A stretch of DNA of 64,000 nt from the IMG/VR virus record IMGVR_UViG_3300044643_000612, positions 1-64,000 of that record. One strand, 5' to 3'. Both the position numbers and the translations under genes were made by a program. Origin of the DNA: a virus. The notes under the pieces were generated by a model. It was not told the origin of the DNA. It made no database searches and saw only the letters and a program-made list of their open reading frames with translations. This document shows positions 1 through 64,000 of the stretch, one piece after another; position 1 is the first letter of the stretch, and the number at the start of each line of letters is the position of its first letter.

Positions 1-86
1 TGCAGCGGCGGCTGTCCATCTTGTGGATTGTGTTCTGGCTTGGCCCGCCTCTGTATTTCGTCTGGACCAAAGGAGTGCTGGGATGA
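1..86 (+). CDS. C-terminal part of small membrane protein (cut by window start)
   Basis: The reading frame is already open at base 3 and ends at the TGA at 84-86. It encodes the last 27 residues of a protein whose complete copy lies at 61065-61244. The visible part holds one hydrophobic segment (LSILWIVFWLGPPLYFVW), so it is membrane anchored. Its stop overlaps the start of the next gene in GGATGA. No function is recognised. Confidence 0.6.
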   Translation, partial: QRRLSILWIVFWLGPPLYFVWTKGVLG

Positions 87-127
87 CCTATCCGCCCGAA
101 CTGCAAGCCTACTACGACGCCCACGAC
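1..127. repeat. 127-base exact repeat, copy 1
   Basis: Bases 1-127 are identical to 61159-61285. The first mismatch is base 128 (g here, c at 61286). It covers the end of the membrane protein gene and the first 15 codons of the next gene. The repeat begins exactly at the window edge and its length equals a common assembler k-mer size, so it may mark circular closure or a graph join. Confidence 0.95.
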
Positions 128-256
128 GCGATGATGGACGCGGAGCGATGGGATTCTCTGCGTCACCATTGGCCGCGCCTTTACGGCCTCTACAAGGTCG
201 CCCGATACGCCGCCGTCCGTCGCTGGCTATTGCCCGAGACGCCGGAGTTCGGATGA
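83..256 (+). CDS. Small conserved hypothetical protein (57 aa)
   Basis: The start is the ATG at 83, with AAGGAG just upstream, rather than an in-frame ATG 60 bases earlier inside the previous gene. The product starts MTYPPELQAYYDAHD and ends LPETPEFG. A homologue lies at 61241-61414: the first 15 residues are identical at DNA level, the middle diverges, and the C-terminal motif YKVARY..AV....LPETPEFG is kept. That pattern shows a real, selected protein. Function unknown. Confidence 0.7.
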   Translation: MTYPPELQAYYDAHDAMMDAERWDSLRHHWPRLYGLYKVARYAAVRRWLLPETPEFG

Positions 257-1506
257 GGTACCTGTCCCTGTTCAGCGGCATCGAGGCTGCGAGCGTGGCG
301 TGGGAGCCGCTGGGGTGGGAGTGCGCCGGCGTCGCGGAGGTGGATGCGTTCGCCAGCGCGGTCCTGGCACACCGCTACCCGTCCGTCCCGAACCTCGGCG
401 ACGTGACGAAGATCGACGCGGCGGATCTCGCCGCACTGGGTCGCATTGACCTTGTGGTATTTGGATCGCCCTGCCAGGACCTGTCCGTGGCGGGCAAGAG
501 GGAGGGGCTGGCCGGTGAGCGCAGCGGACTGTTTCACGTCGCCGTCGACATCGTGCGATGGGCAAGGGATTACTGCGGATGCCGATGGGCCTTGTGGGAG
601 AACGTCTGCGGAGCCTTCAGCAGCAACAAGGGACGCGACTTTGCAGCAGTGGTTGGCGAACTGGCGGGTGTCGACGTCCCCGTCCCGCCCAAGGGCTGGG
701 GCACGGAGGGCGCCGCCGTTGGCTCCGAAGGAATGGTCGAGTGGGCCGTGCTGGACGCGCAATGGTTCGGAGTGGCGCAACGGCGCCGTCGCGTGTTCGC
801 TCTCGCAGACTTTGGAGACTGGGCCAGTCGACCGCCGGTTCTTCTTGAGCCCCAAAGCCTGCGCGGGGATCCTCCGCCGCGCCGAACGGCGGGGAAAGGC
901 ACTTCCGCCGATGTTGCTCCGAGCCTTGTCTCAAGTGGCCGGGGCGTCGAGCGAGCTGGAGAGACCCGAGGGCAAGACCCTGTAGTGGCGGTTCGCAGCA
1001 TCAGCACCGGAGACGTGTCCCACTGCCTGAACGCCGGCGGCATGGGGCGGATCGACTATGAGAGCGAGACGATGGTCGTCGAGCCCTACACCCTCGCCAT
1101 TCGCGGGCGGGAAGGCGGCGCAACGCTGGAGGCCCGGCAGGACGGCGTGTCGAACGCCATCCTGACACCGACAGGCGGGCGATCCGGTGTTGGCGTCGGG
1201 GCGGTTGCGGTCTGCGCGACCGGCGAGGTCTTCCACACGCTTCAAGCCGACGGGTTTGACGCCAGCGAGGATGGCACAGGGCGTGGTGGTGGTGCGGTTG
1301 TGCAGGCTGGCCTCCAAGTCCGCCGCCTCACCCCCACAGAGTGCGAGCGCCTCCAGGGCTTCCCTGACGGCCACACGCTGATCCCCTACCGCGGCAAGCC
1401 CGCAGCAGACGGACCCCGATACAAAAGTTTGGGAAACAGCATGGCCGTCCCGGTCATGGCCTGGATCGGGCGACAGATCGAAATTGCAGAGAGTGGCTTG
1501 ACATGA
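253..1506 (+). CDS. DNA (cytosine-5-)-methyltransferase
   Basis: The 417-residue protein begins at the ATG overlapping the previous stop in ATGA. The C5-methyltransferase motifs appear in order: motif I FSGIEAAS (residues 7-14, SAM binding), motif IV SPCQ with catalytic Cys74, motif VI ENV (116-118), motif VIII QRRRR (176-180), and the C-terminal LTPTECERLQGFP and GNSM blocks (motifs IX-X). No endonuclease is next to it, so it is an orphan enzyme. Likely roles are protection of phage DNA from host restriction or mimicry of host methylation. Its recognition site cannot be read from sequence. Confidence 0.93.
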   Translation: MRYLSLFSGIEAASVAWEPLGWECAGVAEVDAFASAVLAHRYPSVPNLGDVTKIDAADLAALGRIDLVVFGSPCQDLSVAGKREGLAGERSGLFHVAVDIVRWARDYCGCRWALWENVCGAFSSNKGRDFAAVVGELAGVDVPVPPKGWGTEGAAVGSEGMVEWAVLDAQWFGVAQRRRRVFALADFGDWASRPPVLLEPQSLRGDPPPRRTAGKGTSADVAPSLVSSGRGVERAGETRGQDPVVAVRSISTGDVSHCLNAGGMGRIDYESETMVVEPYTLAIRGREGGATLEARQDGVSNAILTPTGGRSGVGVGAVAVCATGEVFHTLQADGFDASEDGTGRGGGAVVQAGLQVRRLTPTECERLQGFPDGHTLIPYRGKPAADGPRYKSLGNSMAVPVMAWIGRQIEIAESGLT

Positions 1507-1718
1507 TGACCGGCGAAGAGTTGCGGGACGCCCGCGAAGACCTTAAACTCACCCGACAGGAGTTGGCTGACATCCTGCGCTTCGGCGCGAACGGCGAAAG
1601 GCGGATCCGGCGCATGGAGCGAGACGAGATCGAGGTGTCCGGCCCCGTGTCGGTCGTCATGGAGGCCCTGCTTGATGGCTGGTCGCCCGAGGACGGCTGG
1701 CAGTCGGATGACGGCTGA
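1503..1718 (+). CDS. HTH domain protein (XRE/Cro type)
   Basis: This 71-residue protein starts at an ATGA overlap with the methyltransferase stop. Residues about 5-45 read as a Cro/XRE helix-turn-helix (GEELRDAREDLKLTRQELADIL, then an arginine-rich helix). The size fits a stand-alone DNA-binding regulator. Coupling to the methyltransferase suggests that it may control that gene or the downstream packaging operon. The partner site is unknown. Confidence 0.7.
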   Translation: MMTGEELRDAREDLKLTRQELADILRFGANGERRIRRMERDEIEVSGPVSVVMEALLDGWSPEDGWQSDDG

Positions 1719-1956
1719 CGAGGTGGTGGCGCGGCTCACCGGAGAGGCGGCTTACCTGAGCCTCACCCATGGCGTCCTCGTCATGGCCGATGGGCAGCGC
1801 ATCCCGCTCGTGCGCATGTACGACAAGGACGGAGACCCGACGGTCCACGCGACCGAGGCCGTCACCTTCCTGCTGAACGGCCCGGACTGCGGCGCCCCGA
1901 GCGGCTACGTCCTGCTGCCGTGCGACATGTTCGACCTGCTGGGAACCCTGCATTGA
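1708..1956 (+). CDS. Hypothetical protein (82 aa)
   Basis: The start chosen is the ATG at 1708 inside the end of the HTH gene (11-base overlap); an earlier in-frame start at 1672 would overlap more. The product (MTADEVVARLTGEAAYLSLTHG...) has no motif I recognise. It lies between the HTH gene and terminase and its stop overlaps the probable TTG start of terminase, so it is probably co-translated with it. Confidence 0.6.
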   Translation: MTADEVVARLTGEAAYLSLTHGVLVMADGQRIPLVRMYDKDGDPTVHATEAVTFLLNGPDCGAPSGYVLLPCDMFDLLGTLH

Positions 1957-4493
1957 CAGTCACCCGCGAGCAACTGATGGCCCTGTCCAAGGAGGACCTG
2001 CTGTTCATCGACTGGCAGGGCCGCTGGCGCGCAACGGCCAGGCCGGACCAGTTGCTCCCCGACACCGGGTGGTCGCAGATCGGCGTGCAGGCCGGGAGAG
2101 GATACGGCAAGCAGCTTTGCAAAGAGACGCCGATCCCGGCGCCCTCCGGCTGGCGGCGACTCGGCGACCTGGAGGTCGGCGACGAGGTCTTTGACGAGAC
2201 CGGCGCCCCGTGCCGCATCGTCGCCACCTACGAGCAGCCCGTCACTCGCGCTTACCGCCTGACTTTCAGCGACGGGGCGACGATCACGGCCTGCGAGGAC
2301 CACCTGTGGGTCACTTGGACCCACCGCGAGCGCAAGCAGTTCATCCGCCACCACCCCGAAGCCGACGATTTCCCTGAAAACTGGCCGGCGCACGTCCAGC
2401 CCCTGTGGGATTCCCGCGGCAGCGTCGTCGGCGCCGTCGGACCCGAGGTGCGCACCACCGCCGAGATCGTTGACACGCTGGTTTTCGGCACGCGCGGCGA
2501 CACGAACCACTGCATCCCGACCTGCCACCCCCTGCAATACCCCAAAAAGGCCCTGCCAATCGACCCTTGGGCGCTCGGCTACTGGCTTGGCAACGGTGCG
2601 ACCGTAGGCCCCGGCATCAGCACCCACCCCGACGACACGGACCTCGTCGTGGCGCGCTACGAGGCCCTTGGCTACAGCGTGACGCGCTACGCCAACGGCA
2701 GGGACGGCTACGTCAAGGGCCTTTTGGAGCCGCTCAGGGCCGTTGGCGTGGTCGGCGACAAGCATGTGCCCCGAGACTACCTGCAAGGCTCTGTGAAGCA
2801 GCGCGAAGCCCTCCTGGCGGGCCTGCTGGACAGTGACGGGCACTGCTCGCTGTCGGCGGGTCACATCGAGTTCTGCTCGACCCTGCGCTGCCTTGCCGAT
2901 GCGGTGGTTGAGTTGGCGCGTTCCCTCGGCCAGAAGCCCGTCCTGCTGGAAGACCGGGCGCGGCTCAACGGCAAGGACTGCGGCCCGCGCTACCGGGTCA
3001 AGTGGCGCAGCACCTACCAGCCGTTCTCGCTGCCCCGCAAGGCTGCGGCGTGGCGCACGCCCGGCGCTCAGGCCCTGCGCAACCGGCACCGCATGATCGT
3101 CGCCGCCGAGGAGGTGGCGCCGGTGCCCATGCGCTGCCTGACGGTCGACAGCCCGAACAGCATGTTCCTGTGCGGCGAGGCGATGATCCCGACGCACAAC
3201 ACCCGGGTCGGTGCCGAGTGGCTCGGGCAGAAAGCCTACCGGGACACCAACAAGTTTCCGTTCCGGGTCATCGCCCCGACGCTCAACGACGTGCGGTTCA
3301 CCTGCTTCGAGGGCCAATCCGGCCTGCTCAACGTCATCCCGCCCGAACTCGTCGCCGACTACAACAAGACCAACCTGCTGATCACCCTGATCAACGGCGC
3401 CACGATCCGCGGCTTCGGCACAGAGGAGCCCGAGCGACTGCGGGGGCCAAATAGCGCCGGCGACTGGGGCGACGAGGTCGCGGCGTGGATCCGCGATCAA
3501 GAGGCGTGGGACCAGGCCGCGTTTGGTCGGCGTCTCGGCGTCAACCCGCAGGTCGTCTGGACCTCGACGCCCAAGCCCAAGACCCTGATCCGCAACCTGA
3601 CCGAGCCCAAGCCCGGGCGCATCATCATCCGGGGTTCGACCTACGACAACCGCGAGAACCTCGCAGAGTCGTTCTACGACGAGTTGAAGAAGTACGAGGG
3701 CACCAAACTCGGGCGGCAGGAACTGGAAGGCGAACTGATCGACGCCGAGGAGGGCGGCATCATCGCCCGCTCCTGGTTCAAGTTGTGGCCGGCGAGCAAG
3801 CCCCTGCCCAAGTTCGAGTGGATCATCATGTCCCTTGACACGGCCTTCACCGAGCGCACCCTCGACAAGCGCACCCACGACCCGGACCCGTCGGCCTGCG
3901 CCGTGTTTGGCATTTTCTGGCACGAGGACGTGATGAACGTGCTGGTCCTTGACTGCTGGAGCGACCACCTCGGGATGCCCGACCTCATCACCCGGGTGAA
4001 GCGCGAATTGAACACCGCCTACGGCGACGACGAGGACACGGCGCTCATCAAGCCGATGTTCGGCCCCGCCAAGCCCATGACCAGCGGTCGCAAGCCCGAT
4101 CTGCTCATCATCGAGGACAAGGGCAGCGGCATCAGCCTGCGCCAGTCGCTGTCGAAGGAAGGCATACACGCCTACCCCTACAATCCCGGTCGCGCCGACA
4201 AGCTGGCCCGCCTGCATATGGTAAGCCACCTGTTCGCTCGCGGTTATTTTTGGTTGCCCGAAAGCGAGAAACGGCCCGGCAAGCCGCGTACTTGGACCGA
4301 GCCCGCGCTGGACCAACTTTGCTCCTTCCGGGGCGGGGGTTCCATCAAGCACGACGACTTCGTGGACGTTTTCAGTCAGGCTTCGCGTGTCATTATGGAC
4401 AAGGGCCTACTTTCCGGTGTAAAGCGTGAAAGCAAGTCCGTCCGCGAGGCCCCGGCACCGCCGAAACCCCGCGTGAACCCCTACGCCATCTGA
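1953..4493 (+). CDS. terL: Terminase large subunit (TerL) interrupted by an intein
   Basis: This is the packaging motor ATPase/nuclease that pumps DNA through the portal. Numbered from the TTG at 1953, the 846-residue precursor carries an intein at 54-416, leaving a 483-residue mature protein of normal TerL size. Joining the exteins restores the Walker A sequence GRGYGK+TRVGAEW. The C-extein shows Walker B (GDWGDEVAAW), the coupling motif TSTPKP, and RNase H-type nuclease acids in SLDTAF, IIEDKGSG and KHDDFVDVF. The start is uncertain: TTG 1953 overlaps the previous stop and fits homologues; GTG 1920 and ATG 1977 are alternatives. The gene is inactive until the intein splices. Confidence 0.93.
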   Translation: MTVTREQLMALSKEDLLFIDWQGRWRATARPDQLLPDTGWSQIGVQAGRGYGKQLCKETPIPAPSGWRRLGDLEVGDEVFDETGAPCRIVATYEQPVTRAYRLTFSDGATITACEDHLWVTWTHRERKQFIRHHPEADDFPENWPAHVQPLWDSRGSVVGAVGPEVRTTAEIVDTLVFGTRGDTNHCIPTCHPLQYPKKALPIDPWALGYWLGNGATVGPGISTHPDDTDLVVARYEALGYSVTRYANGRDGYVKGLLEPLRAVGVVGDKHVPRDYLQGSVKQREALLAGLLDSDGHCSLSAGHIEFCSTLRCLADAVVELARSLGQKPVLLEDRARLNGKDCGPRYRVKWRSTYQPFSLPRKAAAWRTPGAQALRNRHRMIVAAEEVAPVPMRCLTVDSPNSMFLCGEAMIPTHNTRVGAEWLGQKAYRDTNKFPFRVIAPTLNDVRFTCFEGQSGLLNVIPPELVADYNKTNLLITLINGATIRGFGTEEPERLRGPNSAGDWGDEVAAWIRDQEAWDQAAFGRRLGVNPQVVWTSTPKPKTLIRNLTEPKPGRIIIRGSTYDNRENLAESFYDELKKYEGTKLGRQELEGELIDAEEGGIIARSWFKLWPASKPLPKFEWIIMSLDTAFTERTLDKRTHDPDPSACAVFGIFWHEDVMNVLVLDCWSDHLGMPDLITRVKRELNTAYGDDEDTALIKPMFGPAKPMTSGRKPDLLIIEDKGSGISLRQSLSKEGIHAYPYNPGRADKLARLHMVSHLFARGYFWLPESEKRPGKPRTWTEPALDQLCSFRGGGSIKHDDFVDVFSQASRVIMDKGLLSGVKRESKSVREAPAPPKPRVNPYAI
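2112..3200 (+). other. Class-3-type intein with LAGLIDADG endonuclease inside TerL
   Basis: This 363-residue intein is inserted in the Walker A loop. The first residue is taken as Gln, not Cys/Ser, because only that boundary restores GKT. The class-3 signature is visible: Trp66 of DHLW (block B), Cys342 of RCLTV (block F), Thr361 before the terminal His-Asn, and Thr as +1 extein residue. In this class the block F Cys starts splicing instead of residue 1. Two LAGLIDADG-like motifs (ALGYWLGNG and LLAGLLDSDGHC) mark an in-frame homing endonuclease of the usual two-motif kind. Confidence 0.88.
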
Positions 4494-4500
4494 GGCCCGC

Positions 4501-7005
4501 ATGGATCCCGAAGACGACCAGCCGGAAGAGGGCGAGTTCTACGAGGTCGAGGACGACAGCGAGAGCGATGTCGTCGACACGGAGGACGGCGGCGCTATCG
4601 TCACGCTGGACGAGGGCGACAGCGACGAGCCCTCCAGCGATTTCCTACAGAACCTGGCCGAGACACTGCCTGAGACCGAACTGAAGGCTCTTGCCACTCA
4701 GTTTCTGGACTTTGTGGAGCGCGACCGGGAGGCCCGGGCCAAGCGCGACGAGCAATACGAGGAGGGCATCCGTCGCACCGGCCTCGGGGACGACGCGCCG
4801 GGCGGCGCGCAGTTCCAGGGCGCGAGCCGTGTTGTCCACCCGATGCTGACCGAGGCGTGCGTGGACTTCTCGTCCCGCGCCATCAAGGAGTTGTTCCCGG
4901 CAGGCGGGCCGGCCAAGGACTTCATCCCCGGCAAGGTCACTCGCGAGAAGGTGCTGAAGGCGCGTCGCAAGACGGCCTACATGAACTGGCAGTTGACGAA
5001 GCAGTCGCCGGAGTTCCGCTCGGAACTGGAGCAGCTTCTGACGCAGGTGCCGCTCGGCGGCGCGCAGTACCTCAAGGTCGGCTGGAAAGAGACGAAGAAC
5101 CGTCCCAGCTTCCTGTTCGTCGCCATCGACGAGATGCTCATCCCCTTCGCGGCGACCAGTTTCTACACCGCGCAGCGCAAGACCCACGTCCAGTACCTGA
5201 CGCAACTGGACTACGACCAGCGCGTCAAGTCCGGCATGTACCGCGACGTGGACCTGGTCCCGGCGGGCATGGACCCTGACCGCACCAAGGCCGACGTCGC
5301 CAACGACAAGGTCGAGGGCCGCGAAGAGAGCGCCTTCAACGAGGACGGCCTGCGGACGATCTTTGAGATCCACACCACCGTCGACATCGAGGACGACCGC
5401 ACGGACGGGCCAGCGCCCTACATCCTCACTGTGGACAAGGTGACGTCCAAGGTCCTGAGCATCTACCGCAACTGGGACGAGGAGGACGACGCGCAGGAAG
5501 AACTCCAGTGGTTCGTGGAGTTCCCCTTCGTGCCCTGGCGGGGCGCATACCCCATCGGCATCACGCACATGATCGGCGGGCTGTCCGCCGCGGCGACGGG
5601 CGCCCTGCGCGCCCTGATGGACTCGGCGCACATCAGCAACAGCCAGACCATGCTGAAGCTGAAGGGTGCCGGCATCGGTGGCCAGAGCATCGACATCCAG
5701 CCCACGCAGGTGGCGGAGATCGAGGGCGGCATCAACGTGGACGACGTCCGCAAGGTCGCCATGCCGCTGCCGTTCAACCAGCCCTCCGGCGTTCTGTTCC
5801 AACTGCTCGGCTTCCTCGTGGAGTCGGGCAAGGGCGTCGTGCGCACGACCATGGACGACGTGTCCGACGGCAACGCCAACGTGCCGGTCGGCACGACCAT
5901 GGCGAAGATCGAGCAGGGCATGGTGGTGTTCAGCGCCATCCACATGCGGCTGCACAACGCCATGGGCCGGATGCTCGATATCCTGCACCGCCTCAACGGC
6001 ATGTACCTCGACGACGAGGCGCAGAAGGACGAGATCGGCGAGGAGATCGCGACCCGGGCTGACTTCGCCGGGCCGATGGACGTCATCCCGGTCAGCGACC
6101 CCAACATCTTCTCCGAGACCCAGCGCATCGCGCAAATCCAGACCATCGCCCAGCGGGCGGCGGTGCAGCCGGGTCTCTACAACGCGCGCAAGGTCGAGGA
6201 GCGCATCCTTGACACGCTGAAGGTGCCGAACGCCGCCGACCTCTTGGTGCCTCCCGTCGAGCCCAAGGAGCAGAACGCGGTGGCCGAGAACGTGGCACTG
6301 ACCATGGGTCGGCCCGTCATCGCCTTCCCGCAGCAGGACCACATCGCTCACCTGTCGGCGCATCTCGGCTACATGCTGAACCCGGTGCTTGGTGCCAGCC
6401 GGCTGATCGCCCCGCAGTTCCTGCCCGGCGTGCTGAACCACATCAAGGAGCACATGGCACTGTGGTATGCCCAAAAGGTCTACGAACTGAGCAACGAGGC
6501 TACGGGCATGGACATCGGCGAGGCCGTGCGCGACAACAAGAGCGTCGAGGACAAGCAGTCTTTCGACCGGATGCTGGCGGAAGCGTCGAACACCGTGTCC
6601 GCTCGTGCTGCGGATGCGTTCGGTGCGCTGCCGCCCGTGATTGAGCAGGCCGTGCAGATGCTTCAGGCCATGTCGCCGCAAGGCCCGCAGGATCCGGCGG
6701 TAATGGCCGCTCAGGCCGAGACGCAGCGCCGGGCGGAGGCTGACAAGGCCAAGGCGGAACTGGACGCCCAGCGCCTCCAGATCGAGCAGCAGGACAACCA
6801 GGTCGATGCGCAGATGCAGCAGGCCAAGATGGCCGCTGAGATGCAGGCAGACCAGATGCAGCAGCAGAGCGAAGACCAGCGATCTGCGCTGGAGATGCAA
6901 GCCCGCGTCGCGATGAACGACGCCGACAACCAGACGGCCATGTTGCTTGCCCAAATGGGCGGCGGCGAGCCTGCGGTGAACCCGAACCCCAACCCCCAGC
7001 CCTAG
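4501..7005 (+). CDS. Portal protein
   Basis: The 834-residue protein lies directly after TerL, the usual portal position. The N-terminus is very acidic (first 45 residues). Then comes a body with GASRVVHPMLTEACVDFSSR and the long FVEFPFVPWRGAYPIGITHMIGG region typical of large portals of short-tailed phages. The last ~120 residues are rich in Gln/Ala/Met and predicted coiled coil, which would form the barrel/crown reaching into the capsid. It would be a dodecamer at the packaging vertex. The assignment rests on position, size and recognisable blocks. Confidence 0.88.
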   Translation: MDPEDDQPEEGEFYEVEDDSESDVVDTEDGGAIVTLDEGDSDEPSSDFLQNLAETLPETELKALATQFLDFVERDREARAKRDEQYEEGIRRTGLGDDAPGGAQFQGASRVVHPMLTEACVDFSSRAIKELFPAGGPAKDFIPGKVTREKVLKARRKTAYMNWQLTKQSPEFRSELEQLLTQVPLGGAQYLKVGWKETKNRPSFLFVAIDEMLIPFAATSFYTAQRKTHVQYLTQLDYDQRVKSGMYRDVDLVPAGMDPDRTKADVANDKVEGREESAFNEDGLRTIFEIHTTVDIEDDRTDGPAPYILTVDKVTSKVLSIYRNWDEEDDAQEELQWFVEFPFVPWRGAYPIGITHMIGGLSAAATGALRALMDSAHISNSQTMLKLKGAGIGGQSIDIQPTQVAEIEGGINVDDVRKVAMPLPFNQPSGVLFQLLGFLVESGKGVVRTTMDDVSDGNANVPVGTTMAKIEQGMVVFSAIHMRLHNAMGRMLDILHRLNGMYLDDEAQKDEIGEEIATRADFAGPMDVIPVSDPNIFSETQRIAQIQTIAQRAAVQPGLYNARKVEERILDTLKVPNAADLLVPPVEPKEQNAVAENVALTMGRPVIAFPQQDHIAHLSAHLGYMLNPVLGASRLIAPQFLPGVLNHIKEHMALWYAQKVYELSNEATGMDIGEAVRDNKSVEDKQSFDRMLAEASNTVSARAADAFGALPPVIEQAVQMLQAMSPQGPQDPAVMAAQAETQRRAEADKAKAELDAQRLQIEQQDNQVDAQMQQAKMAAEMQADQMQQQSEDQRSALEMQARVAMNDADNQTAMLLAQMGGGEPAVNPNPNPQP

Positions 7006-7019
7006 AGGACACCCCCCTG

Positions 7020-7133
7020 ATGGCCAAGCCGACCGAGAAGACCAAGGGTCCGGTTCCCCAGCACCACATGCTGGCGACGACCGGAAAGCCGCGCCCTGAC
7101 AACGCGCGCAAAGGGCCGATGCCGCCCAAATGA
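7020..7133 (+). CDS. Small basic protein (37 aa)
   Basis: A short frame starts with the ATG at 7020, preceded by AGAGGA, and ends in an ATGA overlap with the next gene. The product is Lys/Pro rich (MAKPTEKTKGPVPQHHMLAT...). Tight packing between the portal and the next gene supports translation. No function can be assigned. Confidence 0.5.
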   Translation: MAKPTEKTKGPVPQHHMLATTGKPRPDNARKGPMPPK

Positions 7134-7324
7134 CCGCCGACATGCTGATCAGGAGGCTGAAGGAGGCGCAAGCTGAACTCGCCCATGGCCTCCTGATTAC
7201 GCCTGCCGGGCGGGACGCCTTCGAGTATGGCCGAGCCGTCGGCCTCTACGAGGGATACGAGAGAGCCTGGAACTTGATCGCGAACCTTTTTGAGGAATCG
7301 GAACGCGGTAAGTTCGACATCTAA
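7130..7324 (+). CDS. Hypothetical protein (64 aa)
   Basis: The gene is coupled by ATGA to the small frame before it. The product MTADMLIRRLKEAQAELAHG... looks helical and charged; no domain is recognised. It sits in the head-gene operon between the portal and the GroES-like gene. Confidence 0.65.
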   Translation: MTADMLIRRLKEAQAELAHGLLITPAGRDAFEYGRAVGLYEGYERAWNLIANLFEESERGKFDI

Positions 7325-7333
7325 GGAGCACAC

Positions 7334-7762
7334 ATGCAAAGCATTGCGAACAACATCGCCTTCAACTACGGCACCGTAGACGAGGCATTTCCGCCCTGCG
7401 ACCCGCTGGTCAAGCCGTTCGGGTCACGAGTTCTGGTCCAGTTTCGGACCCCCAAGAAGGTCACGAAGGGCGGCATCATCCTGACCGCCGACACCCGCGA
7501 GACCGAGCACTACAACACTCAGGTGGCTAAGGTCGTGGCCGTCGGCGAACTCGCTTTCAAGAACCGCAACAACATGACGACATGGCCTGAAGGTGCGTGG
7601 TGCGCGCCGGGCGATTTCGTTCGCGTCCCGAAGTACGGCGGAGATCGCTGGACGGTGGCGACGGACGATGGAGAGGATGAAGCCATCCTCGCCCTGTTCA
7701 ACGACCTCGACATCCTCGGCCTTGTGACCGGCGACCCGCTGGCCATCAAGGCTTTCATCTAA
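7334..7762 (+). CDS. GroES-like co-chaperonin
   Basis: The 142-residue protein has the Cpn10 pattern: GSRVLVQFRTPKKVTKGGIILTADTR (first strand plus a mobile-loop-like segment), VVAVGELA, PGDFVRVPKYGGDRW. It is longer than host GroES (about 95 residues) because of N- and C-terminal extensions. Position before the scaffold and capsid genes suggests that it helps fold the capsid protein with host GroEL, as T4 gp31 does. A good start is set by AAGGAG before ATG 7334. Confidence 0.82.
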   Translation: MQSIANNIAFNYGTVDEAFPPCDPLVKPFGSRVLVQFRTPKKVTKGGIILTADTRETEHYNTQVAKVVAVGELAFKNRNNMTTWPEGAWCAPGDFVRVPKYGGDRWTVATDDGEDEAILALFNDLDILGLVTGDPLAIKAFI

Positions 7763-7772
7763 GGAGCCGCCT

Positions 7773-8726
7773 ATGTCCGACGTGATGACCGAAGACGACG
7801 ACCTGGAGATCGTGGAGGTCGACGAGATCCCCGAATCCGCTGCCGAGGAGCCTGCGGCACCAGAAGCCGCGGCGCCGGAGCCCGAGGAGCCTGACGAGGA
7901 CGACGATGAGGACGACGAGCGCCTGGCGGAAAGCCAGGACGACTCGGAGGACGACATCGTCAACCGCAACCGCATCAAGCGGCAGAAGCGCCGGCAGGCA
8001 CAGAAGCAGGGCCGGGAGCGGCTTGAAGCCGAGGTCCGGCGCCTAGCCCACGAGAACATGGAGTTGGCCCGCAAGGTCAACACCATCGAGGGCGTCCACC
8101 TCACGCAGGCCGAAACCACTCTCTCGCAGCAGCTTGCTGCGGCGCGCGAAGAGGTGCGGCAGACCGAGGTGATCATCGCCCGGGCGGTCGAGGCTGGCAA
8201 CGGCGAGGACGTGGCTGCGGCCATGCGCCTTCGTGACGACGCGAAATACCGCGCCGATCAGGTCGCCGCCGAGCAGCAGCGGTTCACCCAGACGCGACAG
8301 GCCCCGACACAGCCTGTCGACCCGCGCACCCGCGCCTACGCCACGCAATGGGTGCAGGCCAACCCGTGGTACAGCCAGAACGGCACGGACGAGGCGTCCG
8401 TCCTCGCCCGGCGCATTGACCAGGGGCTGTTGGCGGAGGGCTATGACCCGACGACAGAGGGCTACTACCGCGAGTTGACCCGGCGCGTGGAGGCCCGCTT
8501 CGGGGGGCCAACGGTTTCCGCCGAGGAGCCTGCGCCCCGGCGCAACAAGGCCCCGCCGATGGGCGCCACCCGCGAACACGCCCCGGCCAGCACCCGGCGC
8601 ACCACGGTCCACGTGACGCCGGAGATCCGCCAGTCCCTCGAAGACGCAGGGTATTGGGACGACCCTGTGGTCCGCAACCGAGTGCTCCGCCAGATCGAAG
8701 CGCAGCGCAAGAATCCCACCCGTTAA
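7773..8726 (+). CDS. Scaffolding-like head protein
   Basis: This 317-residue protein has an extremely acidic N-terminus (residues 5-65), a basic stretch (NRIKRQKRRQAQKQGRERLE), a long coiled coil (about 85-170) and a basic C-terminus ending ILRQIEAQRKNPTR-like. Composition, length and location two genes before the major capsid protein fit a procapsid scaffold. No catalytic motif is visible. It could also be a capsid maturation or internal protein. Confidence 0.65.
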   Translation: MSDVMTEDDDLEIVEVDEIPESAAEEPAAPEAAAPEPEEPDEDDDEDDERLAESQDDSEDDIVNRNRIKRQKRRQAQKQGRERLEAEVRRLAHENMELARKVNTIEGVHLTQAETTLSQQLAAAREEVRQTEVIIARAVEAGNGEDVAAAMRLRDDAKYRADQVAAEQQRFTQTRQAPTQPVDPRTRAYATQWVQANPWYSQNGTDEASVLARRIDQGLLAEGYDPTTEGYYRELTRRVEARFGGPTVSAEEPAPRRNKAPPMGATREHAPASTRRTTVHVTPEIRQSLEDAGYWDDPVVRNRVLRQIEAQRKNPTR

Positions 8727-8740
8727 AAAAGGACGCGACA

Positions 8741-9280
8741 ATGCTCGAAGATGATGATAGGCTTAAGAAGGAAATCGGTGCTGGACGCCGGTCCCGCGCC
8801 TCGGAAGACCGCAACGTCACCGAGGACCGTGTGAGGACCGACGACGACCGGCTCGCAATGTTCCGTATGCAGATGCACAACGATGCGCTGCCTGATCTGC
8901 CTCCAATCCCCGGCTACCATGTGTGCTGGTTGACGACGACGAACCCCCGCGACAGCGTTCATCGCAGGATGATGCTGGGGTACACTCCGGTCACGCTAGA
9001 AGATGCGCCCGGTCTGGACCACGCCACCCTGAAAACGGGTGAGTACTCGGGGCTCATCGGCATCAACGAGATGCTCGCGTTCAAGCTGCCATTGAACCTC
9101 TACGAAGCGTTCATGCAGGAGAACCACCACGACGCCCCCGCCCGCGAAGAAGAACGCATGGCCGACACCACCGAGAACCTGGTGGAAGAGGCCAACCGGA
9201 CGGGGTCACAGGTGCAGATGGGGGATGGCACGGCGGCGCTTCGTTCCAGTCCTTCCGCCCGCGGGGTCTTCACCTCATAG
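8741..9280 (+). CDS. Putative head-assembly/structural protein
   Basis: The start is ATG 8741 after AAAAAAGGACG; an upstream in-frame start would overlap the scaffold gene. The 179-residue product has a charged N-terminus, then a central YHVCWLTTTNPRDSVHRRMMLGYTP block that recurs in capsid operons of related short-tailed phages as I remember them, and an FMQENHHDAPAREEERM helix. Biochemical role unknown; context makes it head related. Confidence 0.6.
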   Translation: MLEDDDRLKKEIGAGRRSRASEDRNVTEDRVRTDDDRLAMFRMQMHNDALPDLPPIPGYHVCWLTTTNPRDSVHRRMMLGYTPVTLEDAPGLDHATLKTGEYSGLIGINEMLAFKLPLNLYEAFMQENHHDAPAREEERMADTTENLVEEANRTGSQVQMGDGTAALRSSPSARGVFTS

Positions 9281-9319
9281 GGCGGCCCCATAAACCCCCC
9301 TCGAATGAGGTAAGACGCA

Positions 9320-9880
9320 ATGTCCGCGACTTCCCAACCGTTCGGCCTTCGTCCTGTGACTTCTCCTAGCGGCGTGGTTCGTCCCGTCGCTATGTCGATC
9401 CTCACGGCCTACGGCGCGAACATCCTCCAGAACCAGCCGGTGAAGATCGGCACCAACGGGACCATCGAGGCTGCCGCCATCGGCGACCGCTTCGTCGGGT
9501 CCTTCCAGGGTGTCGAGTTCACTGACAGCGACGGTCGCCGTCGCGTGTCGAACAAGTGGACGTCCGGCACGACCGGCACCGACATCATCGCCTACGTCAC
9601 GGTCGATCCGACCATCGTCTACGAAATCCAGTCTTCGGCGGCCATCGCGGTCACTGATATTGGCTCGCAGGCGGACTACACGACCATCACCGCCGGCTCC
9701 ACGGTCACTGGCCTGTCGCAGCTTATGCTCGACGCCGCCACCCTGACCACCTCCGCCAACGCTTCCTTGCGGATCCTCAACGTCTCGCCCGGCCCCGACA
9801 ATGCGTTCGGGGACACCTACGTCATCCTTCAGGTCCAGATCGCTGAACACCAGTTCATCGCTGACCGCGTCGCCTTCTAA
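9320..9880 (+). CDS. Putative capsid decoration/stabilization protein
   Basis: This 186-residue Ala/Thr/Gly-rich protein lies immediately before the major capsid gene. The sequence (SATSQPFGLRPVTSPSG... ending FIADRVAF) is mostly beta, with no transmembrane segment or enzyme motif. Position and composition match head decoration proteins that trimerise on HK97-fold capsids. That is inference, not a motif match. Confidence 0.55.
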   Translation: MSATSQPFGLRPVTSPSGVVRPVAMSILTAYGANILQNQPVKIGTNGTIEAAAIGDRFVGSFQGVEFTDSDGRRRVSNKWTSGTTGTDIIAYVTVDPTIVYEIQSSAAIAVTDIGSQADYTTITAGSTVTGLSQLMLDAATLTTSANASLRILNVSPGPDNAFGDTYVILQVQIAEHQFIADRVAF

Positions 9881-9894
9881 GGAGGACCCGCACC

Positions 9895-10809
9895 ATGGCT
9901 AATCCTATGAGGTCAACCGACTTCCGGTCCATCGTTGAGCCCATCCTCAACGAATCGTTCAACGGCGTGTACGACCAGCGCGCAGACGAGTGGAAGCAAG
10001 TCTTCACGGAGTTCCAAGGCATTGCCCGGAACTACCACGAGGAAGTGATGCTCTACGGCATGGGCACCGCGCCTGAACTGCCGGACGGTATGCCCGTCAC
10101 CTACCAGTCGGGTGGCGTGCTGTTCGTCCAGCGGTACATCTACAAGGTCTACGGTCTGGCTTTCGCCCTGACCAAGGTCCTTGTCGAGGACGGCGACCAC
10201 ATCCGCGTCGGCCAGACCTACTCCAAGCACCTCGCCCAGTCCCTGGTCGAGACCAAGGAGACCCTCGGCGCCAACATCCTGAACCGTGCCTTCAACGGCT
10301 CGTACACGGGTGGTGACGGCGTGGCTCTGGTGGTGAACAACCACCCCATCGTCAACGGCACGGCCTCCAACGTCCTGAGCACCGCCGCGGCGCTGTCTCA
10401 GACCTCGCTGGAGCAGATGCTCATCCAGATCCGCAACGCCGTCGACAACAACGGCAAGCGCATCCGCCTGACGCCGAAGAAGCTGGTCATTGGTCCGTCC
10501 AACACCTTCCAAGCCGAAGTGCTGCTCAACTCCGCGCTCCGCGCCGGCACCGCCAACAACGACATCAACCCCGTCAAGTCGATGGGTCTGCTGTCCGGCG
10601 GCCAGGCCAACCTCTCGCGTATCACCTCGACCACCGCTTGGTGGATCCAGACCGATGCGCCCGAGGGCCTGAAGCTGGCCAAGCGTCGCGGGCTGGAGAA
10701 GTCCATGGAAGGCGACTTCGAGACCGACTCCATGCGCTACAAGGCCACTGAGCGTTATGCGTTCAACTGGACTGACTGGCGCGGCGTCTACGGGACCGCT
10801 GGCGTCTGA
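9895..10809 (+). CDS. Major capsid protein
   Basis: The 304-residue protein has a strong ribosome site (AAGGAGG before ATG 9895) and is followed by a tetraloop terminator, as expected for a very highly expressed gene. The order helix-rich N-terminus (RSIVEPILNESFNGVYDQRADEWKQ), GTAPELPDGMPV, long helix around 105-140 and a C-terminal beta region (ERYAFNWTDWRGVYG) fits the HK97 fold. No N-terminal protease-processed delta domain is obvious, in line with a separate scaffold gene. Confidence 0.85.
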   Translation: MANPMRSTDFRSIVEPILNESFNGVYDQRADEWKQVFTEFQGIARNYHEEVMLYGMGTAPELPDGMPVTYQSGGVLFVQRYIYKVYGLAFALTKVLVEDGDHIRVGQTYSKHLAQSLVETKETLGANILNRAFNGSYTGGDGVALVVNNHPIVNGTASNVLSTAAALSQTSLEQMLIQIRNAVDNNGKRIRLTPKKLVIGPSNTFQAEVLLNSALRAGTANNDINPVKSMGLLSGGQANLSRITSTTAWWIQTDAPEGLKLAKRRGLEKSMEGDFETDSMRYKATERYAFNWTDWRGVYGTAGV

Positions 10810-10818
10810 TTGAGGCAA

Positions 10819-10840
10819 GCCCGGCGCTTCGGCGCCGGGC
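10819..10840 (+). terminator. Hairpin terminator after the capsid gene
   Basis: A 9-bp perfect GC-rich stem (GCCCGGCGC / GCGCCGGGC) closes on a TTCG tetraloop, 10 bases after the capsid stop. The downstream T tract is weak (gaaccttgtc), so it may attenuate transcription or protect the mRNA 3' end rather than stop all transcription into the following genes. Confidence 0.75.
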
Positions 10841-10879
10841 GAACCTTGTCAGCCTAACTTCAAGCCAAAGGACAACACC

Positions 10880-11320
10880 ATGGCTCAAACCCACCTAAGC
10901 GGCCCTCTGGCCTCCGGCGACAAGCAGCCCGGTACGCCCGGCGGCAACAACATCGGGCTGGCGGTTCTGTCGCAGACCTTCCTGATCGACTTCGACGCGA
11001 CCTTGGTGCAGACCCGGTCTGTCCTGCTCCCGGTCAACAGCCAGATTGTCAACATCCTCTGCGACGTGCTGACCGCCTACAACAGCGCCACTTCGGCGAC
11101 GCTGACTGTGGGCACCGCTGCGGCGGGCACCCAGTACGCCTCGGGCGTCAACGCCAAAACCGCTGGCCGGACCATCCCGACCTTCACGGCGGCGCAACTG
11201 GCCGCGATGGACGACACCGGGACGAGCGAGGGCGTGTTCGCCACCGTGACCTCCGTCGGCCAGCCGACTGCCGGTCAGGTCCGCGTGACCGTCAACTACG
11301 TCCAGACCACGGGCATCTAA
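10880..11320 (+). CDS. Virion-associated protein (146 aa)
   Basis: The gene starts at ATG 10880 after AAAGGA and is the first gene beyond the capsid terminator. The sequence is Thr/Ala/Val rich and beta-like, with no transmembrane helix. It resembles small capsid-surface or decoration proteins in composition only. Function unknown. Confidence 0.6.
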   Translation: MAQTHLSGPLASGDKQPGTPGGNNIGLAVLSQTFLIDFDATLVQTRSVLLPVNSQIVNILCDVLTAYNSATSATLTVGTAAAGTQYASGVNAKTAGRTIPTFTAAQLAAMDDTGTSEGVFATVTSVGQPTAGQVRVTVNYVQTTGI

Positions 11321-11371
11321 GCCTGGGGGCCGGTCCTCGGATCGGCCCTCACCTCTTTCGGAGACGACACC

Positions 11372-11698
11372 ATGCGTCCAGTGACAGTCAGCCAGACCGG
11401 CGTCGGCAGCAGCACGGTTGTCATCCCTGACTACATGCTCAACCCCTTCAACATCGGGGTCGCGGTCAAGGTGACAGGCACCGTCACCTACACGGTTGAG
11501 CACACGTTCGACGACGTGTTCGCTCCCACATTCAGCCCCGCCTCGGCCACCTGGTTCTCGCACACGACCCTCGCTTCTCTTTCGGCGAACGCGGTCAGCA
11601 ACTACGCTTTCGCTGTCCGGGGGATCCGCGTCACCGTCACCGCCGGTTCCGGCACAGCATCACTGACCCTCGTCCAGTCGGGCGTGGCGTCGAACTAA
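11372..11698 (+). CDS. Putative virion protein (108 aa)
   Basis: This short all-beta protein (MRPVTVSQTGVGSSTVVIPDY...FNIGVAVKVTG) carries a VTYTVEHTFDDVF strand pattern that I have seen in small phage structural proteins. It ends TASLTLVQSGVASN. It is probably a small virion component; no enzyme signature is present. Confidence 0.6.
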   Translation: MRPVTVSQTGVGSSTVVIPDYMLNPFNIGVAVKVTGTVTYTVEHTFDDVFAPTFSPASATWFSHTTLASLSANAVSNYAFAVRGIRVTVTAGSGTASLTLVQSGVASN

Positions 11699-11709
11699 GA
11701 GGGTAGGAC

Positions 11710-12297
11710 ATGTCGGACAACGGGTTGTCTGCCGGGGGTGGAGCCTCAGACTTCGCCGCCAAGGTGGCTTTGGCTGCCGAGGGCGGGGTGGCGTTCGCCG
11801 ACCGCATCAACATGTTGCGACAGGCCGAGGAGGCCGCGACCAAGGCCAAGCAGGCGCTGGGCATCGCTGGTGACGCAGCCGAGGCGTTTGAGCAGGCTTC
11901 CGCCAAACTCTCCGCCGCCGCGGATAAGGTCGCCAAGGCCAAGTCGGAAGCCGAGGGCATCACGACGAAGGCCAAGGTCGCCGCCGACGAGATGACCGGC
12001 AAGGCCAACACGCTGCTCACCGAGGCCGGCCAGGTCAAGGTCGCTGCGGAAGCTGCCGCCAAGGCGCTCAAGGCCGAGGCAGACAAGGCGCTCAAGGCCG
12101 CCAAGGCGGAAGCCCAAGAATTGGTGCGAGCCGCCAAGGCCGAGGTCGGCGACATCGAGAAGGCGTCTGGCGCCGCGCAGGCTGCCCTTGCGGATGCCCT
12201 TGCCAAGAAGGCCGAGGCCGAGTCCACCGCCGCGACGCTCGAAGCCGCCAGCCGCGACTTCCTGGCCGTTCTGCGGGGTGTGACCAATGGCGGTTAA
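11710..12297 (+). CDS. Alanine/lysine-rich coiled-coil protein
   Basis: The 195-residue product is dominated by Ala, Lys and Glu in heptad-like order from about residue 40 to 180, so it should be one long coiled coil. Its stop overlaps the next gene's start by 11 bases. Position among capsid-proximal genes suggests a structural rod, fibre shaft or assembly factor. Composition alone cannot decide. Confidence 0.6.
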   Translation: MSDNGLSAGGGASDFAAKVALAAEGGVAFADRINMLRQAEEAATKAKQALGIAGDAAEAFEQASAKLSAAADKVAKAKSEAEGITTKAKVAADEMTGKANTLLTEAGQVKVAAEAAAKALKAEADKALKAAKAEAQELVRAAKAEVGDIEKASGAAQAALADALAKKAEAESTAATLEAASRDFLAVLRGVTNGG

Positions 12298-12661
12298 CTA
12301 CAGCACTGCGGTCAAGAACACCCGCATGACGGCGGTGCGCGACGCCATCGACGGCGGCGCTGGCCCCGGCACGTTGGAGATCTGCACCACCAGCTACACG
12401 ACCGTGCTGGCCACTGTCACGCTGGACGACCCGTGCGGCACCGTGTCGAGCGGCGTCTTGACGTTCAGCGCCCTGCCGATCAGCACCACGGCGTCGAACA
12501 ACGGCACGGCGGCGCTGGCGCGGTTCAAGGACTCCACCGGCACCGTGGTCTGCGACGGCCTGACGGTCGGCACCAGCGGCACGAATGTCATCGTCAGCAC
12601 CACGACGTTCACCTCCGGCCAGAGCGTCGACCTGACCGCAGCCACGATCACGCACGGGTAA
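12287..12661 (+). CDS. Hypothetical virion-region protein (124 aa)
   Basis: A beta-rich protein (MAVNYSTAVKNTRMTAVRDAIDGG then Thr/Ser-rich strands). Similar short proteins occur in structural operons of other phages, with the N-terminal phrase YSTAVKNARMTAVRDAI as I recall it. Its start overlaps the coiled-coil gene. No function is assigned. Confidence 0.6.
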   Translation: MAVNYSTAVKNTRMTAVRDAIDGGAGPGTLEICTTSYTTVLATVTLDDPCGTVSSGVLTFSALPISTTASNNGTAALARFKDSTGTVVCDGLTVGTSGTNVIVSTTTFTSGQSVDLTAATITHG

Positions 12662-12667
12662 GGGGCC

Positions 12668-13087
12668 ATGGCTGACAACGTAGGCTACACACCCGGGTCA
12701 GGCGCAACGGTCGCCGCTGACGACATTGGCGGGGTGCTGCATCAACGCATCAAGATCGGCGTAGGCGAGGACGGGACGGCGGTTGACGTTTCAGAAGCCA
12801 ACCCCATGCCGTCTAGGGACGCAAACGCGGGCAACACCCTGCTTCGCATCCTGCAAATGCTCATGGCCCCTCTGGGCTACGACAAGTCGCTCCAGCGCCA
12901 GCGCGGAACGGTCCTCGTGGAGTCCGGCACCATAACGACCGTCGGCACGGTGACGACCGTCAGCACCGTCAACACGGTAACCACCCTCAGTAACATTACG
13001 TCGGTCGGCGGCTACCCGGCCCAAATGCAAATCATCGACGGAAACCGTGCAGCCTGGGCGCTGAACGTCCGCTCGCGCATCACCTGA
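12668..13087 (+). CDS. Putative virion protein with VTTV-type repeats
   Basis: The 139-residue protein has a conserved-looking phrase V.EANPMPSRD, a short helix (LLRILQMLMAPLGYD), then tandem Thr-Val repeats (TVGTVTTVSTVNTVTTLSNI) and an ending AWALNVRSRIT. This layout is common in small structural proteins of many phages. The repeats suggest a beta-solenoid or fibre-like segment. Confidence 0.6.
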   Translation: MADNVGYTPGSGATVAADDIGGVLHQRIKIGVGEDGTAVDVSEANPMPSRDANAGNTLLRILQMLMAPLGYDKSLQRQRGTVLVESGTITTVGTVTTVSTVNTVTTLSNITSVGGYPAQMQIIDGNRAAWALNVRSRIT

Positions 13088-13094
13088 GGATCAC

Positions 13095-14705
13095 ATGGCA
13101 AACACCTTCAAGAAGGTCATCGACGCGCAAATCTGGCGTCAGGTTCAGCCCAGCCCCAATGCTCACGCTGCCGGGTCCTCGATGGCGTCGGACCTGCGGT
13201 CCACCCTGCTCCGCAACCCCTTCGTCTACGACATCGTCGGCGCGACGACCCTGAACCGCTTCAACATCATTTCAAAGGCGTGGCAGCCGATGACCTCCCC
13301 TGCTCTGGGAGGCAGTGTTGCGGCTGGAGCCACCTCGGCTTTTGCCCCGTCTCTCGGCTTGGTCGGCACCATTGCGGCAGGCGCGACGACCACGAGCGTC
13401 GTGATCTCGACGGCCTTCCCGACTGCGGTTGGCCTCAACATGCTGGCCAATCGCGGCGGCTCCGGCGACAAGGGCTTCAAACTCCGCATCACCGACACCA
13501 CAGCGGGCAAGGTGGAGGAGCGCTGGATCGTCGGCAATACGGTCGGCACGACCCCGACCATCACGGTCGAGACAGCCTTCACCTTCACCCCGGCTACGGG
13601 CGCTCGCTATGAAATCCTGGCCGGTCGCCTGTATATGCTCAACGCGGGCGCTTTGGCGGCAAACCAGTTCCGGTCCTTTGAGCTCGCCGCGAATACGCTT
13701 TCGGCCAGTTTGACGACGACCAACCTTCCCGCCACCATTGCCACAGACAGTGCGATGCTGGTTCTCGACGAGCAATACACGCCCTACAACATGGCCCCCG
13801 GCGAAGGGATGGTGAAGGGCTCCTTCACCTATGACACCGGCCTGAGCGCACTTGCGGCGACGGCAACGGGCGCTTCGACCCTCACCGGGCAGGCGACGGG
13901 CGGCGACGCGGTTGTGGCGGTCAACGAATACCGCAACTTCCAAATCCGGATCGTGCAGGACACCGTGACCCCGGCGGCGGTTGGCCAGCGGCGGATCATC
14001 GCTTCGCACACTGTCGGGGCCTCTCCGGTTTACACCCTGGGCACGGCTTGGACGACGACGCCTTCGTCCTCGGCAAAATACGTCATCGAACTGCCGAACC
14101 TGATGCTGCTGCGGTCGAGCGCCACCAACGTTGTCTATACCTACAACTACGGCGATGCGACCGTGAACAACGGCACCAACAGCATTGCGGCGGGTGCGTG
14201 GTCCATAACCTACTTCGGCAACGCCCCTGCGGCCCAAGCCGCCGGAGGGCTCTGGGCTCCGTCTTTCGGCATCCAACCCGATGCGGCCCGAAACGCTCGC
14301 CACAGCTTCAACTATTTCTTCCGAGGCGGCGCGGTTGTCACTCTCGACGTTCTGGACATCGCGGGGTCGATCACCGGAACGTGGACCGGGGGAATTACCT
14401 ACGACGGCAACAGCACGGCCATTGGCACTGGAACCACTGGCGTCTATGCCCCGTTTGAGAACGAAGGCCGGATGTTCTACCTGAACGCCTATGTGGCGTC
14501 GGCGCTCAACCAGTTCTTCCGCTTCGATGTGCAGAACAGGGTTCTGACGCCCTACACCAACACCGACTTTGTTCAATCGGGCAGTGCCGCCGTTGGCGGG
14601 CGCATGGCGGCTTACTGTGCCATCGACGGGACGGACACTTACGACGTCCTGCTTCTTAAGGCTCACACCTCCCAAATCTGTCAAGAACTCGTGGTGCTGG
14701 TGTGA
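13095..14705 (+). CDS. Large virion protein, beta-rich (536 aa)
   Basis: The protein begins MANTFKKVIDAQIWRQVQPSPNAHAAGSSMASDLR and is then almost entirely beta strands and Thr/Ala/Gly turns. Two internal segments share the pattern (I)RI.DTT/V....(R)RII...VG..P......T, around residues 130-170 and 275-320, which hints at a duplicated domain. Likely capsid-surface or fibre related. No catalytic residues are recognisable. Confidence 0.62.
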   Translation: MANTFKKVIDAQIWRQVQPSPNAHAAGSSMASDLRSTLLRNPFVYDIVGATTLNRFNIISKAWQPMTSPALGGSVAAGATSAFAPSLGLVGTIAAGATTTSVVISTAFPTAVGLNMLANRGGSGDKGFKLRITDTTAGKVEERWIVGNTVGTTPTITVETAFTFTPATGARYEILAGRLYMLNAGALAANQFRSFELAANTLSASLTTTNLPATIATDSAMLVLDEQYTPYNMAPGEGMVKGSFTYDTGLSALAATATGASTLTGQATGGDAVVAVNEYRNFQIRIVQDTVTPAAVGQRRIIASHTVGASPVYTLGTAWTTTPSSSAKYVIELPNLMLLRSSATNVVYTYNYGDATVNNGTNSIAAGAWSITYFGNAPAAQAAGGLWAPSFGIQPDAARNARHSFNYFFRGGAVVTLDVLDIAGSITGTWTGGITYDGNSTAIGTGTTGVYAPFENEGRMFYLNAYVASALNQFFRFDVQNRVLTPYTNTDFVQSGSAAVGGRMAAYCAIDGTDTYDVLLLKAHTSQICQELVVLV

Positions 14706-14866
14706 CAATACCCGACTTGATCCGCCTGATGCAAAACCAACTCGCCACGCTGAACGGCATGTTGGCGACCGCCACGGTTCAGGGTGACGTTGCCCGCGTC
14801 GTGGCTCTTGATGCCCAAATCCTCCAGACCCAAGTGACCCTGGACCAACTCCGCTCTCTGCCCTGA
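14702..14866 (+). CDS. Small hypothetical protein (54 aa)
   Basis: A GTG start overlaps the previous stop in GTGA. The product is one predicted amphipathic helix pair (LIRLMQNQLATLNGMLATATVQGDVARVVALDAQI), which suggests a small coiled-coil partner of the preceding structural protein. The overlap supports translational coupling. Confidence 0.5.
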   Translation: MTIPDLIRLMQNQLATLNGMLATATVQGDVARVVALDAQILQTQVTLDQLRSLP

Positions 14867-14889
14867 GCGCCTAGACAGGAGGGCGTGAC

Positions 14890-15300
14890 ATGCTTCTGAC
14901 CCTCCTCTCCCCGCAGGGCGCTGCCGGGACGATCACCGTCACGCTTGCCGCCACCGAGGCGCAAGACGTTGCGGCGCTGAACGTCACGCTCACTGCCCCG
15001 ATCACTGCATCGCTTGCCGCCACTGAGGCGCAGGATCTCGCCGCGGTCGACGTGGTGGTGCGCACCGTTGTCACGCTGGCCGCCACCGAGGCGCAGGACG
15101 TTGCAGCACTCAGCGTCACGCTGGGGGCCGCGATCACCGCAGCCCTGGCCGCCACCGAGGCGCAGGACGTGGCGACGATCAGCATAACTGTCGGCGGCGG
15201 ACCAACCGAGCAATTTACGGTGAGCGGTCCTCATGTTACAGACATCTTCACCACGACCACCTTGTCGTATCCCTACGACATCAAGAGGCGCACGGCCTGA
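14890..15300 (+). CDS. Repeat protein with four LAATEAQDVA units
   Basis: The 136-residue protein consists mainly of four near-identical units of about 23-26 residues built on LAATEAQDVAAL.VTL..(P/A)ITA, at residues about 18-108, then a non-repeated tail ending YPYDIKRRTA. The DNA repeats are visible from 14941 to 15180. Such short in-frame repeats suit a fibrous or adhesive virion part. GGAGGG before ATG 14890 sets the start. Confidence 0.6.
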   Translation: MLLTLLSPQGAAGTITVTLAATEAQDVAALNVTLTAPITASLAATEAQDLAAVDVVVRTVVTLAATEAQDVAALSVTLGAAITAALAATEAQDVATISITVGGGPTEQFTVSGPHVTDIFTTTTLSYPYDIKRRTA

Positions 15301-15302
15301 CC

Positions 15303-15626
15303 ATGTACGACCTGTCACTCAGAGAGCAGACGGAGCGGGCCAAGATCGCCATCGACGAAGCCTTGGGCCTGTTCAACGGAGCGCAAGCTGCGCCGCCCGG
15401 ACAGCCTCCCCGCCCGCCTGTCCCCTCCGCAGGTGCGCCCCCGTCTCCCGCTGCTCCTTCGGGACCGGGGGCTGCGGGGCCACCGGGTCAGGCCCAAGGC
15501 ACCCCGTTCGCCGGCGCTGCGTCGAACCCCGCCCTGCGCCAGCAGCAGGGCGCGCTGGGCTCGCTGGAGTCGGCCATGCAACAGCCGATGGTCCGCTCGG
15601 GCGGCCCGCTCATGCCGGAGTTCTGA
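15303..15626 (+). CDS. Proline-rich hypothetical protein (107 aa)
   Basis: An N-terminal helix (YDLSLREQTERAKIAIDEALGLF) is followed by a Pro/Gly/Ala-rich disordered segment and a short helical end with MPEF. There is no recognised domain. It lies between the repeat protein and the basic MKGY proteins. Confidence 0.55.
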   Translation: MYDLSLREQTERAKIAIDEALGLFNGAQAAPPGQPPRPPVPSAGAPPSPAAPSGPGAAGPPGQAQGTPFAGAASNPALRQQQGALGSLESAMQQPMVRSGGPLMPEF

Positions 15627-15628
15627 CG

Positions 15629-15937
15629 ATGAAGGGCTACACGGACACCACGCGCACGGTCTACATGTCAGAGGGCGGCAAGACCCCGGCGTGGACCCGC
15701 AAGGCCGGCAAGGATCCAGACGGCGGCCTGAACGCCAAGGGTCGCGCCTCCTACAACCGCGCCAACCCCGGCAAGCCGGGCCTTAAGCCGCCCGCCCCGA
15801 ACCCCAAGACCGAGAAGGATGCGGCTCGCCGCAAGTCCTACTGCGCCCGCTCCGCCGGACAGGCGAAGATGTTTCCCGAAGCCGCCAAAGACCCAAACAG
15901 CCGCCTGCGCAAAGCCAGGCGGGCGTGGGACTGCTAA
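15629..15937 (+). CDS. DUF6321-like basic protein (102 aa)
   Basis: The start is ATG 15629. The protein is basic, with DP.GGLNAKGRASYN.ANPG..LKPP in the middle and KSYCARSAGQ...AAKDPNSRLRKARRAWDC at the end. This Cys-Ala-Arg plus terminal W-(D/N)-C pattern is what I remember as DUF6321, found in head regions of aquatic phages. Function not established. It shares the N-terminal MKGY with the next gene. Confidence 0.65.
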   Translation: MKGYTDTTRTVYMSEGGKTPAWTRKAGKDPDGGLNAKGRASYNRANPGKPGLKPPAPNPKTEKDAARRKSYCARSAGQAKMFPEAAKDPNSRLRKARRAWDC

Positions 15938-15953
15938 CCAAGGATCTGATCCC

Positions 15954-16571
15954 ATGAAAGGCTACAAGAACAGCACCAAGACGGTCTACGAGACCGAGGC
16001 GTCCGATTACGATTCCGGCTACCGTAGCGGCAAAGATGTTTACTCCAAAAGCCGTATGGCGTCCTCGATGACGCCCAGCGAAAAAGGCGGCGCGGCGGGG
16101 AAAATCTCGCGGGGCGTTATGCGGGCGACGGTCGTCAAGCCGACGGACGCCGTGGTCAAGGCGTTGTCGCGCACAGGGGCTCTCACCGACGACGGCGGCA
16201 CCAAAGCGTCCCCTGCCTACGTTAAAGGCCAACTGAAAGCCCGCAAGGACACCGTCGGCTACGCCAAGGGCGGCGCGGTCAAGGCTTCCCCGCCCAAAGC
16301 CTACGACGCGGTGAAGGACGAGCCCACCTCGCGCCCGCTGACTGCGGACCAGATGCGCAACCTCCGTAACCGCATGAAGGCTCCGAAGCGCGCCTACGAC
16401 CCGGTGAAGGACGAGCCCACCTCGCGCCCCTTCGCCAAGGGTGGCTACGCCAAGAAGGACATGGCCCAGGACAAGGCCACTGCCGGCAAGGCAGTCCACA
16501 AGCACGAGCGCAAGATGCACCCGGGCAAGCCTCTGACCAAGATGCAGATGGGCGGCAAGGTCGGTTGCTAG
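15954..16571 (+). CDS. Basic Lys/Gly-rich hypothetical protein (205 aa)
   Basis: It begins MKGYKNSTKTVYETEASDY, paralogous to the N-terminus of the preceding gene. An internal duplication reads (K/R)AYD(A/P)VKDEPTSRP at two places (about 118 and 145), and the tail is very basic, ending MQMGGKVGC. The positive charge suggests nucleic acid contact inside the virion. This is inference from composition. Confidence 0.58.
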   Translation: MKGYKNSTKTVYETEASDYDSGYRSGKDVYSKSRMASSMTPSEKGGAAGKISRGVMRATVVKPTDAVVKALSRTGALTDDGGTKASPAYVKGQLKARKDTVGYAKGGAVKASPPKAYDAVKDEPTSRPLTADQMRNLRNRMKAPKRAYDPVKDEPTSRPFAKGGYAKKDMAQDKATAGKAVHKHERKMHPGKPLTKMQMGGKVGC

Positions 16572-16580
16572 GCCGACCTT
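16557..16580 (+). terminator. Hairpin overlapping the stop codon at 16571
   Basis: An 8-bp perfect stem AAGGTCGG / CCGACCTT with an 8-base loop contains the TAG stop. A second small stem (TCTGCT / AGCAGA) follows about 30 bases later in the 79-base gap before the next gene. No long T tract follows, so it is a weak terminator or an mRNA-processing/stability hairpin. Confidence 0.45.
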
Positions 16581-16650
16581 AGTCCTATACAATCTCACCA
16601 GACAGGTCTGCTGCACATAGCAGACTGCTGACCCCAACAGCGGACCTGCC

Positions 16651-17637
16651 ATGGCCTACTCCGGCACAATCTCGCAGACTGTGTTCGATACCCGCAAGGT
16701 TGTCGACAACGCCTTCCGGCGAGCGAAGATGCTGCCTGAGACGGTCTCCGGCGAGCAGATCGACATCGCTCGGGACCAACTCTACCTGCTGCTCTCGAAC
16801 CTGGCCAATCGCGGTGTGCCGCTCTGGTGCGTCGAGAAGGTCATCGTCCCGCTCTACGAGGGCATCGGTGACGTCACCCTGCCCGCCGGCACTGTCGACA
16901 TCCTCAACGTCAACCTGCGCGTCTTGCAGGAAGTGACCGGCGTCAACACCGTCACCTCGACCACCTACAGCACCAGCTTCGGCACCGACACGCCCGTCAC
17001 CACCGTCGGCGTGCTGTGGTCGGCAGCCGCCGCGCCCATCGCCCTGGAGCGGTCGGTTGACGGCGCAACGTGGACCACCGTCCAGACCGAGACGCCGTCC
17101 GCCGGCGCGGGCGAGTGGACGTGGTTTGACGTCTCGCAGATCATCTCCGCGCCCTACTTCCGGGTGCGCGCCACGACCGGCGTGCTGTCCTACACCCAGG
17201 TCTACTTCGGCAACAACCCGACGGAAATCCCGTTCGGCAGGCTGAACAAGGACGACTACACGAACCTGCCCAACAAGGCGTTCAAGTCGCTCCGCCCCCT
17301 GCAATACTGGTTCGACCGGCAGGTCCCCGCGCCCGTCATGCACCTGTGGCCGGTGCCGGATAGTGGCTCCACCGTCTACCAGATCGTCGCCTGGCGCCAC
17401 CGGCATATCATGGACGTCGGCACCATGACGCAGGACGTCGAGGTCCCGCAGCGGTGGCTCGACGCCGTGATCGCCCTGCTCGCCGCCAAGCTGGCGTCGG
17501 AGATCCCCGAAGTGCCCGCCGACATGATCCCGCTGCTGGACGCCAAGGCCGCGCAGGCCGAAGCGGAAGCCTGGAGCGAGGAGCGGGACAACTCGCCCAT
17601 CCGCTGGGCACCCAACATCAGCGCGTACACGAGGTAG
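16651..17637 (+). CDS. Virion connector/adaptor-region protein (328 aa)
   Basis: The N-terminal third is helical (VVDNAFRRAKMLPETVSGEQIDIARDQLYLLLSNLANRG), followed by a long beta insert (about 95-195) and a helical end (WLDAVIALLAAKLASEIPEVP). The N- and C-terminal helical halves resemble phage head-tail adaptor (gp4/SU10-type) proteins with an inserted beta domain. It sits in the tail-connector part of the operon. Adaptor identity is plausible, not certain. Confidence 0.6.
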   Translation: MAYSGTISQTVFDTRKVVDNAFRRAKMLPETVSGEQIDIARDQLYLLLSNLANRGVPLWCVEKVIVPLYEGIGDVTLPAGTVDILNVNLRVLQEVTGVNTVTSTTYSTSFGTDTPVTTVGVLWSAAAAPIALERSVDGATWTTVQTETPSAGAGEWTWFDVSQIISAPYFRVRATTGVLSYTQVYFGNNPTEIPFGRLNKDDYTNLPNKAFKSLRPLQYWFDRQVPAPVMHLWPVPDSGSTVYQIVAWRHRHIMDVGTMTQDVEVPQRWLDAVIALLAAKLASEIPEVPADMIPLLDAKAAQAEAEAWSEERDNSPIRWAPNISAYTR

Positions 17638-17642
17638 GTTCG

Positions 17643-17945
17643 ATGCCGCTCTACCTCGACACCCGCGGACGCTCGACCCTCGGCATCGCGCTGTGCGCGC
17701 GGTGCAGCCGCAAGTTCTCGCTCGACGACCTGCAATCGGATCCGAACTTCCCGGGACTGATGGTCTGCAAGGCTGACCTTGACGAGTTCGACCCCTACCG
17801 CCTCCCGGCCCGCCAGACCGAGGACATCACCCTTCGCTTCGTGCGACCCGACGAGAGCATCGCCACGAACCCGGCTGGTGTGATCGCAGAGGACGGCGAC
17901 TACTTCCTCGTCACCGAGGACTTTGAGGAGTTCCTGCTCCCATGA
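17643..17945 (+). CDS. Small zinc-ribbon-like protein (100 aa)
   Basis: The start is ATG 17643. Residues about 18-45 contain CARCSRKF...GLMVC, a CxxC plus later Cys that could hold a metal. Its C-terminus FLVTEDFEEFLLP overlaps the next gene. Homologous small proteins are common beside connector genes in related phages; role unknown. Confidence 0.6.
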   Translation: MPLYLDTRGRSTLGIALCARCSRKFSLDDLQSDPNFPGLMVCKADLDEFDPYRLPARQTEDITLRFVRPDESIATNPAGVIAEDGDYFLVTEDFEEFLLP

Positions 17946-19099
17946 GCGTTCCCAGCAACCTCATCCCGACGCGCATCTCCCAACTCACGGAGTACATGGG
18001 CGTCGATGCGAACGGCTACCTGCCGTACATCATCGGCGGCGTCACCTATAAGGTGAAGTTCTCCACGCTGAACATCGCAGGGGCTGCGGTCTCGTCGTTC
18101 AGCGGCGGGACGACCGGCCTGACGCCGTCCTCGCCGACCAACGGCGCCGTCGTGCTCGGCGGCACTCTCGCTCTCGCGAACGGCGGCACGGGCGCCACGA
18201 CGGCTTCCGGCGCGCGCACGGCCCTCGGCCTTGGCACCGCAGCGACGACCAACGCCACGGACTACGCCACGGCGGCGCAGGGCACGAAGGCCGACACCGC
18301 TGTCCAGACTGTCGCCTCGGCGGACGGCACCGTCACGGTCACAGGCACCACGGCCATCGACCTCGCCGTGGCGTCGGTCGCCACGGTCATCGCGCGGGTC
18401 CGCAACAACACCGGCTCAACCATCACCAAGGGCTCGGCGGTCTACATCACCGGCGCCATCGGCCAACTCCCGACAGTGGCGCTGGCGCGGGCCGACACCG
18501 ACGCGACTTCGGCCCAGACCCTCGGGCTGATGGCCGCTGACCTGCCGAACAACACCAACGGCAACGTGGTCGTCATCGGCCACCTGACGGGCTTGAACAC
18601 CTCGGCCTACACGGACGGCCAGCAACTCTACCTGAGCGGCGCGACCGCTGGGGCACTGACGGCCACCAAGCCCTACGCCCCGACGCACCTCGTCTATGTC
18701 GCCGTGGTCGAGCACGCTCACCCGACGCAGGGCGAACTGTTCGTCAAGGTGCAGAACGGCTACGAACTGGACGAGTTGCACGACGTGGCGGCGCAGACGC
18801 CGTCTAACGGCCAGACCCTCGTGTTCAACAGCACCAACAGCCTATGGGAGAACAACACTGTCTCCTTGTCGCTAGGTGTAAACGGCACGCTGCCCGTCGC
18901 CAACGGCGGCACGGGCCAGACGTCCTACACCAACGGGCAACTGCTGATCGGCAACAACACCGGCAACACGCTGACGAAGGCCACGCTCACGGCGGGGACC
19001 GGCATCAGCATCACCAACGGTCCCGGCACCATCACTATCGCCGCGACCGCATCTGGACCCTCACTGGCGCAGGTCGTCGCCATGGCCTCCGCTCTCTAA
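17942..19099 (+). CDS. Tail fibre/virion protein with NGGTG repeats
   Basis: The 385-residue protein has an N-terminal virion-attachment-like segment (LIPTRISQLTEYMGVDANGYLPYIIGGVTYKV), then fibre repeats with the classic (N/D)GGTGATTASGARTALG motif at about residue 80 and again near 320 (NGGTGQTSYTNGQLLIG). Such motifs form trimeric beta shafts in tail fibres. A 43-base stretch at 18180-18222 is identical to the fibre gene at 26197-27882. Confidence 0.75.
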   Translation: MSVPSNLIPTRISQLTEYMGVDANGYLPYIIGGVTYKVKFSTLNIAGAAVSSFSGGTTGLTPSSPTNGAVVLGGTLALANGGTGATTASGARTALGLGTAATTNATDYATAAQGTKADTAVQTVASADGTVTVTGTTAIDLAVASVATVIARVRNNTGSTITKGSAVYITGAIGQLPTVALARADTDATSAQTLGLMAADLPNNTNGNVVVIGHLTGLNTSAYTDGQQLYLSGATAGALTATKPYAPTHLVYVAVVEHAHPTQGELFVKVQNGYELDELHDVAAQTPSNGQTLVFNSTNSLWENNTVSLSLGVNGTLPVANGGTGQTSYTNGQLLIGNNTGNTLTKATLTAGTGISITNGPGTITIAATASGPSLAQVVAMASAL

Positions 19100-19111
19100 G
19101 GACTGAACCTC

Positions 19112-19777
19112 ATGGCTGTCACTCCCACCTCAATCGTCACGCCGCAGCGGCCCTTCACCGCCACGGCGGTCGCCACTACGGCGAACTCGACCTACACGGA
19201 CACGCCGACCAACACGGTCCTGCTCGCCCGTCAGGACCTCCTGCCGCCCAACCCCTTCACGGTGGTCAACGGCTCGCCGACGGTCACGGTGCAGGCTCCC
19301 GACCATGGCCTGTTCACCGGGATGCAGATCACGGTGTCAGGCGCGGCGGCGGTCGGCGGCATCACGCCCTCGGGTGCCTACACCGTCACCGTGACGGGCG
19401 CGGACGCCTACACCGTCACGCACGGCTCCAACGCCACCTCGGGCGCCACAGGCGGCGGCACGGCGTGTCTGGCGCAACTGGCCCGCACCTCGGCCAACGG
19501 GGCGCGGATCACGAGGCTCACGGCCCTCGCCCGCGCCACCAACACGGCGACGGAACTTCAACTTTACGTCTCGAACGACGGCGGCACGACCAAGCGGTTC
19601 ATCCGCTCGGTGCTGATGGCGGCCTACACCGTGGCGCAGACCACCGGCCAGACGGCGACGGACTTCGGCTACTCAGACTCCTCGCCGCTGATCCTGAGCG
19701 CCTCCGAGACGCTCTACGTCGGCATTGGCGTGACGAACACCGGCATCGTGTTCCGCGCTGAGGGCTTCGGCTACTAA
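19112..19777 (+). CDS. Putative tail/fibre protein (221 aa)
   Basis: An all-beta protein with Thr/Val-rich strands; the middle (about 60-130) resembles a small jelly-roll or carbohydrate-type module (GLFTGMQITVSGAAAVGGITPSG). It follows the fibre gene with a 12-base gap. No enzymatic motif; probably a virion component. Confidence 0.6.
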   Translation: MAVTPTSIVTPQRPFTATAVATTANSTYTDTPTNTVLLARQDLLPPNPFTVVNGSPTVTVQAPDHGLFTGMQITVSGAAAVGGITPSGAYTVTVTGADAYTVTHGSNATSGATGGGTACLAQLARTSANGARITRLTALARATNTATELQLYVSNDGGTTKRFIRSVLMAAYTVAQTTGQTATDFGYSDSSPLILSASETLYVGIGVTNTGIVFRAEGFGY

Positions 19778-19778
19778 C

Positions 19779-21125
19779 ATGCCCGTCCAACCCCTCGGTC
19801 CTGTTGGCATGACTGCCCAGTCCATGACCCTCCCGGCCGGCTCTCAGAGCCTGGCCATGGGGGGGATGGGTGTGCGGGCTCAGGGGATGGACGGGCGGAA
19901 GAAGTCGTCAGGACCGGGTAACTGGCTGGGCTTTTCGGGAACGACTTCAGCAGAGTGGGCCTTTCGTGGCGCGGTTGATACGCAAGGCAATCTGATCCTG
20001 ACCGGCGATCGCGGCGGCGGGGTTTTGATTGCCAAGTATAGCGCAAACGGCGAGCGGAACTGGTCAGGGCAAATTGCGGGCGCCGACACTGGCAGCACTT
20101 TAGGCTTTGCCTCGCCGGGCGAAGGGGGCGTCACGACGGACGGGGCGGGAAATGTCTATCTAGTCACAACGGGCAACGCAGCAACAACGCTCGAAACATT
20201 CAAAATAGACGCTTCTGGCAAAATTGTATGGGGCCGATCTTACACAGCGGGAACAGCTGCCTGGGCAAAAGATATTGCAGTTGGAGTGAGCGGAAGTGTC
20301 TATGTGCTTGCCCGTTCGCAAGGTGGCGGCTTCGGCGGGAACAGTGTCCTAGTCGTCAAGTATAGCCCGGCAGGGGTATTTCAATGGTCCCGAAACGTGG
20401 ACCTAATACCGGCCGAAGGCTTGACGCTTGATGCGTCGGAAAACGTTTACGTCCTCACATACATACCGGGCGGGCTTCTGAAGTTAAACAGCGCCGGAAC
20501 CCTGCAATGGAGCGTGCAACGTTCAGGCGGGACGGCACCCAATCAAGTCCAAAAAATAGCCGTAGCTTCTAGTGGCGAGACATATGTTGTCGGCAGCCAC
20601 CCGAGCGGCAGCGGTGCCTGTGCGCTCTGGGCTATTGATGCAAGCGGCGCGGCGCGGTGGTCGCGCGGCTTGGGGACGGATAGCAGCGTTTGGTTTGGTG
20701 TTGTGTTGTCAGGCTCAAGCGTCTTCTGCCTTGGCGCGACCACACAAGCCGGCGCGGGCGGTGCCGACATTCTTTTGGCAGAATACGACACCAGCGGCGC
20801 GCTCAAGTCGCAAAGGACCATCGGTAGCGCGGGCAACGATTACGGTTATGCAATCGCAGATGCTGACATCAACTCGCTAGCGATTTTTGGCTCTACGGCG
20901 CTAGGCGCAGGCAGTGGCGACGTGTTCATCGGTCGCGTTCCCAAGAGTGGTCTGCCCGGCGGGCAGGTGGGGCCTTACACACTCGCGGCGGCAAACTTAA
21001 CGGCCCAAAACCTGACCACCACTTTTGCAAGTGCATCGCCTGCGACGCAGCCGCTCGGCTCTGATGCCGCGTCAAGCCTGAGCCTAACGTCAACAGTTTT
21101 GACCACAGCCATATATCCGCTCTGA
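19779..21125 (+). CDS. Beta-propeller protein, candidate receptor-binding protein
   Basis: The 448-residue protein has a short N-terminus and then seven or so repeats of about 45-50 residues of the type (D..GN.Y(L/V)....G......V.K(Y/I)...G...W.R), typical of SBBP/PQQ-like beta-propellers. From about 19920 the DNA is visibly less GC rich than its neighbours, with codons such as aaa, ata, tta used freely. That suggests recent acquisition, common for host-recognition genes. Receptor binding is inferred from fold and location. Confidence 0.65.
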   Translation: MPVQPLGPVGMTAQSMTLPAGSQSLAMGGMGVRAQGMDGRKKSSGPGNWLGFSGTTSAEWAFRGAVDTQGNLILTGDRGGGVLIAKYSANGERNWSGQIAGADTGSTLGFASPGEGGVTTDGAGNVYLVTTGNAATTLETFKIDASGKIVWGRSYTAGTAAWAKDIAVGVSGSVYVLARSQGGGFGGNSVLVVKYSPAGVFQWSRNVDLIPAEGLTLDASENVYVLTYIPGGLLKLNSAGTLQWSVQRSGGTAPNQVQKIAVASSGETYVVGSHPSGSGACALWAIDASGAARWSRGLGTDSSVWFGVVLSGSSVFCLGATTQAGAGGADILLAEYDTSGALKSQRTIGSAGNDYGYAIADADINSLAIFGSTALGAGSGDVFIGRVPKSGLPGGQVGPYTLAAANLTAQNLTTTFASASPATQPLGSDAASSLSLTSTVLTTAIYPL

Positions 21126-21132
21126 GGACCGC

Positions 21133-21564
21133 ATGACCCTCTACCAACGCAAGACCCTTCCCGACACGCTCATGGGCGACCCGGCCCCGCTTCCCGCCGC
21201 TCTGGTGGGCCTTGCGGACGCCAGCCTTGCCGACCTGACCGCCGCTCTCGGCGTGGCGGCGAGCGAACTCGGCTTCGACGGGCAGGGGTTCTTTCCCTTC
21301 ACGCCTGAACCGCCCCCGCCTGCCCCGGTGGATGAACTGAACAAGGTGGACTTCCTGCGGCTGTTCACCCAGGCCGAGCGCATCGCCATCCGGCAGGCGG
21401 CGACGGCCTATCCCACCATTGCCGATTACCAAGCCATGCTCGACGCGGCGTCGCTGGTTCGGCTGTCCGATCCTGACATGCAGGCGGGGGTGCCGATGCT
21501 GGAGTTTGGCGGGCTGCTCGGCGTGGGCCGGGCGGCGCAGATCCTTTCCGGAGTGCGTCCATGA
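21133..21564 (+). CDS. Hypothetical protein (143 aa)
   Basis: Helix-rich C-terminal half (FLRLFTQAERIAIRQAATAYPTIADYQAMLDAASLVRLSDPD) after a proline-rich linker. The phrase EL(NK)V.FLRLFT..ERIAIR is typical of small proteins encoded right after fibre genes, which may act in fibre assembly or attachment. The stop overlaps the next start. Confidence 0.6.
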   Translation: MTLYQRKTLPDTLMGDPAPLPAALVGLADASLADLTAALGVAASELGFDGQGFFPFTPEPPPPAPVDELNKVDFLRLFTQAERIAIRQAATAYPTIADYQAMLDAASLVRLSDPDMQAGVPMLEFGGLLGVGRAAQILSGVRP

Positions 21565-21869
21565 TCGAGCATCCGCAGGAAGAAGCGACCATCCCCGGCC
21601 GTCCGATCCTGTCCTATTTCCGGCGGCTGTTCGTGTCGGCGGATCAACTGCTGAACGTCATCCTCGGCGGACACGAGGACGAGACCATCTCCTCCCGCAT
21701 CGCCAAGGACCGCAGGCGTGGGCGCAAGTTCGCCTGCATCCTCTGCCGGGTGCTGGACTGGCTCGACCCGCACCATTGCGAGAAGGCCCTTGAGAAGGAC
21801 GAGGGCAAGCGCCCCGGCCAGTACGACCCCCCTCGTAAAGATTACCCGCCTCGGAGCGATTGGAGTTAA
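21561..21869 (+). CDS. Conserved small phage protein with Cys/His motif (102 aa)
   Basis: The pattern LFVSADQLLNVILGGHEDETISSRIAKDRRRGRKFACILCRVLDWLDPHHCEKA belongs to a small protein family I have seen near lysis genes of many proteobacterial phages. Cys-x-x-Cys and His-His-Cys could bind metal. It opens the lysis region here; function not known. Confidence 0.7.
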   Translation: MIEHPQEEATIPGRPILSYFRRLFVSADQLLNVILGGHEDETISSRIAKDRRRGRKFACILCRVLDWLDPHHCEKALEKDEGKRPGQYDPPRKDYPPRSDWS

Positions 21870-21874
21870 CCGTT

Positions 21875-22108
21875 ATGCAGTGGGACGCCATCCTACAAAT
21901 CTTCGCCGGATTCGTCATGGCCCTCGGTGGGTGGTTCATGCGCGAGTTGTGGGGTGCCGTGAAAGAGTTGCGCACAGACCTCGCCGCCTTGCGCGCCGAC
22001 CTTCCCAAAGAGTATGTGTCCAAGAACGACTACCAGCAGGACATCGGTCGCATCCACGTGCTTCTCGACAAGATTTACGACAAGCTGGACACGAAGGCCC
22101 CCCTGTAA
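21875..22108 (+). CDS. Small single-span membrane protein (77 aa)
   Basis: The start is ATG 21875, with GGAG upstream. Residues 3-25 form one hydrophobic segment (WDAILQIFAGFVMALGGWFM), followed by a coiled coil (RELWGAVKELRTDLAALRADL) and a soluble tail. The lysis location makes a membrane-acting accessory protein (holin- or antiholin-like) possible. A single span plus coiled coil is not diagnostic. Confidence 0.6.
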   Translation: MQWDAILQIFAGFVMALGGWFMRELWGAVKELRTDLAALRADLPKEYVSKNDYQQDIGRIHVLLDKIYDKLDTKAPL

Positions 22109-22126
22109 CAGCCGCAAGGAGCACCT

Positions 22127-23278
22127 GTGGCCATCCCTTCGATCACACGCGAAGCCGCCGAGGATTTGATCTCGGCTATCGAGGACATCATGGGCGAGGG
22201 GTATCCGTACCCCGGCGTCGCAGGAGATCACGTCAACCCCGGCGCGGTTCACATCTATGCCCAGCGGGAGGTGGTTCCCGCCATGACCATCCGCTCCCGA
22301 CTGAAGCGCATCAAGGAACTCTACGGCATCGAACCCAACCAGAGCGCCTACCGCCCGGCCAAGGCGAAGCCCATCTTCACTGTAGACAGCCTGCCAGACG
22401 ACGGCGAGCCCGAAGCCGCGGACCTCATCGCCAAGCTGGCCGAGCAACACCGCAAGCGCAGCGAACACCACCAGGCCGCCAAGCTGCGCCAAGTCCGGGT
22501 CCACATGGATGGCCCGATCGCCATTGCAGGCTTCGGAGATCCGCACATCGACGACCCCGGCTGCGCTTGGGGCGACCTCGAACGGGACGTTCGCATCTGC
22601 CGCGACACGCCGGGCATTATGGCGGTGAACATCGGGGACAGCACAAACAACTGGGTCGGGCGCCTCATGCGGTTGTATGCCGACCAAGAGGTCACGTCGA
22701 AGCAGGCCCTGAAGCTGATCGAATGGCTCATGACGGCGCTGCCCTGGCTGCTGGACAAGGAGGGCAATCACGACCTCTGGAACACGGAGAAGGGCGACCC
22801 TGCCGAGGTCATTCACCGGCTCATGAAGCTGCCCGGCATCCGCGAGATGGGCTCATCCCGCTTGCGCCTTGCCCTGCCATCCGGGGCTGAGGTGCTGATG
22901 CACGTTCGCCATGACTTCCCCGGCGGCTCGCAATTCAACCCGGCCCATGCCCTCGTCCGCGAGACCCTGTTCGGCTTCCGAGACCACATTCTGATGTGCG
23001 GGCACCGGCACTCGTCGGGCTATATCCCGGTCTTCCACAACGACCCGCGCCGGCTCTGCCACGGCTTCCGCCTCGGGACCTACAAGGACTTCGACCACTA
23101 CGCTGCCGAGAAGGGCTTTCAGGATACGAACTGGGCTCGCAGCATGGGTGCCGTCATCAACCCCGATCACGCCGACGACCCGACCCGGTTCATCAAGCCG
23201 TTCTTCAACCTGGAGGAGATGGCGGAGTATCTGACTTGGCGTCGAGGCAAGTGGGAACTAGGAAAGAGCGCAGCATGA
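22127..23278 (+). CDS. Calcineurin-like metallophosphoesterase
   Basis: A GTG start follows AAGGAG. The 383-residue protein shows the metallophosphoesterase blocks in order: GDPHIDDPG, GDSTNN, (KE)GNHDLW, a histidine block VRHDFPGG, and GHRHSSGY. These bind two metal ions. The N-terminal ~110 residues are an extra helical region. Phage enzymes of this type may act on nucleotides or nucleic acids; the substrate here is unknown. It is the only obvious enzyme in an operon of lysis and membrane genes. Confidence 0.85.
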   Translation: MAIPSITREAAEDLISAIEDIMGEGYPYPGVAGDHVNPGAVHIYAQREVVPAMTIRSRLKRIKELYGIEPNQSAYRPAKAKPIFTVDSLPDDGEPEAADLIAKLAEQHRKRSEHHQAAKLRQVRVHMDGPIAIAGFGDPHIDDPGCAWGDLERDVRICRDTPGIMAVNIGDSTNNWVGRLMRLYADQEVTSKQALKLIEWLMTALPWLLDKEGNHDLWNTEKGDPAEVIHRLMKLPGIREMGSSRLRLALPSGAEVLMHVRHDFPGGSQFNPAHALVRETLFGFRDHILMCGHRHSSGYIPVFHNDPRRLCHGFRLGTYKDFDHYAAEKGFQDTNWARSMGAVINPDHADDPTRFIKPFFNLEEMAEYLTWRRGKWELGKSAA

Positions 23279-23808
23279 TCAACCCCCTCGCTTTCATCGC
23301 ACTTGCGGCGATCCCTCTCTACCGTTGGGCTGACCGGCGCGTTGGGTCTGGCGGCGCTAACGTCCTCGGCCCTCTGGGTGGACGGAGCGTCGGCTTCCTC
23401 GGCGGCGCGCTCCTCGGGGCAGCCATCGGCTATGTCGCCGTGGGCCTGTGGGGTGCCCTCCTCGGCCCCTTCTGGGCACTCTACCGCTCGTTGGACTTTA
23501 AGCGCGGCGCCTTGACACCCATCGACGGCAGGGAACGTGTAAACGCAGTCCTCCGCCACGCGCTCGCCCTGCTGATCGCCGTGCCGATCTTCTTCCTCGG
23601 CGGCTCTTGGATTACCGCCCTCGTGGTCATGGCCGTCTACGCTGTGGTGGCCTCTCTGCTGGCGTTCGACCTCGGCGACCGGCTGATCGCCTGCAACCGC
23701 GACGGCGGCGCTTGGAACGACGAGTGGAACAATGAGGCCGAGCGCAGCCGAGGCACAGCCTACGGCGTAGCCTTTGCGGTCCTGTGCCTTTGGGGTGCGC
23801 TATGGTAA
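23275..23808 (+). CDS. Multi-span membrane protein (177 aa)
   Basis: ATG 23275 overlaps the previous stop. The protein has at least four hydrophobic segments: about 3-17, 35-70 (GFLGGALLGAAIGYVAVGLWGALLGPFWALY), 100-140 and the C-terminal GVAFAVLCLWGALW. Its soluble part carries CNRDGGAWNDEWNNEAERSRG. It could be a holin-type pore or an envelope protein; no family is recognised. Confidence 0.6.
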   Translation: MINPLAFIALAAIPLYRWADRRVGSGGANVLGPLGGRSVGFLGGALLGAAIGYVAVGLWGALLGPFWALYRSLDFKRGALTPIDGRERVNAVLRHALALLIAVPIFFLGGSWITALVVMAVYAVVASLLAFDLGDRLIACNRDGGAWNDEWNNEAERSRGTAYGVAFAVLCLWGALW

Positions 23809-24059
23809 TCAAAGAGGTCCAGTGGTTCTGGCGTCGTCTGTTCACTTTCCTGTTCGCCGGCATCAACACCGCCACCGTCGGATGGATCGTCCTCAAGGTC
23901 GACGAGCCCGATGCCCTGAAGTGGATCGGGCTGGGCCTGATCGCCGCCAACATCCTGCTCGCCTTCGTCTACATGGCCGGGGCGACGTTGGTCGATCTCA
24001 CGCGGATCAAGACCGAGGCCATCAAGACGGCGGAAGAGGTCAAGGAGATCATCACATGA
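23802..24059 (+). CDS. Small two-span membrane protein, holin candidate (85 aa)
   Basis: ATG 23802 lies within the end of the previous gene. Two hydrophobic helices (FLFAGINTATVGWIVLKV and WIGLGLIAANILLAFVYMAGA) are separated by a short charged turn, with a basic N-terminus and an acidic/Lys-rich C-tail. Size, topology and place directly before the spanins fit a class II holin. Confidence 0.6.
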   Translation: MVIKEVQWFWRRLFTFLFAGINTATVGWIVLKVDEPDALKWIGLGLIAANILLAFVYMAGATLVDLTRIKTEAIKTAEEVKEIIT

Positions 24060-24424
24060 TGCAGATCAACCGCTACCTGCTCGCCTTCTGCGCCATCCTC
24101 GTCGCCTTCGGCCTCATCCTCGCGGGCTACTACAAGGTGATGTTCGACATCCAGCGTAAGCGCGCCGAGGCCGCAGCCGCCGAGATCAAAGCCACGCGCC
24201 AGGCTCTTGAAGCCGCCAACGTCTACACCGAGAAAACCGTCATCATTCGGGAGAAGGGCAATGCAGCCACCCAGCGGATATACAAAGCGCCGAACGCGGA
24301 CAGTCCTGTGCCTGACGGCGTGCTGTCTGCTTGGCGCGACGGCATTGGCCGGCTGCGCGACGACAGCGCCGAGCCAGCCGATCCCGCAGGCGTTCAAGGA
24401 GCCGTGCAAGGGGCCGGAGGATAA
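24056..24424 (+). CDS. i-spanin (Rz-like inner membrane lysis protein)
   Basis: The 122-residue protein begins with one N-terminal transmembrane helix (residues 5-25, YLLAFCAILVAFGLILAGYY) and then a periplasmic coiled coil (RKRAEAAAAEIKATRQALEAAN). This is the i-spanin layout. The o-spanin gene begins inside it in another frame, the classic Rz/Rz1 embedded arrangement. Two adjacent ATGs at 24056 and 24059 are possible starts. Confidence 0.78.
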   Translation: MMQINRYLLAFCAILVAFGLILAGYYKVMFDIQRKRAEAAAAEIKATRQALEAANVYTEKTVIIREKGNAATQRIYKAPNADSPVPDGVLSAWRDGIGRLRDDSAEPADPAGVQGAVQGAGG

Positions 24425-24560
24425 CGTCAAGACCATCGCCGACCTCGCCGCCTTCTCCGTGCAGCAAGAGGTCGCGCTACAGGACTGCGAGGCCAAGCGG
24501 GTCGGCCTCCTGTCGCTGATCGACAAGCCCGCGAAGAAGCCCTGGTGGAGGTTCTGGTGA
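24261..24560 (+). CDS. o-spanin (Rz1-like outer membrane lipoprotein)
   Basis: The start at ATG 24261 gives a 99-residue lipoprotein. It has a basic N-terminus (KRRTRT), a hydrophobic signal (VLCLTACCLLGATALAG) and the lipobox LAGC with Cys32. The first 164 bases overlap the i-spanin gene in a different frame. It should sit in the outer membrane and span the periplasm with the i-spanin to disrupt the outer membrane at lysis. Confidence 0.8.
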   Translation: MQPPSGYTKRRTRTVLCLTACCLLGATALAGCATTAPSQPIPQAFKEPCKGPEDNVKTIADLAAFSVQQEVALQDCEAKRVGLLSLIDKPAKKPWWRFW

Positions 24561-25054
24561 CTGGACCGCTTTGGTACCGCGTAGCTGGGAAGCAGATCGG
24601 CGTGAAGGAGATCCCCGGCGCCAAGTCCAATCCGACGATCATGTCGTGGGCCAAGGCCCTCGGCGCGAAACTCGGCATCGCCTACACGAATGATGACACA
24701 CCCTGGTGCGGCGTGTTCGTCGGCTACTGCGTGCAGGCCGCGGGCTTCAAGCCCCCGCCCATAGCCGTGCGCGCCAAGGCGTGGGCGACGTGGGGTGAGC
24801 CGCTCATCACCCCGACGCTCGGCTGCGTCCTCGTGTTCGAGCGCCCGGGCGGCGGGCACGTCGGCTTCTACGCCGGCGAGACGACCACCGCCTACCGCGT
24901 GCTCGGAGGCAACCAGTCGAACAGCGTCAACTACGCCTGGCTGGCGAAGGACCGCTGCATCGCCATGCGCTGGCCGGACAACAGCGCCCCCATCGTGCCT
25001 ACGCGCGTCGTGGGGTTCACCGAGCCGAAGCAGGTCTCAACCGACGAGGCTTGA
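24557..25054 (+). CDS. Endolysin, NlpC/P60- or CHAP-like amidase/peptidase
   Basis: The GTG at 24557 overlaps the o-spanin stop (GTGA) with GGAG at a proper distance. The 165-residue enzyme shows the Cys-His-Asn arrangement of the TIGR02594-type hydrolases: DDTPWCGVFVGY (Cys51), GGGHVGFY (His101), GGNQSN (Asn119). No signal peptide or membrane helix is present, so release needs a holin. It would cut peptide crosslinks or the amide in peptidoglycan. Confidence 0.85.
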   Translation: MTGPLWYRVAGKQIGVKEIPGAKSNPTIMSWAKALGAKLGIAYTNDDTPWCGVFVGYCVQAAGFKPPPIAVRAKAWATWGEPLITPTLGCVLVFERPGGGHVGFYAGETTTAYRVLGGNQSNSVNYAWLAKDRCIAMRWPDNSAPIVPTRVVGFTEPKQVSTDEA

Positions 25055-25144
25055 CCCCTCGCGCTGATAGGCTATGCTCCTGTTCTCACGCTTCGGCGTG
25101 GGTGGCGTCCTCGACAACCCTCACGGCTTCGGGCGTGGGGCGCA

Positions 25145-25175
25145 GGGCCGGGGGAAACCTCGGCCCTTGCTTTTT
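25145..25175 (+). terminator. Rho-independent terminator after the lysis genes
   Basis: A 9-bp stem (GGGCCGGGG / CCTCGGCCC, one G-T wobble) has a GAAA tetraloop and is followed by TTGCTTTTT. This is the clearest intrinsic terminator in the window and ends the capsid-to-lysis operon. Confidence 0.88.
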
Positions 25176-25326
25176 GTGGCGGTGCGGGGCATAGTCCCCT
25201 TGTTGGACGGTTTACACCAACTCTCTTTTCTACCGGATCGCCACAATCCACCCTCCCGCCCACGGCTAGCGCAGGCCAAGTGCCGGGAGATACGCCACCG
25301 ACACGCAGAAGGTCGGGGTTCTACAA

Positions 25327-25350
25327 CTCAGGGGCCGGGGGAAACCTCGG
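25327..25350 (+). terminator. Second copy of the GAAA-loop hairpin
   Basis: It has the same stem core and GAAA loop as the terminator at 25145 (GGCCGGGG-GAAA-CCTCGGCC, extended to about 10 bp with wobbles). The T tract is degenerate (agccattt). It looks like a duplicated terminator that has decayed, or a back-up terminator. Confidence 0.6.
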
Positions 25351-25542
25351 CCTCAGCCATTTGTGGCCCACCTAGCTGATCCACAACCTCCTCACACACT
25401 CCCTGCGTCACCTAGGTGGCCCATAACCGTATGCCCTTCCCCTGCGCTTTCCTTCTCCGGGCTGCCGTGATACACTCTTCGGACTGACGGTCGAGGCCCA
25501 AAAAAGGGCTGCGGCGTCCATCAGCCCCCGACACGGTGCTTC

Positions 25543-26196
25543 ATGGCGACGACGACCACCTTCACGACCCTCAAGGCCGATGTGCAGCGATACCTGGAGC
25601 GCGGATCCACGCTCGGTAACGACCCGGTAATCATCGAGCAGCTTCCCCGCCTCATCAACCTGGCCGAGCGGCGCATCGCCCGCGAACTCAAGGTGCAGGG
25701 CTTCATCAACGTCGTCACCGGCACCCTGACGCCCAGCCAGTCCGTCTACGCCAAGCCCGACCGCTGGCGCGACACCGTGTCGATCAACATCGGCACCGGA
25801 CCCGGCAACAGCACCCGCAAGCAGGTGTTCTCCAGGGCCTACGAGTATGTCCGGCAGTACTGGCCCAACGAGGGCACAACGGGCGAGCCCGTGTTCTACG
25901 CAGACTACAACTCCAGCAACTGGTTGTTCGCGCCGTCGCCCGACGCCGCCTACCCGTTTGAGATCCTCTACTACGAGTTGCCGCCCCTGCTCGACGACGT
26001 GGTGCAGAGCAACTGGCTCACCGAGTACGCGCCCCAACTGCTGCTCTACGGCACGCTGCTGGAGGCGACCCCCTTCCTCAAGAACGACGAGCGCATCCCG
26101 GTTTGGCAAAGCATGTACGACCGTGCTGCCGCCATGCTCAACGGCGAAGACCTCGCCAAGGTGCTCGACCGCAACTCTGCCCGCAAGGAGGCATAG
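25543..26196 (+). CDS. Head-tail adaptor protein (SU10/gp4-like)
   Basis: The 217-residue protein has the adaptor pattern: TLKADVQRYLERG, LINLAERRIARELKVQGF at residues 36-60, a beta stretch with DRWRDTVSINI, YEYVRQYWPNEGTTGEPVFYAD, and the helical end APQLLLYGTLLEATPFLKNDERI...YDRAAAML. This layout is well known in adaptor rings that sit under the portal in short-tailed phages. It begins a new + strand operon after the 488-base gap. Confidence 0.8.
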   Translation: MATTTTFTTLKADVQRYLERGSTLGNDPVIIEQLPRLINLAERRIARELKVQGFINVVTGTLTPSQSVYAKPDRWRDTVSINIGTGPGNSTRKQVFSRAYEYVRQYWPNEGTTGEPVFYADYNSSNWLFAPSPDAAYPFEILYYELPPLLDDVVQSNWLTEYAPQLLLYGTLLEATPFLKNDERIPVWQSMYDRAAAMLNGEDLAKVLDRNSARKEA

Positions 26197-27882
26197 GTGT
26201 CCTACACCGAAGTGTTTGGAGGCACGACCCTCTACCCGTCGAGCGTCTCGTACCTCGCTCTCTCGTTGACGGCAGACACCACACTGGAGTGGCCGCTTGA
26301 GGCCAACACGGCCACCCCGGTAGCCGCGTCGATCATCGACGTGACGCCAACCGGCGCGTTCGCCATCACCATGCCCGACGCCACGCTCACCGCCCCGGGC
26401 CAGACGACTCTGTTCAACAACCTCGGCCCCTCGACCGTGTTGGTCAAGAACGCCAGCGGCGGAACGATCCTGTCCATGCTGGCTGGAACCCAGTGGAGCG
26501 TGTACCTTGCCAGCAACACCACCGCCGCCGGAACTTGGCGCACGTTCCAGTCCGGAGCCAGCACCGCTCAGGCCCAAGCCTCCGCTCTCGCCGGATTCGG
26601 CCTCCTCGCCACCGGCTCAACCCTGTCTGTCGCAGAGCCTGTCACTGGCTTCAACACCGACATCACGCTCCCTGCGGGCGCTCGCGGAGCGGCTTATCTT
26701 TGGTCGGGTGGTCTCGGAACCGTAAGCCTGATCTCAGCCAGCACTCTGGGCAACAACTGGTTCGTTGACATTCGCAACGGCGGGTCGGGCAACCTGACCG
26801 TAGACCCTTCCTCTTCGGAACTGATCAACGGCGCCACGACGCTCGTGCTGACGCCGGGCGATAGCTGTCGCGTCGTGACCGACGGAGTGGCTTGGTACAC
26901 CTTCGGCCTTGGGCGCAGCGCGGTCTTTGCGTTCGACTACACGACCATCAGCATGACCGGCCAGACCTCGCCCTACACCCTGAGCGGCAGCGAACTGAAC
27001 CGGGTGGCCTACAAGTTCACCGGCGTCCTGACGGCGAACATGGAGGTCGTGGTCCCGTCCACGACGCAGCAGTACTGGGTGGACAACTCGACCACCGGCG
27101 GATCGTTCACCCTTGGTCTGCGCACGGTGTCGCAATCACCCGCGATTAACGTGGTGCGCGGCTCACGGGCCATCGTCTACAGCGACGGGTCCAACGTCGT
27201 TGACGCCGACACGAGCAACGTCGCCCTGCCCATCGGCATCGCGGACGGCGGCACGGGCGCCACGACGGCTTCCGGCGCGCGCACGGCGCTCGGTGTGGCG
27301 GCGTCTGGGGCCAATGGCGACATTACCTCGCTGAACGGCCTGACGACGCCTCTGGCTATCGCCTACGGCGGCACAGGTGCCACGACCTCCGGTGCGGCGC
27401 TGGCGGCTCTCGGCGCGATTGGGTTGGCCAACGCCAACACGTTCACGGCTCGCCAGACGATGAGCGGCTCGGCGACAGACGTCGGGATCAAGTTGACAAA
27501 CGCCATTGAGGCGGTGACTCTCAGCGCCACGGCGGCAACCGGCACCATCAACTACAACGCGCTGACCCAGTCGAACCTCTGGTACACGACCAACGCCTCC
27601 GGCAACTGGACCCTCAACATTCGCGGTGACGGGTCCACCTCGCTAAACACGCTGCTGGCTGTGGGCGAGAGCATCACTGTCGTGTTCCAAGTGACGAACG
27701 GCGCCACAGCCTACTACCAGACCGCCTTCCAGGTCGACGGCAACGCGGTCACTCCGACATGGCAGGGCGGCGCGGCTCCGGCGGCGGGCAACGCCAATTC
27801 GGTGGACGCCTACGCCTTCTCCGTCATCAAGACCGGCGTAGCGACCTTCGCGGTCCGGGCCAGCGTCTCGCGGTTCGCCTGA
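26197..27882 (+). CDS. Tail fibre protein (561 aa)
   Basis: A GTG start is adjacent to the previous stop. N-terminal beta region, then glycine/threonine-rich shaft with DGGTGATTASGARTALG (about 350) and YGGTGATTSGAALAALG (about 390), and a C-terminal globular part ending FAVRASVSRFA. The DNA of the first motif is identical over 43 bases to the fibre gene at 17942. Likely trimeric; host or virion attachment is inferred. Confidence 0.75.
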   Translation: MSYTEVFGGTTLYPSSVSYLALSLTADTTLEWPLEANTATPVAASIIDVTPTGAFAITMPDATLTAPGQTTLFNNLGPSTVLVKNASGGTILSMLAGTQWSVYLASNTTAAGTWRTFQSGASTAQAQASALAGFGLLATGSTLSVAEPVTGFNTDITLPAGARGAAYLWSGGLGTVSLISASTLGNNWFVDIRNGGSGNLTVDPSSSELINGATTLVLTPGDSCRVVTDGVAWYTFGLGRSAVFAFDYTTISMTGQTSPYTLSGSELNRVAYKFTGVLTANMEVVVPSTTQQYWVDNSTTGGSFTLGLRTVSQSPAINVVRGSRAIVYSDGSNVVDADTSNVALPIGIADGGTGATTASGARTALGVAASGANGDITSLNGLTTPLAIAYGGTGATTSGAALAALGAIGLANANTFTARQTMSGSATDVGIKLTNAIEAVTLSATAATGTINYNALTQSNLWYTTNASGNWTLNIRGDGSTSLNTLLAVGESITVVFQVTNGATAYYQTAFQVDGNAVTPTWQGGAAPAAGNANSVDAYAFSVIKTGVATFAVRASVSRFA

Positions 27883-28715
27883 TGCCTTTGGCCACTACCT
27901 TCGCTAACGCCTCGGCGCGCGCTTACGGGCTGTTTGGTAGGAGTGGGCCGGAAAGTGTTTTTGACCTGCTTGTCGTAGGGGGCGGCGCAGGCGGGGGCGC
28001 GGGAAACTACTCCACTTTCGCCGCAGGTGGTGGCGCGGGCGGCGCGGATGTAGGCACCGCTAGTGGGCTCCTTTTCGCTGTGGGCTCGTACACCGTAACA
28101 ATTAGCGGCGGCGGCGCGGGAGGAAGTGGCGGTACTGGGAACAACGGCTCCGCTGGGGGGACTACATCGGTCGGCATGTACTCCGCCGTTGGTCCGTCTT
28201 CGGGAGGCGGCGGCGCTCCGGGCTCCACGGGCGGGAACGGGGGAGTGAACGGCTCCGGTTTCTCAGGGGGTTCTGGCGCGGTGAGTTCCGGCCCGGGTTC
28301 GGGTACGGGCGGCGGCGGCGGCGGACGCGGCTACACAGGCGCTGCGGGGAACGCAAGCAACGCTACGTCCACCGGCGGTGCTGGCGGCGCAGGGGCAACC
28401 TCGGCCATAAGCGGTACGTCTCTCGGCTACGGCGGCGGCGGTGGCGGCGGTTTCTCGTCGATGGGGACGCCGGGAGCAGGGGCCGATGGCGGGGGCAGTG
28501 GTGGTGCGGATGGCACAGCTAATAGAGGGGGAGGCGGCGGTGGCGCGGGAAGCGGCGGCGGTCTGGGCTCAGGCGGCCATGCGGGCGGCTCAGGCGTTGC
28601 CGTCGTTCGCTATCCGACGGGCGCGTTTACCTGCACAGGCGGAACGGTTACGACCAGCGGCATATATACCATCCACACCTTCACAGGCTCCGGTACTTTC
28701 GAGAGGATTGCCTGA
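27882..28715 (+). CDS. Glycine-rich fibre tip/adhesin-like protein
   Basis: TGATG coupling gives ATG 27882 and a 277-residue protein. A short N-terminus (MPLATTFANASARAYGLFG) leads to FDLLVVGGGAGGG, then about 190 residues dominated by Gly, Ser, Ala and Thr with GGGGGG runs, and a C-terminal GVAVVRYP....YTIHTFTGSGTFERIA. This is the glycine-rich domain pattern that folds as a polyglycine-II sandwich in phage adhesins. It likely tips or decorates the fibre encoded just upstream. Confidence 0.72.
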   Translation: MPLATTFANASARAYGLFGRSGPESVFDLLVVGGGAGGGAGNYSTFAAGGGAGGADVGTASGLLFAVGSYTVTISGGGAGGSGGTGNNGSAGGTTSVGMYSAVGPSSGGGGAPGSTGGNGGVNGSGFSGGSGAVSSGPGSGTGGGGGGRGYTGAAGNASNATSTGGAGGAGATSAISGTSLGYGGGGGGGFSSMGTPGAGADGGGSGGADGTANRGGGGGGAGSGGGLGSGGHAGGSGVAVVRYPTGAFTCTGGTVTTSGIYTIHTFTGSGTFERIA

Positions 28716-28969
28716 TGGCCCATTTTGCTGAACTCGACCAAAACAACATCGTCCTCCGCGTCATCGTCGTGAACAACAGCGACATCATGGTCAATGGCCA
28801 GGAGAGCGAGGCCAAGGGCATTGCCTTCTGCCAGTCTCTGCTCGGCGCTGACACGCGGTGGGTCCAGACTAGCTATAACGGCAAGTTCCGGGGTTGCTAC
28901 GCAGGCATAGGGTACACCTACACTTCTGCGGCGGACATTTTCGTCCCACCTCAAAACACGGGGGCCTGA
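28715..28969 (+). CDS. Conserved fibre-associated small protein (84 aa)
   Basis: ATG 28715 overlaps the previous stop. The sequence MAHFAELDQNNIVLRVIVVNN...FCQSLLGADTRWVQTSYNGKFRGCYAGIGYTYTSAADIF matches a small protein family very common next to fibre genes in aquatic phages, as I remember it. Possible role in fibre assembly or as a tip; not proven. Confidence 0.68.
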   Translation: MAHFAELDQNNIVLRVIVVNNSDIMVNGQESEAKGIAFCQSLLGADTRWVQTSYNGKFRGCYAGIGYTYTSAADIFVPPQNTGA

Positions 28970-28973
28970 TCGG

Positions 28974-30506
28974 ATGCCCGAGAACATCATCCGCATCCAG
29001 TCTCAGCCCGGCATCAAGCGCGACGGCACCATGCTGGAGGGCGACGCCTACGTCGACGGGCAGTGGGTGCGGTTCCAGCGCGGCCTGCCCCGGAAGGTCG
29101 GCGGCTACCGTTCGATCAACAAGTATCTGTCCGAGGTCAGCCGGGCGCTGAACGCCTACACGCAGAACGACTTGACCTACGTCCACTCGGGCTCGGCCAA
29201 CAAGATCGAGCGGTTCTTCATTGACACGTCGAACAACACCTCGGTCATCACCGACCGCACCCCGACGTCCGGCTTCACAGCCAACACCGCGAACACCTGG
29301 CAGTTCGACGTTGACAGCGACACCACGCAGAACCTGATCGTCGCCCAAGTGGCGCCGAACGGCGTGAACATCGCCAACAGCACCGGCGGCGAACTGTTCT
29401 CCGGCCCAATCCTGGGGACCGGCGTCTTGACGTCAATCGCCCTGCCCGCCGGCGGCAACTGCACGGGCGGCGTCGTGGCGCTGCACCCCTACACTTTCAT
29501 CTACGGGACCAACGGCTACGTGGCCTGGTCCGTGGCGGGCGACCCGACCGACTTTGTCGGCGCAGGCAGTGGATCCGCAAACGTCACGGCGCAGAAGATC
29601 GTCAAGGCCATGCCGCTCCGCGGCGGCCCGGGTAACTCCCCCTCTGGCCTGCTGTGGTCGCTGGACGCCGTCGTGCGGGCCACCTTCATAGGCGGCGCCG
29701 AGGTCTTCCAGTTTGACACCATCACCACCGAGTCCTCGATTCTGTCGCCCAACAGCGTCATCGAGTACGACGGGGTATTCTTCTGGCTCGGGGTTGACAG
29801 GTTCCTGATGTTCAACGGCGTGGTGCGCGAAGTGCCCAACGCCATGAACCTCAACTGGTTCTTTGACGGCCTGAACGAGACGCAGGCGCAGAAGGTATTT
29901 GCCATCAAGGTGCCGCGCTACGGTGAAATCTGGTGGTGCTACCCTCGTGACGGGGCCACGGAGTGCAGCCACGCCATCATCTACAACGTGCGCGAGAACT
30001 CCTGGTACGACTGCGAGTTGCCGAACGGCGGCAGGTCCGCCGGCGCGTCGCCCGCCGTGTTCCGCAAGCCGCTGATGACCGGCGTGCAATCCTCGGCCAG
30101 CGGCTACAAGCTGTGGGTCCACGAGACCGGCGTCGACGAGGTGGACGGCACGTCTACTCAGCCGGTCTACTCGTTCTTCGAGACGGCGGAGTTGTCCCTG
30201 CCCATCTCCACCGAGGGCAAGATCAACAAGCAGCTTCAGGTCGCCCACATCGAGCCCGACTTCGTGCAGACCGGCGAGATGGTCGTGTCGGTGCATGGCC
30301 GCTTCAACGCGCGCTCGCTAGAAGTCGAGGGGCCGTTCATGCCGTTCCCGGCGACGGCTACAGACCAGACGGACCAAGTCGTCTACCTCAAGACGCAGCG
30401 GCGCCAGATGCGGTTCCGCTTCGCGTCGAACGTGGTCGGCGGCGACTACCAGATGGGTCTGATCCTCGCGCACGTCCAGCCGGGCGACGGGACGATGATC
30501 GGATGA
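28974..30506 (+). CDS. Tail nozzle / packaged-DNA stabilization-like protein
   Basis: The 510-residue protein begins PENIIRIQSQPGIKRDGTMLEGDAYVDGQWVRFQRGLPRKVGGYR, a phrase typical of gp10-like nozzle proteins. It continues with repeated beta blades (LYVHSG..., FIYGTNGYVAWSVAGDPTDF, EYDGVFFWLGVDRFLMFNG, GEIWWCYPR). In short-tailed phages such propeller-containing proteins form the tail tube end that retains packaged DNA. Order adaptor-fibre-nozzle-internal proteins agrees. Confidence 0.72.
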   Translation: MPENIIRIQSQPGIKRDGTMLEGDAYVDGQWVRFQRGLPRKVGGYRSINKYLSEVSRALNAYTQNDLTYVHSGSANKIERFFIDTSNNTSVITDRTPTSGFTANTANTWQFDVDSDTTQNLIVAQVAPNGVNIANSTGGELFSGPILGTGVLTSIALPAGGNCTGGVVALHPYTFIYGTNGYVAWSVAGDPTDFVGAGSGSANVTAQKIVKAMPLRGGPGNSPSGLLWSLDAVVRATFIGGAEVFQFDTITTESSILSPNSVIEYDGVFFWLGVDRFLMFNGVVREVPNAMNLNWFFDGLNETQAQKVFAIKVPRYGEIWWCYPRDGATECSHAIIYNVRENSWYDCELPNGGRSAGASPAVFRKPLMTGVQSSASGYKLWVHETGVDEVDGTSTQPVYSFFETAELSLPISTEGKINKQLQVAHIEPDFVQTGEMVVSVHGRFNARSLEVEGPFMPFPATATDQTDQVVYLKTQRRQMRFRFASNVVGGDYQMGLILAHVQPGDGTMIG

Positions 30507-30733
30507 TCAACCCGCGAAACATGACGCTGACAGACTGGGCGGATAGTGTTATCCTTGTCGTGAGTGATGCGTGGTCCTTCGGCAAGCTGGAGGACGAAGC
30601 GCGTTGGCAAGACTGGGCCATCGGCTTCGTGAGAGCCTCACCGTTCACACAGCAGGCGATTCCCGACCCCTACCTGTTTGCGGACTGGCGCGACTGGGCC
30701 GAGCGCGTCTATCCCATGCTTGAGGTGACTTGA
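30503..30733 (+). CDS. Hypothetical protein (76 aa)
   Basis: ATGA coupling with the nozzle gene. The product is rich in Trp (six) with WADSVILVVSDAW...WQDWAIGFVRASPF...WRDWAERVYPMLEV. It looks like a small helical virion-assembly protein that is conserved before internal-protein genes in related phages. No function is known. Confidence 0.62.
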   Translation: MINPRNMTLTDWADSVILVVSDAWSFGKLEDEARWQDWAIGFVRASPFTQQAIPDPYLFADWRDWAERVYPMLEVT

Positions 30734-33027
30734 TGCCTGACTTTGCCGTTAACTTCCCGGGCGAGCCGCGAGAGGACCTTTCCGGGTTCGCCGTCAACGC
30801 GCCTGCGCCAGGCGGGAGCCAACCGGCGAGCGGCATGACCGCGAACATCTCCGGGCTGCCGGACGACCTGTTCAACAAGTACTCGCAAGGGCCGACCGCG
30901 CAGTTGATGCCCGCCGACCCGAAGAAGGGCTACGGCACGTCCTACTACGCGGCCTACACCAATGACGGTGACATGGCGGGCGCCGTGATGGTCGCCGACG
31001 GCCAGAAGGTCCGCCTCGTGGACAAGATGACCGGCGACGTCGTGTTCGAGGGCGTAGGCCCGGAGGGCGCACGGCTGGCCACTTCGGTAGCCAACGGCAT
31101 CTCGCAGGACCTCGGGCGCAAGGCCGCTTGGGCCATCCAGAAGCCGTCCGACGAGGGCGGCTGGGTGTCCATGGCCGAGGAGCGGTACGACCCCAAGGAG
31201 CAGAGCACCCTCGGCAAGCTGGCCGACTTCGCCCTGCCGATCCTTGGCGCTATCCTCATGCCTGTCGTTGGTCCTCTCGGCCCCGTTCTGGCGGCAGGTC
31301 TCGGCTCGGCGGCAGGCTCGGCCCTGTCGTCTATCGCGCAAGGCCGCGACGTCAGCGAGACCGTCAAGCGCGCCGCCATCGCCGGGTTGACGGCGGGCGT
31401 CGGTGCGAAGGTCATGCCGATGCTCGGCAACGCGCTCGCCAACAGCACCAGCCCGGCGGGGCAGGCACTTTCTCAAACCTACTCTAATGTCATGAACCCG
31501 CTCAACGCCGGGGTCAACGCGGTGCGGGGTGGGGCGAGTGCGATAGGTGATGCGGTGTTTGACGCCGCTGGTAACTTGATTGTGCGCGGGGGCAGCAACG
31601 CCCTGACGTCGGCCACGGGCGGCGCCCTCGGCTCGCTCGCGGGGGGCGCGACGAACGCCCTGACGGGCTCCAGCGGCCAGAACGTCGCGCAAGGTGGCTC
31701 AGGCGCTGACACGGTCGGCAACACCATTGAGGGCGTGGACGTCGTTGGGACGGGAGCCGACGCCGCTACGGGCGGCGCTCTCGGCTCGGTCGTTGGCACC
31801 GGAGCCGCCGACACCGGCAACACCGTCTCAGAGGTCGAGGTCACGGGCACAGGGGCCGACACCGCGACAGGTGGTGCGCTCGGCTCGGTCGTTGGCACCG
31901 GAGCCGCCGACACCGGCAACACCGGCAACACCGTCTCAGAGGTTGAGGTCACGGGCACAGGGGCCGACACCGCGACAGGTGGCGGGCTTGGCTCGGTCGT
32001 GGGCACCGGAGCCGCCGACACCGGCAACACCGTCTCAGAGGTTGAGGTCACGGGCACAGGGGCCGACACCGCTACGGGCGGCGTGATCGGGACTGCGGTA
32101 GGCGACGTGCTCACAGGGAGTGAAGGGTCGAACACCCTTGAAGACACGAGTACCGGCGACGACGTAGACAAGTCCCTGACCGACAAGATGCTGGACTGGA
32201 TCAAGGCCAACCCCGTCAAGGCCGCGCGACTTGGCCTGACCCTGGCGGGCGGTATCGGCGGCGGTGCGGCTGCGCTTGACGACACGGACGGCGGCGGAGC
32301 GCCCCTGCCCCCTGGCTTCGCGGCTGCGGGCACACCGGGTTCGCTGTCCGACATCTTCCGCGCCAAGCTGCCGGCGCCCTCCGGGCCGTTCGCCGACCTG
32401 TCCGCTCGCAACGTCAGCATGACGCCCGAGGAGTGGAAGACCTACGGCCAGCGGTCAGAGCAGTCGTTCTTCAACAACGTGCCGCAGCGCCCGTCGGGTA
32501 TCGACAACAGCAAGCGCGCACCTGTCAACCCGGGTCCTGTCGAACCGGAGCCGGGGTTCGCGGTGGCTAACACCCCGAGCGCGGCACCCAACCCCGCAAC
32601 CGTCCCCGGCTTCAGTCCGACTGCACCCTCGTCCGTCAACAGCACGTCAGGCAGCGACATGAACAGGGGCGGCATGACCGCTGCGCAGTTCGCTGTCGCC
32701 ATGAAGCGGTTGGAGAACGACCGCCGCGCACCGCCGATGCCCACGCCGTCCGCCGAGCCTGAGCGATTCGCCCGCGGCGGCTTCGCCGTGCGCGGCATCG
32801 GTTCTGGCCGCGAGGACAAGATCCCCGCGCGACTGAGCGACGGCGAGTATGTCATCGACGCAGAGACCGTGGCCCTGCTCGGCGACGGCTCGTCGGACTC
32901 CGGGGCCAAGCGCCTCGACGCCTTCCGCGCCAACATCCGCAAGCACAAGGGCAAGAAACTCGTCCGGGGCGAGTTCAGTGTGAACGCCAAGAAGCCCGAA
33001 GCCTACCTCAAAGGGGGACGCGCCTAA
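30733..33027 (+). CDS. Internal virion protein with tandem repeats (764 aa)
   Basis: The start is ATG 30733 (TGATG). The N-terminal ~190 residues are mixed; 165-280 has hydrophobic Ala/Gly-rich segments (LPILGAILMPVVGPLGPVLAAGLGSAAG) that could insert in a membrane; 335-455 is three-plus tandem units of about 31 residues. The C-terminus IGSGREDKIPARLSDGEYVIDAETVALLGDG...AKRLDAFRANIRKHKG is a block often seen in ejected internal proteins of podoviruses. Likely injected with the DNA. Confidence 0.7.
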   Translation: MPDFAVNFPGEPREDLSGFAVNAPAPGGSQPASGMTANISGLPDDLFNKYSQGPTAQLMPADPKKGYGTSYYAAYTNDGDMAGAVMVADGQKVRLVDKMTGDVVFEGVGPEGARLATSVANGISQDLGRKAAWAIQKPSDEGGWVSMAEERYDPKEQSTLGKLADFALPILGAILMPVVGPLGPVLAAGLGSAAGSALSSIAQGRDVSETVKRAAIAGLTAGVGAKVMPMLGNALANSTSPAGQALSQTYSNVMNPLNAGVNAVRGGASAIGDAVFDAAGNLIVRGGSNALTSATGGALGSLAGGATNALTGSSGQNVAQGGSGADTVGNTIEGVDVVGTGADAATGGALGSVVGTGAADTGNTVSEVEVTGTGADTATGGALGSVVGTGAADTGNTGNTVSEVEVTGTGADTATGGGLGSVVGTGAADTGNTVSEVEVTGTGADTATGGVIGTAVGDVLTGSEGSNTLEDTSTGDDVDKSLTDKMLDWIKANPVKAARLGLTLAGGIGGGAAALDDTDGGGAPLPPGFAAAGTPGSLSDIFRAKLPAPSGPFADLSARNVSMTPEEWKTYGQRSEQSFFNNVPQRPSGIDNSKRAPVNPGPVEPEPGFAVANTPSAAPNPATVPGFSPTAPSSVNSTSGSDMNRGGMTAAQFAVAMKRLENDRRAPPMPTPSAEPERFARGGFAVRGIGSGREDKIPARLSDGEYVIDAETVALLGDGSSDSGAKRLDAFRANIRKHKGKKLVRGEFSVNAKKPEAYLKGGRA
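31750..32085 (+). repeat. Tandem 93-base in-frame repeats
   Basis: Units of 31 codons built on TGADTATGGALGSVVGTGAADTGNTVSEVEV recur three to four times. One unit carries an extra three codons (GNT) from slippage inside CGGCAACAC. Units are nearly identical in DNA, so the array is recent or kept uniform by recombination. Confidence 0.9.
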
Positions 33028-33028
33028 G

Positions 33029-34066
33029 ATGCCCGACGACAACGGACTGACCAGTTTCCTGAACAGCGGCAACGTGAGCGTCGTGCCGTCCGCGAGCACG
33101 ACCGAGACCGTGCTGCCGGATTGGTACACGAACTACGGGATGCAGCTTCTGGCCAACCAGAACGCGCTGATGAACACCCCGTATCAGACCTACCAGGGTC
33201 CTCGCGTCGCAGGCTTTACGCCCGACCAGCAGGCCGGGTTCGCAGCCACCAAGGACGCGGCGTTCTCCTACCAGCCCGGACTGAACGCGGCTCAGGGCGC
33301 CACAGCGGGCCTGATGAACGCGCCCGGCGGCCTTGAGACCGCCCAGCCCTTCCTCAACCGCGCCGGCCAGACGTCGGCGTCGCAGGTGCAGCAGTACATG
33401 AACCCCTACCAAGATGCGGTGGTCAACCGCATCGGGGAACTCGGTGCGCGCACCCTGCGTGAGCAAATCCTGCCGGAGATCAGCGACCGCTTCATCAAGT
33501 CGGGGCAGTTCGGCGGGTCGCGCCAGGCCGAGATGATCGGTCGGGGGATCCGCGACACGATGGAGGGCATAACGGCCAAGCAGGCCGAGGCCCTGTCGAC
33601 CGGCTACACCGGAGCCCTTGGCGCGGCGCAGACCGACCTGTCGCGCGTCGGCAACCTCGCTGGAACTGCTGGCACCCTCGGTGCGGGCGACATCTCCTCC
33701 CGGCGCGCTACCGCCGCGCAGATGGCGGACATGGCTGCCCGCGAGCAGAGCCTCGGGCTCACCGGCGCCGGAGCCCTGTCCAGCATCGGCGACAAGCAGC
33801 GCGAGATGGACCAAGCGAACCTCGATGTCGGCTACCAAGACTTCCTGCGAAGCCAAGGCTACCCGCAGGAGCAGATCGACAAGGCGGCTGCCACGATGAA
33901 GAATGTGCAAGGTGCAGTGCCCCAAGGCACACTGAAATACGGCTACGGGCCGGAAGGCGCGACGAAAAATCCCGCCGAGCCGACCGACCTGATGAAGTTC
34001 AACACGCTGGTCGGCACCGGGCTCACGGTGGCCGAGGCGTGGAACAAGATTTTCGGAGGCCCGTGA
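33029..34066 (+). CDS. Internal virion protein (345 aa)
   Basis: The segment WYTNYGMQLLANQNALMNTPYQTYQGPRVAGFTPDQQAGFAATKDA is typical of a family of internal virion proteins in short-tailed phages. The rest is helical and Ala/Gln rich (VQQYMNPYQDAVVNRIGELGARTLREQILPEISDRFIKSGQFGGSRQAEM). No membrane helix. It probably forms part of the ejection machinery with its neighbours. Confidence 0.68.
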   Translation: MPDDNGLTSFLNSGNVSVVPSASTTETVLPDWYTNYGMQLLANQNALMNTPYQTYQGPRVAGFTPDQQAGFAATKDAAFSYQPGLNAAQGATAGLMNAPGGLETAQPFLNRAGQTSASQVQQYMNPYQDAVVNRIGELGARTLREQILPEISDRFIKSGQFGGSRQAEMIGRGIRDTMEGITAKQAEALSTGYTGALGAAQTDLSRVGNLAGTAGTLGAGDISSRRATAAQMADMAAREQSLGLTGAGALSSIGDKQREMDQANLDVGYQDFLRSQGYPQEQIDKAAATMKNVQGAVPQGTLKYGYGPEGATKNPAEPTDLMKFNTLVGTGLTVAEAWNKIFGGP

Positions 34067-35412
34067 TGGAAGACGAAGAACTGGGTGCCCTGTCGTCGGT
34101 GACGGACGCAGAGTCCGAAGCGATGCCGGGTATGACCGGCAACCCGCAGGCGCTCGCCGTCCTGAACTCGATCCGCGCCGAGCAGAAAAAGCGATACGAC
34201 GACTATGCCGCCCGCATCCGCGCCGCTCGCGCCGCCCAGCAGCCGACCCCCACGTCGGACATGTCGCGGCTCGCCAGCGCGTTTCTGGCCGCCGGCAAGC
34301 CGAACGAGGCGCGCTCCAACTGGATGGCCCTGCAACAGGGCGTTGAGAACTGGAACCAGAGCGGCGAGGCGCAGAAGGCCGCGGAACTGAAGCAGAGGCA
34401 GATCACCGCTGCCGAGGAAGCCGAACTCGCCAAGGCGGCGTTTGAGCAGGGCTCGTCGCTGGAGACCCTGGCGGCGAAGTACGCGCTCGATCCCCGGAAG
34501 TCGGGGTGGAGCGGATCTGCCGGGGTGTCGGCGGCGGGAGAGCCTTACGGCATCTTCAAAGATCCTACTACCGGACGGGTCGTCGTGAAAACCCGAGGCG
34601 GCGAGACGGCGTTTGACGCGCCGGGCACTCCGCCTGCTGGTGGTGGTGGCGCCCCTGCGGGTAACGCTCCGCCTGCTGGCGGCGGCGGCGTGTCCACCGA
34701 GGGCCTCTTCACCGGGCCGGACGGCAAGACCTACCGGAAGGACGCCTTTGGCGTGCCGCGCGAGGTGTTCGGCGCGGTGAACCGTCCGGCGAGCCCGGAA
34801 GAGGCGCGGCAGTTCGGTGCGACGGAGGGGGCCTTTGAGGGCGGCGTGTTCAAGCCGGGCGCGGGTTCCGTGCCGCTGTCGCAACTCCAGTCGGAGATTG
34901 CGAGCGGCGAAGGCAAGATCCAACACATGGGCGAGATGATCGCCCTCGCGGAGGACATCAAGTCCCGTGTCGGCCCGACCACCGCAGGCCCCGTCGGAGC
35001 CGTTGCCGGGTTCATTCCCGGTACCGCAGCCTTCACGCTCAAGGAAGAGATGGTCAAGACGCTCGGCGGCAACATCGCCTTCGACCGCCTCCAGCAGATG
35101 CGCGAAGAGTCCAAGACGGGCGGCGCTCTCGGCCAGGTTGCCGTGCAGGAGTTGGACGCCTTGCGTGCCTCTCTCGGTGCCCTGAACTCGTCAATGAACC
35201 CGCAAGACCTTCAGCGCAACCTTGACCGCGTGATCGCCGGGTATCAGCGCGCGATGGCGGCCTATCAGCGGATGCTGGCAGACAAGCAGCGTCGTCTGTC
35301 CGGCGGCGCTCCGCCGCAAGGCGCGGCCCCGGCGCAAGGTGGTGCGCCTGCGGGTGGAAAAGTGCTACGGTTCGACCCGAAGTCTGGCACGTTCAAACCC
35401 GCAGGGGGCTGA
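34066..35412 (+). CDS. Internal virion protein (448 aa)
   Basis: ATG 34066 overlaps the upstream stop. The N-terminal 140 residues are helical; a GGGG/Pro-rich hinge lies at about 185-215; the C-terminal part (SQLQSEIASGEGKIQHMGEMIALAEDIKSRVG ... LQQMREESKTGGALGQVAVQELDALRASLGALN) is coiled coil, with a low-complexity tail. A similar C-terminal phrase is common in injected proteins of related phages. Confidence 0.65.
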   Translation: MEDEELGALSSVTDAESEAMPGMTGNPQALAVLNSIRAEQKKRYDDYAARIRAARAAQQPTPTSDMSRLASAFLAAGKPNEARSNWMALQQGVENWNQSGEAQKAAELKQRQITAAEEAELAKAAFEQGSSLETLAAKYALDPRKSGWSGSAGVSAAGEPYGIFKDPTTGRVVVKTRGGETAFDAPGTPPAGGGGAPAGNAPPAGGGGVSTEGLFTGPDGKTYRKDAFGVPREVFGAVNRPASPEEARQFGATEGAFEGGVFKPGAGSVPLSQLQSEIASGEGKIQHMGEMIALAEDIKSRVGPTTAGPVGAVAGFIPGTAAFTLKEEMVKTLGGNIAFDRLQQMREESKTGGALGQVAVQELDALRASLGALNSSMNPQDLQRNLDRVIAGYQRAMAAYQRMLADKQRRLSGGAPPQGAAPAQGGAPAGGKVLRFDPKSGTFKPAGG

Positions 35413-35415
35413 TCC

Positions 35416-38400
35416 TTGGAACCGCAGATCGTAGAACTGCCCGACGGCACCCGGCTAGAGTTCCCCCCGGGCATGAGCCCAGAGGACATGCTGGCCGCTA
35501 CCAAGCAGTATTATAGCCAGCAAGCCCCTGAGCAGCGCGCCACGGGCGACAAGCCCCCCGAAGCGCTGACCGAGACGGCCCCCGGCGAGTTCACCGGCGA
35601 GAGCGGCGCTCGCTACTCCGACAAGCCGCGCCAGCCACAACTCGTCACCGACCTCGAAGAGACCAACCGCCTGAGCCCCGAGGGTCTGCCGTCGGTTGAG
35701 GACCTGCGCGGCAACATCTTCCGCAACATCCTCGGCAAGGAGCCGCCGCCGTCAACCCCGGAACCCCCGCCCAGTCAGTTCGGAGCGGCGGCTCAAGGCG
35801 TCGCGTTGAGCACGCTGCCCACTCTCGCTGGGTATTTCGGTATGCGCGGGGGCGCCGGCCTCGGGGCACTCACCGGCCCCGCCGCCCCTGTCGCCGTCCC
35901 TGCACTGGCTCTCACCGGAGGAGCGGGGAGCGCGCTGGCCGCAGCGGAAGCGCAGCGGCAAGGGCTGGACGCGCTGCCCGAAGATTTCAAAGCCCGTTTC
36001 GGGCTGTCCGAGGAGCAGATCGCCGCGTCAAAGGAGGCATATCCCTACTCGTTCAACGCTGGCGCGCTGGCCCCCAGCCTGTTGGCTGGGCGTCCGATCT
36101 CCGCCGGGAACATGAAGCTGCTCCAGTCGGCGCTCAAGGAAGTCAACCCGGCGCTGGCCGCCCGGGTGTTCGGCCAAGGCATCAAGGAGGCCGTGCCTGT
36201 CGCCGCGCTGTCCGCTGGAGTCGGCGGCTCCATGGAGGCGGGGGGTCAACTCTTCGACGGCGACAAGAACTTCGACCCTGTCAAGATCGGCCAGTCCGCC
36301 GTTGTCAGTGGGCTCACCGGCTACAGCCCCCGCAACGTCACGGCGCTAGAGCGCAGCCTGATCGGCACCCAACAGCCGACCGCAGCGTCCGACACCCTGC
36401 AAGCGGGCACCCTGCGTCTCGGCGGCGAAGCGACCCCCGTTGACATCCTGCCGCCTGACGTCGTCACCAACCTCGCGTCCGACGTCGCCCGGGTCAACCC
36501 GCAGGCTGGTCGCAGCCTCGTGGCGGGTGCCGAGACCCGCCGCGGTCAGATGCCCGGCGCACTGTCCACAACGGCTGAGAGCCTGCCGGGCGTGCCTCCG
36601 GGCGCGACTGTCGCTGGCATCAAGGACGCCGCCAGCGCCGCCCGCCAAGCACGCCAAGATCGCATTGCGTCCGGCAAGACGAGCATCGTCCAAGGCGCGG
36701 AGGCCGAGCAGGCCGCGGCCAAGGCGGCAACTCCCGAGATTACCGAAGGCGCCATGCCCGCCATCACCCGCGGCAAGGCGGGCGAGGTCGTGCGCGACAC
36801 CCTGTCGGCGCAAAAGCAGGCGGACTTCGACAATTACAAGGCTCTCTATGCCGAGGCAGAGGCGAAGGGCGACGTGCCCATTTCACCGAAGTTTGAGCGC
36901 GGGGAGGGTGCGGAGGTGTTCGACCCTGTGTCAGGCAAGTCCGGCACGCCGCAGGATCTCGGGCCGGACGCTACGGGTGTGATCTCGCAGATCGCTGACG
37001 CCGCCATGGGCCGGCGCAGCACACTCCCCCGCACCAACATCCCGAAGACCGAGGGGGTCCTATCGCAACTGAACCCCGACAACCTCACCTTCCGCACGCT
37101 GATCGACGCCCGACAGGCGTTCAGCACGATTCGCCAGGGTAACGCCGACGCCACTGAGGCCGCCGCCGCCCGGGACGCCATCGCGGCTATTGACAGCACG
37201 CTCAAGGACCTGACGGCGGCGGGGCGCTTCGGCGACTCTGAGGCCGCCACCGCGTGGTCGTCGGCCAACTCTGCGTTCAGCGGTTTCATGTCTCGGTGGG
37301 ACGACACCTTCGCCGACCGGATCGTCGCCAGTGACGCCCCGGGTGCCAGCGCCGCGATCTTCGGAGGCCCGGACACCCTGCCCGGCCAGACGCCTAACCG
37401 GGTTCGCGACCTCGCCGACCTGCGCGACCGCCTCGGGCAGGACAGCGCGGAGTGGGCCGCTGTGCAGCAGGAGATGCTGGACCGCGCCCTGAGCCGGGAC
37501 ATGGGCAAGGGCACCTTCGGCACGGCGTTCGCCAAGTGGGAGCGCATCAACCCGGAACTGGCCGCGCTGCTGGTGCCAGAGGGGGGCCGCAACGCCCTGG
37601 TCCGCGCACAAGGAGAAATCAAGGCAGCGACCGAAGCGTCCGTCGCGGCGAAAGCCCGCGGCGTCCGTGCCACCGAGCGCGCCACCACCTTGATGAAGCG
37701 GACAGAGGATGCGTTCAAGGCGAAGGTTGAGCCCGCTTCGCAGGGCCTGAACTTCATGTCGACGGGGGCGCTGGACTTCCGCAACGCTGTTGACGGCTGG
37801 ACACCCTCGCAACGCCAAGCGGCGAAGGTCGGTGTGCGCCAAGCCATGCGCGACGCGGCATCCAAGCCCGACGCCTCGATCCGACTGCTGGCCGACCTGG
37901 CCGACAACACTGATGCGCAGGCCAACCTGCGCTCCCTGCTTGGGAACGCCGAGGCCGACGACATTATCCGCAAGGCCGTTGCCGCCAAGGAGGTCGCGAA
38001 GCGCATTGGCGCTCTGGAGCAGGGCGCCCGGTCGGGTCTCGGCGCCGCACCCACGGAGCGGGACCTTTCAGACATCGCGCCCGACGTCATCGTTAAGTCC
38101 GGGCCGATGGGCAACAAGGTGGAGTTGTTTGACAACTTCTTCCAGTCTGTCTCGCGCCTGCTGACCGCCAAGGGCCTGTCCAGCGCGGAGGCGCTTCAGG
38201 TGTCTCGCGACCTGCTGGACCCGGAGAAGGCGGATCTGGTGCGCGACCAGCTTGCCAAGCAAATCGGCGAGGGGCCAGCGGACGCCGCCCGCCGCCGGGC
38301 GCAAGCGTTCTACGGGCCGATGGCGGAGCGCCTTGGTATCGCCGCCACCCGTGCCGCCGTGACGCAACGCGAGCCCCCACCCAAAGCCGAAGCACCTGCC

Positions 38401-38982
38401 GCGCCGCCGGCGGAAGAGGAAAAGGCCGAGTTCATCTCGCTCACGGCGCCGACCCCGGAAGCCGCGATCACTGTCGCATCAACAATGGAGTTGCCTGCGG
38501 AGCGCGCTGCGGAAATCGCCGCCCCGATCATCGCCAACGAACAGGTTGAGGGCACAGGCGACAATCCGCGATCCAGCGCAGTCGGGTACGGGCAGTTCAT
38601 CGACCCGACCTTTATCGCCTACTACCGCAAGGCTTTCCCTCAAGAAGCGCGGGGCCTTTCCGAGCAGGACATCCTCGCCAAGCGCGGCACCGGCGTCGAG
38701 CGCCCCATGCTCTTGGCTTACACGCAGGACAACGTCGGCGCCTTGGTGCAGAACGGCATGAAGTTGACCCTGCAAAACCTATACGCGCTGCATCACATGG
38801 GCGCGGCGCTTGGGGTAGAACTGCTTCGCGCCCGGCCAGATCAGCCCGCCGAGCAGGTGCTAGGCGCCGACGTGGTCCGGGCCAACCCGCAATTCAGCGG
38901 TATGACCGCCGGGCAGGCCGTGAAGTGGCTCGCATCGCACGCAGCCAAGGGTGTTCCGATCACCCGGCCCGGCGCCGCATAG
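35416..38982 (+). CDS. Large internal virion protein with lytic transglycosylase-like domain
   Basis: A TTG start is supported by CAGGGGG upstream. The 1188-residue protein begins with VELPDGTRLEFPPGMSPEDMLAAT, has a small hydrophobic stretch at about 130-175, long helical middle, and at 1025-1180 a domain IANEQVEGTGDNPRSSAVGYGQFIDPTF...LLAYTQDN, the SLT/lysozyme-like pattern with Glu in ANEQ as likely catalyst. It would open peptidoglycan during DNA ejection. Its 3' end overlaps the convergent helicase gene by 23 bases. Confidence 0.75.
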   Translation: MEPQIVELPDGTRLEFPPGMSPEDMLAATKQYYSQQAPEQRATGDKPPEALTETAPGEFTGESGARYSDKPRQPQLVTDLEETNRLSPEGLPSVEDLRGNIFRNILGKEPPPSTPEPPPSQFGAAAQGVALSTLPTLAGYFGMRGGAGLGALTGPAAPVAVPALALTGGAGSALAAAEAQRQGLDALPEDFKARFGLSEEQIAASKEAYPYSFNAGALAPSLLAGRPISAGNMKLLQSALKEVNPALAARVFGQGIKEAVPVAALSAGVGGSMEAGGQLFDGDKNFDPVKIGQSAVVSGLTGYSPRNVTALERSLIGTQQPTAASDTLQAGTLRLGGEATPVDILPPDVVTNLASDVARVNPQAGRSLVAGAETRRGQMPGALSTTAESLPGVPPGATVAGIKDAASAARQARQDRIASGKTSIVQGAEAEQAAAKAATPEITEGAMPAITRGKAGEVVRDTLSAQKQADFDNYKALYAEAEAKGDVPISPKFERGEGAEVFDPVSGKSGTPQDLGPDATGVISQIADAAMGRRSTLPRTNIPKTEGVLSQLNPDNLTFRTLIDARQAFSTIRQGNADATEAAAARDAIAAIDSTLKDLTAAGRFGDSEAATAWSSANSAFSGFMSRWDDTFADRIVASDAPGASAAIFGGPDTLPGQTPNRVRDLADLRDRLGQDSAEWAAVQQEMLDRALSRDMGKGTFGTAFAKWERINPELAALLVPEGGRNALVRAQGEIKAATEASVAAKARGVRATERATTLMKRTEDAFKAKVEPASQGLNFMSTGALDFRNAVDGWTPSQRQAAKVGVRQAMRDAASKPDASIRLLADLADNTDAQANLRSLLGNAEADDIIRKAVAAKEVAKRIGALEQGARSGLGAAPTERDLSDIAPDVIVKSGPMGNKVELFDNFFQSVSRLLTAKGLSSAEALQVSRDLLDPEKADLVRDQLAKQIGEGPADAARRRAQAFYGPMAERLGIAATRAAVTQREPPPKAEAPAAPPAEEEKAEFISLTAPTPEAAITVASTMELPAERAAEIAAPIIANEQVEGTGDNPRSSAVGYGQFIDPTFIAYYRKAFPQEARGLSEQDILAKRGTGVERPMLLAYTQDNVGALVQNGMKLTLQNLYALHHMGAALGVELLRARPDQPAEQVLGADVVRANPQFSGMTAGQAVKWLASHAAKGVPITRPGAA

Positions 38983-40321
38983 CCTCAAGCAGCACGTCCT
39001 GCACGCTGCGCTTGTTGACGAGTCGGTCCAGCACCATCGCGTCCACCGTCCCCTTGGCGAGGATGTAGTGGATAAAGACAGGCCGGTCGTAGCCGGACTG
39101 CTTCTGGCGCTGCGGGCCGATCCGCTCGATGATCTGGTCGTGTTCCTCAAGGTTCCAGTTCAGGCCGAAGAACGCGAGGATGTTGCCGCCGTCCTGTAGG
39201 TTCAGGCCGTGGCCCGCCGACGCCGGATGCGCGACCAGCACCGGGATGCGCCCAGCGTTCCAGTCCACAATCGTCTTGGGGTTGTCGTCCAGCGGCTTGG
39301 CCCCTGGAACCGCAGCGAGGATCCGCGCCAGATCGCTCTTGAAGTTGTAGGCGACCAGCACGGGCATCCCGTTGGCCTCCTCCACCACGCTCTTGAGCGC
39401 GTCGATCTTCTCGTCATGCACGACGGCCCACGAGCCGTCCTCCTTGTAGACCGCGCCATTCGACAACTGGAGGCACTTGCTGGTGCGCACCGCAGCGTTC
39501 ACGGCCTCCACGCCCTCGCCCTCGATGAGCGCCCACATGTCGCGCTCCATCTCCTCGTAGGTCTTGCGCGCGTCCTTCGGCAACTCGACCTCGATCACGT
39601 TGCGGATCGGCTCGTCGACGTCCAAGCCCTTGACCGTCAGGCACACGTCCTTGAGCCGGTCCTCGATCTCAGCCTGCGCGAACTCGCGTGGCTGGAGGCT
39701 GTAGCCGTCCCAGCCCTTGGTGAACCAGCGCGCCTCGAACGCCGAGAACGTGCGGCCCAGCCGCTCGCCGCGGTCAACGAACCAGACCTGGCCCCACAGG
39801 TCCTTGAGCCCATTCGGTGCCGGCGTGCCCGTCAGGCCGATAAACCGGCGCGACTTGGTGTGCGCCACCTTCGCCAGCGCCCGCGCCCGGGAGCCGCCCT
39901 GCCGGGTGCGGTAGGACTTCAGGCGGGTCAACTCGTCGGCGATCACCGTCTTGAACGGCCAGCCCTCGCCGTAGTGGGCGACGAGCCAGGGCACGTTGTC
40001 GTAGTTGGTGGCGTAGACGTCAGCAGGAAGGCGCAGGGCGGCCTCTCGCTGCTTGGCGGTGCCCAACACTGGCACGACCCGTAGCGCCTGTGTGTGAGCC
40101 CATTTGGCGGCTTCCTGTGGCCATGTGCTGCTCACGACGCGCTTCGGTGCCAGCACCAGCGCGGGGAACACCTCCTCGACCGTGTCCAGCGCGCTCAGGG
40201 CCGTCAGCACCGTGACCGTCTTGCCCCCGCCCATCGGCATCCACAGGACGCTGCGGCGCAGGTTGTAGAGGTGGTCGAGGGCCTCGCGCTGGTAGTCGTG
40301 CGGCGTGAAGGTGCGGGTCAC
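38960..40321 (-). CDS. SNF2-like superfamily 2 helicase
   Basis: The GTG start at 40321 overlaps the upstream stop (GTGA) and gives 453 residues. Motifs: FTPHDYQREAL (Q-like), MPMGGGKT (Walker A), VIADELTRLKS (Walker B, DE), GLTGTPAPNG (motif III), SAGHGLNLQDGG (motif V), QIIERIGPQRQ (motif VI). This is the compact phage SNF2-type ATPase that accompanies VRR-NUC and PolA genes, presumably acting in replication or recombination. It is the last gene of the leftward replication operon. Confidence 0.88.
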   Translation of the reverse strand: MTRTFTPHDYQREALDHLYNLRRSVLWMPMGGGKTVTVLTALSALDTVEEVFPALVLAPKRVVSSTWPQEAAKWAHTQALRVVPVLGTAKQREAALRLPADVYATNYDNVPWLVAHYGEGWPFKTVIADELTRLKSYRTRQGGSRARALAKVAHTKSRRFIGLTGTPAPNGLKDLWGQVWFVDRGERLGRTFSAFEARWFTKGWDGYSLQPREFAQAEIEDRLKDVCLTVKGLDVDEPIRNVIEVELPKDARKTYEEMERDMWALIEGEGVEAVNAAVRTSKCLQLSNGAVYKEDGSWAVVHDEKIDALKSVVEEANGMPVLVAYNFKSDLARILAAVPGAKPLDDNPKTIVDWNAGRIPVLVAHPASAGHGLNLQDGGNILAFFGLNWNLEEHDQIIERIGPQRQKQSGYDRPVFIHYILAKGTVDAMVLDRLVNKRSVQDVLLEAMRRRAG

Positions 40322-40602
40322 ACGAGGTCGCCGCCGAACAGCTTGTCGGCGTCGACACGGAAGCCGAAGCCCCGGCGGTTGATGACGGAGCCCTCCGGCA
40401 CTTTCTGCCGGATGCGGTGGATCACGACCGACAGGTGGGTGTGCGACTTGCGCCAAGCGTCCATCGACGACGAGGTGTCAAGGCCGATGGCCGTGGCCAG
40501 ATGCACGTTGCTGGCGTAACCCTCGTGCTCAAGCAGGTAAGCCAGCACCAGCGCCTCCTGTGGGCCGAGGTTGAACATGTCGGCCAGTTGCGAGATGGTC
40601 AT
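40318..40602 (-). CDS. Winged-helix DNA-binding protein (94 aa)
   Basis: The start is ATG 40602 (ATGA overlap). The order LGPQEALVLAYLLEHEG...SSMDAWRKSHTHLSVVIHRIRQKVPEGSVINRRGFGFRVD resembles the OmpR-type winged helix, with recognition helix around HLSVVIHRIRQKV and wing GFGF. It has no receiver domain, so it is a stand-alone DNA binder, possibly a transcription regulator of this module. Confidence 0.72.
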   Translation of the reverse strand: MTISQLADMFNLGPQEALVLAYLLEHEGYASNVHLATAIGLDTSSSMDAWRKSHTHLSVVIHRIRQKVPEGSVINRRGFGFRVDADKLFGGDLV

Positions 40603-41039
40603 GCGATGTGCCTTCCGTCGGTCTTGAGGCGAGGGGGTTTGGACATGACGAAGGGGGTCTGCTTCGAGTAGACCACCTTCTGGTGCGCCGGGCAGTAGGA
40701 GCGGTGCCCCTCGGTGTCGGCGCAGCAGGAATAGATCCCGTCGTCCTTGACGATGGGGAAGGCGCACTCACCGAACTTGCGCTCGGTCCACAGGCTCATC
40801 GGCGAGCCCCGCACCGGCGCGACGCTGACGGGCGGCTGCACCTTGGGCGGGCGCGGGGTAGCGGGTCTCGCCGGCTTGGCACCAGGTGCCCCCGGCGCCT
40901 GACGTCGGAGGCCCATGCGGCGCAGCTTGCCGAGGACGGAGTTGCGCGTGGTGCCGAGGACCTTGCTGATCTCCGCGGCGCTCTTGCCCTCGGCCCACAG
41001 GCTTTCGAGGGTGTCGGTGTTTTTATCGGTCCAAATCAT
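40599..41039 (-). CDS. GcrA-like cell-cycle regulator
   Basis: The N-terminus WTDKNTDTLESLWAEGKSAAEISKVLGTTRNSVLGKLRRMGL is the GcrA DNA-binding helix set; after a Pro-rich linker, the C-terminal part has ECAFPIVKDDGIYSCCADTEGHRSYCPAHQKVVY, the Cys/His-containing sigma70-contact-like domain. GcrA works with adenine-methylated promoters in Alphaproteobacteria. A phage copy may redirect host RNA polymerase. A second GcrA-like gene lies at 61414. Confidence 0.85.
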   Translation of the reverse strand: MIWTDKNTDTLESLWAEGKSAAEISKVLGTTRNSVLGKLRRMGLRRQAPGAPGAKPARPATPRPPKVQPPVSVAPVRGSPMSLWTERKFGECAFPIVKDDGIYSCCADTEGHRSYCPAHQKVVYSKQTPFVMSKPPRLKTDGRHIA

Positions 41040-41349
41040 GCCCGACTGTATCCCTGCTTGTTAGCTGTCCGTCAAGCGCCAATTCGATGAAGGCGTCCAC
41101 CTCCTCGCGGGAGGCGACCACCCATACCCGGAAGCCGTCGGCGCGTAGCCGGTCGCCCTCGACGACCTGGAGCGGGTGCAGTCGGCCACCCGCCCGCTTG
41201 ACCTCCACGAAGTGCAGGTTCGGCCCCGGCCACCAGACCATGCGGTCAGGGGCGCCGCGCCTGCCGATCCATTGCAGTTTGCGTTGCCGCCCACCCGTCG
41301 CCTTGACGCGAGCGATCAGGTAGGCCTCCACCTTGCCTTCGGGGGTCAC
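41023..41349 (-). CDS. VRR-NUC domain nuclease
   Basis: The 108-residue protein is a single VRR-NUC domain: KLQWIGRRGAPDRMVWWPGPNLHFVEVKRAGGRLHPLQ, with PD and ExK of the PD-(D/E)XK fold. GTG 41349 follows directly after the upstream stop. Such stand-alone enzymes are structure-specific nucleases that act with SNF2 helicases in phages. A homologue (not identical) lies at 61830. Confidence 0.86.
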   Translation of the reverse strand: MTPEGKVEAYLIARVKATGGRQRKLQWIGRRGAPDRMVWWPGPNLHFVEVKRAGGRLHPLQVVEGDRLRADGFRVWVVASREEVDAFIELALDGQLTSRDTVGHDLDR

Positions 41350-42408
41350 TCAGTCCTCCTTCTTATAGCGATATGTCTCGAACCCCGCTGCGGCAAGGGG
41401 CAGGCCGACCGACCACTGGGTGCCCTGCGACATGAGCGCGGCCAGGCCCTGCGCGCTGAACGACACGTCGTCCGCCGTCTCGCAGAGGATCTCGTCGTGG
41501 ACGTGCAGGACCGGGCTGTAGCCCGCCGCCTCCGCCGCGAGCAGGCCGGCGGCGAGGACGTCGCGAGCGACGGCCTGTGTCAGGTTCTCCACAAGTTTTC
41601 CACCGTATGTGTCCAGCCGCTCCCAGCGTCGGGTGTATTGGTTGGTGCCCATGTAGGACAGGCGCCCGTCCTCGTCGACTTGCGGTGACGGGTAGCAGAG
41701 GTAGCGGCCTGATGGCAGGCGGGCGCGCAGCCAGCCGCCGGAGCGCCGGAAGGCAATGCTGCTGGCCCGGTAGACCTCGCCCGGGTTGCTGATGGCGTTG
41801 CGGGCGGCGCGCTCGCAGTCATACCAGAACTTGACCGTCGCCTTGTGCTTCGCGCGCCAAGCCTTGACGATCTCAAGCACTTTGGGTTCGGGCAGGTTGA
41901 CGCCGTAGATCGCGCCCATAGCAGCGAACGCGCCTATACTGCCCTGAAAACCGCAAGCAAGCTCAGAAACTTTCCCGTTTACTTGCCGCTCGTCCTTGGT
42001 TACTTCACTCGGGTCCTTACCGAGGATGCCACCTGCTGTAATCTTGTAGATGTCGTGGCCTATACCTGCGTCGAAGTCTTTGAACGCCTCCAGCTTCCAC
42101 TGCTCGCCGGCAAGCCACGCTAGGACCCGCCCCTCGATGTTGGACAGGTCGGCCACGACCAGCTTGCACCCTGGCGCCGCGACGATAGACCCGCGCACCG
42201 CACTGGCGCACAACTCCATGACGTCGTCGTAGAACACCGTCTCGACGCCCGCCTTCATGGCCTCGATGCCGAGGTCGATCTGCGGCTGCTTCAGGGTCGG
42301 TCGCGGCAGATTTTGGGGCTGGAAAATGCGCCCTGAGTTGGAGACGATGCGCCCGTTCGCCATGAAACGGTTGCGCGGGCCGGCGTTCACGATGTCATAC
42401 GTCCGCAC
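41350..42408 (-). CDS. polA: Family A DNA polymerase, C-terminal fragment with C-intein
   Basis: GTG 42408, with GGAGG 7 bases upstream, starts a 352-residue protein. Residues 1-24 are the C-terminal part of an intein (TYDIVNAGPRNRF block F, terminal VSN), and Ser25 is the +1 residue. Then follow SGRIFQPQNLPRP, motif A (VVADLSNIEGR, Asp87), motif B (KVSELACGFQGSIGAF) and motif C (VHDE, Asp305). Alone it has no exonuclease and lacks the first part of the polymerase domain; trans-splicing with the 43279-44511 product would rebuild a 643-residue enzyme. Confidence 0.9.
   Translation of the reverse strand: MRTYDIVNAGPRNRFMANGRIVSNSGRIFQPQNLPRPTLKQPQIDLGIEAMKAGVETVFYDDVMELCASAVRGSIVAAPGCKLVVADLSNIEGRVLAWLAGEQWKLEAFKDFDAGIGHDIYKITAGGILGKDPSEVTKDERQVNGKVSELACGFQGSIGAFAAMGAIYGVNLPEPKVLEIVKAWRAKHKATVKFWYDCERAARNAISNPGEVYRASSIAFRRSGGWLRARLPSGRYLCYPSPQVDEDGRLSYMGTNQYTRRWERLDTYGGKLVENLTQAVARDVLAAGLLAAEAAGYSPVLHVHDEILCETADDVSFSAQGLAALMSQGTQWSVGLPLAAAGFETYRYKKED
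42337..42408 (-). other. C-intein half (24 residues)
   Basis: It contains only the block F and block G segments, shorter than typical C-inteins of about 35 residues. The last residues are Val-Ser-Asn before Ser; Ser replaces the usual His before Asn, as in some DnaE inteins. It begins with its own start codon and overlaps the endonuclease gene by 14 bases. Confidence 0.82.
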
Positions 42409-43312
42409 TGGCGAGCCTCCGCTTGGCCGCCGCAGCCGCACGGCGCTGCGCCCCAACTTCGGCGCGACGCTCCGGCGTCCAGTAGGCGATGAGCGCCTCC
42501 TTCTGGCGCCGCTTCCGCTTATCGTGGTCAATGCGCTCCCGCGCCGCGGCAAGTTGTGACTGTCGTTCGGCACGCTGCTCGTCGGGCAGTTGAGCGTTGA
42601 AAGCCACCAGGCTCTCCGAGATTTTGACGCTCACGCCCGCGACCTGTTCAGGGGTGCGTGCGTCCCACACCTTCTTTGCCCGCGCGCGGGCCGCACGCCT
42701 GGCTTTCAACTTTTCAGACGGCGTGCGCTCCGCAAAGTGTTTCAAAAGCCGTTCACTCTGCGCCTTGCGGTCCTCGTCGGTCCACGCCTTGGGGTTTACG
42801 TTTTTGCGTTCGGCTTTCAAAGCCAGCCGCAGGTTCCGACGCGCTATGCGGTACGCCTCGCGCGGGTTGGCCAACCGCCAGTCTCGGGCTAGCGCCGAGA
42901 GTTCGGCGGCGTGTGCCTGATGCGCTTCACTCTCGCGGCAGCCCCGGGAAAGCGCCGCGCGGTAGGCGGCTTCCCACGCCGGGTCGCGGCGAAGTTCTGC
43001 GGTGGCCGAAACCCCTGCGGGGCCGTCAAACGCCCCTCCAGGTGACAGGTTGTACGGGCTGACCAGCGCCGCGATCTCTTCGATCTCGGCGACAAAAGCC
43101 TCCTCAAGCGTGTCGCATGTCCGCAAGACCTCGATGGTGAACGCCTGCGCGCCGTACTTGCGGATAGCCGCACAGAATGGGTGGTGCGCGCCCTTGGCCG
43201 CGCGCCGCACATGCTGCCCCCAGCGAACCTGTAGCGGTTGAGACGTGAGACCGGCGTAGCTGCGCCCGCTAGGACTGGTCAGCCGGTAAATCGTGTAGCG
43301 TTCCCTCTCCAT
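42395..43312 (-). CDS. GIY-YIG homing endonuclease (free-standing)
   Basis: The 305-residue protein opens with a GIY-YIG domain: YTIYRLTSPSGRSYAGLT (TIY at 7-9, YAG at 19-21), Arg30, His34 and Glu76 in the catalytic positions. The C-terminal half has NUMOD3-like basic repeats (AWTDEDRKAQSERL, RTPSEKLKARRAARA, YWTPERRAEVGAQRR). It lies exactly between the two intein-bearing polymerase fragments and overlaps both (34 and 14 bases). It would cut the uninterrupted polymerase gene and spread the whole insertion. Confidence 0.88.
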   Translation of the reverse strand: MERERYTIYRLTSPSGRSYAGLTSQPLQVRWGQHVRRAAKGAHHPFCAAIRKYGAQAFTIEVLRTCDTLEEAFVAEIEEIAALVSPYNLSPGGAFDGPAGVSATAELRRDPAWEAAYRAALSRGCRESEAHQAHAAELSALARDWRLANPREAYRIARRNLRLALKAERKNVNPKAWTDEDRKAQSERLLKHFAERTPSEKLKARRAARARAKKVWDARTPEQVAGVSVKISESLVAFNAQLPDEQRAERQSQLAAARERIDHDKRKRRQKEALIAYWTPERRAEVGAQRRAAAAAKRRLASADV

Positions 43313-43566
43313 AGGGGTAGCCCTCTCTGCTTTGCCTCTCCGAGGGTAACATGTTCTGAAGTTGAAACATACACTTTATGTTCAACCGTCGCACAAACCC
43401 CGTCGTGCGTAATCACAGGCTTGTCGCCGGAAAACACCACGCCTTCGTGTCGAACCCACGACTCGCCGTCCCACACCAAGTCGTCGGTCGTGACGTCCTC
43501 TATGGGCCGCTCCAAGATGCGTCCAGTGTCGTCCTTGACCCGGACAAGTGTGCCTTCCGCCAAGCA
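43279..43566 (-). other. N-intein half (95 residues)
   Basis: It starts CLAEGTLVRVKDDTGRIL (block A, Cys1), continues IEDVTTDDLVWDGESWV and has block B THDGVCATVEHKVYV with the Thr-x-x-His pair, then ends LGEAKQRGLPLWRGNATRFTG. Length is close to natural split N-inteins (about 90-100). No endonuclease domain is fused. The same AEGT...VTT.D..WDGE.WV pattern recurs in the intein at 63392. Confidence 0.87.
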
Positions 43567-44511
43567 GAAACGCCCCGTGCGAGACGCCCCGGCGTACTGC
43601 ATGGTGCCCCGCAGCCGCCCGTCGGACGAGGTGCCGCGCACCAGCACCCGGTACTTGGCCGGGCTGGTCGCGGCTGCTTGCAGGCGCACCTCCAGCAACT
43701 CGCGCACATCGTCCGGCACGTCGGTCTTGAGCAGGGCGCCCAGCGTGCCCTTGCGCAGGTCTTCAATCTCAAGGCCCATCGCCTCGCGCAGGTAGCCGAT
43801 CAGGGCGTCCCGCTGCGTGGCGCTGGGCACGGCGCCGTCCGTCATGCGCGCCGACTCCACTGCTAGTCGCTGGCCCGCCTCCTTGGCGGCGCGCAGGGCG
43901 GCGTGGGCCAGGTCCATGTCGATCTGGATGCCGCGGTCGTTGATGGCTTGGTCCAGCCGCCACACGGCCTTCTCGGCGTCGGTCCAGTTGACCTTGGGCT
44001 GGCGAGCGTAGACCTCGCGCATGGCGACGATGTCCATGCGGGCATATTCCTTGAACGCCTCCCACTCCGCCGGATGCGTCTCTTTCGTGGCCCGGCGGAT
44101 CTTGCGCGTCTTGGCCTGCGGCTTGCAGAACAGTTGGATCAGCTTCTTGCCCGCCTTGTCCTTGGCCTTGTCCAGCGGGACGCCGAGGACCTCGCACTGT
44201 TTATCAAGGGCGCCCGGCAGGCTGTGCAGCAGGCCCACGGCGAGGGTGTCGTAGATGCGCTCAACGGGCACACGCACCTGACTGAACGACAGGACCGTGC
44301 GGTCGAAGTGGCTGTTGTGAATGATGATCCGGTCGGCAGCGTCGATGAGCGACTGCATCATGCCGGGGGCCGGGAACTCGACGACCTGGACCTCGTCGTC
44401 GTCCCATGCGTAGGCCAGCAGCAGGATCTCCGCGCTCTCCGCATAGGCCCATGTGCCATGCGTGATCGGCGTCTCGCTGTAGGTTTCGAGGTCGAGCATG
44501 AGTGTGCGCAT
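43279..44511 (-). CDS. polA: Family A DNA polymerase, N-terminal fragment with N-intein
   Basis: The 410-residue protein contains the DEDDy 3'-5' exonuclease: LDLETYSET (Asp7, Glu9), IIIHNSHFDRTV (Asp70), YARMD (Tyr156, Asp160). The polymerase part runs to ASRTGRF315, where the intein Cys316 begins. Homologues continue SGR...QPQNLPR, which is found at the start of the C-terminal fragment's extein. The gene has no strong ribosome site; a long hairpin precedes it. Confidence 0.9.
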   Translation of the reverse strand: MRTLMLDLETYSETPITHGTWAYAESAEILLLAYAWDDDEVQVVEFPAPGMMQSLIDAADRIIIHNSHFDRTVLSFSQVRVPVERIYDTLAVGLLHSLPGALDKQCEVLGVPLDKAKDKAGKKLIQLFCKPQAKTRKIRRATKETHPAEWEAFKEYARMDIVAMREVYARQPKVNWTDAEKAVWRLDQAINDRGIQIDMDLAHAALRAAKEAGQRLAVESARMTDGAVPSATQRDALIGYLREAMGLEIEDLRKGTLGALLKTDVPDDVRELLEVRLQAAATSPAKYRVLVRGTSSDGRLRGTMQYAGASRTGRFCLAEGTLVRVKDDTGRILERPIEDVTTDDLVWDGESWVRHEGVVFSGDKPVITHDGVCATVEHKVYVSTSEHVTLGEAKQRGLPLWRGNATRFTG

Positions 44512-44521
44512 GGCAAGGGGT

Positions 44522-44560
44522 GAGGGGCAGGACGGCAGGAGAAGGACCGCCCTGCCCCTC
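44522..44560 (-). promoter_or_regulatory. Stable hairpin before the polymerase N-fragment gene
   Basis: A 10-bp perfect stem (GAGGGGCAGG / CCTGCCCCTC on both strands) encloses a 19-base loop with a smaller inner CGG/CCG stem. It fills most of the 57-base gap between the GapR stop and the polymerase start. It may attenuate transcription or mask/position the start; there is no T tract. Confidence 0.55.
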
Positions 44561-44568
44561 TGGCTTCG

Positions 44569-44829
44569 CTAGATCAGATCAGCGCAGCCAAGCGCGTTGG
44601 CGTAGAGTTCGAGCATGGCCCGCTCCTCCATCGCCTTGTCGCGGTCCTTCTTGCGAAGGGCCACGATCTTGCGGAGGGTCTTGGTGTCGAAGCCGTTGCC
44701 TTTGGCCTCGGCGTAGACCTCCTTGATGCCCGCGGCGACCTCGCTCTTTTCCTCTTCAAGACGCTCAACGCGCTCGATGATGGATTGGAGTTGGCTCGCC
44801 GCGACGGAGTTGTGACCCAGGTCCGACAT
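44569..44829 (-). CDS. gapR: GapR-like nucleoid protein (DUF2312)
   Basis: The 86-residue protein [68 protein letters not shown] matches GapR over nearly its full length. GapR binds over-twisted DNA ahead of forks in Alphaproteobacteria and stimulates topoisomerases. Here it sits between polymerase and ssDNA-binding genes, so a role in phage fork progression is likely. Confidence 0.9.
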
Positions 44830-45383
44830 CAGACGAAGTCCTCCTCGTCGTCCGCGTCGAACTCGTCAGCCGAAGCTGCCGTCGACCCGCCGAAGCCCTC
44901 GCCGTCAGCGTAGAACTTCACGCCGCGAAGCACGGCGTTGATGCGCCGGCCCCACTTCGGGCTGTCGTAGGCGTAGATCTCGACGCTGGCGTGGACGTAG
45001 CAGCCAGCGTAGATGACCCCGTCGGCTTCCGTGACCGGCTGGCCCTGACGGTCCAGAGCGGTCGGGCGCAGCTTCTCGGAGCGGGTGGACAGGAAGAAGT
45101 TGCCCTCGAAGCCGTCCCACGTGTCGCCGTCCTTGGTCGTGTACGGCCCTTCGACCCATGCCGACCGCTGGTCAGCCTTGAGTTTCTTGACGATGTCGTC
45201 CGCCTTCGGACCCCACTTCTCCTTGGCCGACGCTGAGATGGCCTCGCGGATCGCCGCCACGTTGGGGGAGGCGGGGTCGATGATCAGCTTGGCGCCGTAG
45301 GCGGGGTTGTTGTCGCCGAAGGCTTGGGCCTTGAAGACCGCCGGGAAGGCCAGGCGGACGTTACGCAGTTGCAGAATGGTCAT
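44829..45383 (-). CDS. DUF2815 ssDNA-binding protein
   Basis: ATG 45383 gives 184 residues: [57 protein letters not shown], and [40 protein letters not shown], with an acidic tail ([12 protein letters not shown]) as in single-stranded DNA-binding proteins. DUF2815 is a phage ssDNA-binding OB-fold family often found near DUF2800 and PolA genes. The stop overlaps the GapR start by one base. Confidence 0.85.
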
Positions 45384-45408
45384 GTCGCATGTCTCTCGTT
45401 TCAGGTTT

Positions 45409-46602
45409 CTAGTCGAAGTCCGCCGCCGTGGCCCCGAGGGACAACGCCGGCTTCTTATCCGTGGCCGGGGCCACCGATGGCTTGCCCGGGGACCGCGTGA
45501 CCAGAGCGTTGATGCGCTGGAGGCGGGCTGGGCTGTGCTTGAGCAACTTCTCCGCAACCGTCGGAGAAATCAAGTCGTATTCGTACATCTCGCTGTTCTT
45601 GAAGCGCCAGGACTTCAGCAGCTTGGCGACGTCGTCCGGGTTGGACCACTTGCGGTTGCCCATCCGGCCCTCGACCAGCTTGTAGCCGGGCACGTCAGCG
45701 CCCGCGAACAGGCGCCGCTCAATCTCGCCGCGCACGGCCTTGCACCAGTCCTCGATCAGCCCGACCTTCATCATCGCGCCGGCGAGCCACTCGGGATCCA
45801 CGTTGGCCAGCGTGCCAACGAACGCCTCATCCACGTCGTCGAAGTCCTCCGCCGTCGCGCCGGTGATGGTGTCCAGCACCTCGTCCTTGAGCGCCGGGCA
45901 GACGAAGCGGGCATCGCAGAACCGGCACTGCTTCTCGCCGGGGTCGTAGGTCTGGTCGCCTGCCAGGATGCCCTGCACGACCTCCTTGGTGCTACTGGCG
46001 AAGGCCATCAGGTCGTCATGCGACAGGCTCCACCGGCTGACCGGGTTGCCGTTCTGCGCCCTCGGCTGGTGGATGATCAGGTCGAACTGCTCGAAGGGTC
46101 CGAGGAAGTCGAAACTGTGCATGGCGCCAAGGGCGTAGAGCATGAGTTGCTCGTTGGCCTCGGCGTTGACCAGCACACCCGACCCGTACTTGTAGTCGAT
46201 CATGGTCAGTCTGCCTTCGGCCACGACGATGGCGTCCGCCGTGCCGAAGGCGTCGGGCGCCCCGATGTAAGGCGAGAAATCCACGCGCTGGTCGGCGAAG
46301 GCCCGGCCATCCTCGCCCATGGCCTCAAGAACCAGGTCGCGGAAGGCAAGGCCCCCTTCGATCATGGCGTCGGTGACGGGCCAGTCGGTGTCGTCAACCC
46401 GCACGGTGGTGCCGCGCAGGTTGGCGAACGCCTCGTTGCCGCCCCAGTCCTCCAGCACGATGCGGTTCGCCACGTCATGCGCGGCGGTGCCCTCGTCGGC
46501 GTAGACTGAGGTGCGCGGCGGGACCGTGTCGCACAGGGCGAGCGACCCGGGGCAGCGCAGCCAGCGGTGGGCAGCAGAGGGGGAGAAGCGAGCGTGTTGC
46601 AT
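45409..46602 (-). CDS. DUF2800 PD-(D/E)XK nuclease
   Basis: ATG 46602 (TGATG overlap) gives 397 residues starting HARFSPSAAHRWLRCPGSLALC. The nuclease core FGTADAIVVAEGRLTMIDYKYGSGVLV carries the GxxD and DxK acids; CRFCDARFVCPAL downstream resembles the Cys cluster of Cas4/RecB-like enzymes. It probably processes DNA ends in replication or recombination together with DUF2815 and PolA, its usual partners. Confidence 0.85.
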   Translation of the reverse strand: MQHARFSPSAAHRWLRCPGSLALCDTVPPRTSVYADEGTAAHDVANRIVLEDWGGNEAFANLRGTTVRVDDTDWPVTDAMIEGGLAFRDLVLEAMGEDGRAFADQRVDFSPYIGAPDAFGTADAIVVAEGRLTMIDYKYGSGVLVNAEANEQLMLYALGAMHSFDFLGPFEQFDLIIHQPRAQNGNPVSRWSLSHDDLMAFASSTKEVVQGILAGDQTYDPGEKQCRFCDARFVCPALKDEVLDTITGATAEDFDDVDEAFVGTLANVDPEWLAGAMMKVGLIEDWCKAVRGEIERRLFAGADVPGYKLVEGRMGNRKWSNPDDVAKLLKSWRFKNSEMYEYDLISPTVAEKLLKHSPARLQRINALVTRSPGKPSVAPATDKKPALSLGATAADFD

Positions 46603-46793
46603 CAGCCGCACTCCTCCTGCGCCATCTCGTAGCCGTAGACCAGGTCGCTGAAGATGCGGCCCACCATGTCGGTGTCGTCCATGCTGCCTGAGCGGATCGG
46701 ACGGGCCATCAGGTTGGCGTGCGACTTGGACAGCCGCGACAGGGCGCGCTCCCTGGCCAAGACGCGCAGACGCTGCTCGATGTCGGGTGCCAT
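46602..46793 (-). CDS. Hypothetical protein (63 aa)
   Basis: ATG 46793 overlaps the upstream stop. A short basic helical region (IEQRLRVLARERALSRLSKSHANLM) precedes an acidic C-terminus (DLVYGYEMAQEECG). Nothing recognised; tightly coupled to the DUF2800 gene. Confidence 0.6.
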   Translation of the reverse strand: MAPDIEQRLRVLARERALSRLSKSHANLMARPIRSGSMDDTDMVGRIFSDLVYGYEMAQEECG

Positions 46794-47260
46794 CACAGTG
46801 CGATCTCCGCAGCGGCCTGCACGGCGGCGACGATCTTCGGCCACATGTCCTCGGTCGTGCCGCGGGCGGTGGTCAGGCCGAGGGTGGCCAGCGCAGCCTT
46901 GGTGGCGTCCGGTCCCTTGCTCTTGGCCAGGGCCAGCACCGCACGGGACATGTCCTCGTAGGTGAGAGGCTCAGAGGCAGTCGTCGCAGAACCAGATGCG
47001 GGCTCGTCCGATCCAGGTTCCGAGGTAGACGCCTGTGTTGCCACAGGCGCATCGACGGAAGGGACGTGCTCCTCCACGATGGGCGTCGTCTCGTAGACCG
47101 GCTCGGGGGCCGCCTCCTCGACGCTCACCTGCACCGGCGCCGTGGCCTTGGTGCGGGTCGCGCGGGGCTTGGGGGCCTCGGCGGGTTCGCCGATGATCTG
47201 GCGGGCTTGGGACACGATCTCGGCCCAGTCAGCGCCTTCAAGCGTGATGATGATAGACAT
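46793..47260 (-). CDS. Hypothetical protein with disordered linker (155 aa)
   Basis: Two ordered ends are joined by a Pro/Glu/Ala/Thr linker: an N-terminal SIIITLEGADWAEIVSQARQIIGE and a C-terminal helical LTYEDMSRAVLALAKSKGPDATKAALATLG...MWPKIVAAVQAA. The C-terminal module recurs in phage replication regions next to DUF2800 genes in my memory. GAGGAG sets the start. Function unknown. Confidence 0.62.
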   Translation of the reverse strand: MSIIITLEGADWAEIVSQARQIIGEPAEAPKPRATRTKATAPVQVSVEEAAPEPVYETTPIVEEHVPSVDAPVATQASTSEPGSDEPASGSATTASEPLTYEDMSRAVLALAKSKGPDATKAALATLGLTTARGTTEDMWPKIVAAVQAAAEIAL

Positions 47261-47263
47261 GGT

Positions 47264-47395
47264 TCAGTTCTCCTCTTGGTAAATCAGGGTCTCAAAGCGG
47301 TCGACCAACTCCTGCACGAGCGGGTGGTCAAACGCCTCGCGCACGCGCTCGATGAGCGCCTCGTCCTCAAGCCCTGCGGCCTGTGTCCTCGTCAT
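47264..47395 (-). CDS. Small acidic protein (43 aa)
   Basis: A short frame with a strong ribosome site (GGGAGGA, six bases before ATG 47395). The product MTRTQAAGLEDEALIERVRE...ELVDRFETLIYQEEN is helical and acidic. It fills the gap between two clear genes, which supports its reality. Function unknown. Confidence 0.55.
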   Translation of the reverse strand: MTRTQAAGLEDEALIERVREAFDHPLVQELVDRFETLIYQEEN

Positions 47396-47396
47396 G

Positions 47397-47615
47397 TCAG
47401 TCCTCCCACGGCCTGTACAGGGCGCGGTTCATAGCCATGAAGCCCTGCTGGAAGTGCGTCTTTGCGATGGAAGCCCACCGCGTGTTGACCTTCGAGGAGT
47501 CCACCCGCTGGATGTCGCGGAGGAGGCGCATGAGCCTACCCTCGTTCAGGGCGAAAAGGCTCAGGGCCTCGGCGACGGTCAAGGTCTCGGGGTCGTAGTC
47601 CACAGGCTCGGTCAC
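47397..47615 (-). CDS. Acb2/Tad1-hairpin-like small protein (possible anti-CBASS/Thoeris sponge)
   Basis: The 72-residue protein ends VNTRWASIAKTHFQQGFMAMNRALYRPWED. This resembles the helical hairpin of Acb2/Tad1-type phage proteins (R..(S/A)IA.T..(E/Q)QGFM...RA), which sequester cyclic nucleotide signals of bacterial defence. The N-terminal half (TLTVAEALSLFALNEGRLMRLLRD) is a second helix. The match is by pattern only and the length is shorter than known sponges. A promoter and leader hairpin directly upstream make it the first gene of a transcript. Confidence 0.5.
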   Translation of the reverse strand: MTEPVDYDPETLTVAEALSLFALNEGRLMRLLRDIQRVDSSKVNTRWASIAKTHFQQGFMAMNRALYRPWED

Positions 47616-47637
47616 AGGTTGTCTCCTTGTCGCGCCA

Positions 47638-47650
47638 GGCCACAGCGGCC
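47638..47650 (-). promoter_or_regulatory. GGCC-N5-GGCC leader hairpin (copy a)
   Basis: GGCC-acagc-GGCC (on the + strand) lies 22 bases upstream of the start at 47615, directly before the ribosome site AAGGAG. It is one of seven equivalents in the leftward region. Confidence 0.55.
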
Positions 47651-47660
47651 CGACAACAAT

Positions 47661-47689
47661 TATCTAATACCTAACAAGCGGGTTGTCAC
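47661..47689 (-). promoter_or_regulatory. Leftward sigma70-type promoter before 47615
   Basis: Reading leftwards, GTGACA and TAGATA are separated by 17 bases; the -10 is followed by AT. It overlaps the last codons of the primase-helicase gene and leads into the small gene at 47397-47615 and the whole DUF2800-PolA-helicase operon. Confidence 0.55.
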
Positions 47690-49692
47690 GCACAAAATTG
47701 CACGACGCCATGCTCCAGCATCAGCGGGGCGTCGTCGCCCTTCTGCAAGCTGCGAACTGCGCGCATCACGCTCTGCCGCCGGATGTCGCGGGCGCCCTCC
47801 TCGGGTGCCGGCACCGTGCCCACCACGTAGTCCAGCAGCCGGTCCATGCCCATGCTGGTGACGCTGGGCTCCAAGAGGCCGATGGCGTCCATCACCACCT
47901 GCTCCCACGCCCCCAGCCGCCGCTTGGCCGTCGGCTTCTGCGCCACCGGCACCGTAGCGTCCCGCACCACAAGGCTGCTCATCTCCTCGCCGTCACGGTC
48001 GAGGCCGACCACCACAGGCTCCAGGGTGAACCCCCACGACAGGTCGTCCCTGCCGTCCTTCTGCTTGCTGACCCGCATCACGCGCACAGGCCCCTCGTCG
48101 GGCCGCATGACCTCGAACTCGACGTCCGCGGCGGCGCGGATCCCGCTCCAGCCCCGCGCACCCCGCGCCGCGTCCTTGCCGCTGTGATGGACCAGCAGCA
48201 CCATGGCGCCGGTCGCATCGCGGATAGCGCGGGCGTGACGCAGGGCCAGGCCCATGTCCTCGCCGCTGTTCTCGTTCGCGCCGGGCGTCACCTGTGCGAA
48301 GGTGTCGACCACCACCAGGTCGGTCGGACCCGCAGCGGCCATGGCCTCGACCACGGCGGTGATGTCCTCCTCAATCAGGAAGTTGGGGACCGCGTTCATG
48401 ATGCCAAGCGGCACGCCGTCGAGGCTCAGGCCTTGGTCAAGGGCATATGCCTTGACACGAGACGCCACGCCCCCGCCGCCTTCAGCCGCGACATAGAGCA
48501 CCGCGCCCTGCTTGACGGGCCGTCCGCGCCAGTCCGTCCCGCGCGCCACGGCCAGGGCCATGTCCAGCACGGCGAAGGACTTGCCGCTGCCGCTCGCGCC
48601 GTAGAGCACGCCGAGGTCGGCCCGGGGCAGGACGCCCTTGATGATCCACTCCGGTGGCTCGCGCATCATGTAGTCGCTGGCGGCGACGAAGGGGAAGCGG
48701 CCCGGGTAGCCCGGCGGCGTGGCGTAAGAGGCCGACGGCTCGGCGACCTGCACCTTCTCCGCCAGCCGCTCCAGCCGCTCGGACGGGTTCTGCGCCTCGC
48801 GCGCCTCGCGGGCCATCTTGATGACCGACGCCATGGTGACCTGGCGGCCCGTGGCCTGCCGGCGGGTGAACGAGTCCCATTGCGCCTGTAGCTGGTCGCT
48901 GCCGGGGTATTGCTCGCCGTCGCTGGACCACTCGTCCCACAGGTCGAACCCGTCGCCCTCGGTCTCGTGGTGCAGGGCCATGCCGACGCGGATCCAGTCG
49001 TCGCGACCCATGCTGGCGTCGAGGTCGGCCAGCAGCGCCTTGATCTCGGTCTCGGCCAGGCCAAGGGTGGGCTCGTGCCCGACCATGAAGTCGTCGGGGT
49101 CGCTCGGGCTTGAGGTCTGCGGGCCGAACCGCGCCTCGCAGAAGGCCCGCAGCTTAGGGGTGACGGGCGCCACCACGTCGCCGGTGTCGAACAGGTCCAC
49201 GGTATAGAGCGGGTTGCCTGTGACGGTGACGAAGCCGGAAGCGGTGAATGTCTCCACGCCATAGCGGTCGGCGATGGCGCGGCTCTTGCGGTCGCCCAGC
49301 GCCCCGGCCACGAAGGCCCGGACGCCCTTGCCGCTCGGGCTGTATTCCGCATAGGTGTCGCAGACCAGCGCCTCCAGTTCGGCAGGCAGGTGGCCTTGCG
49401 CGTCTACGCAGGCGTCGAAGTCCAGCGCCGTGATGCCCCAGTCGGCGAGCATGGCCAGACCCACACCGTCCATGCCGCGGGCCTTGGCGCGCTCCAGGGC
49501 GCGCTCCAGTGGCACGAGGGAAGCGCGGTCTCGGGCGTCGCCCTGCCGGCCATAGCGCCTGCCGGCATTGGCGTAGTAAGGCACCTTGATGGCCTTGCCA
49601 GAGCCCTCGATGCGCTCATACCGCCAGCACAGCCAGCCGGGCAGGTCGCGCAAGAGCGAGGGGACGGCGAGGCCCGGAGTCGGGCCAGCCAT
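47686..49692 (-). CDS. Bifunctional primase(-polymerase)/RepA-type helicase
   Basis: ATG 49692 gives 668 residues. N-terminal prim-pol-like region: PGWLCWRYERIEGSGKAIKVPYY, LADWGITALDFDACVD, YAEYSPSGKGVRAFVAGA. Next a PriCT-2-like segment (LLADLDASMGRDDWIRVGMALHHE...FDLWDEWS), then a RecA-like helicase: LGVLYGASGSGKSF (Walker A), VLYVAAEGGGG, DLVVVDTFAQVTPGANEN (Walker B) and VLLVHHSGKD. It would prime and unwind at the fork, serving PolA encoded downstream on the same strand. Confidence 0.86.
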   Translation of the reverse strand: MAGPTPGLAVPSLLRDLPGWLCWRYERIEGSGKAIKVPYYANAGRRYGRQGDARDRASLVPLERALERAKARGMDGVGLAMLADWGITALDFDACVDAQGHLPAELEALVCDTYAEYSPSGKGVRAFVAGALGDRKSRAIADRYGVETFTASGFVTVTGNPLYTVDLFDTGDVVAPVTPKLRAFCEARFGPQTSSPSDPDDFMVGHEPTLGLAETEIKALLADLDASMGRDDWIRVGMALHHETEGDGFDLWDEWSSDGEQYPGSDQLQAQWDSFTRRQATGRQVTMASVIKMAREAREAQNPSERLERLAEKVQVAEPSASYATPPGYPGRFPFVAASDYMMREPPEWIIKGVLPRADLGVLYGASGSGKSFAVLDMALAVARGTDWRGRPVKQGAVLYVAAEGGGGVASRVKAYALDQGLSLDGVPLGIMNAVPNFLIEEDITAVVEAMAAAGPTDLVVVDTFAQVTPGANENSGEDMGLALRHARAIRDATGAMVLLVHHSGKDAARGARGWSGIRAAADVEFEVMRPDEGPVRVMRVSKQKDGRDDLSWGFTLEPVVVGLDRDGEEMSSLVVRDATVPVAQKPTAKRRLGAWEQVVMDAIGLLEPSVTSMGMDRLLDYVVGTVPAPEEGARDIRRQSVMRAVRSLQKGDDAPLMLEHGVVQFCA

Positions 49693-49904
49693 CACTCACC
49701 CGTCAGGGCAGCAACCATCTTGCGGACGGCGGGGGACACGAGGGCCAGGCCCGGCACGCCGGAGATCTCCGCGATCTGCATGGCGCGCTTCGGCGGGGCA
49801 TAACCCTGCGAGGACCACAGGCAGACGGCTTGGTGGGTCACGTCGAGGAGGCGGGCCAGAGCGGCCTTGCCGCCCACAGCCTCGATAGCGGTGTCGATGT
49901 TCAT
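49692..49904 (-). CDS. Cro/YdaS-like HTH repressor (70 aa)
   Basis: ATG 49904 follows AAGGAG. The sequence NIDTAIEAVGGKAALARLLDVTHQAVCLWSSQGYAPPKRAMQIAEISG is the YdaS/Cro helix-turn-helix: helix 2 AALARLLDV and recognition helix HQAVCLWSSQG. Its own promoter contains a perfect inverted repeat, so autoregulation is likely. It heads the replication operon and may time the early-to-late switch. Confidence 0.8.
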   Translation of the reverse strand: MNIDTAIEAVGGKAALARLLDVTHQAVCLWSSQGYAPPKRAMQIAEISGVPGLALVSPAVRKMVAALTGE

Positions 49905-49926
49905 GTAGGGCTCCTTGAGCGGCGAA

Positions 49927-49954
49927 GGTAAACGCTTGCGTTGCGGGGCGTCAA
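49927..49954 (-). promoter_or_regulatory. Promoter with candidate Cro operator
   Basis: Leftward TTGACG and TTTACC are separated by 16 bases. The spacer carries the inverted repeat AACGC-TT-GCGTT at 49931-49942 (+ strand), placed where a repressor would block RNA polymerase. The next gene encodes a Cro-like protein. Confidence 0.55.
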
Positions 49955-50355
49955 GGGCGCCACCACCCTTTGGGCCGTGGCACCTCGGCGAAGGCGCGGA
50001 TTGACTTCCGAAAGCCCGGATCGAGTAGCACCTTGGCGCGCATGGGCGGCAAGATTTGGTTGTCCCTGTCGAGGATAACGACCCAGCGATAGTCGGAGAC
50101 GTCAATGGACCCGCTATCGGGAGAGCGCCACCCGTACGGGGTAGGCGCCGGGTCGGCTTTGAGGCGGGAAACTTCGCTGCGCAGTCGGTCGCGCTCCTTC
50201 CTGTCCACGGTCGCTTCGGCTTTAAGCACCCCGACCTCTAGGGTCAATTCGTCGACCTGTTGCAGCGCGCGATGCGCGGTTTCGTTTCCGAACGCCGCGG
50301 CTCGGCGCCGGACGTCCGTTTCGGTCACGCCGGTGAATGTGACGCTGACGGTCAT
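49951..50355 (-). CDS. Hypothetical coiled-coil protein (134 aa)
   Basis: ATG 50355 (ATGA overlap). Residues about 28-75 form a charged coiled coil (ALQQVDELTLEVGVLKAEATVDRKERDRLRSEVSRLKAD), then DYRWVVILDRDNQILPP and a basic Trp-rich end (RPKGWWRP). No family recognised. It starts a stretch of small accessory genes. Confidence 0.58.
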   Translation of the reverse strand: MTVSVTFTGVTETDVRRRAAAFGNETAHRALQQVDELTLEVGVLKAEATVDRKERDRLRSEVSRLKADPAPTPYGWRSPDSGSIDVSDYRWVVILDRDNQILPPMRAKVLLDPGFRKSIRAFAEVPRPKGWWRP

Positions 50356-50666
50356 TTGCACGGCCACTTCCCGGTGACGGCTAGGTCCACGGCGAGGAAC
50401 GCATCATCGCCGCCCCGCTTGGGGTGAGCCCGCGCGTAGGCGATGAACGTGCGCCGGAGATCATCGGCGGTCGGGTTGGTGGCGGGGCAGTAATGGGTCC
50501 GCACGCCGTTGAGCGCACGGCGCCAAGTGTTGCCGCGGACAGCGGCGCGCACATAGCCGAGGCAGAAGGACCGCTCGGCGGGCATGGGCGACTCGCAGAT
50601 CGGCAAGAGCCAACCGGCGGTGTCGGGTGCCGCGCTGATAGCGGCGGCGAGGGCGAGGGCGATCAT
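50352..50666 (-). CDS. Rap1a/Tai-like secreted protein
   Basis: The 104-residue protein has an N-terminal signal-like segment (IALALAAAISA) and the Rap1a/Tai pattern: FCLGYVRAAV, then THYCPATNPTADDLRRTFIAYARAHPKRGGDDAFLAVDLAVTGKWPCK with four spaced Cys. Rap1a/Tai proteins are periplasmic immunity proteins against type VI amidases in bacteria. A phage copy may act in the periplasm, perhaps on cell-wall enzymes; this is inference. Confidence 0.72.
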   Translation of the reverse strand: MIALALAAAISAAPDTAGWLLPICESPMPAERSFCLGYVRAAVRGNTWRRALNGVRTHYCPATNPTADDLRRTFIAYARAHPKRGGDDAFLAVDLAVTGKWPCK

Positions 50667-50968
50667 CGTGCAGTCCTCTCGTTGGCGGCGCGCGCGCCGT
50701 CGTTACAGTGCTCGTGATAGGCCATGGTCTCGGCGTCGTCGGCCTCGGCGCCCCAGCAGGGGCCGCACCAGGCGTCGGCGTGGGCGTCGGTGGTTACGAG
50801 GTCGCCGTCCTCATGCCAGTCGTCACAGCGCGGGCATTGCACAGCGTCCAGCAGTCGGAGTTGGGTGGCGAAGGACTCGGGGTCCTCGCCCGGGCGCAGG
50901 GCGTCCTGCCAGGGGGCGCCGTACAGGTCCGTCAGCGGCGCGTGGATGTTGTCGGGTGTCAGCTTCAC
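50663..50968 (-). CDS. Zinc-finger-like small protein (101 aa)
   Basis: CPRCDDWH and, about 20 residues later, AWCGPCW form two CxxC pairs that could bind one zinc. Both ends are acidic. ATGA overlaps link it to both neighbours. No specific function. Confidence 0.58.
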   Translation of the reverse strand: MKLTPDNIHAPLTDLYGAPWQDALRPGEDPESFATQLRLLDAVQCPRCDDWHEDGDLVTTDAHADAWCGPCWGAEADDAETMAYHEHCNDGARAANERTAR

Positions 50969-51156
50969 CGCCCCGCCTCCAGCGCGTCGGCCAGGGCCGC
51001 GGCCTCGGTGGCCAGCTTGCGGGCGGCATAGCGCGCGGCGTCAACGCCGGCCTCGGTGGTGAAGCTGTTGGTCAGCGTGCGGCGGATCACGGACGCCTGT
51101 GCCTCGACAGCAGAGGCGCGGCGGTTCAGGTCGATGGTGACAGTGCAGTAAGTCAT
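50965..51156 (-). CDS. Hypothetical protein (63 aa)
   Basis: An Ala-rich helical protein (VEAQASVIRRTLTNSFTTEAGVDAARYAARKLATEAAALADALEAG) with a short beta start (TYCTVTIDLN). It is coupled at both ends by 4-base overlaps. Function unknown. Confidence 0.55.
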   Translation of the reverse strand: MTYCTVTIDLNRRASAVEAQASVIRRTLTNSFTTEAGVDAARYAARKLATEAAALADALEAGR

Positions 51157-51233
51157 CTGCGGTTCCCTAGTGAGATGATGAGCATGAGGATGGTGGCGAG
51201 GATCCAGAAGGTAGAGCGAAGGGCGGCGATCAT
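51153..51233 (-). CDS. Tiny single-span membrane peptide (26 aa)
   Basis: ATG 51233 to TGA 51153 encodes MIAALRSTFWILATILMLII..., essentially one transmembrane helix with basic ends. Both ends use ATGA overlaps with neighbouring genes, which is strong support for such a short frame in a coupled operon. Function unknown. Confidence 0.5.
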   Translation of the reverse strand: MIAALRSTFWILATILMLIISLGNRR

Positions 51234-51451
51234 CGGCCCGCCCCCTTCATGTCCTCAAGGGCGCGCGAGATGGCGTCCAGCAAGTCTGCGTTGGTCATCT
51301 CGTTGAGGGTGTCCAGCGAGTATCCCATGGCGAGACGGGCGGGGTGCTGGGTCGCCACCACTACCAACGGGAGGTGGGACCGCATAAGCCGCGCCATGAC
51401 GAAGTCGTCCAGCGTGACAGGCGGGTAGCCCAAAGCGTCTTCAAGTGTCAT
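51230..51451 (-). CDS. Hypothetical protein (73 aa)
   Basis: A start MTLEDALGYPPVTLDDFVMARLMRSHLPLVVV and a helical acidic C-terminus (DADLLDAISRALEDMKGAG-like). Coupled by overlaps at both ends. Not recognised. Confidence 0.55.
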   Translation of the reverse strand: MTLEDALGYPPVTLDDFVMARLMRSHLPLVVVATQHPARLAMGYSLDTLNEMTNADLLDAISRALEDMKGAGR

Positions 51452-51648
51452 TGCGTCCCTCGCATGTTGCGGTGGGCTTCCAGCGTCCGGCGGGCGAACG
51501 AGGCAAGCACGGTGTCAGGTAGGGCATCGGCCAGGGTGTAGAGGCTGGCAGACAGTCCGCGCCCGATGTCGCCGAACGTCTCGGCCTCCTCGATAGCGTG
51601 GATCAGGTCGGCCCGGGCAGGGATGCGCGGGGGTGGGTGGAGCATCAT
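51448..51648 (-). CDS. Hypothetical protein (66 aa)
   Basis: Two adjacent ATGs (51648, 51645) overlap the pentapeptide gene's stop. The product reads LIHAIEEAETFGDIGRGLSASLYTLADALPDTVLASFARRTLE, all helical. No family known to me. Confidence 0.55.
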   Translation of the reverse strand: MMLHPPPRIPARADLIHAIEEAETFGDIGRGLSASLYTLADALPDTVLASFARRTLEAHRNMRGTQ

Positions 51649-52346
51649 GCGCCCGCCCTCCGCTCGAAGAACTCCAGAATGTCCAGCGTCTCGCGGGCAT
51701 TAACTGTGCCGGGGTATTCGGCGGCGACGTGGGCGCGATATTCGGGGATCGTCAACCAACGACAACCGGCCATGATCTTGTGCGAGCCGTCCGTCAGTCG
51801 GAACAGGTGGAAGGTGTATCCGTCCATGCGCTCGGCGGCGGCGATAAGAGTGGCAAGAGTGTCCTCTTCGTATTTGGCATCGCGCAGGTTGGCATCGCGC
51901 AGGTTGGCACCGCGCAGGTTGGCACGGCTCAGGTAGGCACCGCGCAGGTCGGCACCGCTCAGGTCGGCACCGCGCAGGTCGGCACCGCTCAGGTTGGCAC
52001 CGCTCAGGTCGGCACCGCTCAGGTTGGCACCGCGCAGGTAGGCACCGCGCAGGTCGGCACCGCGCAGGTCGGCACCGCGCAGGTAGGCACCGCTCAGGTC
52101 GGCACCGCGCAGGTCGGCACCGCTCAGGTCGGCACCGCTCAGGTTGGCACCGCGCAGGTTGGCACCGCGCAGGTCGGCACCGCGCAGGTAGGCACCGCTC
52201 AGGTCGGCACCGCGCAGGTCGGCACCGCTCAGGTCGGCACCGCTCAGGTAGGCACCGCGCAGGTTGGCACGGCTCAGGTAGGCACCGCGCAGGGTTCCGC
52301 CGTTCGCCCATGCGACGGCGGCGAGGTAGGTTATGTGCTTGTTCAC
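51645..52346 (-). CDS. Pentapeptide repeat protein
   Basis: GTG 52346, after GGAGG and overlapping the previous stop, gives 233 residues. From about residue 17 to 150 the protein is an uninterrupted series of A(D/N/Y)L(S/R)(G/R) pentapeptides, which folds as a right-handed four-sided beta helix. The C-terminal ~80 residues (YEEDTLATLIAAAERMDGYTFHLF...EYRAHVAAEY...REFFERRAGA-like) are non-repeated. Some relatives (Qnr, MfpA) mimic DNA and bind gyrase; whether this one does is unknown. Confidence 0.85.
   Translation of the reverse strand: MNKHITYLAAVAWANGGTLRGAYLSRANLRGAYLSGADLSGADLRGADLSGAYLRGADLRGANLRGANLSGADLSGADLRGADLSGAYLRGADLRGADLRGAYLRGANLSGADLSGANLSGADLRGADLSGADLRGAYLSRANLRGANLRDANLRDAKYEEDTLATLIAAAERMDGYTFHLFRLTDGSHKIMAGCRWLTIPEYRAHVAAEYPGTVNARETLDILEFFERRAGA
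51883..52296. repeat. 15-base tandem repeat array inside the pentapeptide gene
   Basis: About 27 copies of a 15-base unit of the type GGCACCGC(G/T)CAGGT(C/T/A) vary at only two or three positions. Because 15 is a multiple of 3 and the unit lacks stops, other frames on both strands are also open; they are by-products. Confidence 0.92.
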
Positions 52347-52450
52347 AGCGCACCTCCGATAGCGGCTAGGGCAATCAGCAGCCATGCCAGCGCGGTGAAC
52401 GCGGCGGCGGTTAGGATGGCCTCTGCGGCGAGGCGGATGAGGCGGGTCAT
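52343..52450 (-). CDS. Small single-span membrane peptide (35 aa)
   Basis: ATG 52450 to the TGA overlapping the pentapeptide start. The sequence MTRLIRLAAEAILTAAAFTALAWLLIALAA... is one long hydrophobic helix with a basic N-terminus. Overlaps at both ends (ATGA, GTGA) support translation. Confidence 0.52.
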   Translation of the reverse strand: MTRLIRLAAEAILTAAAFTALAWLLIALAAIGGAL

Positions 52451-52704
52451 TGGGCGTTCTCCTTGTCGGTGGCCAAGGTCGGGATGGGGAACCAGCGAGT
52501 AGGTTCGGGGTTGGTTTCGGAGCAACATCCGCAGCCGTGAGACGGGAGGACGGCGGGATCCCAATCTTCCCACTTATCGGACGGTCGCCCGCGCCAGTCG
52601 GTCACGCGGCGGACTTGGATCCACTGCCCATCAACCTCGGCGATAACGGCGCTTAGGTCCGGAGGAGGGGGCCAGTCGGCTACGGTCGCGTGATACTCGG
52701 TCAT
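52447..52704 (-). CDS. Hypothetical protein (85 aa)
   Basis: The product has DGQWIQVRRVTDWRGRPSDKWEDWDPAVLPSHGCGCCSETNPEPTRWFPI, with a Cys-Gly-Cys-Cys cluster. Overlapping ATGA junctions on both sides. Function unknown. Confidence 0.56.
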   Translation of the reverse strand: MTEYHATVADWPPPPDLSAVIAEVDGQWIQVRRVTDWRGRPSDKWEDWDPAVLPSHGCGCCSETNPEPTRWFPIPTLATDKENAQ

Positions 52705-53078
52705 CGGTCGTTCTCCTGCGCCATGACTTCATCGGGGGCGGCCTCGGCGTATCCGAGCCACTGGAAGCTGTTGTTCACGACCTTGCTGAAGATAGCCGCC
52801 TCGCCGTCGGCACGGTTGTGTGCGAAGGCGTGCGGGGCGGCGGTCACCTCCCCGGGCGGCGAGGCGAGCGGGATCAGGGACGATAGTGCGCCGCTGCCGC
52901 CGGGCTGGCCGACGCGCAGGACGTAAAGCCGTTCACGGACGCGCGGATCCCGATAGCTTTTTATCTCATACCGCCGGCCACCATGCGTCAGGATCAGGCG
53001 GGCGGCGTCCCGCTCGGACAGGCCGGAAGCAAGCACGGTGTCGCCGTGCAGGACGGTGAAGGTCTCGGCGCGGGTCAC
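52701..53078 (-). CDS. Hypothetical protein, paralogue of the next upstream gene (125 aa)
   Basis: The N-terminal module TFTVLHGDTVLASGLSERDAARLILTHGGRRYEIKSY matches the module at the start of the 53075-53413 product (L.E.EAA.EILTH....YEIR). A C-terminal part differs. The pair suggests duplication of a small domain whose role is unknown. Confidence 0.6.
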   Translation of the reverse strand: MTRAETFTVLHGDTVLASGLSERDAARLILTHGGRRYEIKSYRDPRVRERLYVLRVGQPGGSGALSSLIPLASPPGEVTAAPHAFAHNRADGEAAIFSKVVNNSFQWLGYAEAAPDEVMAQENDR

Positions 53079-53413
53079 TCTACACCCTCCGCAGCAAGCC
53101 GGGCCTGCATCTCATCCCAATCAGCTTGTGGGATGGCCTCGGCGGTCCAGCCTAACGAGGTGTCAGCGATACGGACAACCTCGGCCAAGATTTCGACCTC
53201 GGCGGCGTCTTGTTCGGCCTCCCACGACGCAACCAGCCAAAGGCTGAAGGCGCCGTTTAGCGACTTGCCCCAAAGAGACCAACCCGCGTTGACAGGGTGT
53301 TTGCGAATCTCATACTGCGCACTGTCGTGCGTCAGGATCTCGTGGGCGGCCTCGGCCTCGGTCAAGCCCTCGGCGATGGGCTCGCCGGATCGGTCAACGA
53401 CTACGTAAAGCAT
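53075..53413 (-). CDS. Hypothetical protein, paralogous module (112 aa)
   Basis: ATG 53413 follows AGGAG and the leader hairpin at 53435. The N-terminus LYVVVDRSGEPIAEGLTEAEAAHEILTHDSAQYEIRKH is the partner of the next gene's module. The C-terminus reads LGWTAEAIPQADWDEMQARL. It begins a leftward transcript with its own promoter. Confidence 0.6.
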   Translation of the reverse strand: MLYVVVDRSGEPIAEGLTEAEAAHEILTHDSAQYEIRKHPVNAGWSLWGKSLNGAFSLWLVASWEAEQDAAEVEILAEVVRIADTSLGWTAEAIPQADWDEMQARLAAEGVE

Positions 53414-53434
53414 AATGCGGTGTCTCCTGTGAGC

Positions 53435-53449
53435 GGGCCAGGCTGGCCC
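53435..53449 (-). promoter_or_regulatory. GGCC-N5-GGCC leader hairpin (copy b)
   Basis: GGGCCAGGCTGGCCC lies 21 bases upstream of the start at 53413. It is identical to copy c at 54814. Confidence 0.6.
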
Positions 53450-53499
53450 TCCTACTGCCTCCGGCCCGCTACGCCGGAGCGCGCGGGCCTGCTGTGGCA

Positions 53500-53529
53500 A
53501 GTAAAGGCTGAACTTGTGGCGGCTGTCAA
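53500..53529 (-). promoter_or_regulatory. Leftward promoter before 53413
   Basis: TTGACA and TTTACT are separated by 18 bases on the - strand. A CTCCGG.../...CCGGAG hairpin and the leader hairpin follow before the start at 53413. The same TTGACA-x-CCGCCAC beginning recurs at 54867. Confidence 0.5.
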
Positions 53530-53900
53530 TCGGTAGCTGTGCGGGCTCGCCTGACGGCGGCGTGGGCGGCGTCCCATGCCTCGGACGCCTTGCGCGAGCG
53601 CGGCGGCTCCATAGTGTCAAGAAGATGCTTCAGGGCAGCGAGCGTGCTCGGGGCCTCTGCGATCAGGCGGGCGTCAGCTTCCGCATAGACGTTGCCGATA
53701 TGGCGGGGCGCATGTGCCGGGAGCGTCTCGCTGACGGGCGCTCCGATCATGAAGCCGAGCCACGGCGCATCGTTGCGGGTTGCAACCCAAGGGCCGGGCG
53801 TGTGTCGTGTGGCGAGTGTCAACCTGTGCGGGCCGGGGGTGTCTGCCTCGGCAGCGTTGCACAAATCCACGTCCGCGAAGTGGCCGTAACCGTAAGGCAT
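53526..53900 (-). CDS. HTPGPW-family phage protein (124 aa)
   Basis: The core RHTPGPWVATRNDAPWLGFMIGAP...GNVYAEADARLIAEAPSTLAALKHLLD is a very common small phage protein family (HTPGPW...ADA.LIAAAP...AL). A shorter relative lies at 54864-55115. Biochemical function has not been established. Confidence 0.7.
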   Translation of the reverse strand: MPYGYGHFADVDLCNAAEADTPGPHRLTLATRHTPGPWVATRNDAPWLGFMIGAPVSETLPAHAPRHIGNVYAEADARLIAEAPSTLAALKHLLDTMEPPRSRKASEAWDAAHAAVRRARTATD

Positions 53901-53905
53901 GGCGA

Positions 53906-54145
53906 TCAGGTCCTTTCGATCAGGTCAAAGCGGGCGGTCTTGCCGGAGGGGGAGAATCCCCAATCTTGAATCCGCGGGTTCTGGTAGCCCATGCGACGGG
54001 CCAAGGCGCGCACGGCGCCGGCGTGCCCCTCCTCCGCCGGGCAGATTGCCGACGGGCCGGAAACGTGGCGCGCTCGATACGTGCCGGCGCCCCATTGGCT
54101 AGCGGGCCGGTCGCGGCATACGGTGACGTTGTAGCCGTAGGTCAT
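53906..54145 (-). CDS. Hypothetical protein (79 aa)
   Basis: ATG 54145 is preferred over GTG 54154 because GGGGAG lies eight bases before it. The product TYGYNVTVCRDRPASQWGAGTYRARHVSG...AVRALARRMGYQNPRIQDWGFSPSGKTARFDLIERT is a small mixed alpha/beta protein. Not recognised. Confidence 0.55.
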   Translation of the reverse strand: MTYGYNVTVCRDRPASQWGAGTYRARHVSGPSAICPAEEGHAGAVRALARRMGYQNPRIQDWGFSPSGKTARFDLIERT

Positions 54146-54150
54146 AGCGG

Positions 54151-54540
54151 TCACTCCCCGTAGTAAAACTGTTGCGCGAAGGTAAGGACGTCTTCCCGCT
54201 CCTCATCGGTGAGCGCATACGGGGTCCAGGGCGTGCCCCAATCCTGATACTCAAGCCGGGCGGTGTCGGGCTGGGCGTCGCCGTCCAGGTCGCCTGTGAT
54301 GCGGACAGAGGGGCCGCCGAATGACAGGAGGATCTGATATTCAACCGACACGGCAACCCGAACGGGATCATGCCAGCTTGAGCGGACTTCGACCGAGAGG
54401 GGCGCTTCGTAAATGGCCTGTGCGGCGGCGTCGATATCGTCGTCTTCGACGGCGGCGCGATCGTTGGCGACAAGTTCGCGGATGGTCTCAAGCCAGGCGG
54501 TTGCGGCGTCGCGCCCGTGGTTGTCAGGGGTGGCGGTCAT
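54151..54540 (-). CDS. Hypothetical acidic protein (129 aa)
   Basis: ATG 54540 follows AGGAGAAACCCTC, a leader shared with the genes at 54793 and 55451. The product has AATAWLETIRELVANDRAAVEDDDIDAAAQAIYEAPLSVEVRSSWHDP and a C-terminal TDEEREDVLTFAQQFYYGE. A related ITETARAIYFE...EVRS pattern occurs in the 55480-55812 product. Function unknown. Confidence 0.58.
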   Translation of the reverse strand: MTATPDNHGRDAATAWLETIRELVANDRAAVEDDDIDAAAQAIYEAPLSVEVRSSWHDPVRVAVSVEYQILLSFGGPSVRITGDLDGDAQPDTARLEYQDWGTPWTPYALTDEEREDVLTFAQQFYYGE

Positions 54541-54598
54541 GAGGGTTTCTCCTGTGAGGGGGTGGCCCGGCGACCTCGCGCCGCCGGGCCGGGGGTTG

Positions 54599-54793
54599 TC
54601 AGACGTTGACGGGAGCCGCCTCTTTCGTGAGGCTTTCGGCGTGCTTCCAAGCCTTGCCGCCGGCAAGGGGGCCGTCCAGTTGGCGAAGATAGACGACGCG
54701 CCCGCTATTCGGGCCGATTCCGGTGACGGTGGCGCGGCGCGTAATGCCGTAATCTTCGTAGGTCACGCGGTCGCCGGGCTTGAAGTCAGACAT
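54599..54793 (-). CDS. Small SH3-like/KOW-type protein (64 aa)
   Basis: The sequence FKPGDRVTYEDYGITRRATVTGIGPNSGRVVYLRQLDGPLAGGKAWKHAESL looks like a small beta barrel of the kind found in nucleic-acid or protein binding SH3/KOW domains. ATG 54793 follows AGGAGAAACCCTC. Role unknown. Confidence 0.58.
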   Translation of the reverse strand: MSDFKPGDRVTYEDYGITRRATVTGIGPNSGRVVYLRQLDGPLAGGKAWKHAESLTKEAAPVNV

Positions 54794-54813
54794 GAGGGTT
54801 TCTCCTGTAGCGC

Positions 54814-54828
54814 GGGCCAGGCTGGCCC
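54814..54828 (-). promoter_or_regulatory. GGCC-N5-GGCC leader hairpin (copy c)
   Basis: GGGCCAGGCTGGCCC is 20 bases before the start at 54793. A TTGACA element lies upstream at 54867-54862, but no good -10 sits at the right distance. Confidence 0.58.
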
Positions 54829-54863
54829 TAGGGTTAAAGCGGTAACTTGTATGGTGGCGGGTG

Positions 54864-55115
54864 TCAATCGCCGGTCGCCTTGGCGATGGCGGCGCGTGCG
54901 ATAGCGAGCGCGGCGGCGGTTTGCCCGTAATCGAGCTGTTGCTCGATTCGCTCCAGGGCCGCCAGCATGTCCGGCGCGGCGGCGATCAGGTAAGCGTTGT
55001 GCGCGTCTGTATCCGCAACGAACGCGCCATGCTCGTTAACGATCAGGGGTTGCTTGCTGTAGATCGTAGTCTGGATTCGCCAAGGCCCCGGCGTGTGCTG
55101 GTGCGATGCAATCAT
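54864..55115 (-). CDS. HTPGPW-family phage protein, short form (83 aa)
   Basis: HQHTPGPWRIQTTIYSKQPLIVNEHGAFVADTDAHNAYLIAAAPDMLAALERIEQQL contains the whole family signature also seen in the 53526-53900 product. The C-terminus is a short Ala-rich helix. Function unestablished. Confidence 0.7.
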   Translation of the reverse strand: MIASHQHTPGPWRIQTTIYSKQPLIVNEHGAFVADTDAHNAYLIAAAPDMLAALERIEQQLDYGQTAAALAIARAAIAKATGD

Positions 55116-55139
55116 TGGTCAATTTCCTGTAGCTAGGCG

Positions 55140-55152
55140 GGCCAGGGTGGCC
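55140..55152 (-). promoter_or_regulatory. GGCC-N5-GGCC leader hairpin (copy d)
   Basis: GGCC-agggt-GGCC lies 24 bases before the start at 55115. A second hairpin (GCCTCCG / CGGAGGC) lies just upstream of it at about 55167-55194, in the gap after the 55227 stop. Confidence 0.5.
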
Positions 55153-55226
55153 AGCCTTCACGCCGGCGGCCTCCGCACGCTAGGCGCCGGAGGCTTTCGG
55201 GCGGGTTGTCCGCGATGGGGGCGGGG

Positions 55227-55451
55227 TTAGTCGAGGATCCCGCGCATAGCCTCGCGAATGCAGGTCAGGTTGTAGCGGGCGCCGTCGGGGGTCCGCTCGC
55301 CGGCAAGGGCGATTGCGAGGCGGGCGGCGCCGCGTTGGGCGCCGTGCTCGCGGGCGAGGTCGCGCGCCCACTGATACAAGCCTTCGTCATTGTTGAGCCA
55401 GAGCGACACGTTCCAAGCGTTCCAGCTACGGTGGCCTTGATATGCGGGCAT
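55227..55451 (-). CDS. NR/NAWNVSLW-type small phage protein (74 aa)
   Basis: ATG 55451 gives PAYQGHRSWNAWNVSLWLNNDEGLYQWARDLAREHG...GARYNLTCIREAMRGILD. The phrase (A)TWNV(S/A)LW(I/L)NNDE.LY is the hallmark of a widespread small phage protein family (I recall DUF7249). Function not known. Confidence 0.68.
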   Translation of the reverse strand: MPAYQGHRSWNAWNVSLWLNNDEGLYQWARDLAREHGAQRGAARLAIALAGERTPDGARYNLTCIREAMRGILD

Positions 55452-55479
55452 AGGGGTTTCTCCTGTGAGGGGTTGGGGG

Positions 55480-55812
55480 TCAGTCGGCGTCGCGCTCTTG
55501 GGCATAGCCGTTTGCGGCATCCCAAATCAGGTACATTTCGGCGTGTTCGACGTCGCGAAACTCTGTCTCGAAATAGATAGCGCGCGCCGTCTCGGTAATC
55601 TCGTCATCCGTTGCTAGGCGGTTCTCATACTCGCCGGCGGCGTTGCGCGCGACAATGCGAAACTCGGGGCGCAGGTGGCGCCGGACATACTCGCAAGCGG
55701 GCTCACAGTCGCCGGAGCGCGTGCAATCGAGAACGTCGGGGGCGATATCCTCCGGCACGTCGCAGAAGCTGGCGCGCGGCTCGCGGGGGCAGATTTCGAT
55801 AATGAGGGGCAT
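55480..55812 (-). CDS. Hypothetical protein (110 aa)
   Basis: The first gene of the leftward accessory operon. The sequence MPLIIEICPREPRASFCDVPEDIAPDVLDCTRSGDCEPACEYVRRHLRP contains four Cys that could bind metal; the C-terminus DEITETARAIYFETEFRDVEHAEMYLIWDAANGYAQERDAD is acidic and helical. GGAGA precedes ATG 55812. Not recognised. Confidence 0.6.
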   Translation of the reverse strand: MPLIIEICPREPRASFCDVPEDIAPDVLDCTRSGDCEPACEYVRRHLRPEFRIVARNAAGEYENRLATDDEITETARAIYFETEFRDVEHAEMYLIWDAANGYAQERDAD

Positions 55813-55837
55813 GTTGCCGGTCTCCAGGACGGGGGCG

Positions 55838-55851
55838 GGCCGCTATTGGCC
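55838..55851 (-). promoter_or_regulatory. GGCC-N6-GGCC leader hairpin (copy e)
   Basis: The stem extends to GCGGGCC / GGCCCGC (55835-55854), 25 bases before the start at 55812 and about 20 bases after the -10 of the promoter at 55873, so it would be the 5' end of the mRNA. Confidence 0.58.
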
Positions 55852-55872
55852 CGCGCTCCCCGTCTGAATCGA

Positions 55873-55901
55873 TATATAAGGGAAGGCTAAAAAGTGGTCA
55901 A
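55873..55901 (-). promoter_or_regulatory. Strong leftward early promoter
   Basis: On the - strand TTGACC and TATATA are separated by exactly 17 bases, in a notably AT-rich patch. It is the best leftward promoter in the window and would drive the accessory operon starting at 55812. Confidence 0.8.
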
Positions 55902-56030
55902 GCGTTCAATTGCACCTTTTACGAGTTAAAGCGGATTGTTATCCTTCGCAACGTGCAACGCGACGCATCATGATGCATCGTGTTGCATGTGTTGCAGCGC
56001 CCCTGAAATGCAGCACCACATGCAACACGA

Positions 56031-56061
56031 GGGGGGCCCTATACGTAGTATAGGCCCCTCC
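56031..56061. repeat. Large inverted repeat in the control region
   Basis: The 7-bp arms CCTATAC / GTATAGG around GTA extend, after one mismatch, by six more pairs (GGGGGG with CCCTCC, including one G-T). A 14-position stem of this size in a gene-free control region suggests a protein-binding palindrome or transcription terminator between divergent units. Confidence 0.7.
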
Positions 56062-56090
56062 GTGATGCGTGATGCATTTGGCGCTGCGTC

Positions 56091-56114
56091 GCGTTGCACG
56101 CTGCGTTGCACGCT
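56091..56114. repeat. Two tandem copies of GCGTTGCACGCT
   Basis: The 12-base unit is repeated exactly, followed by GC. Each copy contains GTTGCA, the word scattered in the preceding 140 bases, so the pair may be iteron-like binding sites. Confidence 0.75.
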
Positions 56115-56250
56115 GCAAAGCCTTTAACTGTCTGTTAGTAGGCGCTGAGACGGTGGCCAGGATGGCGGTTAGTCGGAGGCTGTTAGGTCCGGTTAGCCTT
56201 CTATCGGATAGCAGGTCGCGGCGCCCTTCGCACATATAGGCGCCCGCGCA

Positions 56251-56279
56251 TTGACGCCAGGCCGGTCGGCGGGTATAAC
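56251..56279 (+). promoter_or_regulatory. Strong rightward promoter before terS
   Basis: TTGACG and TATAAC are spaced by exactly 17 bases and lie 32 bases before the start of the small terminase gene. It allows independent expression of terS away from the terL operon. Confidence 0.8.
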
Positions 56280-56310
56280 ACTCGGCTGTAATCCGAAAGG
56301 GATTTGACGC

Positions 56311-56808
56311 ATGGCAGTCAACGGCGTTGGGCGCCCGCACTCGTTTCGGGTGGAAGTTGGCGACGCGATTTGTGAGCGGCTGGTTAATGGCGAGTCGCTA
56401 AGGGCGATTTGCCGGGATCCTGAAATGCCGACCGTTGGCGTTGTGCTAAGGTGGGTAGCTGAGGGGGACGTCCCGGCGGATGAAAGCGGGAAGGGGCTGA
56501 GCGATGCACATACCGCTCTCCGCCGATTCCGCGAACAATACCTGCGCGCTCGCCAGGAACAGGCCGACGTGTTGGCGGATGAGATTATCGACATTGCCGA
56601 TCGCGCCACGGATCCGCAGCTTGCCCGCCTCCAAATCGATTCTCGCAAGTGGTATGCCGGCAAGGTGCGTCCGAAGGTCTATGGCGAGGGCATTGCGCTA
56701 AGGCATACTGGCGCCGACGGATCCGGCGCCGTCCAGGTCGACGTCAACGCCAAATCGGCCCTTGTCGACGGGATCCTAGACGCCATGAAAAAGGCGCCCG
56801 GCGGTTAA
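56311..56808 (+). CDS. terS: Terminase small subunit
   Basis: The 165-residue protein reads GRPHSFRVEVGDAICERLVNGESLRAICRDPEMPTVGVVLRWV (HTH of Sf6/phage TerS), then FREQYLRARQEQADVLADEIIDIADRATDPQLARLQIDSRKWYAGKVRPKVYGEGIALRHTG, the standard TerS oligomerisation part. It recognises packaging sites and feeds DNA to TerL. It is remote from terL here and stands alone on the + strand within leftward accessory genes. A terminator stem contains its stop codon. Confidence 0.87.
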   Translation: MAVNGVGRPHSFRVEVGDAICERLVNGESLRAICRDPEMPTVGVVLRWVAEGDVPADESGKGLSDAHTALRRFREQYLRARQEQADVLADEIIDIADRATDPQLARLQIDSRKWYAGKVRPKVYGEGIALRHTGADGSGAVQVDVNAKSALVDGILDAMKKAPGG

Positions 56809-56818
56809 GCCGGGCGCC
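56793..56818 (-). terminator. Terminator for the leftward gene, overlapping the terS stop
   Basis: A 10-bp perfect stem GGCGCCCGGC / GCCGGGCGCC encloses a 6-base loop containing the TAA of terS. On the - strand it is followed by TTTTT, so it is a canonical terminator for the 56851-57300 transcript. It may also stop rightward terS transcripts, with a weaker tail. Confidence 0.82.
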
Positions 56819-56850
56819 CCTTGGCGCGACCTGCTAGGCCAGGCTAGGCC

Positions 56851-57300
56851 CTAGTCTTCGTCGCCGGCCCGGTAGTCCCGCTCCCTCTCGGCGGCATACT
56901 CCGCCGCACAATGCGCGGCGCTGGCGGCGCTTTCCGCGTCGGGATAGACCTCCGGCTCCAATGTCCCGCACATGTTCGCCCCCATGGTCCATCCCGCGAG
57001 GAAGCCGCGGCCAGATGGAAGCCGCGCGATAATCGGCTCTAACGTCGTGTCTTGGTAGTCGTCGGCATAGTAGCCAGACACATAGCGGCGCCGGTCCTGT
57101 ATGTGGTCGTTCGCGTCTTCGAGTCGCAGGGCAAGGGAAGAGCCGCGAGGATCCATCGTCAGGGCGTGCGCGCCGCTATAGAAGCCGCGGCCCTTGCCCG
57201 GCGCTGACGGGCGCCACCTGTAGGGTCCAACATAGCGCCGCGCCGTTTTGCGGTCCGCAAGCGGGCGCCCGTAGTCTAGCAAGGTGATTGTGTCGAACAT
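56851..57300 (-). CDS. Conserved phage hypothetical protein (149 aa)
   Basis: FDTITLLDYGRPLADRKTARRYVG...AHALTMDPRGSSLALRLEDANDHIQ...PIIARLPSGRGFLAGWTMGANMCGTLEPEVYPDAESAASAAHCAAEYAAERERDY. The phrase (L)AGWTMG.(N)M..TL...(V)Y.D...AA..AD..AE..AE.ER(D/E)Y is familiar from many phages; no function is known. GGAGAC precedes ATG 57300. Confidence 0.65.
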   Translation of the reverse strand: MFDTITLLDYGRPLADRKTARRYVGPYRWRPSAPGKGRGFYSGAHALTMDPRGSSLALRLEDANDHIQDRRRYVSGYYADDYQDTTLEPIIARLPSGRGFLAGWTMGANMCGTLEPEVYPDAESAASAAHCAAEYAAERERDYRAGDED

Positions 57301-57321
57301 GCTCTGTCTCCAATGTAGCTA

Positions 57322-57334
57322 GGCCACGTCGGCC
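57322..57334 (-). promoter_or_regulatory. GGCC-N5-GGCC leader hairpin (copy f)
   Basis: GGCC-acgtc-GGCC, 21 bases before the start at 57300. The block CTAGGCCACGTCGGCCCTAC is identical to copy g at 57953. Confidence 0.6.
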
Positions 57335-57404
57335 CTACGCCAAAGGGACCGCACGCGCGTGGCGCCGGTCCCGATAGGCGGTCTGCCCGCTATGTGCGGC
57401 GCTG

Positions 57405-57641
57405 CTAGGCGTAGGGCGTGGCAAGAGCCTCTTCTAGCGTCGGGCGCCATGGTGCCGCCTCGTCAACGAATGACCAAGCCTCCGCTTCCTCGCATTCCAT
57501 ATCTAGCCAACACAGTGCGAAGCCTTCGGCGCGACGAATAACGAACGCGCCATCCGCGCATTGCGTCCCCTCAGACGGGACCGCAACCACAGTTGCCTGA
57601 AGCCCATTGGCATACTCTATCTCTTGTCCCGTGCGATACAT
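57405..57641 (-). CDS. Hypothetical protein (78 aa)
   Basis: ATG 57641 overlaps the upstream TAA. The product YRTGQEIEYANGLQATVVAVPSEGTQCADGAFVIRRAEGFALCWLDMECEEAEAWSFVDEAAP looks like a small beta barrel with an acidic end. Not recognised. Confidence 0.58.
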   Translation of the reverse strand: MYRTGQEIEYANGLQATVVAVPSEGTQCADGAFVIRRAEGFALCWLDMECEEAEAWSFVDEAAPWRPTLEEALATPYA

Positions 57642-57931
57642 TATGCGCGCCCTCCGGTCATTTCCCGCCACGCTTGCCAAGCGCGATTCCAAGTGTCCAT
57701 ATCCGACTCCGCTTGCTCGTCACACTCAGGAAACTCCCTGCCCGTGACGCGCTGATAGGCGTCAAGCATTGTCATGTTCGCATCGCAGAAATCGTGCGAG
57801 GCGCAAGCGCAAGCGTAGTCAGGTCGCAAATTCCGGCGCCGGACCTCGGCATAATTGAAAGCGCCAATGTCGAGGCGCAATTGGACATCAAACGCTTTGG
57901 CCAGGGCTTGTTCTGTTTCGGTGTAGGTCAT
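57641..57931 (-). CDS. Conserved phage hypothetical protein (96 aa)
   Basis: The protein has YACACASHDFCDANMTMLDAYQRVTGREFPECDEQAESDMDTWNRAWQAWREM. The C-x-C...HDFCDANM..M..A....G segment occurs in small proteins of many phages, as I recall. Two Cys-rich turns may hold metal. Function unknown. Confidence 0.62.
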   Translation of the reverse strand: MTYTETEQALAKAFDVQLRLDIGAFNYAEVRRRNLRPDYACACASHDFCDANMTMLDAYQRVTGREFPECDEQAESDMDTWNRAWQAWREMTGGRA

Positions 57932-57954
57932 GGCGTCATGCTCCCGTCTATCTA

Positions 57955-57967
57955 GGCCACGTCGGCC
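57955..57967 (-). promoter_or_regulatory. GGCC-N5-GGCC leader hairpin (copy g)
   Basis: GGCC-acgtc-GGCC, 23 bases before the start at 57931; the same 20-base block as copy f. Confidence 0.6.
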
Positions 57968-58131
57968 CTACGCCATAGGCTCATATCCTAGCCGCCGACG
58001 CAAGCGATTAGTTGCGCCGCACCTATGCGGCGGATTGTCGCACCTAGCTAAGGGGAAGCTACTCTTTATAAATGCACGCAAGGCGGGCGCCCGGCGCCGC
58101 ACGTGCGACACTATGCCGCGGCGACTAAGGC

Positions 58132-58160
58132 TTGACGCCATGGGCCGGCTGGCCTAGGAT
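58132..58160 (+). promoter_or_regulatory. Rightward promoter with GGCC palindrome in the spacer
   Basis: TTGACG and TAGGAT are spaced by 17 bases. The spacer contains GGCC-GGCT-GGCC, the same half-sites as the leader hairpins, here positioned like an operator between -35 and -10. It would drive the small-gene operon from 58286. Confidence 0.72.
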
Positions 58161-58285
58161 CCTCTGGCGTGTAGGGCCTTTGGCCCGGACCCCTATACCC
58201 CACCTGGGAACAGCGGTCTGGTGCTGGCATGGCCAGAGATAATTTTTGCAACAGCCCACCCTCAAAGGGCTAACAAGGAGACAAC

Positions 58286-58522
58286 ATGATAGATACTACG
58301 TTCATCAGCATGACGCCCGAAGGCATACGCACGGCGCTGGCCGTCATTCCGGACAGCGACCGCCTCACCCTCGTGAAGGGCGAGGGGTTTGACGCCTGGC
58401 GCGCGGACACCACCCCCGTGTCGCTCGTGTTCGGCGAGCCCACCGTGCCGAAGCGCGACGCCGACATGGCAGCCCTCGTCGAGCACATCCGCGCATGGCT
58501 CGACGGCAAGGAGACGCCGTGA
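58286..58522 (+). CDS. Hypothetical protein (78 aa)
   Basis: First gene of the rightward small-gene operon, with AAGGAGA before ATG 58286. The product has DSDRLTLVKGEGFDAWRADTTPVSLVFGEPTVPKRDADMAALVEHIRAWLDG. No domain is recognised. It is coupled to the next gene by TGATG. Confidence 0.6.
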   Translation: MIDTTFISMTPEGIRTALAVIPDSDRLTLVKGEGFDAWRADTTPVSLVFGEPTVPKRDADMAALVEHIRAWLDGKETP

Positions 58523-58995
58523 TGCCTGACGTCCCCGACGACTACTGGCTCCGCCGCGCCGGCGTGCTCACCGAGGAGGACGACGCCGGGTGGATCCCGC
58601 ACGACGGCGGTTCGTGCCCGGTGCCCTCGGGCACGCACGTCGTCCTACGGCGCCAAGACGGCAAGGAGTTAGCAGGACCCGCGGGCCGCTTTGGGTGGCA
58701 GTGGGGCGTGGAGCTTTGCGAGGACTGCGACATCGCCGCCTACCGCGTCCTCGACAGCGAGCAGCCCGCCTCCCCCAAGCCCACCCCGCCCAACGCCCAC
58801 TACCGCCAGGGCGACATCGAGTGCATCGACGCGATCCGCGCAGCCCTGACCGACGAGGAGTGGCGCGGCTATTGCAAGGGCAACGTGCTGAAGTACGTCT
58901 GGCGCGAGAAGCACAAGGGCGGCAACGAGACCCTCGTCAAGGCGCAGGACTACCTGCGCTGGGCGGTGGCGGGCAAGGCGGAGGGCAAGCGATGA
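58522..58995 (+). CDS. DUF3310 protein (157 aa)
   Basis: ATG 58522. The C-terminal ~60 residues HYRQGDIECIDAIRAALTDEEWRGYCKGNVLKYVWREKHKGGNETLVKAQDYLRWAV are a typical DUF3310 domain, found alone or fused in many phages (sometimes called nucleotide kinase-like). The N-terminal half (GTHVVLRRQDGKELAGPAGRFGWQW...DIAAYRV) is a separate small beta domain. Enzymatic role unproven. Confidence 0.8.
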   Translation: MPDVPDDYWLRRAGVLTEEDDAGWIPHDGGSCPVPSGTHVVLRRQDGKELAGPAGRFGWQWGVELCEDCDIAAYRVLDSEQPASPKPTPPNAHYRQGDIECIDAIRAALTDEEWRGYCKGNVLKYVWREKHKGGNETLVKAQDYLRWAVAGKAEGKR

Positions 58996-59210
58996 AGCTG
59001 TCTGAAATCCTGCTCACGATCGCCTTCTTTCCCGCCGGGGCGGCCTTCATCGCGTGGCTTTTGGTCGAGGCGGCCTTCGCGTGGAGGCTTGTTTGGCCCC
59101 GGCTGTTCACTTGCGGGCGGTTGAACTCCGACGGCTGGATGGCTGTCGCGATGCTCGCGACCCTCGCGCTTGCTGTGCTGGGCGCCACCCTTCGACACTT
59201 TGGGGCCTAA
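58992..59210 (+). CDS. Two-span membrane protein (72 aa)
   Basis: ATGA overlap with the DUF3310 gene. Hydrophobic helices at about 5-30 (ILLTIAFFPAGAAFIAWLLVEAAFAW) and 48-66 (WMAVAMLATLALAVLGATL). Function unknown. Confidence 0.6.
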   Translation: MKLSEILLTIAFFPAGAAFIAWLLVEAAFAWRLVWPRLFTCGRLNSDGWMAVAMLATLALAVLGATLRHFGA

Positions 59211-59213
59211 CCC

Positions 59214-59294
59214 ATGACCGACCGCAACTGGCCAATGGTGGCCGGTTACGCACCTTTGAGGCCGACAAGTGGCCTGGAGAGACAACATGACTGA
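59214..59294 (+). CDS. Possible 26-residue peptide
   Basis: ATG 59214 opens a short frame (MTDRNWPMVAGYAPLRPTSG...) ending inside the next gene, with only GGGG as a weak ribosome site. It may be a leader or remnant. Weak support. Confidence 0.25.
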   Translation: MTDRNWPMVAGYAPLRPTSGLERQHD

Positions 59295-59625
59295 ATGGAT
59301 CAAGCACGACGGCGGACCCCAGCCGGTCGCGGATGATGTGTGGGTAGAGTGCGCTCCCTTCACAGGGGGTCAGGCCGAGGCTCTCAAGGCCGGTGTTGAT
59401 CCGAGCCTGTGGAATTACAAGTTTTTCTACCGCATCCTCAACCAGCACCTGATCGACGCCGCCCGCATAGAAGGCATCCGGGATGGGCTAGAGGCTGCAC
59501 ATATGGCCATTGGCAAGGAACTGAACGACAAGACGCCATTGGAAGTGGCCGCTACAATTATGCGGGCGGAGATAACGATTGTGGAACTAGACCCCGAGAC
59601 CATCGCAAAGGAGACTGCACGATGA
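59287..59625 (+). CDS. Hypothetical protein (112 aa)
   Basis: ATG 59287 after GGAGAG. The start TEWIKHDGGPQPVADDVWVECAPFTGGQAEALKAGVDPSLWNY resembles small phage proteins with W-(I/V)-x-H-(D/N)-GG.(P)V...(V)...(F/R).G; the C-terminal part is helical. Function unknown. Confidence 0.62.
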   Translation: MTEWIKHDGGPQPVADDVWVECAPFTGGQAEALKAGVDPSLWNYKFFYRILNQHLIDAARIEGIRDGLEAAHMAIGKELNDKTPLEVAATIMRAEITIVELDPETIAKETAR

Positions 59626-60089
59626 CTGAACCCGACGAGGCCCTGCTATGGGCGAGGGGGCAAACCGACGCACCCAGCCTACACCTTGTGTTGGGGCAAA
59701 CCGAGACACCCGGCCTACACCTTATTATGGCCCACGGCTACCGCGCCGGGCAGGCCGCATCCGCCGAGAGGATCAAGGCGCTGGAGGAGGCTCTGGCGAA
59801 GGCGAACAAGCCCGAATGGTTCTATGGCGACCATGAGGCGTCTCCCGCCGACTCTGTGGATGAAGTCATTGAGGAAGCCCTTGAATGGGGCCTTCTCGGA
59901 GAGGCGGAACCGGGCCACATAGAAGTGTTTCAGATCAACACGGCCCGCCCCTGCGCAACCGTTTGGGCCGTTGTTCGCATTCTCACAGTGGATGAGCGCG
60001 AGGCCCGCGACGACGGCTTTCTGTTTGACGTGACGGAGTGCGCCACGGAAGCCGAAGCCGAGGCCCTGCTCAAGGAGGCTGACCAGTGA
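59622..60089 (+). CDS. Hypothetical protein ending LLKEADQ (155 aa)
   Basis: ATG 59622 overlaps the previous stop. A near-duplicated N-terminal phrase (GQTDAPSLHLVLGQTETPGLHLIM) suggests internal duplication. Then a short coiled coil (SAERIKALEEALAKANKPEW) and a C-terminal alpha/beta part. The last codons are part of the repeated junction CAAGGAGGCTGACCAGTGA that also supplies the next gene's ribosome site and GTG. Confidence 0.58.
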   Translation: MTEPDEALLWARGQTDAPSLHLVLGQTETPGLHLIMAHGYRAGQAASAERIKALEEALAKANKPEWFYGDHEASPADSVDEVIEEALEWGLLGEAEPGHIEVFQINTARPCATVWAVVRILTVDEREARDDGFLFDVTECATEAEAEALLKEADQ

Positions 60090-60349
60090 GTGATGATATT
60101 TTTGACCGGGCGCTGGATCGACGGAATGCCCTTATTAAAGAGCAACGCCGCAGGATCAAGGCGCTGGAGGAGGCTTTGCGGGGGCTGGCAAGCGCATCCA
60201 CTGAGAGGATCGGGGCGCTGGAGGAGGCGTTGCGGGAAGTGATCGAAGATTACGATTGGGTCCAAGGCGGACCCGGTGATCGAGATTGGAACGTCCTCGA
60301 CAACACCATAATTCGCGCCCGCAATCTGCTCAAGGAGGCTGACCAGTGA
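60086..60349 (+). CDS. Small coiled-coil protein ending LLKEADQ (87 aa)
   Basis: GTG 60086 after AAGGAGG. SDDIFDRALDRRNALIKEQRRRIKALEEALRGLASASTERIGALEEALREVIEDY is a heptad coiled coil with two ALEEAL units. The end RNLLKEADQ is shared with the preceding gene. Function unknown. Confidence 0.55.
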   Translation: MSDDIFDRALDRRNALIKEQRRRIKALEEALRGLASASTERIGALEEALREVIEDYDWVQGGPGDRDWNVLDNTIIRARNLLKEADQ

Positions 60350-60525
60350 AGATTTCTATTCGTCTCTCACAAACAGCACTGCCGATAACGATTAACAATG
60401 TAGTCAACACCAACACCAAGGGGCTATTCTACTGCGTTTATACAGAAGACGGAATCGTTCGGAAGTTTCCAATAATAACAATCTTCGACGTAACTGAGGG
60501 TTACAAGGAGGCTGCCAGTGAGTGA
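60346..60525 (+). CDS. Small hypothetical protein (59 aa)
   Basis: GTG 60346 in the GTGA junction. The product KISIRLSQTALPITINNVV...GLFYCVYTEDGIVRKFPIITIFDVTEGYKEAASE is beta rich; its DNA is clearly AT-richer than the surrounding genes, a sign of a recently acquired cassette. Both flanks are junction repeats. Confidence 0.52.
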   Translation: MKISIRLSQTALPITINNVVNTNTKGLFYCVYTEDGIVRKFPIITIFDVTEGYKEAASE

Positions 60526-60664
60526 CGATGAACGCATTGAGGCACTGGAGGAGGAACTGGCTGTCGCGCTTATGCAAGTGAGCCTGTGGGCGCAGGCGCG
60601 GAGATATCAAATCGGCGGAATACCGACTACCGACGCCTTCCGGGCCCCGCGCTCTGCTCAATGA
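60518..60664 (+). CDS. Small protein (48 aa), possibly truncated
   Basis: GTG 60518. It begins SDDERIEALEEELAVALMQVSLWAQARR, like the gene at 60086. It ends at TGA 60662-60664, where a one-base change converts the junction AAGGAGG to AATGAGG and removes the usual KEADQ ending. It may be a decayed member of the series. Confidence 0.42.
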   Translation: MSDDERIEALEEELAVALMQVSLWAQARRYQIGGIPTTDAFRAPRSAQ

Positions 60665-60673
60665 GGCTGACCA

Positions 60674-61024
60674 GTGAACAGCGCGAACTTAAGGATGGCG
60701 GTTATCACTTACAACGCCACGCTTCTTAACCAGTCACAGGACAGTCGCGACCAACCCGCCGCTATGCGCGCCGCGCTTGCCCCGTTTCTTGAGCGCATCA
60801 AGCAACTAGAGGGCGAAAACGCAGAGTTAAAAGATTGGCGACGCAGGGCCGAAAAGATGATGTCCGTCATGAAGGCAAATGCAATCGACAACATCAACTC
60901 TCGGGCGCGGCCCCTGACCGGATTTGTTTCCACCTTGACCGCAGAACAGAAGGAAGCGGCGATGTCGTATGAAGGTGACGACCACCACGGACCCGAGACC
61001 ACCGCCAAGGAGGCTGACCAGTGA
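60674..61024 (+). CDS. Hypothetical protein ending KEADQ (116 aa)
   Basis: GTG 60674. An N-terminal helix region and coiled coil (ALAPFLERIKQLEGENAELKDWRRRAEKMMSVMKANAID) precede an acidic His-containing tail (GDDHHGPETTAKEADQ). The ribosome site upstream is the mutated junction copy. Function unknown. Confidence 0.52.
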   Translation: MNSANLRMAVITYNATLLNQSQDSRDQPAAMRAALAPFLERIKQLEGENAELKDWRRRAEKMMSVMKANAIDNINSRARPLTGFVSTLTAEQKEAAMSYEGDDHHGPETTAKEADQ

Positions 61025-61046
61025 GGCTAATGGTTGGGCGCACGAC
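61025..61046 (+). repeat. 22-base direct repeat, left copy
   Basis: Identical to 61409-61430 and contains the first codons (ATGGTTGGGCGCACGAC) of the GcrA-like gene. The two copies flank a 384-base unit that carries the two small genes between them. Confidence 0.9.
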
Positions 61047-61068
61047 ACGAAAGGACCCTTGGTCATGA
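61030..61068 (+). pseudogene. 5' remnant of a GcrA-like gene
   Basis: ATG 61030 starts MVGRTT, the same six codons as the intact GcrA-like gene at 61414, but runs into RKDPWS and a stop after 12 residues. It sits right after a junction repeat with a good ribosome site, where the original gene start probably was before the cassette 61047-61430 was inserted. Confidence 0.5.
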
Positions 61069-61244
61069 TGATTTCTCAAGAGACCTGCCTGCTGCTCATG
61101 CTCGTTATCGGCATGATATCTACTCTGGGTTTTCAATGGTGGCCTGACTGGACAAAAGTGCAGCGGCGGCTGTCCATCTTGTGGATTGTGTTCTGGCTTG
61201 GCCCGCCTCTGTATTTCGTCTGGACCAAAGGAGTGCTGGGATGA
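61065..61244 (+). CDS. Small two-span membrane protein (59 aa)
   Basis: ATG 61065 (a second ATG follows at 61068). Hydrophobic segments at about 8-24 (CLLLMLVIGMISTLGF) and 37-53 (LSILWIVFWLGPPLYFVW) flank a short WWPDWTKVQRR loop. The last part is identical to window bases 1-86. Function unknown. Confidence 0.6.
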   Translation: MMISQETCLLLMLVIGMISTLGFQWWPDWTKVQRRLSILWIVFWLGPPLYFVWTKGVLG

Positions 61245-61285
61245 CCTATCCGCCCGAACTGCAAGCCTACTACGACGCCCACGAC
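61159..61285. repeat. 127-base exact repeat, copy 2
   Basis: Identical to bases 1-127. Downstream the two contexts diverge completely: methyltransferase and terL after copy 1, a second replication module after copy 2. Confidence 0.95.
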
Positions 61286-61414
61286 CGAATGATGAATCAG
61301 GAGCGGACCGCAGATCAATTGGCGTGGTGGCCTGTCCAATACGGCTACTACAAGGTCGCCCGATACAACGCTGTCAAGGCTGGCTATCTGCCCGAGACGC
61401 CGGAGTTTGGCTAA
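61241..61414 (+). CDS. Small conserved hypothetical protein (57 aa), second copy
   Basis: Homologue of the gene at 83-256, same length. The first 15 codons are identical, then RMMNQERTADQLAWWPVQYGYYKVARYNAVKAGYLPETPEFG. ATG 61241 overlaps the upstream stop. Function unknown. Confidence 0.68.
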   Translation: MTYPPELQAYYDAHDRMMNQERTADQLAWWPVQYGYYKVARYNAVKAGYLPETPEFG

Positions 61415-61430
61415 TGGTTGGGCGCACGAC
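61409..61430 (+). repeat. 22-base direct repeat, right copy
   Basis: Right-hand partner of 61025-61046. It spans the end of the small gene and the start of the intact GcrA-like gene. Confidence 0.9.
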
Positions 61431-61608
61431 GTGGACGGAAGAACAGCACGCTAAGGTGGTGGAGCTGTGGGAGGCGGGGCATACCGCTGCCGAGATAGGT
61501 AAAGAGATGGGCAAGACCCGGAACGCCATCCTCGGACACGTTAACCGGAGAGGTATTAGCCGTAACGGAGCCCTCCAGTCGTGGTGGAGGAAGCCGGATG
61601 AAGGTTAA
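61414..61608 (+). CDS. GcrA-like DNA-binding protein, short form (64 aa)
   Basis: TTWTEEQHAKVVELWEAGHTAAEIGKEMGKTRNAILGHVNRRGISRNGA is the GcrA N-terminal HTH; the Cys-containing C-terminal domain present in the 40599-41039 homologue is missing. The short form could bind GcrA sites without contacting sigma70. ATG overlaps the previous stop (TAATG). Confidence 0.76.
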   Translation: MVGRTTWTEEQHAKVVELWEAGHTAAEIGKEMGKTRNAILGHVNRRGISRNGALQSWWRKPDEG

Positions 61609-61846
61609 GGAGGTTCACGCCGGGAGACTGTACCGGGTAAAAAAGACTAAACTTAGCGAGTATGATTTCGTAAAGGGCGGCGGACATCTGTGGGTAGCAG
61701 AAGAGTCTGGAAACCTAATGTCGGGGAACGTTTACGTCGCAAAGGCCTACTTGTTTCGTTCTGTGGCTACTGGAGTAGTCATTCGCGCGAACGGAATACT
61801 TTTTGACTCTCTTGGGCTGGAGGAAGCCGATGGCGGCGACACCTGA
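61598..61846 (+). CDS. Hypothetical protein (82 aa)
   Basis: The start overlaps the GcrA-like gene by 11 bases. KVKEVHAGRLYRVKKTKLSEYDFVKGGGHLWVAEESGNLMSGNVYVAKAYLFRSVATGVVIRANGILFDSL looks like a small beta barrel. It ends inside the VRR-NUC gene. AT-richer codon use than the main genome. Not recognised. Confidence 0.56.
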   Translation: MKVKEVHAGRLYRVKKTKLSEYDFVKGGGHLWVAEESGNLMSGNVYVAKAYLFRSVATGVVIRANGILFDSLGLEEADGGDT

Positions 61847-62138
61847 GAAGAAGGTTAAGGCCCGGGTGGAGGCCATGCTCAAGGCGAAGGGGGTTTACTA
61901 TTTCTTCCCGGCTACGCATGGTTACGGGCGGAGCGGAGTCCCTGACATCATCGCCTGCGACCGGGGACGGTTCCTCGCCATAGAGTGCAAGGCTGCGGGG
62001 GGTAAGCTTACGGCGCTACAGGAGCGGGAGATTACCCGTATTAGAGTAGAAGGCGGCGTGGCACTCGTCATCCACGAAGACAACTTCCACGAGTTAGAGC
62101 AAGCGTTAGAGCAAGCGCTGGAGTATACATGCCTTTAA
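61830..62138 (+). CDS. VRR-NUC domain nuclease, second copy
   Basis: ATG 61830 after GGAGGA gives 102 residues: EKKVKARVEAMLKAKGVYYFFPATHGYGRSGVPDIIACDRGRFLAIECKAAGGKLTALQ. The PD...ExK core is present. It is clearly diverged from the copy at 41023 and lies, like it, beside GcrA-like and polymerase genes. Confidence 0.85.
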   Translation: MAATPEKKVKARVEAMLKAKGVYYFFPATHGYGRSGVPDIIACDRGRFLAIECKAAGGKLTALQEREITRIRVEGGVALVIHEDNFHELEQALEQALEYTCL

Positions 62139-64000
62139 TTGTCTGCGATTTCGAAACATATTACGACTCCGACTTCAGCCTGTCTAAGATGACGACGGAG
62201 GAATACATCCGAAGTCCTCGGTTTGAGGTGATCGGCGTAAGTGTAAAGGTGGATAGCGAGCCGCCCCGGTGGTTCTCCGGTACCATGCCTGACATTCAGA
62301 AGTGGCTCCTGCGCTTCCCGTGGGAAACCTCCATCGCCGTGGCGCACAACGCTGCCTTCGACATGGCCATCCTGAACTGGAGTTTTGGCATTATCCCGGC
62401 GAGGATCGCGGACACGCTCTCTATGGCTAGGGCGATAGACGGACCGGATGCAGGCAACAGCCTCGCCAAGCTGGCAGAGCGCCACGGTCTCGGGGCCAAG
62501 GGCAACGAGGTTATCAACGCGCTAGGCAAACGCCGACTGGATTTCTCCACGGCACAGCTGGCGGCTTACGGCGAGTACTGCTGCAACGACGCCGACCTGA
62601 CCTACGACCTGTTCCAGAAGCAAGTGGCGGGCTTCCCGCTAAGCGAGCTCCGGGTGATCGACCTAACCATACGCATGTTCACCGAGCCGGTACTGCGACT
62701 GAGCCAACCGGTGTTGGACGGCCACCTCACTGAGGTGCTGGACCGCAAGGCGAAACTTCTCGATGGGTTAGGCGTCTCCACCGAAGCCCTTATGAGCAAC
62801 GACAAGCTGGCTAAGGTCCTTGCAGACCTAGGTGTGGAGCCCCCGACTAAGACCAGCCCCACCACGGGCAAAGTGGCTTGGGCCTTCGCTAAGAACGACG
62901 AGGGGTTTAAGGCCCTACTGGAACATGAGGACGAGCGCGTCCAAGCCATTGTGGCTGCGCGGCTAGGGATCAAGTCCACGTTGGAGGAGACCCGGACCGA
63001 GCGGTTCATCGACATCTCCAAGCGCGGGACCCTGCCCGTACCCCTACGCTACTACGCAGCTCACACGGGGCGCTGGGGTGGCGACGACAAGATCAACCTC
63101 CAGAACCTGCCGCGCAAATCCCCACTCAAGAAATCCATGCGCGCGCCCAAGGGGTTCCTGTTGGTGGACTGCGACTCCAGCCAGATTGAAGCGCGGACCC
63201 TAGCTTGGCTGGCCGGACAAGACGACCTTGTCCAGTTCTTCGAGAAGAACAACGCCGAGATCGCGGCGGGCGTTGCCAAGGCGGACATGCAGTTCGACCC
63301 CTACAAGATCATGGCCTCCGGCATCTACGGGGTACCTGTGTCGGAGGTGACGGACGACATGCGCTTCGTAGGCAAGACAACTATACTGGGTTGTATTGCC
63401 GAGGGAACCCCGGTACTAACTGATCGCGGCTGGGTAGCGATTGAGGAGGTAACTACCTCTGACCGGCTGTGGGACGGAGAGGAGTGGGTATGCCACCAAG
63501 GGCTAGTGCAGAAAGGCACCAAAGAAACGTTGAGTCTTTGCGGGCTTTGGTTGACGCCGGATCACAAAGTGTTGTGCGGGACCCAGTGGCTGCAAGCGCA
63601 CTCAGTGGTTCAAGACAGAAATACCCTCTCCCAAGCGTTGGATACAGGAGCGGTCAGCTGGTTGTGTCCGGATACGTCAAAGGGCCAAGGAGAGGGGTAC
63701 TATCCATCATCGTGCGGTGCGACTGCGGGTTCCCAGAATACACCGTTGATAGGCACAACTTCAAGGACTTCAAAAGCACCCGATGCCCCCTCTGCGGTAG
63801 ACGGGAAGGACACCGAAAACGTTATTGGAAGTATATATCGGCGCTCCCCGACACTGCGCACCGAGAGCGACTGCTCAACCGACTATCGGCTGCTATCAGC
63901 CGCTGCCACGCACCCAATAACCGGATGTACGCAGACTACGGAGGTAGGGGTATCGCAGTATACAAACAGTGGAGAGCTGACCGCGCCGAGTTCCTACGGT
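62129..64000 (+). CDS. polA: Second family A DNA polymerase with an intein (runs off window)
   Basis: ATG 62129 opens a frame with no stop to the window end. The first 421 residues are polymerase: exonuclease VCDFETYYD, AHNAAFDMA, YCCNDADLTY; polymerase RYYAAHTGRWGGDDKINLQNLPR and motif A LLVDCDSSQIEART. It is then interrupted after RFVGKTTILG by an intein starting at Cys (63392), just before the expected GYGMG of motif B. The intein site differs from that in the 41350-44511 polymerase. Motifs B and C lie beyond the window. Confidence 0.87.
   Translation, partial: MPLIVCDFETYYDSDFSLSKMTTEEYIRSPRFEVIGVSVKVDSEPPRWFSGTMPDIQKWLLRFPWETSIAVAHNAAFDMAILNWSFGIIPARIADTLSMARAIDGPDAGNSLAKLAERHGLGAKGNEVINALGKRRLDFSTAQLAAYGEYCCNDADLTYDLFQKQVAGFPLSELRVIDLTIRMFTEPVLRLSQPVLDGHLTEVLDRKAKLLDGLGVSTEALMSNDKLAKVLADLGVEPPTKTSPTTGKVAWAFAKNDEGFKALLEHEDERVQAIVAARLGIKSTLEETRTERFIDISKRGTLPVPLRYYAAHTGRWGGDDKINLQNLPRKSPLKKSMRAPKGFLLVDCDSSQIEARTLAWLAGQDDLVQFFEKNNAEIAAGVAKADMQFDPYKIMASGIYGVPVSEVTDDMRFVGKTTILGCIAEGTPVLTDRGWVAIEEVTTSDRLWDGEEWVCHQGLVQKGTKETLSLCGLWLTPDHKVLCGTQWLQAHSVVQDRNTLSQALDTGAVSWLCPDTSKGQGEGYYPSSCGATAGSQNTPLIGTTSRTSKAPDAPSAVDGKDTENVIGSIYRRSPTLRTESDCSTDYRLLSAAATHPITGCTQTTEVGVSQYTNSGELTAPSSYG
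63392..64000 (+). other. Intein in the second polymerase (incomplete)
   Basis: Block A: CIAEGTPVLTDRGWVAIEEV, then TTSDRLWDGEEWV; block B: LCGLWLTPDHKVLCG with Thr-x-x-His. It is clearly related to the split N-intein at 43279. After about residue 90 the frame stays open for more than 110 codons but becomes Ser/Thr-rich and unlike a Hint or LAGLIDADG domain, exactly where an HNH-like protein is encoded in another frame. Confidence 0.8.
63490..64000 (+). CDS. HNH/zinc-ribbon-type homing endonuclease overlapping the intein out of frame
   Basis: ATG 63490 opens a frame, shifted relative to the polymerase, that is open for 170 codons to the window end. It encodes GQLVVSGYVKGPRRGVLSIIVRCDCGFPEY...STRCPLCG (CxCG and CxxCG zinc ribbon) and then RLLNRLSAAISRCHAPNNRMYADYGGRGIAVYKQW, the ...RC..P....Y..YGGRGI.V...W block of phage homing endonucleases. 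The C-terminal catalytic part is off the window. The true start could be a later GTG (63586 or 63664). Confidence 0.68.
   Translation, partial: MPPRASAERHQRNVESLRALVDAGSQSVVRDPVAASALSGSRQKYPLPSVGYRSGQLVVSGYVKGPRRGVLSIIVRCDCGFPEYTVDRHNFKDFKSTRCPLCGRREGHRKRYWKYISALPDTAHRERLLNRLSAAISRCHAPNNRMYADYGGRGIAVYKQWRADRAEFLR

Follow-up and report, generated by a model that had tools for sequence, protein, structure and literature searches.

How does a phage obtain a DNA polymerase from a gene that is broken in two, with an endonuclease gene lying between the halves? This question is raised by a locus on the minus strand of the window, the 64,000-nucleotide stretch of a viral record analysed here. We consider it very likely that the family-A polymerase gene (PolA) of this phage is fractured by a split intein of class 1 together with a GIY-YIG homing endonuclease from a free-standing gene, that trans-splicing rebuilds the polymerase and that the endonuclease mobilises the unit.

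All features of the locus are read from the minus strand. The N-fragment (44511..43279, 410 aa) consists of a 315-aa extein (43567..44511), comprising a 3'-5' exonuclease and the initial part of a family-A polymerase and ending in RTGRF, and a 95-aa N-intein (43279..43566, CLAEGT...TRFTG) that starts with Cys316 of the fragment and is followed by a stop codon. Next comes a GIY-YIG homing endonuclease gene of 305 aa (42395..43312). The C-fragment (42408..41350, 352 aa) begins at a GTG with a 24-aa C-intein (42337..42408) ending in VSN and continues into a 328-aa extein (41350..42336, stop codon included) that opens with SGRIF and carries motifs A (DLSNIEGR), B and C (HVHDE). Translation confirmed each of these parts as an earlier note on this DNA had described them, and the coordinates reproduce the gene overlaps it gave: 34 bp between the N-fragment and the endonuclease gene and 14 bp between the endonuclease gene and the C-fragment. 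The mobile cassette as a whole (42337..43566, 1,230 bp) splits the polymerase at RTGRF|SGRIF, within the conserved TGR motif. When it is removed, a single 643-residue polymerase is left with no residue missing or extra, just as had been claimed, and the PHROG 17 profile (phage DNA polymerase) runs continuously over the junction, with the N-fragment covering profile positions 670-975 and the C-fragment 976-1232. The C-extein also matches Pfam DNA_pol_A (1.2e-11).

The endonuclease gene has its own start and stop codons and is fused to neither polymerase half; the remaining two same-strand frames across it are closed by 8-11 stops. A Shine-Dalgarno (SD)-like purine stretch precedes the start of each downstream gene. 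For the C-fragment GTG this is a GGAGG 7 nt upstream, and the corresponding start is ATG in L027, an unrelated phage discussed below. We rejected a longer C-fragment beginning at a GTG at 42573 (55 aa more), since those bases are endonuclease coding sequence; the SD-like site of the short start and its ATG in L027 also disfavour it.

Querying viral contigs with the C-fragment gave 20 loci. One is a second contig (L002) whose sequence matches that of the window at 100% identity along 11 kb, split locus included. The uninterrupted PolA that the earlier note proposed to look for is present at the same site in three relatives (L003, L005 and L006), whose N-exteins are 93-95% identical to that of the window and whose neighbouring genes mostly share 90-97% DNA identity with it. 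These empty alleles lack the cassette at its exact junction, reading RTAR[WF]|GGRLFQPQNL against RTGRF|...|SGRIFQPQNL in the window. The same split occurs in a diverged phage, L004, with exteins 76-80%, N-intein 73%, C-intein 88% and endonuclease 52% identical to those of the window, the endonuclease being far more diverged than the intein. In L004 the overlap between the N-fragment and the endonuclease gene is again exactly 34 bp, while that between the endonuclease gene and the C-fragment is 19 bp, not 14. Overall, the junction could be read in approximately 100 homologous loci, a count in which some contigs appear twice; nearly all are uninterrupted, and the +1 residue is Ala in 84 of these and otherwise Ser, Gly or Thr. 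Genome contigs scanned with the N-intein profile yielded no relatives, and thus no copy in a cell or prophage.

L027 was found by a search with the endonuclease and holds the same cassette; scans using the endonuclease alone gave no loci beyond those already found. At the protein level the two cassettes are 99% (N-intein), 90% (endonuclease) and 96% (C-intein) identical, with 92-96% DNA identity, while the exteins are only 52-66% identical. DNA identity between the window and L027 drops outside the cassette, save for 15 nt preceding it (43567..43581, CGCACGGGGCGTTTC) and 41 nt following it (42296..42336, the Ser+1 codon inside), which are the same in both phages. Compared with its near empty relatives, the window has 2-5 mismatches in the 15-nt flank and 10-12 in the first 30 nt of the downstream flank, and beyond the flanks it is approximately 92% identical to them. 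This pattern is the expected footprint of recent homing, in which a cut would be repaired off an occupied donor with co-conversion of short flanks. Co-conversion also accounts for the arrival of Ser+1, which splicing requires, in a lineage that otherwise has Gly at this position. A related case is the MCM-d intein of haloarchaea, where empty sites lack the +1 nucleophile and invasion requires that the flanking codon be co-converted to Ser (PMC10643990). The likeness lies in the gain of Ser+1 through flank co-conversion; the MCM-d intein differs in being contiguous and in residing in an archaeal helicase, whereas that of the window is split and resides in a phage PolA. Taken on sequence comparison, the near-identical cassette in L027 gives strong indirect support to the earlier proposal that the endonuclease mobilises the entire insertion.

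We assign the intein to class 1, following a published scheme (PMC4031507), on the basis of Cys1, the terminal Asn, Ser+1 and an Asp rather than a Cys at F:4 (YDI). All full copies (n=3) retain Cys1, the block B TxxH, the terminal Asn and Ser+1, and in the same three copies the block F His is replaced by Asn and the penultimate His by Ser. These two His residues usually assist Asn cyclisation and are common in class 1 inteins without defining them. Splicing without the penultimate His has been published, according to a reference given in PMC4031507. The splicing domain is small, with 119 residues (95 + 24), against 131-134 in HNH-type split inteins with an endonuclease and 140 in the mini-intein of a Ruminococcus phage. 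The missing assisting His residues and the small size hold down our confidence in splicing. The earlier note had called the very short C-intein unusual; this stands in comparison with natural DnaE C-inteins (35-36 residues; an engineered one of 15 residues splices well, PMC2664965) but not within the intein's own group, where C-inteins of HNH-type fractured PolA genes have approximately 24-27 aa. The joined intein had no match in a sequence search against the PDB, and none of the Pfam and NCBIfam models detects it. AlphaFold modelling of the N-fragment from 3 sequences reached a pLDDT of 37, and the model was left unused.

The endonuclease matches the Pfam GIY-YIG model with 24.1 bits (cut-off 22.6). 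Its putative catalytic residues Y9, R30, H34, E76 and N88 are invariant in three homologues. Its YIG motif, however, reads YAG in the window copy and YVG in relatives; this deviation and the strong divergence of the endonuclease between the window and L004 count against our reading. The dN/dS of the endonuclease is 0.23 (bootstrap 0.13-0.37), and both it and the intein are under purifying selection. Its predicted structure is nearest to the catalytic domain of I-TevI of phage T4 (three-sequence alignment, moderate confidence). The two share the catalytic domain fold and, on our reading, the homing role, but I-TevI lies in a group I intron, whereas the gene in the window lies between split-intein halves and has another C-terminal part.

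We propose that the three overlapping genes would be translated separately from their own start codons and SD-like sites. The N- and C-inteins would then associate and splice in trans by way of Cys1, the Asn that ends the C-intein, and Ser+1, and splicing would restore the conserved TGR[FWL] motif along with the 643-residue polymerase. The endonuclease, for its part, would cleave cassette-free polymerase genes near the TGR[FWL] motif, and repair would copy the whole 1.23-kb unit with a few dozen flanking bases, thereby providing the Ser+1 nucleophile. Both the splicing reaction and DNA cleavage by the cassette products are activities that we infer. The empty alleles, kept nucleophiles, purifying selection and L027 cassette bear out the earlier description of the locus as a gene fractured by a split intein and accompanied by a free-standing endonuclease.

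We asked whether the broken gene could be read in other ways. The polymerase fragments might form a non-covalent two-subunit enzyme without splicing, the intein halves being a dimerisation tag or remnants; the split NrdA of Aeromonas phage Aeh1 is a precedent (PMC3653736), and an intein without the two assisting His residues would fit. Against this, the intein retains Cys1, TxxH, the terminal Asn and Ser+1, the last of which replaced Gly when the cassette arrived, and the break falls inside a conserved motif. Furthermore, the N-intein has a dN/dS of 0.03 against L027 and 0.22 against L004. We therefore regard a two-subunit enzyme as unlikely. That the gene is instead decaying after a selfish insertion while the phage employs another polymerase is very unlikely: the exteins have a dN/dS of 0.12-0.28 against empty relatives, matching the 0.11-0.29 that these relatives show when compared with one another, and the arrangement persists in the diverged L004. 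What speaks for decay is a second PolA in the source record (84,337 bp), which is composite. Window positions 1-127 are repeated at 61,159-61,285, an independent 61,309-bp contig matches the record no further than 61,410 and forms a closed circle, and G+C falls from approximately 0.65 to 0.58 near 61,410. The final 2.6 kb of the window (past approximately 61,410) is different phage sequence, and the polymerase locus is unaffected. We rejected the second PolA as a functional backup because it is located in the foreign end of the composite record; in the circular 61-kb phage genome, the split PolA is the only PolA found. Its neighbours form a replication module (DUF2800, ssDNA-binding protein, PolA, VRR-NUC and helicase) that also occurs in phages BPP-1, APSE and GB2A.

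The insert might also be a group I intron that carries a GIY-YIG ORF and is removed from the RNA, or it might be passed over by frameshifting or bypassing. Group I introns often carry GIY-YIG genes, and the length of the insert in the window is divisible by 3. Yet an Rfam search at a permissive threshold gave no intron family up to E = 10, so that the conserved RNA core around the ORF that marks a group I intron was not seen, and intein motifs are conserved at both ends of the insert. In L004 the insert is 1,231 bp with a different C-frame; given these differences in frame and insert length, no common read-through or frameshift makes the protein. Removal or skipping at the RNA level is accordingly highly improbable. 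An assembly or sequencing error seems barely conceivable as the source of the split: the source record is composite past 61.4 kb, but the locus recurs at 100% identity in L002, and the same architecture is found in two diverged phages, L004 and L027, which settles the check for such errors that the earlier note had suggested. Our preferred reading is hence a split intein that splices in trans. We further infer that replication relies on this trans-splicing, a dependence strengthened because the circular genome has no other PolA that we could find.

We next consider the wider family. The N-intein profile picked out 49 loci where a C-intein follows a split N-intein, some being duplicate records of one phage. 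They sit in polymerase genes, mostly two residues downstream of the window's site (TGRW[SG]G^S), with L177 at a GGK site. An HNH-type gene scores between the halves in 45 of the 49, and L125 and L132 have a similar ORF there that misses the motif filter. A further GIY-YIG case, L117, is interrupted by its contig end. In an intein tree, the cassettes with GIY-YIG genes group in a clade of their own (support 0.98) separate from the HNH ones, suggesting that gene fracture probably happened more than once; the deep nodes of this tree, built from approximately 120 residues, are weak. Two contiguous inteins, L146 and L150, lie at the TGR^ point used in the window and have a closely similar C-part, PTWDIVDCGPHNRFMANGRIVHN^SG. 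All 21 contiguous endonuclease-bearing inteins that we examined, most of them in PolA, enclose an HNH-like gene (179-267 aa) in a different frame; HNH identity was profiled or annotated for 12 of them, including L146 and APSE-1 P46 (GenBank record). The nested gene is offset by +1 in 17 and by +2 in 4, and the offset is +1 in all scored HNH-type fractured genes. In L157 the intein is split with its halves 14 bp apart and the endonuclease absent. We tentatively suggest, with somewhat less than even confidence, that phage PolA genes present a series of steps from empty, to a contiguous intein with an out-of-frame endonuclease, to a fractured gene, to an endonuclease-free split intein as in L157, so that capture of an out-of-frame endonuclease, not loss of a fused domain, would make split inteins. 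In such a series, fracture would follow once the host frame over the endonuclease no longer stays open, for HNH and, separately, for GIY-YIG cassettes. An out-of-frame HNH is also concealed in a phage methylase insert that has no intein (PMC11855218).

Contiguous PolA inteins of phages APSE, GB2A, SE2/Jerseyvirus, Javan255 and a Ruminococcus phage interrupt a polymerase of the same family, and their Hint domains are related; these inteins differ in their sites (ELA^C or GGK^C) and in having HNH genes nested out of frame or absent. Dassa et al. 2009 reportedly described 'fractured genes', in which a split intein interrupts an enzyme gene and a free-standing endonuclease lies between the halves. 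The locus in the window shares their order, N-half and N-intein, endonuclease gene, C-intein and C-half, in a phage DNA-metabolism gene, and differs in its host gene, PolA at TGRF^S, and in its GIY-YIG endonuclease. Fractured genes with split inteins have been published before (cited in PMC10448857, PMC11766414 and PMC3653736), and papers citing the fractured-gene work mention nrdA and nrdJ. Our literature search, which did not reach Dassa et al. 2009, found no PolA/GIY-YIG fractured gene. Pseudomonas phage MIJ3 has a split DNA polymerase B with an HNH endonuclease (PMC6892783). There, too, a split intein divides a phage DNA polymerase between two ORFs, with an endonuclease ORF in the middle, but its polymerase is of family B and its endonuclease HNH, whereas the window has family A, GIY-YIG and evidence of transfer. 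The window locus is a newly found, well-preserved example of a rare but known kind, with unusually good homing evidence.

If the system works in this way, the only family-A DNA polymerase of this phage needs obligatory trans-splicing, and a selfish element has become fixed there. Empty, occupied and recently invaded relatives are available, making split-intein homing, co-conversion of the +1 residue and the origin of split inteins directly testable. The locus also offers a natural split intein of 95 + 24 residues whose C-part is short enough for peptide synthesis, with dozens more candidates in the lineage.

The phage proper is a circle of 61,158 bp, as indicated by a 127-bp repeat and an identical 61.3-kb contig. 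Within the 84-kb source record, G+C content is lower after about position 61,410 than before it. The record is a composite, in which window positions 61411-64000 and the remainder of the record are the sequence of another phage. This foreign part encodes a second family-A polymerase on the + strand (window 62129-64000, record 62129-64837), which carries a contiguous intein inserted before CGYG. Nested within this intein is an out-of-frame open reading frame (63469-64233) of the same kind as those nested in other contiguous phage inteins. At viral contig loci L146, L150, L118, L164-L184, L022, L023, L027, L029, L030, and L032, such inteins lie in genes that encode PolA or are TerL-like or helicase-like, and in all of them the frame of the HNH gene differs from that of the intein.

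The window phage itself contains a second intein, located in its large terminase gene (1920-4493, + strand; intein at about 2112-3200). This LAGLIDADG-type intein is contiguous, comprises 363 amino acids, and interrupts the Walker A motif (GRGYGK^QLCKE...PTHN^TRVGAEW, where ^ marks the intein boundaries). Its first residue is Gln, and like class 3 inteins it has Trp in block B, Cys in block F, and Thr in block G. Near the terminase gene of Moraxella phage Mcat20 (L031), the product of a gene at 3001-3345, annotated as a 'hypothetical protein', contains N- and C-intein-like motifs. Elsewhere in the window, a pentapeptide-repeat protein (51645-52385, - strand) is encoded by a highly repetitive stretch with a 15-bp unit.

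Fractured polymerases were found at 49 further loci on IMG/VR contigs (L117, L119-L173, L177, L180, and others, duplicates counted), where the break mostly lies two residues away from the site in the window and nearly all loci contain an HNH-type gene. At L027 (4905-6818), an unrelated phage, a single polymerase is fractured by the GIY-YIG cassette and also harbours another intein, a contiguous one, at ELA^CGYQG. At L157 (4001-4407), the PolA intein is split with its halves just 14 bp apart and the endonuclease gene is absent, apparently the end state that follows endonuclease loss.

Follow-up and report, generated by a model that had tools for sequence, protein, structure and literature searches.

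Does the genome behind an 84,337-base IMG/VR virus record (IMGVR_UViG_3300044643_000612) truly carry two replication modules, each with its own family A DNA polymerase, or does the record run from one phage into another? The window analyzed here is the first 64,000 bases of that record, base 1 of the window being base 1 of the record. A first-pass annotation had seen that the opening 127 bases recur near the end of the window, just ahead of the second module, and had suggested that a circular phage genome of about 61158 bases was joined in assembly to a related phage at a shared 127-mer. We find this suggestion well supported by a contig that closes the circle, by a second contig collinear with the tail of the record, and by the placement of the 127 bases at the record's start; the record is, with a high degree of confidence, a chimeric metagenomic contig composed of a complete phage A (1-61158) and a partial, distantly related phage B (61286-84337). 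The features on which the argument turns are collected in Table 1.

Table 1. Features of the window that bear on the join (coordinates are those of the window)
Positions	Strand	Feature	Basis or remark
1..127	+	First copy of 127-base exact repeat	Starts at record base 1
1..61158	.	Phage A, complete circular map; content: DNA methyltransferase, terminase, portal, head, tail, helicase, split PolA, primase/helicase, pentapeptide-repeat gene	Independent contig, PHROGs, Caulobacter phage RW homologues
83..256	+	57-codon gene, phage A version, complete	ORF comparison
40599..41039	-	GcrA-like protein, phage A	Pfam
41023..41349	-	VRR-NUC, phage A	Pfam
41350..42573	-	Phage A polymerase, C-terminal part preceded by C-intein-like stretch	Pfam PF00476
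42395..43312	-	GIY-YIG endonuclease ORF between polymerase parts, phage A	Pfam PF01541, E 4.5e-5
43279..44511	-	Phage A polymerase, N-terminal part ending N-intein-like	Sequence comparison
60969..61244	+	91-aa ORF of phage A	3' end forms first part of 127-mer
61159..61285	+	Second copy of 127-base repeat, probable branch vertex of assembly graph	True continuation is base 128 (phage A)
61241..61414	+	57-codon gene, apparent A/B hybrid	First 15 codons identical to A, remainder different
61286..64000	+	Phage B fragment start, continues to record base 84337	Collinearity with IMGVR_UViG_3300028430_000211; GC
61414..61608	+	GcrA-like protein, phage B	Pfam PF07750, E 8.5e-9
61803..62138	+	VRR-NUC/Hjc-like nuclease, phage B	Pfam: VRR_NUC just below, Hjc above gathering score
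62129..64000	+	Family A DNA polymerase, phage B	Pfam PF00476; ends at record 64837

The repeat itself proved exact when checked: bases 1-127 equal 61159-61285, identity ends at base 128/61286, and chance is out of the question as the source of an exact 127-mer within 64 kb. The further claim that the contexts differ after the repeat holds in that divergence sets in at 128/61286, but it needs correction for the stretch that follows, where the two copies remain alignable to about base 252 (84.8% identity in a local alignment of 257 columns that includes the repeat; beyond the 127, 76 of 125 positions agree without gaps). Since both copies enter one and the same 57-codon gene, the two contexts are homologous at first rather than unrelated. 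In phage A, this small gene is followed by a cytosine-5 DNA methyltransferase.

That base 1 follows base 61158, as had been proposed, is established by an independent contig of 61,309 bases from another metagenome (IMGVR_UViG_3300034018_000646), which was found by means of an exact pattern inside the repeat and the portal gene. Lying in the opposite orientation, it runs from 51869 to 61158, passes directly to base 1 and ends at 52019, with no interruption. It is 100% identical to the window over the 9,290 compared bases of 51869-61158 and 99.985% identical over 1-52019, with eight mismatches, the first of them at 20094 (20,093 identical bases precede it); the sequence following 61285 is absent from it, except for the contig's own copy of the small gene. 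Its ends overlap by 151 bases with one mismatch, both lying in the 15-base array of a pentapeptide-repeat gene. Each of the two contigs thus spans the break of the other; combined, they close into a circular map of 61,158 bases, which is a map only, compatible alike with a permuted packaged molecule and with repeated ends. The gene neighborhood from 61158 to 1 is also kept in several relatives that are about 90% identical.

Of the eight mismatches that separate phage A from the independent contig, seven cluster at 20094-20601, inside the ORF at 19779-21125. The 15-base array (51771-52398) belongs to the pentapeptide-repeat gene at 51645-52385 on the minus strand, and the independent contig breaks exactly there; a 375-base deletion distinguishes the pentapeptide gene of GB2A, which belongs to the RW group (PMC11053796). 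We also considered whether the 127-base repeat might reflect a linear genome with terminal redundancy and rejected this, as the ends of the record share nothing and the second copy is internal.

Pfam confirms that GcrA-like, VRR-NUC and PolA genes are encoded at 61414-64000 and have counterparts at 40599-44511, although VRR-NUC falls just under the gathering score in both modules. The pairs are indeed diverged, with the polymerases, nucleases and helicases of the two modules showing roughly 26-41% protein identity over their matching stretches, and the order differs as well: Pol, VRR-NUC, GcrA, helicase in phage A, and GcrA, VRR-NUC, Pol, then helicase in phage B. The description of two complete family A polymerases does not stand, however, for the first of them (41350-44511) is split into two ORFs around a GIY-YIG ORF; the phage B PolA extends past the window, to 64837.

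The presence of GcrA-like, VRR-NUC-like, PolA and helicase genes in both parts is what one would expect of a real large phage with an internally duplicated replication module, a reading to which we give almost no credence. The low identity together with the different order argues against duplication within one phage, and the pairs, which differ in orientation and insertions as well, are not recent copies; a tandem duplication or recent copy of the module was rejected on these grounds. The second part is, moreover, collinear with a separate phage that has packaging and head genes of its own, and the independent phage A contig contains the first set of replication genes only, so that the 61,158-base circle without the second module refutes the duplication in practice.

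This separate phage is represented by a contig of 51,156 bases (IMGVR_UViG_3300028430_000211), whose bases 628-23141 match bases 61240-84337 of the record in the same order and at 73-89% identity, the main difference being an in-frame insertion in the phage B polymerase. The other half of that contig, which has no counterpart in the record, carries a terminase large subunit, a portal-like protein and major head proteins (PHROGs), with about 30-40% identity to those of phage A; no second polymerase match was found in that half. Because the collinear contig has these genes, phage B is to be regarded as a separate lineage with its own packaging and head genes, and the earlier suggestion that the segment after 61285 comes from another phage is upheld. 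An exact search of IMG/VR for the phage B sequence just past the join gave no match. Relatives of the phage B 947-aa protein beyond that in the 51-kb contig reach at most 62% identity, and no second phage B contig was found in IMG/VR, so that the upstream neighbor of phage B is known only through a relative at 73-89% DNA identity. A phage B protein of 2316 aa, encoded on the minus strand at record positions 74112-81062 (locus L005:9775-16725), has a match in DarB-like antirestriction proteins (PHROG 10089) that covers the C-terminal 800 residues.

The composition of the record changes in the same region: GC falls from 0.656 (1-61158) to 0.599 (61286-84337), with a switch in tetranucleotide usage around the join. 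A boundary placed by GC alone would be misleading: the last 1.2 kb or so before the join (60-61.2 kb) is already AT-richer, yet the independent contig shows this stretch to be phage A.

What the two phages share at the join may be quite limited. In phage A, in phage B and in the phage B relative alike, the last 45 bases of the 127-mer (61241-61285) form the conserved beginning of the small gene, whereas the first 82 consist of the end of the 91-aa gene of phage A plus the bases following it and are typical of the A lineage. The proteins of the two versions of the 57-codon gene are 68% identical, the figure given for the protein of the B relative also being 68%. In the B relative, other sequence and a different gene stand upstream of the small gene. 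Homologues of the 91-aa ORF (46-47%) were found only in relatives of phage A (L094, L096, L097, L098 and L103), with none among the B relatives compared; in all of these except L098, contigs about 89-92% identical to phage A, the homologue is followed, some hundreds of bases on, by the region that is homologous to the window from 1496 onward. Judged from these alignments, the true homology of A and B at the join may be confined to the 45-base start of the shared small gene, and since the 82 bases upstream are typical of the phage A lineage, phage B need not carry the whole 127-mer.

It is conceivable, though we consider it doubtful, that phage B truly bears a phage A stretch of 127 bases or more, which covers the last part of the 91-aa gene together with the beginning of the small gene and was acquired by recent exchange, and that this sharing prompted the mis-join. 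Two genomes that meet at a vertex sharing the 127-mer would be the simplest reading of k=127 (PMC10914622), but the length of the vertex is no evidence of real sharing where a false link arose at a smaller k, the B relative has its different gene upstream of the small gene, the 91-aa gene is confined to relatives of phage A, and comparison of the two parts gave no other long identical stretch between them. A start resembling that of the phage B GcrA gene (GGCTAATGGTTGGGCGCACGAC, 61404-61439) occurs also in phage A at 61020-61055, in the first part of the 91-aa ORF; it may be left over from an exchange of genes between the lineages.

The repeat length suggests how a chimeric record could have been produced. 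With k=127, the de Bruijn graph would fork where the repeat ends at 61285, one continuation being base 128 (phage A) and the other base 61286 (phage B). An assembler that started at this branch vertex, went around phage A once, returned and left along phage B would take the other exit after a full circle, so that the vertex would be printed twice, once at the start of the contig; the record was, we infer, assembled with k=127 along such a path. The branch would have arisen either because B carries an A-like stretch or from the common start of the small gene (61241-61285) combined with a false link that came from chimeric reads or was formed at a smaller k; under both readings the record is most probably a chimera. 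Where contigs of metaSPAdes and MEGAHIT break at a branching point, their ends carry sequences of length maxK; the metaSPAdes settings used in the same study include k=127 (PMC10914622). A repeat of 127 bases, a usual maximum k, standing at the record's first base is what a graph break at k=127 leaves behind. As in the breaks with maxK overlap that the COBRA paper describes (PMC10914622), the repeat has the usual maximum k as its length and stands at the start of the record and at the boundary of two genomes; unlike them, the assembler here would have passed through the vertex into the wrong genome rather than stopping. The COBRA authors state that their tool can neither fix nor detect such chimeras (PMC10914622). 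Three marks of a chimera are found together: a repeat of the usual maximum k at a contig end, one continuation that alone occurs in independent data, and sides that come from different genomes.

A genuine recombinant molecule or population, in which a complete Riverwalkvirus-like phage A was fused to the replication region of B by a crossover in the 57-codon gene (perhaps a rare product of co-infection caught by the assembler), would account for a junction that lies inside a gene of both lineages, where the strongly conserved first 45 bases are just where a homologous crossover would occur. Nevertheless, we hold it to be very improbable. A stable genome of this kind would measure 84 kb or more and contain two polymerases and two helicases, whereas the larger contigs among the relatives of either lineage reach about 51-68 kb; phage A occurs intact and without B in another metagenome; and a repeat of this length, with the record beginning at its first base, fits a graph vertex and would otherwise have to be a coincidence.

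The polymerases of both phages, now read as belonging to separate genomes, carry intein-like insertions. In phage A the final stretch of the N-terminal part begins CLAEGTLV and is N-intein-like, and the C-terminal part is preceded by a C-intein-like stretch (TYDIVNAGPRNRFMANGRIVSN). Splicing of the two halves may be supposed from these motifs, and no intein profile matched the split polymerase. The relative L132 has the same split arrangement, its halves being 77% and 79% identical to those of phage A, and in L131, from a contig 91% identical over the C-terminal part, the polymerase is uninterrupted. The in-frame insertion of the phage B polymerase comprises about 281 residues (record positions about 63392-64237), begins CIAEGTPV, ends HN before C, and is absent from the relative L010. 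An insertion of similar appearance (CIAKFTPV...VHNC) lies at a further, different site in the polymerase of Caulobacter phage RW (compare locus L006:24420-27302), so that intein-like insertions occupy three different positions in three related phage polymerases. The terminase large subunit of phage A (1920-4493) also contains an insertion, of about 360 residues (about 2110-3200), which has a LAGLIDADG/Hom_end domain and interrupts the Walker A motif (AGRGYGK...HNTRVGAEW). Among the relatives, L094, L096, L097 and L103 have this insertion and L091, L092, L093, L098, L099 and L100 lack it, a presence/absence polymorphism that is typical of an intein.

Phage A shares with Caulobacter phage RW its terminase, portal, GroES-like and head genes in the same order, at 43-83% protein identity, and polymerase, helicase and primase/helicase are also common to it and the RW group (RW, RLK, KcrB and GB2A). 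Its size (61,158) is similar to that of RW (62,362 including repeated ends, about nine genes being repeated at the ends of the deposited RW record). It differs from the group in many tail and early genes without a match and in the site of the polymerase insertion. The four phages of the RW group make up the proposed genus Riverwalkvirus, for which the genus rule is at least 70% genome-wide DNA similarity (PMC11053796); about 43% of the first 8 kb of phage A aligns with the group, at 72.5%, and as judged on those 8 kb phage A falls short of the 70% rule. By these comparisons phage A is a distant relative of Caulobacter phage RW, of the proposed Riverwalkvirus. Phage B has homologues of its Pol, helicase and 947-aa primase-like protein in Pseudomonas phage Rollin (OR577172, 61,282 bases) at 27-42% protein identity, with the nuclease gene of Rollin located elsewhere, and when the B part of the window was compared with GenBank phages at the DNA level, a single short match turned up, in Rollin. 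Far closer is the 51-kb contig, collinear with phage B over 23 kb and without the polymerase insertion.

The record should therefore be split at 61158/61286 into a complete phage genome of 61,158 bases and a separate phage fragment. Left uncorrected, it would imply a phage with two polymerases and inflate genome size and gene content in databases. The same test for chimeras, one relative that closes the circle and one that is collinear with the tail end, is cheap to apply elsewhere. The second module is not a duplication, and the assembled sequence matters mainly as a corrupted database record.

Follow-up and report, generated by a model that had tools for sequence, protein, structure and literature searches.

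The window analysed here is a 64,000-nucleotide stretch of viral DNA, bases 1-64000 of IMG/VR record IMGVR_UViG_3300044643_000612 (84,337 bp), and it ends inside the gene of a phage family-A DNA polymerase (PolA). We read the record beyond base 64000 and found that the PolA/intein frame runs stop-free past the window end, giving an ORF at 62129-64837 that encodes a 902-aa precursor. The N-extein matches polymerase profiles (Pfam DNA_pol_A, 2.7e-25, and DNA_pol_A_exo1, 3.3e-07; PHROG phrog_17, 1e-85). Within the intein lies a second gene, read in another frame. The features are as follows, those beyond 64000 being given in contig numbering.

62129..63391, + strand: N-extein of the phage family-A DNA polymerase (3'-5' exonuclease and polymerase), ending ...FVGKTTILG
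63392-64234 (63392..64000 in the window), + strand: contiguous class-1-type intein of 281 codons in the polymerase frame, C1...HN/C
63392..63433, + strand: intein block A, CIAEGTPVLTDRGW, with the nucleophile Cys1 at the intein N-terminus
63476..63484, + strand: purine-rich GGAGAGGAG, a possible Shine-Dalgarno sequence 5' of the nested start
63490 (ATG) to 64231-64233 (TAA), + strand: nested out-of-frame HNH endonuclease gene, 247 aa (activity inferred)
63542..63571, + strand: intein block B, GLWLTPDHKV (TxxH at 63554-63565), dual-read with the nested gene
63601..~64158 (63601..64000 in the window), + strand: intein-frame spacer between the Hint halves, unstructured in the model, near-neutral and without stops
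63718..63795, + strand: zinc ribbon of the nested protein, CDCG...CPLC (Cys77, 79, 99 and 102; all four invariant in 54 sequences)
63937..63954, + strand: YGGRGI block of the nested HNH protein
~64045-64125, + strand: DRxDNNxGYEPGNIRF...NxxNRR core of the nested HNH protein, 3' of YGGRGI and beyond the window
64235-64837, + strand: C-extein (CGYGMG...), beyond the window

A small ORF at 61803-62138 has the look of a VRR-type nuclease (PDIIACDRGRFLAIECKAAGGKLTALQEREITRI) and overlaps the polA start; a similar ORF lies 5' of polA in locus L091.

The final 234 bases of the intein fall outside the window, and its C-terminal junction, ...GPIIVHN/CGYGMG, is at 64234. The nested gene is in the -1 frame, position 1 of its codons being position 3 of the polymerase frame, and has GTG codons at 63469 and 63484 as alternative starts upstream of the ATG. 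It overlaps block B (TxxH) and block F of the intein as well as the spacer, and its TAA overlaps CAT AAC, the codons of the last two intein residues (HN). The original prediction, made from sequence alone, stated that the polymerase/intein frame is open over 62129-64000, that a second frame open from 63490 encodes a zinc ribbon and a YGGRGI homing-endonuclease block, and that at least 170 codons are read twice. All three statements held: both frames were confirmed, the second is a complete 247-aa gene, and the dual-coded stretch exceeds the estimate at ~247 codons. Two outcomes would have refuted the prediction, namely a stop after 64000 followed by a separate C-intein gene, or a sequencing frameshift that fuses the two frames. 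Neither occurred. Upon extension of the contig the intein frame reaches HN/C and GYGMG stop-free and the other frame completes the endonuclease, and the architecture is kept in ~95 loci. The dual-frame observation is real, being neither chance nor a frameshift artefact.

The intein appears competent to splice, although splicing itself is inferred. Cys1, TxxH, the terminal Asn and a Cys, Ser or Thr at +1 are present in all 61 parsed elements, with HN in 60 of the 61, and T55 and H58 of block B are invariant in an alignment of 50 inteins. In an AlphaFold2 model of the intein-frame product of a close relative (L005), the two Hint halves (residues 1-94 and 248-282) are predicted with pLDDT ~96, and the spacer joining them is unstructured (pLDDT ~30). 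The best Foldseek matches of the model are mostly intein splicing domains (Mtu RecA, gp41-1, Npu DnaE; probability ~1, E 3e-3 to 2e-2). Intein length is near-constant at 277-299 aa. A Pfam scan of the intein gave no match, and block A matches TIGR01445 intein_Nterm only weakly (8/50 members). TIGR01443 intein_Cterm has no match on the window's own record; hence, curated intein profiles miss this intein. The criteria of a class 1 intein are met by the splicing residues, the Hint fold, the continuous frame from N- to C-extein and the existence of intein-free homologues. The intein also matches phrog_93, a PHROG named 'endonuclease', which is an annotation hazard: in Salmonella phage Ijeoma the whole polymerase (XEM82277.1, L014:942-4040) is named endonuclease, and the true nested HNH gene is unannotated.

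The nested protein matches the PHROG HNH endonuclease family phrog_374 (5e-28), as do all 54 relatives scanned, and contains in order a zinc ribbon with four invariant Cys, YGGRGI and DRxDNNxGYEPGNIRF...NxxNRR. The model of the HNH-frame protein has a mean pLDDT of 87. Its comparison with solved structures (PDB) returned nothing significant by fold or sequence, and a Pfam scan of the nested protein (n = 54) found no match to an HNH model, the matches being mainly to CapR in the zinc ribbon region (16/54). Where the HNH motif usually has its first His, this protein has Arg (DRxD). Due to this replacement and the lack of a significant match among solved structures, HNH catalysis is inferred from profile matches, and cleavage activity is likewise an inference. 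As for expression, 62 of 69 elements have an ATG at either of two neighbouring positions in the stretch encoding the intein motif WDGxEWV, versus 28 expected from synonymous recoding of the intein, which supports internal initiation. Shine-Dalgarno matches across relatives are not enriched over synonymous recoding and are no better than the intein codons impose. We infer that an internal start near 63490 makes a separate HNH protein.

Selection on the two frames was compared among homologues of group 1, the loci with the HNH gene in the -1 frame, by counting substitutions according to their effect in both frames in 17 independent pairs. In the N-terminal overlap, the intein frame is constrained (omega_intein 0.30, 0.20-0.39), with omega_HNH at 0.89 (0.64-1.11). 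The relation is inverted over the spacer, where omega_HNH is 0.26 (0.22-0.30) and omega_intein 0.87 (0.76-1.00), and returns in block F and the C part (omega_intein 0.29, 0.16-0.45; omega_HNH 0.72, 0.47-1.00). Column identity of the two frames swaps at the edges of splicing blocks B and F in 71 non-redundant group-1 elements. Thus it is the intein frame that selection maintains in the splicing blocks, and the HNH frame in the spacer.

We also compared stop codons with the number expected from synonymous shuffling of the HNH codons. The intein frame of the window spacer has 0 stops versus 4.1 expected, and none of 500 shuffles was stop-free. Across the 71 non-redundant group-1 spacers the intein frame has 0 stops versus 242 expected, in contrast to the third frame of the same elements, where 975 stops are found versus 969 expected. 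Stop differences between pairs are absent as well (0 versus 87 expected). Group 2, whose HNH genes belong to another family and use the remaining alternative frame, gives the same picture (0 stops versus 492 expected; spacer omega_HNH 0.30, omega_intein 1.29). Free-standing HNH genes used as controls (n = 32) have 346 versus 400 and 251 versus 244 expected stops in their two alternative frames. Since these controls lack strict stop avoidance, the avoidance is a property of nesting and not of the HNH protein family. In the intein frame of the spacer, amino acids are nearly free to change and the frame must stay open. The frame-specific omega values, the stop avoidance and the disordered model together support the remaining structural claim of the original prediction, that a nested endonuclease gene gives rise to the spacer as a by-product, and that the spacer is kept open for translation.

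The arrangement is widespread, being found in well over a hundred other phage sequences, some of them from well-known phages of Salmonella and E. coli. Searching IMG/VR with the HNH protein returned seven relatives (49-84% identity), all with the same architecture, and a scan with an HNH profile yielded 391 related IMG/VR stretches, of which 80 were kept, together with 17 places in GTDB genomes. All 95 group-1 loci have zero polymerase-frame stops across the HNH gene and 7-36 stops in the third frame, and the nested gene is full-length in nearly all relatives. A tblastn search of phage GenBank gave 123 records at ≥80% coverage, with matches lying inside genes annotated as 'DNA polymerase' or 'intein-containing DNA polymerase', many of them in Salmonella phages. 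We verified the frames in Jerseyvirus PVP-SE2 and Ijeoma, Dhillonvirus Pubbukkers, Pseudomonas phage MR14, Vibrio phage 97.13 and EBPR siphovirus 2; the nested gene is absent from the annotation of every annotated record among them. The different HNH family of group 2 was found in a PolA intein at eight GTDB loci (Lachnospiraceae, Allobaculum, Actinomycetaceae and others), which are likely prophages. A scan with the group-2 family brought its nested loci to 52 in total, in PolA (several sites) and in SF2/ResIII helicases.

Several single loci extend this range. Locus L083 has two PolA inteins, each with a nested HNH gene; the second (L083:4302-4994 of IMGVR_UViG_3300043399_000459; GKL/CLAQGT...VHN/CENVVQ) carries a different HNH type in the other alternative frame. 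The intein of an SNF2-like helicase at L158:2351-3046 contains an out-of-frame HNH gene of a third type, and the nested arrangement may possibly be a general one. Loci L045 and L090 combine the nested-HNH intein in PolA with a downstream mini-intein before CVQALA, in which no endonuclease was seen.

We found that 77 of 80 related polymerases or contigs are intein-free at the site of the window intein, a share that is biased upwards by a search that ranked contiguous matches first. The PolA of L189 is 87% identical, has the empty site GKTTILG/SGYGMG and is alignable at the DNA level on both sides. This closest intein-free polymerase has Ser and not Cys at +1 (AGC versus TGT); the site might be a resistant one, or the difference might reflect the co-conversion tract of the insertion. 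In L004 and L068, the 2.8 kb before the intein and the 3.0 kb after it match at 99.1-99.3% identity, but the two intein alleles are only ~50% identical, and ~75 bp of the upstream extein flank have been replaced as well. This is the pattern that homing with co-conversion leaves. The evidence is computational only and rests on metagenome contigs; chimeric assembly is not fully excluded. In L006, a TGG-to-TGA change creates a stop midway through the HNH gene and leaves the intein frame intact, which fits a decaying endonuclease within an intein still obliged to splice. The intein and its nested gene are likely to be a mobile unit, with homing and cleavage inferred.

Taken together, the data are, with high confidence, best explained by a mobile, contiguous phage PolA intein whose homing endonuclease is not an intein domain but a separately started HNH gene nested in the -1 frame. 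In the proposed mechanism, a ribosome translating PolA would read through the whole intein frame, and the Hint domain would splice out the intein together with the disordered spacer. An internal start near 63490 would yield the HNH protein, which is predicted to cut intein-free PolA alleles at the insertion site; repair would then copy the intein and the nested gene as one. What stands against this explanation is the absence of direct evidence for splicing, HNH expression or cleavage, all three of which are inferred. The unenriched Shine-Dalgarno matches, the Arg in the HNH motif, the lack of a significant solved relative of the HNH model and the metagenomic origin of the L004/L068 contrast also weigh against it.

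Alternatively, programmed -1 ribosomal frameshifting could produce a fusion of N-extein, N-intein and HNH protein without a separate start. The HNH frame of group 1 is indeed -1, the relation that a -1 slip needs. However, slippery heptamers of the form X XXY YYZ occur near the nested start in only 10 of 71 loci, the nested frame stays open for a median of 7 codons 5' of that start, an ATG is present there far more often than expected (62/69 versus 28), and in group 2 the HNH gene occupies the other frame. We regard this alternative as very improbable.

The HNH protein could also be dead or domesticated, no longer a homing enzyme, within an intein inherited vertically. The mid-gene stop of L006 and the replacement of the catalytic His by Arg speak for this. 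Against it stand the constraint on the HNH frame of the spacer (omega_HNH 0.26 in the 17 independent pairs) and the full-length genes of nearly all relatives, the recent allele replacement between the near-identical genomes L004 and L068, and the patchy presence of the element, the sampled close polymerase relatives being mostly intein-free. There is little to recommend this reading.

A further possibility is that the intein-frame spacer is itself functional, for example as a regulated linker, with both products of the overlap under selection throughout. The near-constant intein length (277-299 aa) would fit, and the upper confidence limit of omega_intein only just reaches 1.0. However, the spacer omega_intein is 0.87 in group 1 and 1.29 in group 2, the spacer is modelled with pLDDT ~30, and constant length follows from the HNH gene anyway. 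This too is very hard to sustain.

Phage group I introns often carry HNH genes, and the nested gene could accordingly sit in an RNA intron inside the intein, whose excision from the mRNA would leave no spacer to translate in the intein frame. Neither the window element nor any of seven related loci gave an Rfam match, and an intron would not need a stop-free intein frame, yet stops are strictly avoided in that frame only; this leaves the explanation almost no room. An ordinary split intein with a free-standing endonuclease between its halves, suggested by a neighbouring site that is truly split in L004, L006, L053 and L068 with an HNH gene bridging the halves, is ruled out almost entirely at the window site by an intein frame that stays open throughout, both in the window element and in every relative at the site, as is a sequencing frameshift by conservation in ~95 loci and in independently sequenced cultured phages.

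The neighbouring site deserves attention on its own. The second PolA intein, inserted after GRWGG or its equivalent and ending HN/S, is split in those four loci: a stop closes the N half, the C half has a start of its own, and the two are bridged and overlapped by the HNH gene (L004:1627-2577, L068:1621-2571, L006:1792-2577 and L053:807-1643). Locus L091 has a contiguous mini-intein without HNH at the split-intein site. A nested and separately started HNH gene is plausibly a step towards split inteins, although this is an inference. On a bolder reading, which we favour by a narrow margin, overprinted inteins are distinct and evolutionarily stable mobile elements: Hint inteins of phage PolA and SF2 helicases would have taken up HNH genes two times or more, with both alternative frames used, and the endonuclease would thereby have become a gene of its own without breaking the intein. 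Since the endonuclease of such an element needs nothing from the intein frame, split inteins with a free-standing endonuclease could arise naturally from it, as the HNH gene that bridges the split inteins of L004, L006, L053 and L068 suggests.

For the very probable reading of a nested homing endonuclease gene, the consequences are several. It would be a third way for an intein to carry an endonuclease, neither as an in-frame domain nor as the neighbour of a split gene, and it points to a concrete way by which a contiguous intein could become split. The locus is one DNA stretch where selection passes cleanly between reading frames, and an example from nature of a selfish gene forcing a long, nearly unselected linker onto a replication protein. 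Moreover, the nested gene is unannotated in many GenBank phage genomes (~120 records), and the cultured phages among them make the arrangement directly testable.

In the open-access literature we found no paper with an out-of-frame endonuclease inside a Hint intein (subscription papers and preprints were outside the scope of this search). The claim of the original prediction that the arrangement is undescribed nevertheless needs a qualifier: in the nearest published case, an out-of-frame HNH gene was described in 2025 for the ShiLan element of a mycobacteriophage DNA methylase, in an insertion ending TAAC (Arsenault, Gosselin and Gogarten 2025, PMC11855218). As in the window, the HNH gene is hidden out of frame and the insertion reads through in the host frame. 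However, ShiLan lacks a splicing domain and splicing motifs and its insert is thought to be retained in the methylase, whereas the window element has a Hint domain; the ShiLan HNH protein does not match either of the two HNH profiles built here. Free-standing phage HNH proteins of phrog_374 share the order of zinc ribbon, YGGRGI and DRxDNNGxYEPGNxR with the nested protein, but both alternative frames of their genes contain stops, without avoidance of the kind seen in the nested elements. A full-length LAGLIDADG intein, such as the helicase intein of Salmonella phage PVP-SE2, likewise combines a Hint domain in a replication gene with an endonuclease. There, the endonuclease domain is in the intein frame, whereas in the window the HNH gene is in the -1 frame and the intein-frame spacer is modelled as unstructured. 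Fractured genes, in which an endonuclease gene lies between the two parts of a split intein (Dassa et al. 2009, as cited in PMC3229294 and PMC10448857), resemble the window element in that the homing endonuclease is a separate intein-associated gene and not a domain. In fractured genes, however, the host gene is broken in two and the product arises by trans-splicing, whereas the window intein is contiguous and its endonuclease gene is overprinted on it.
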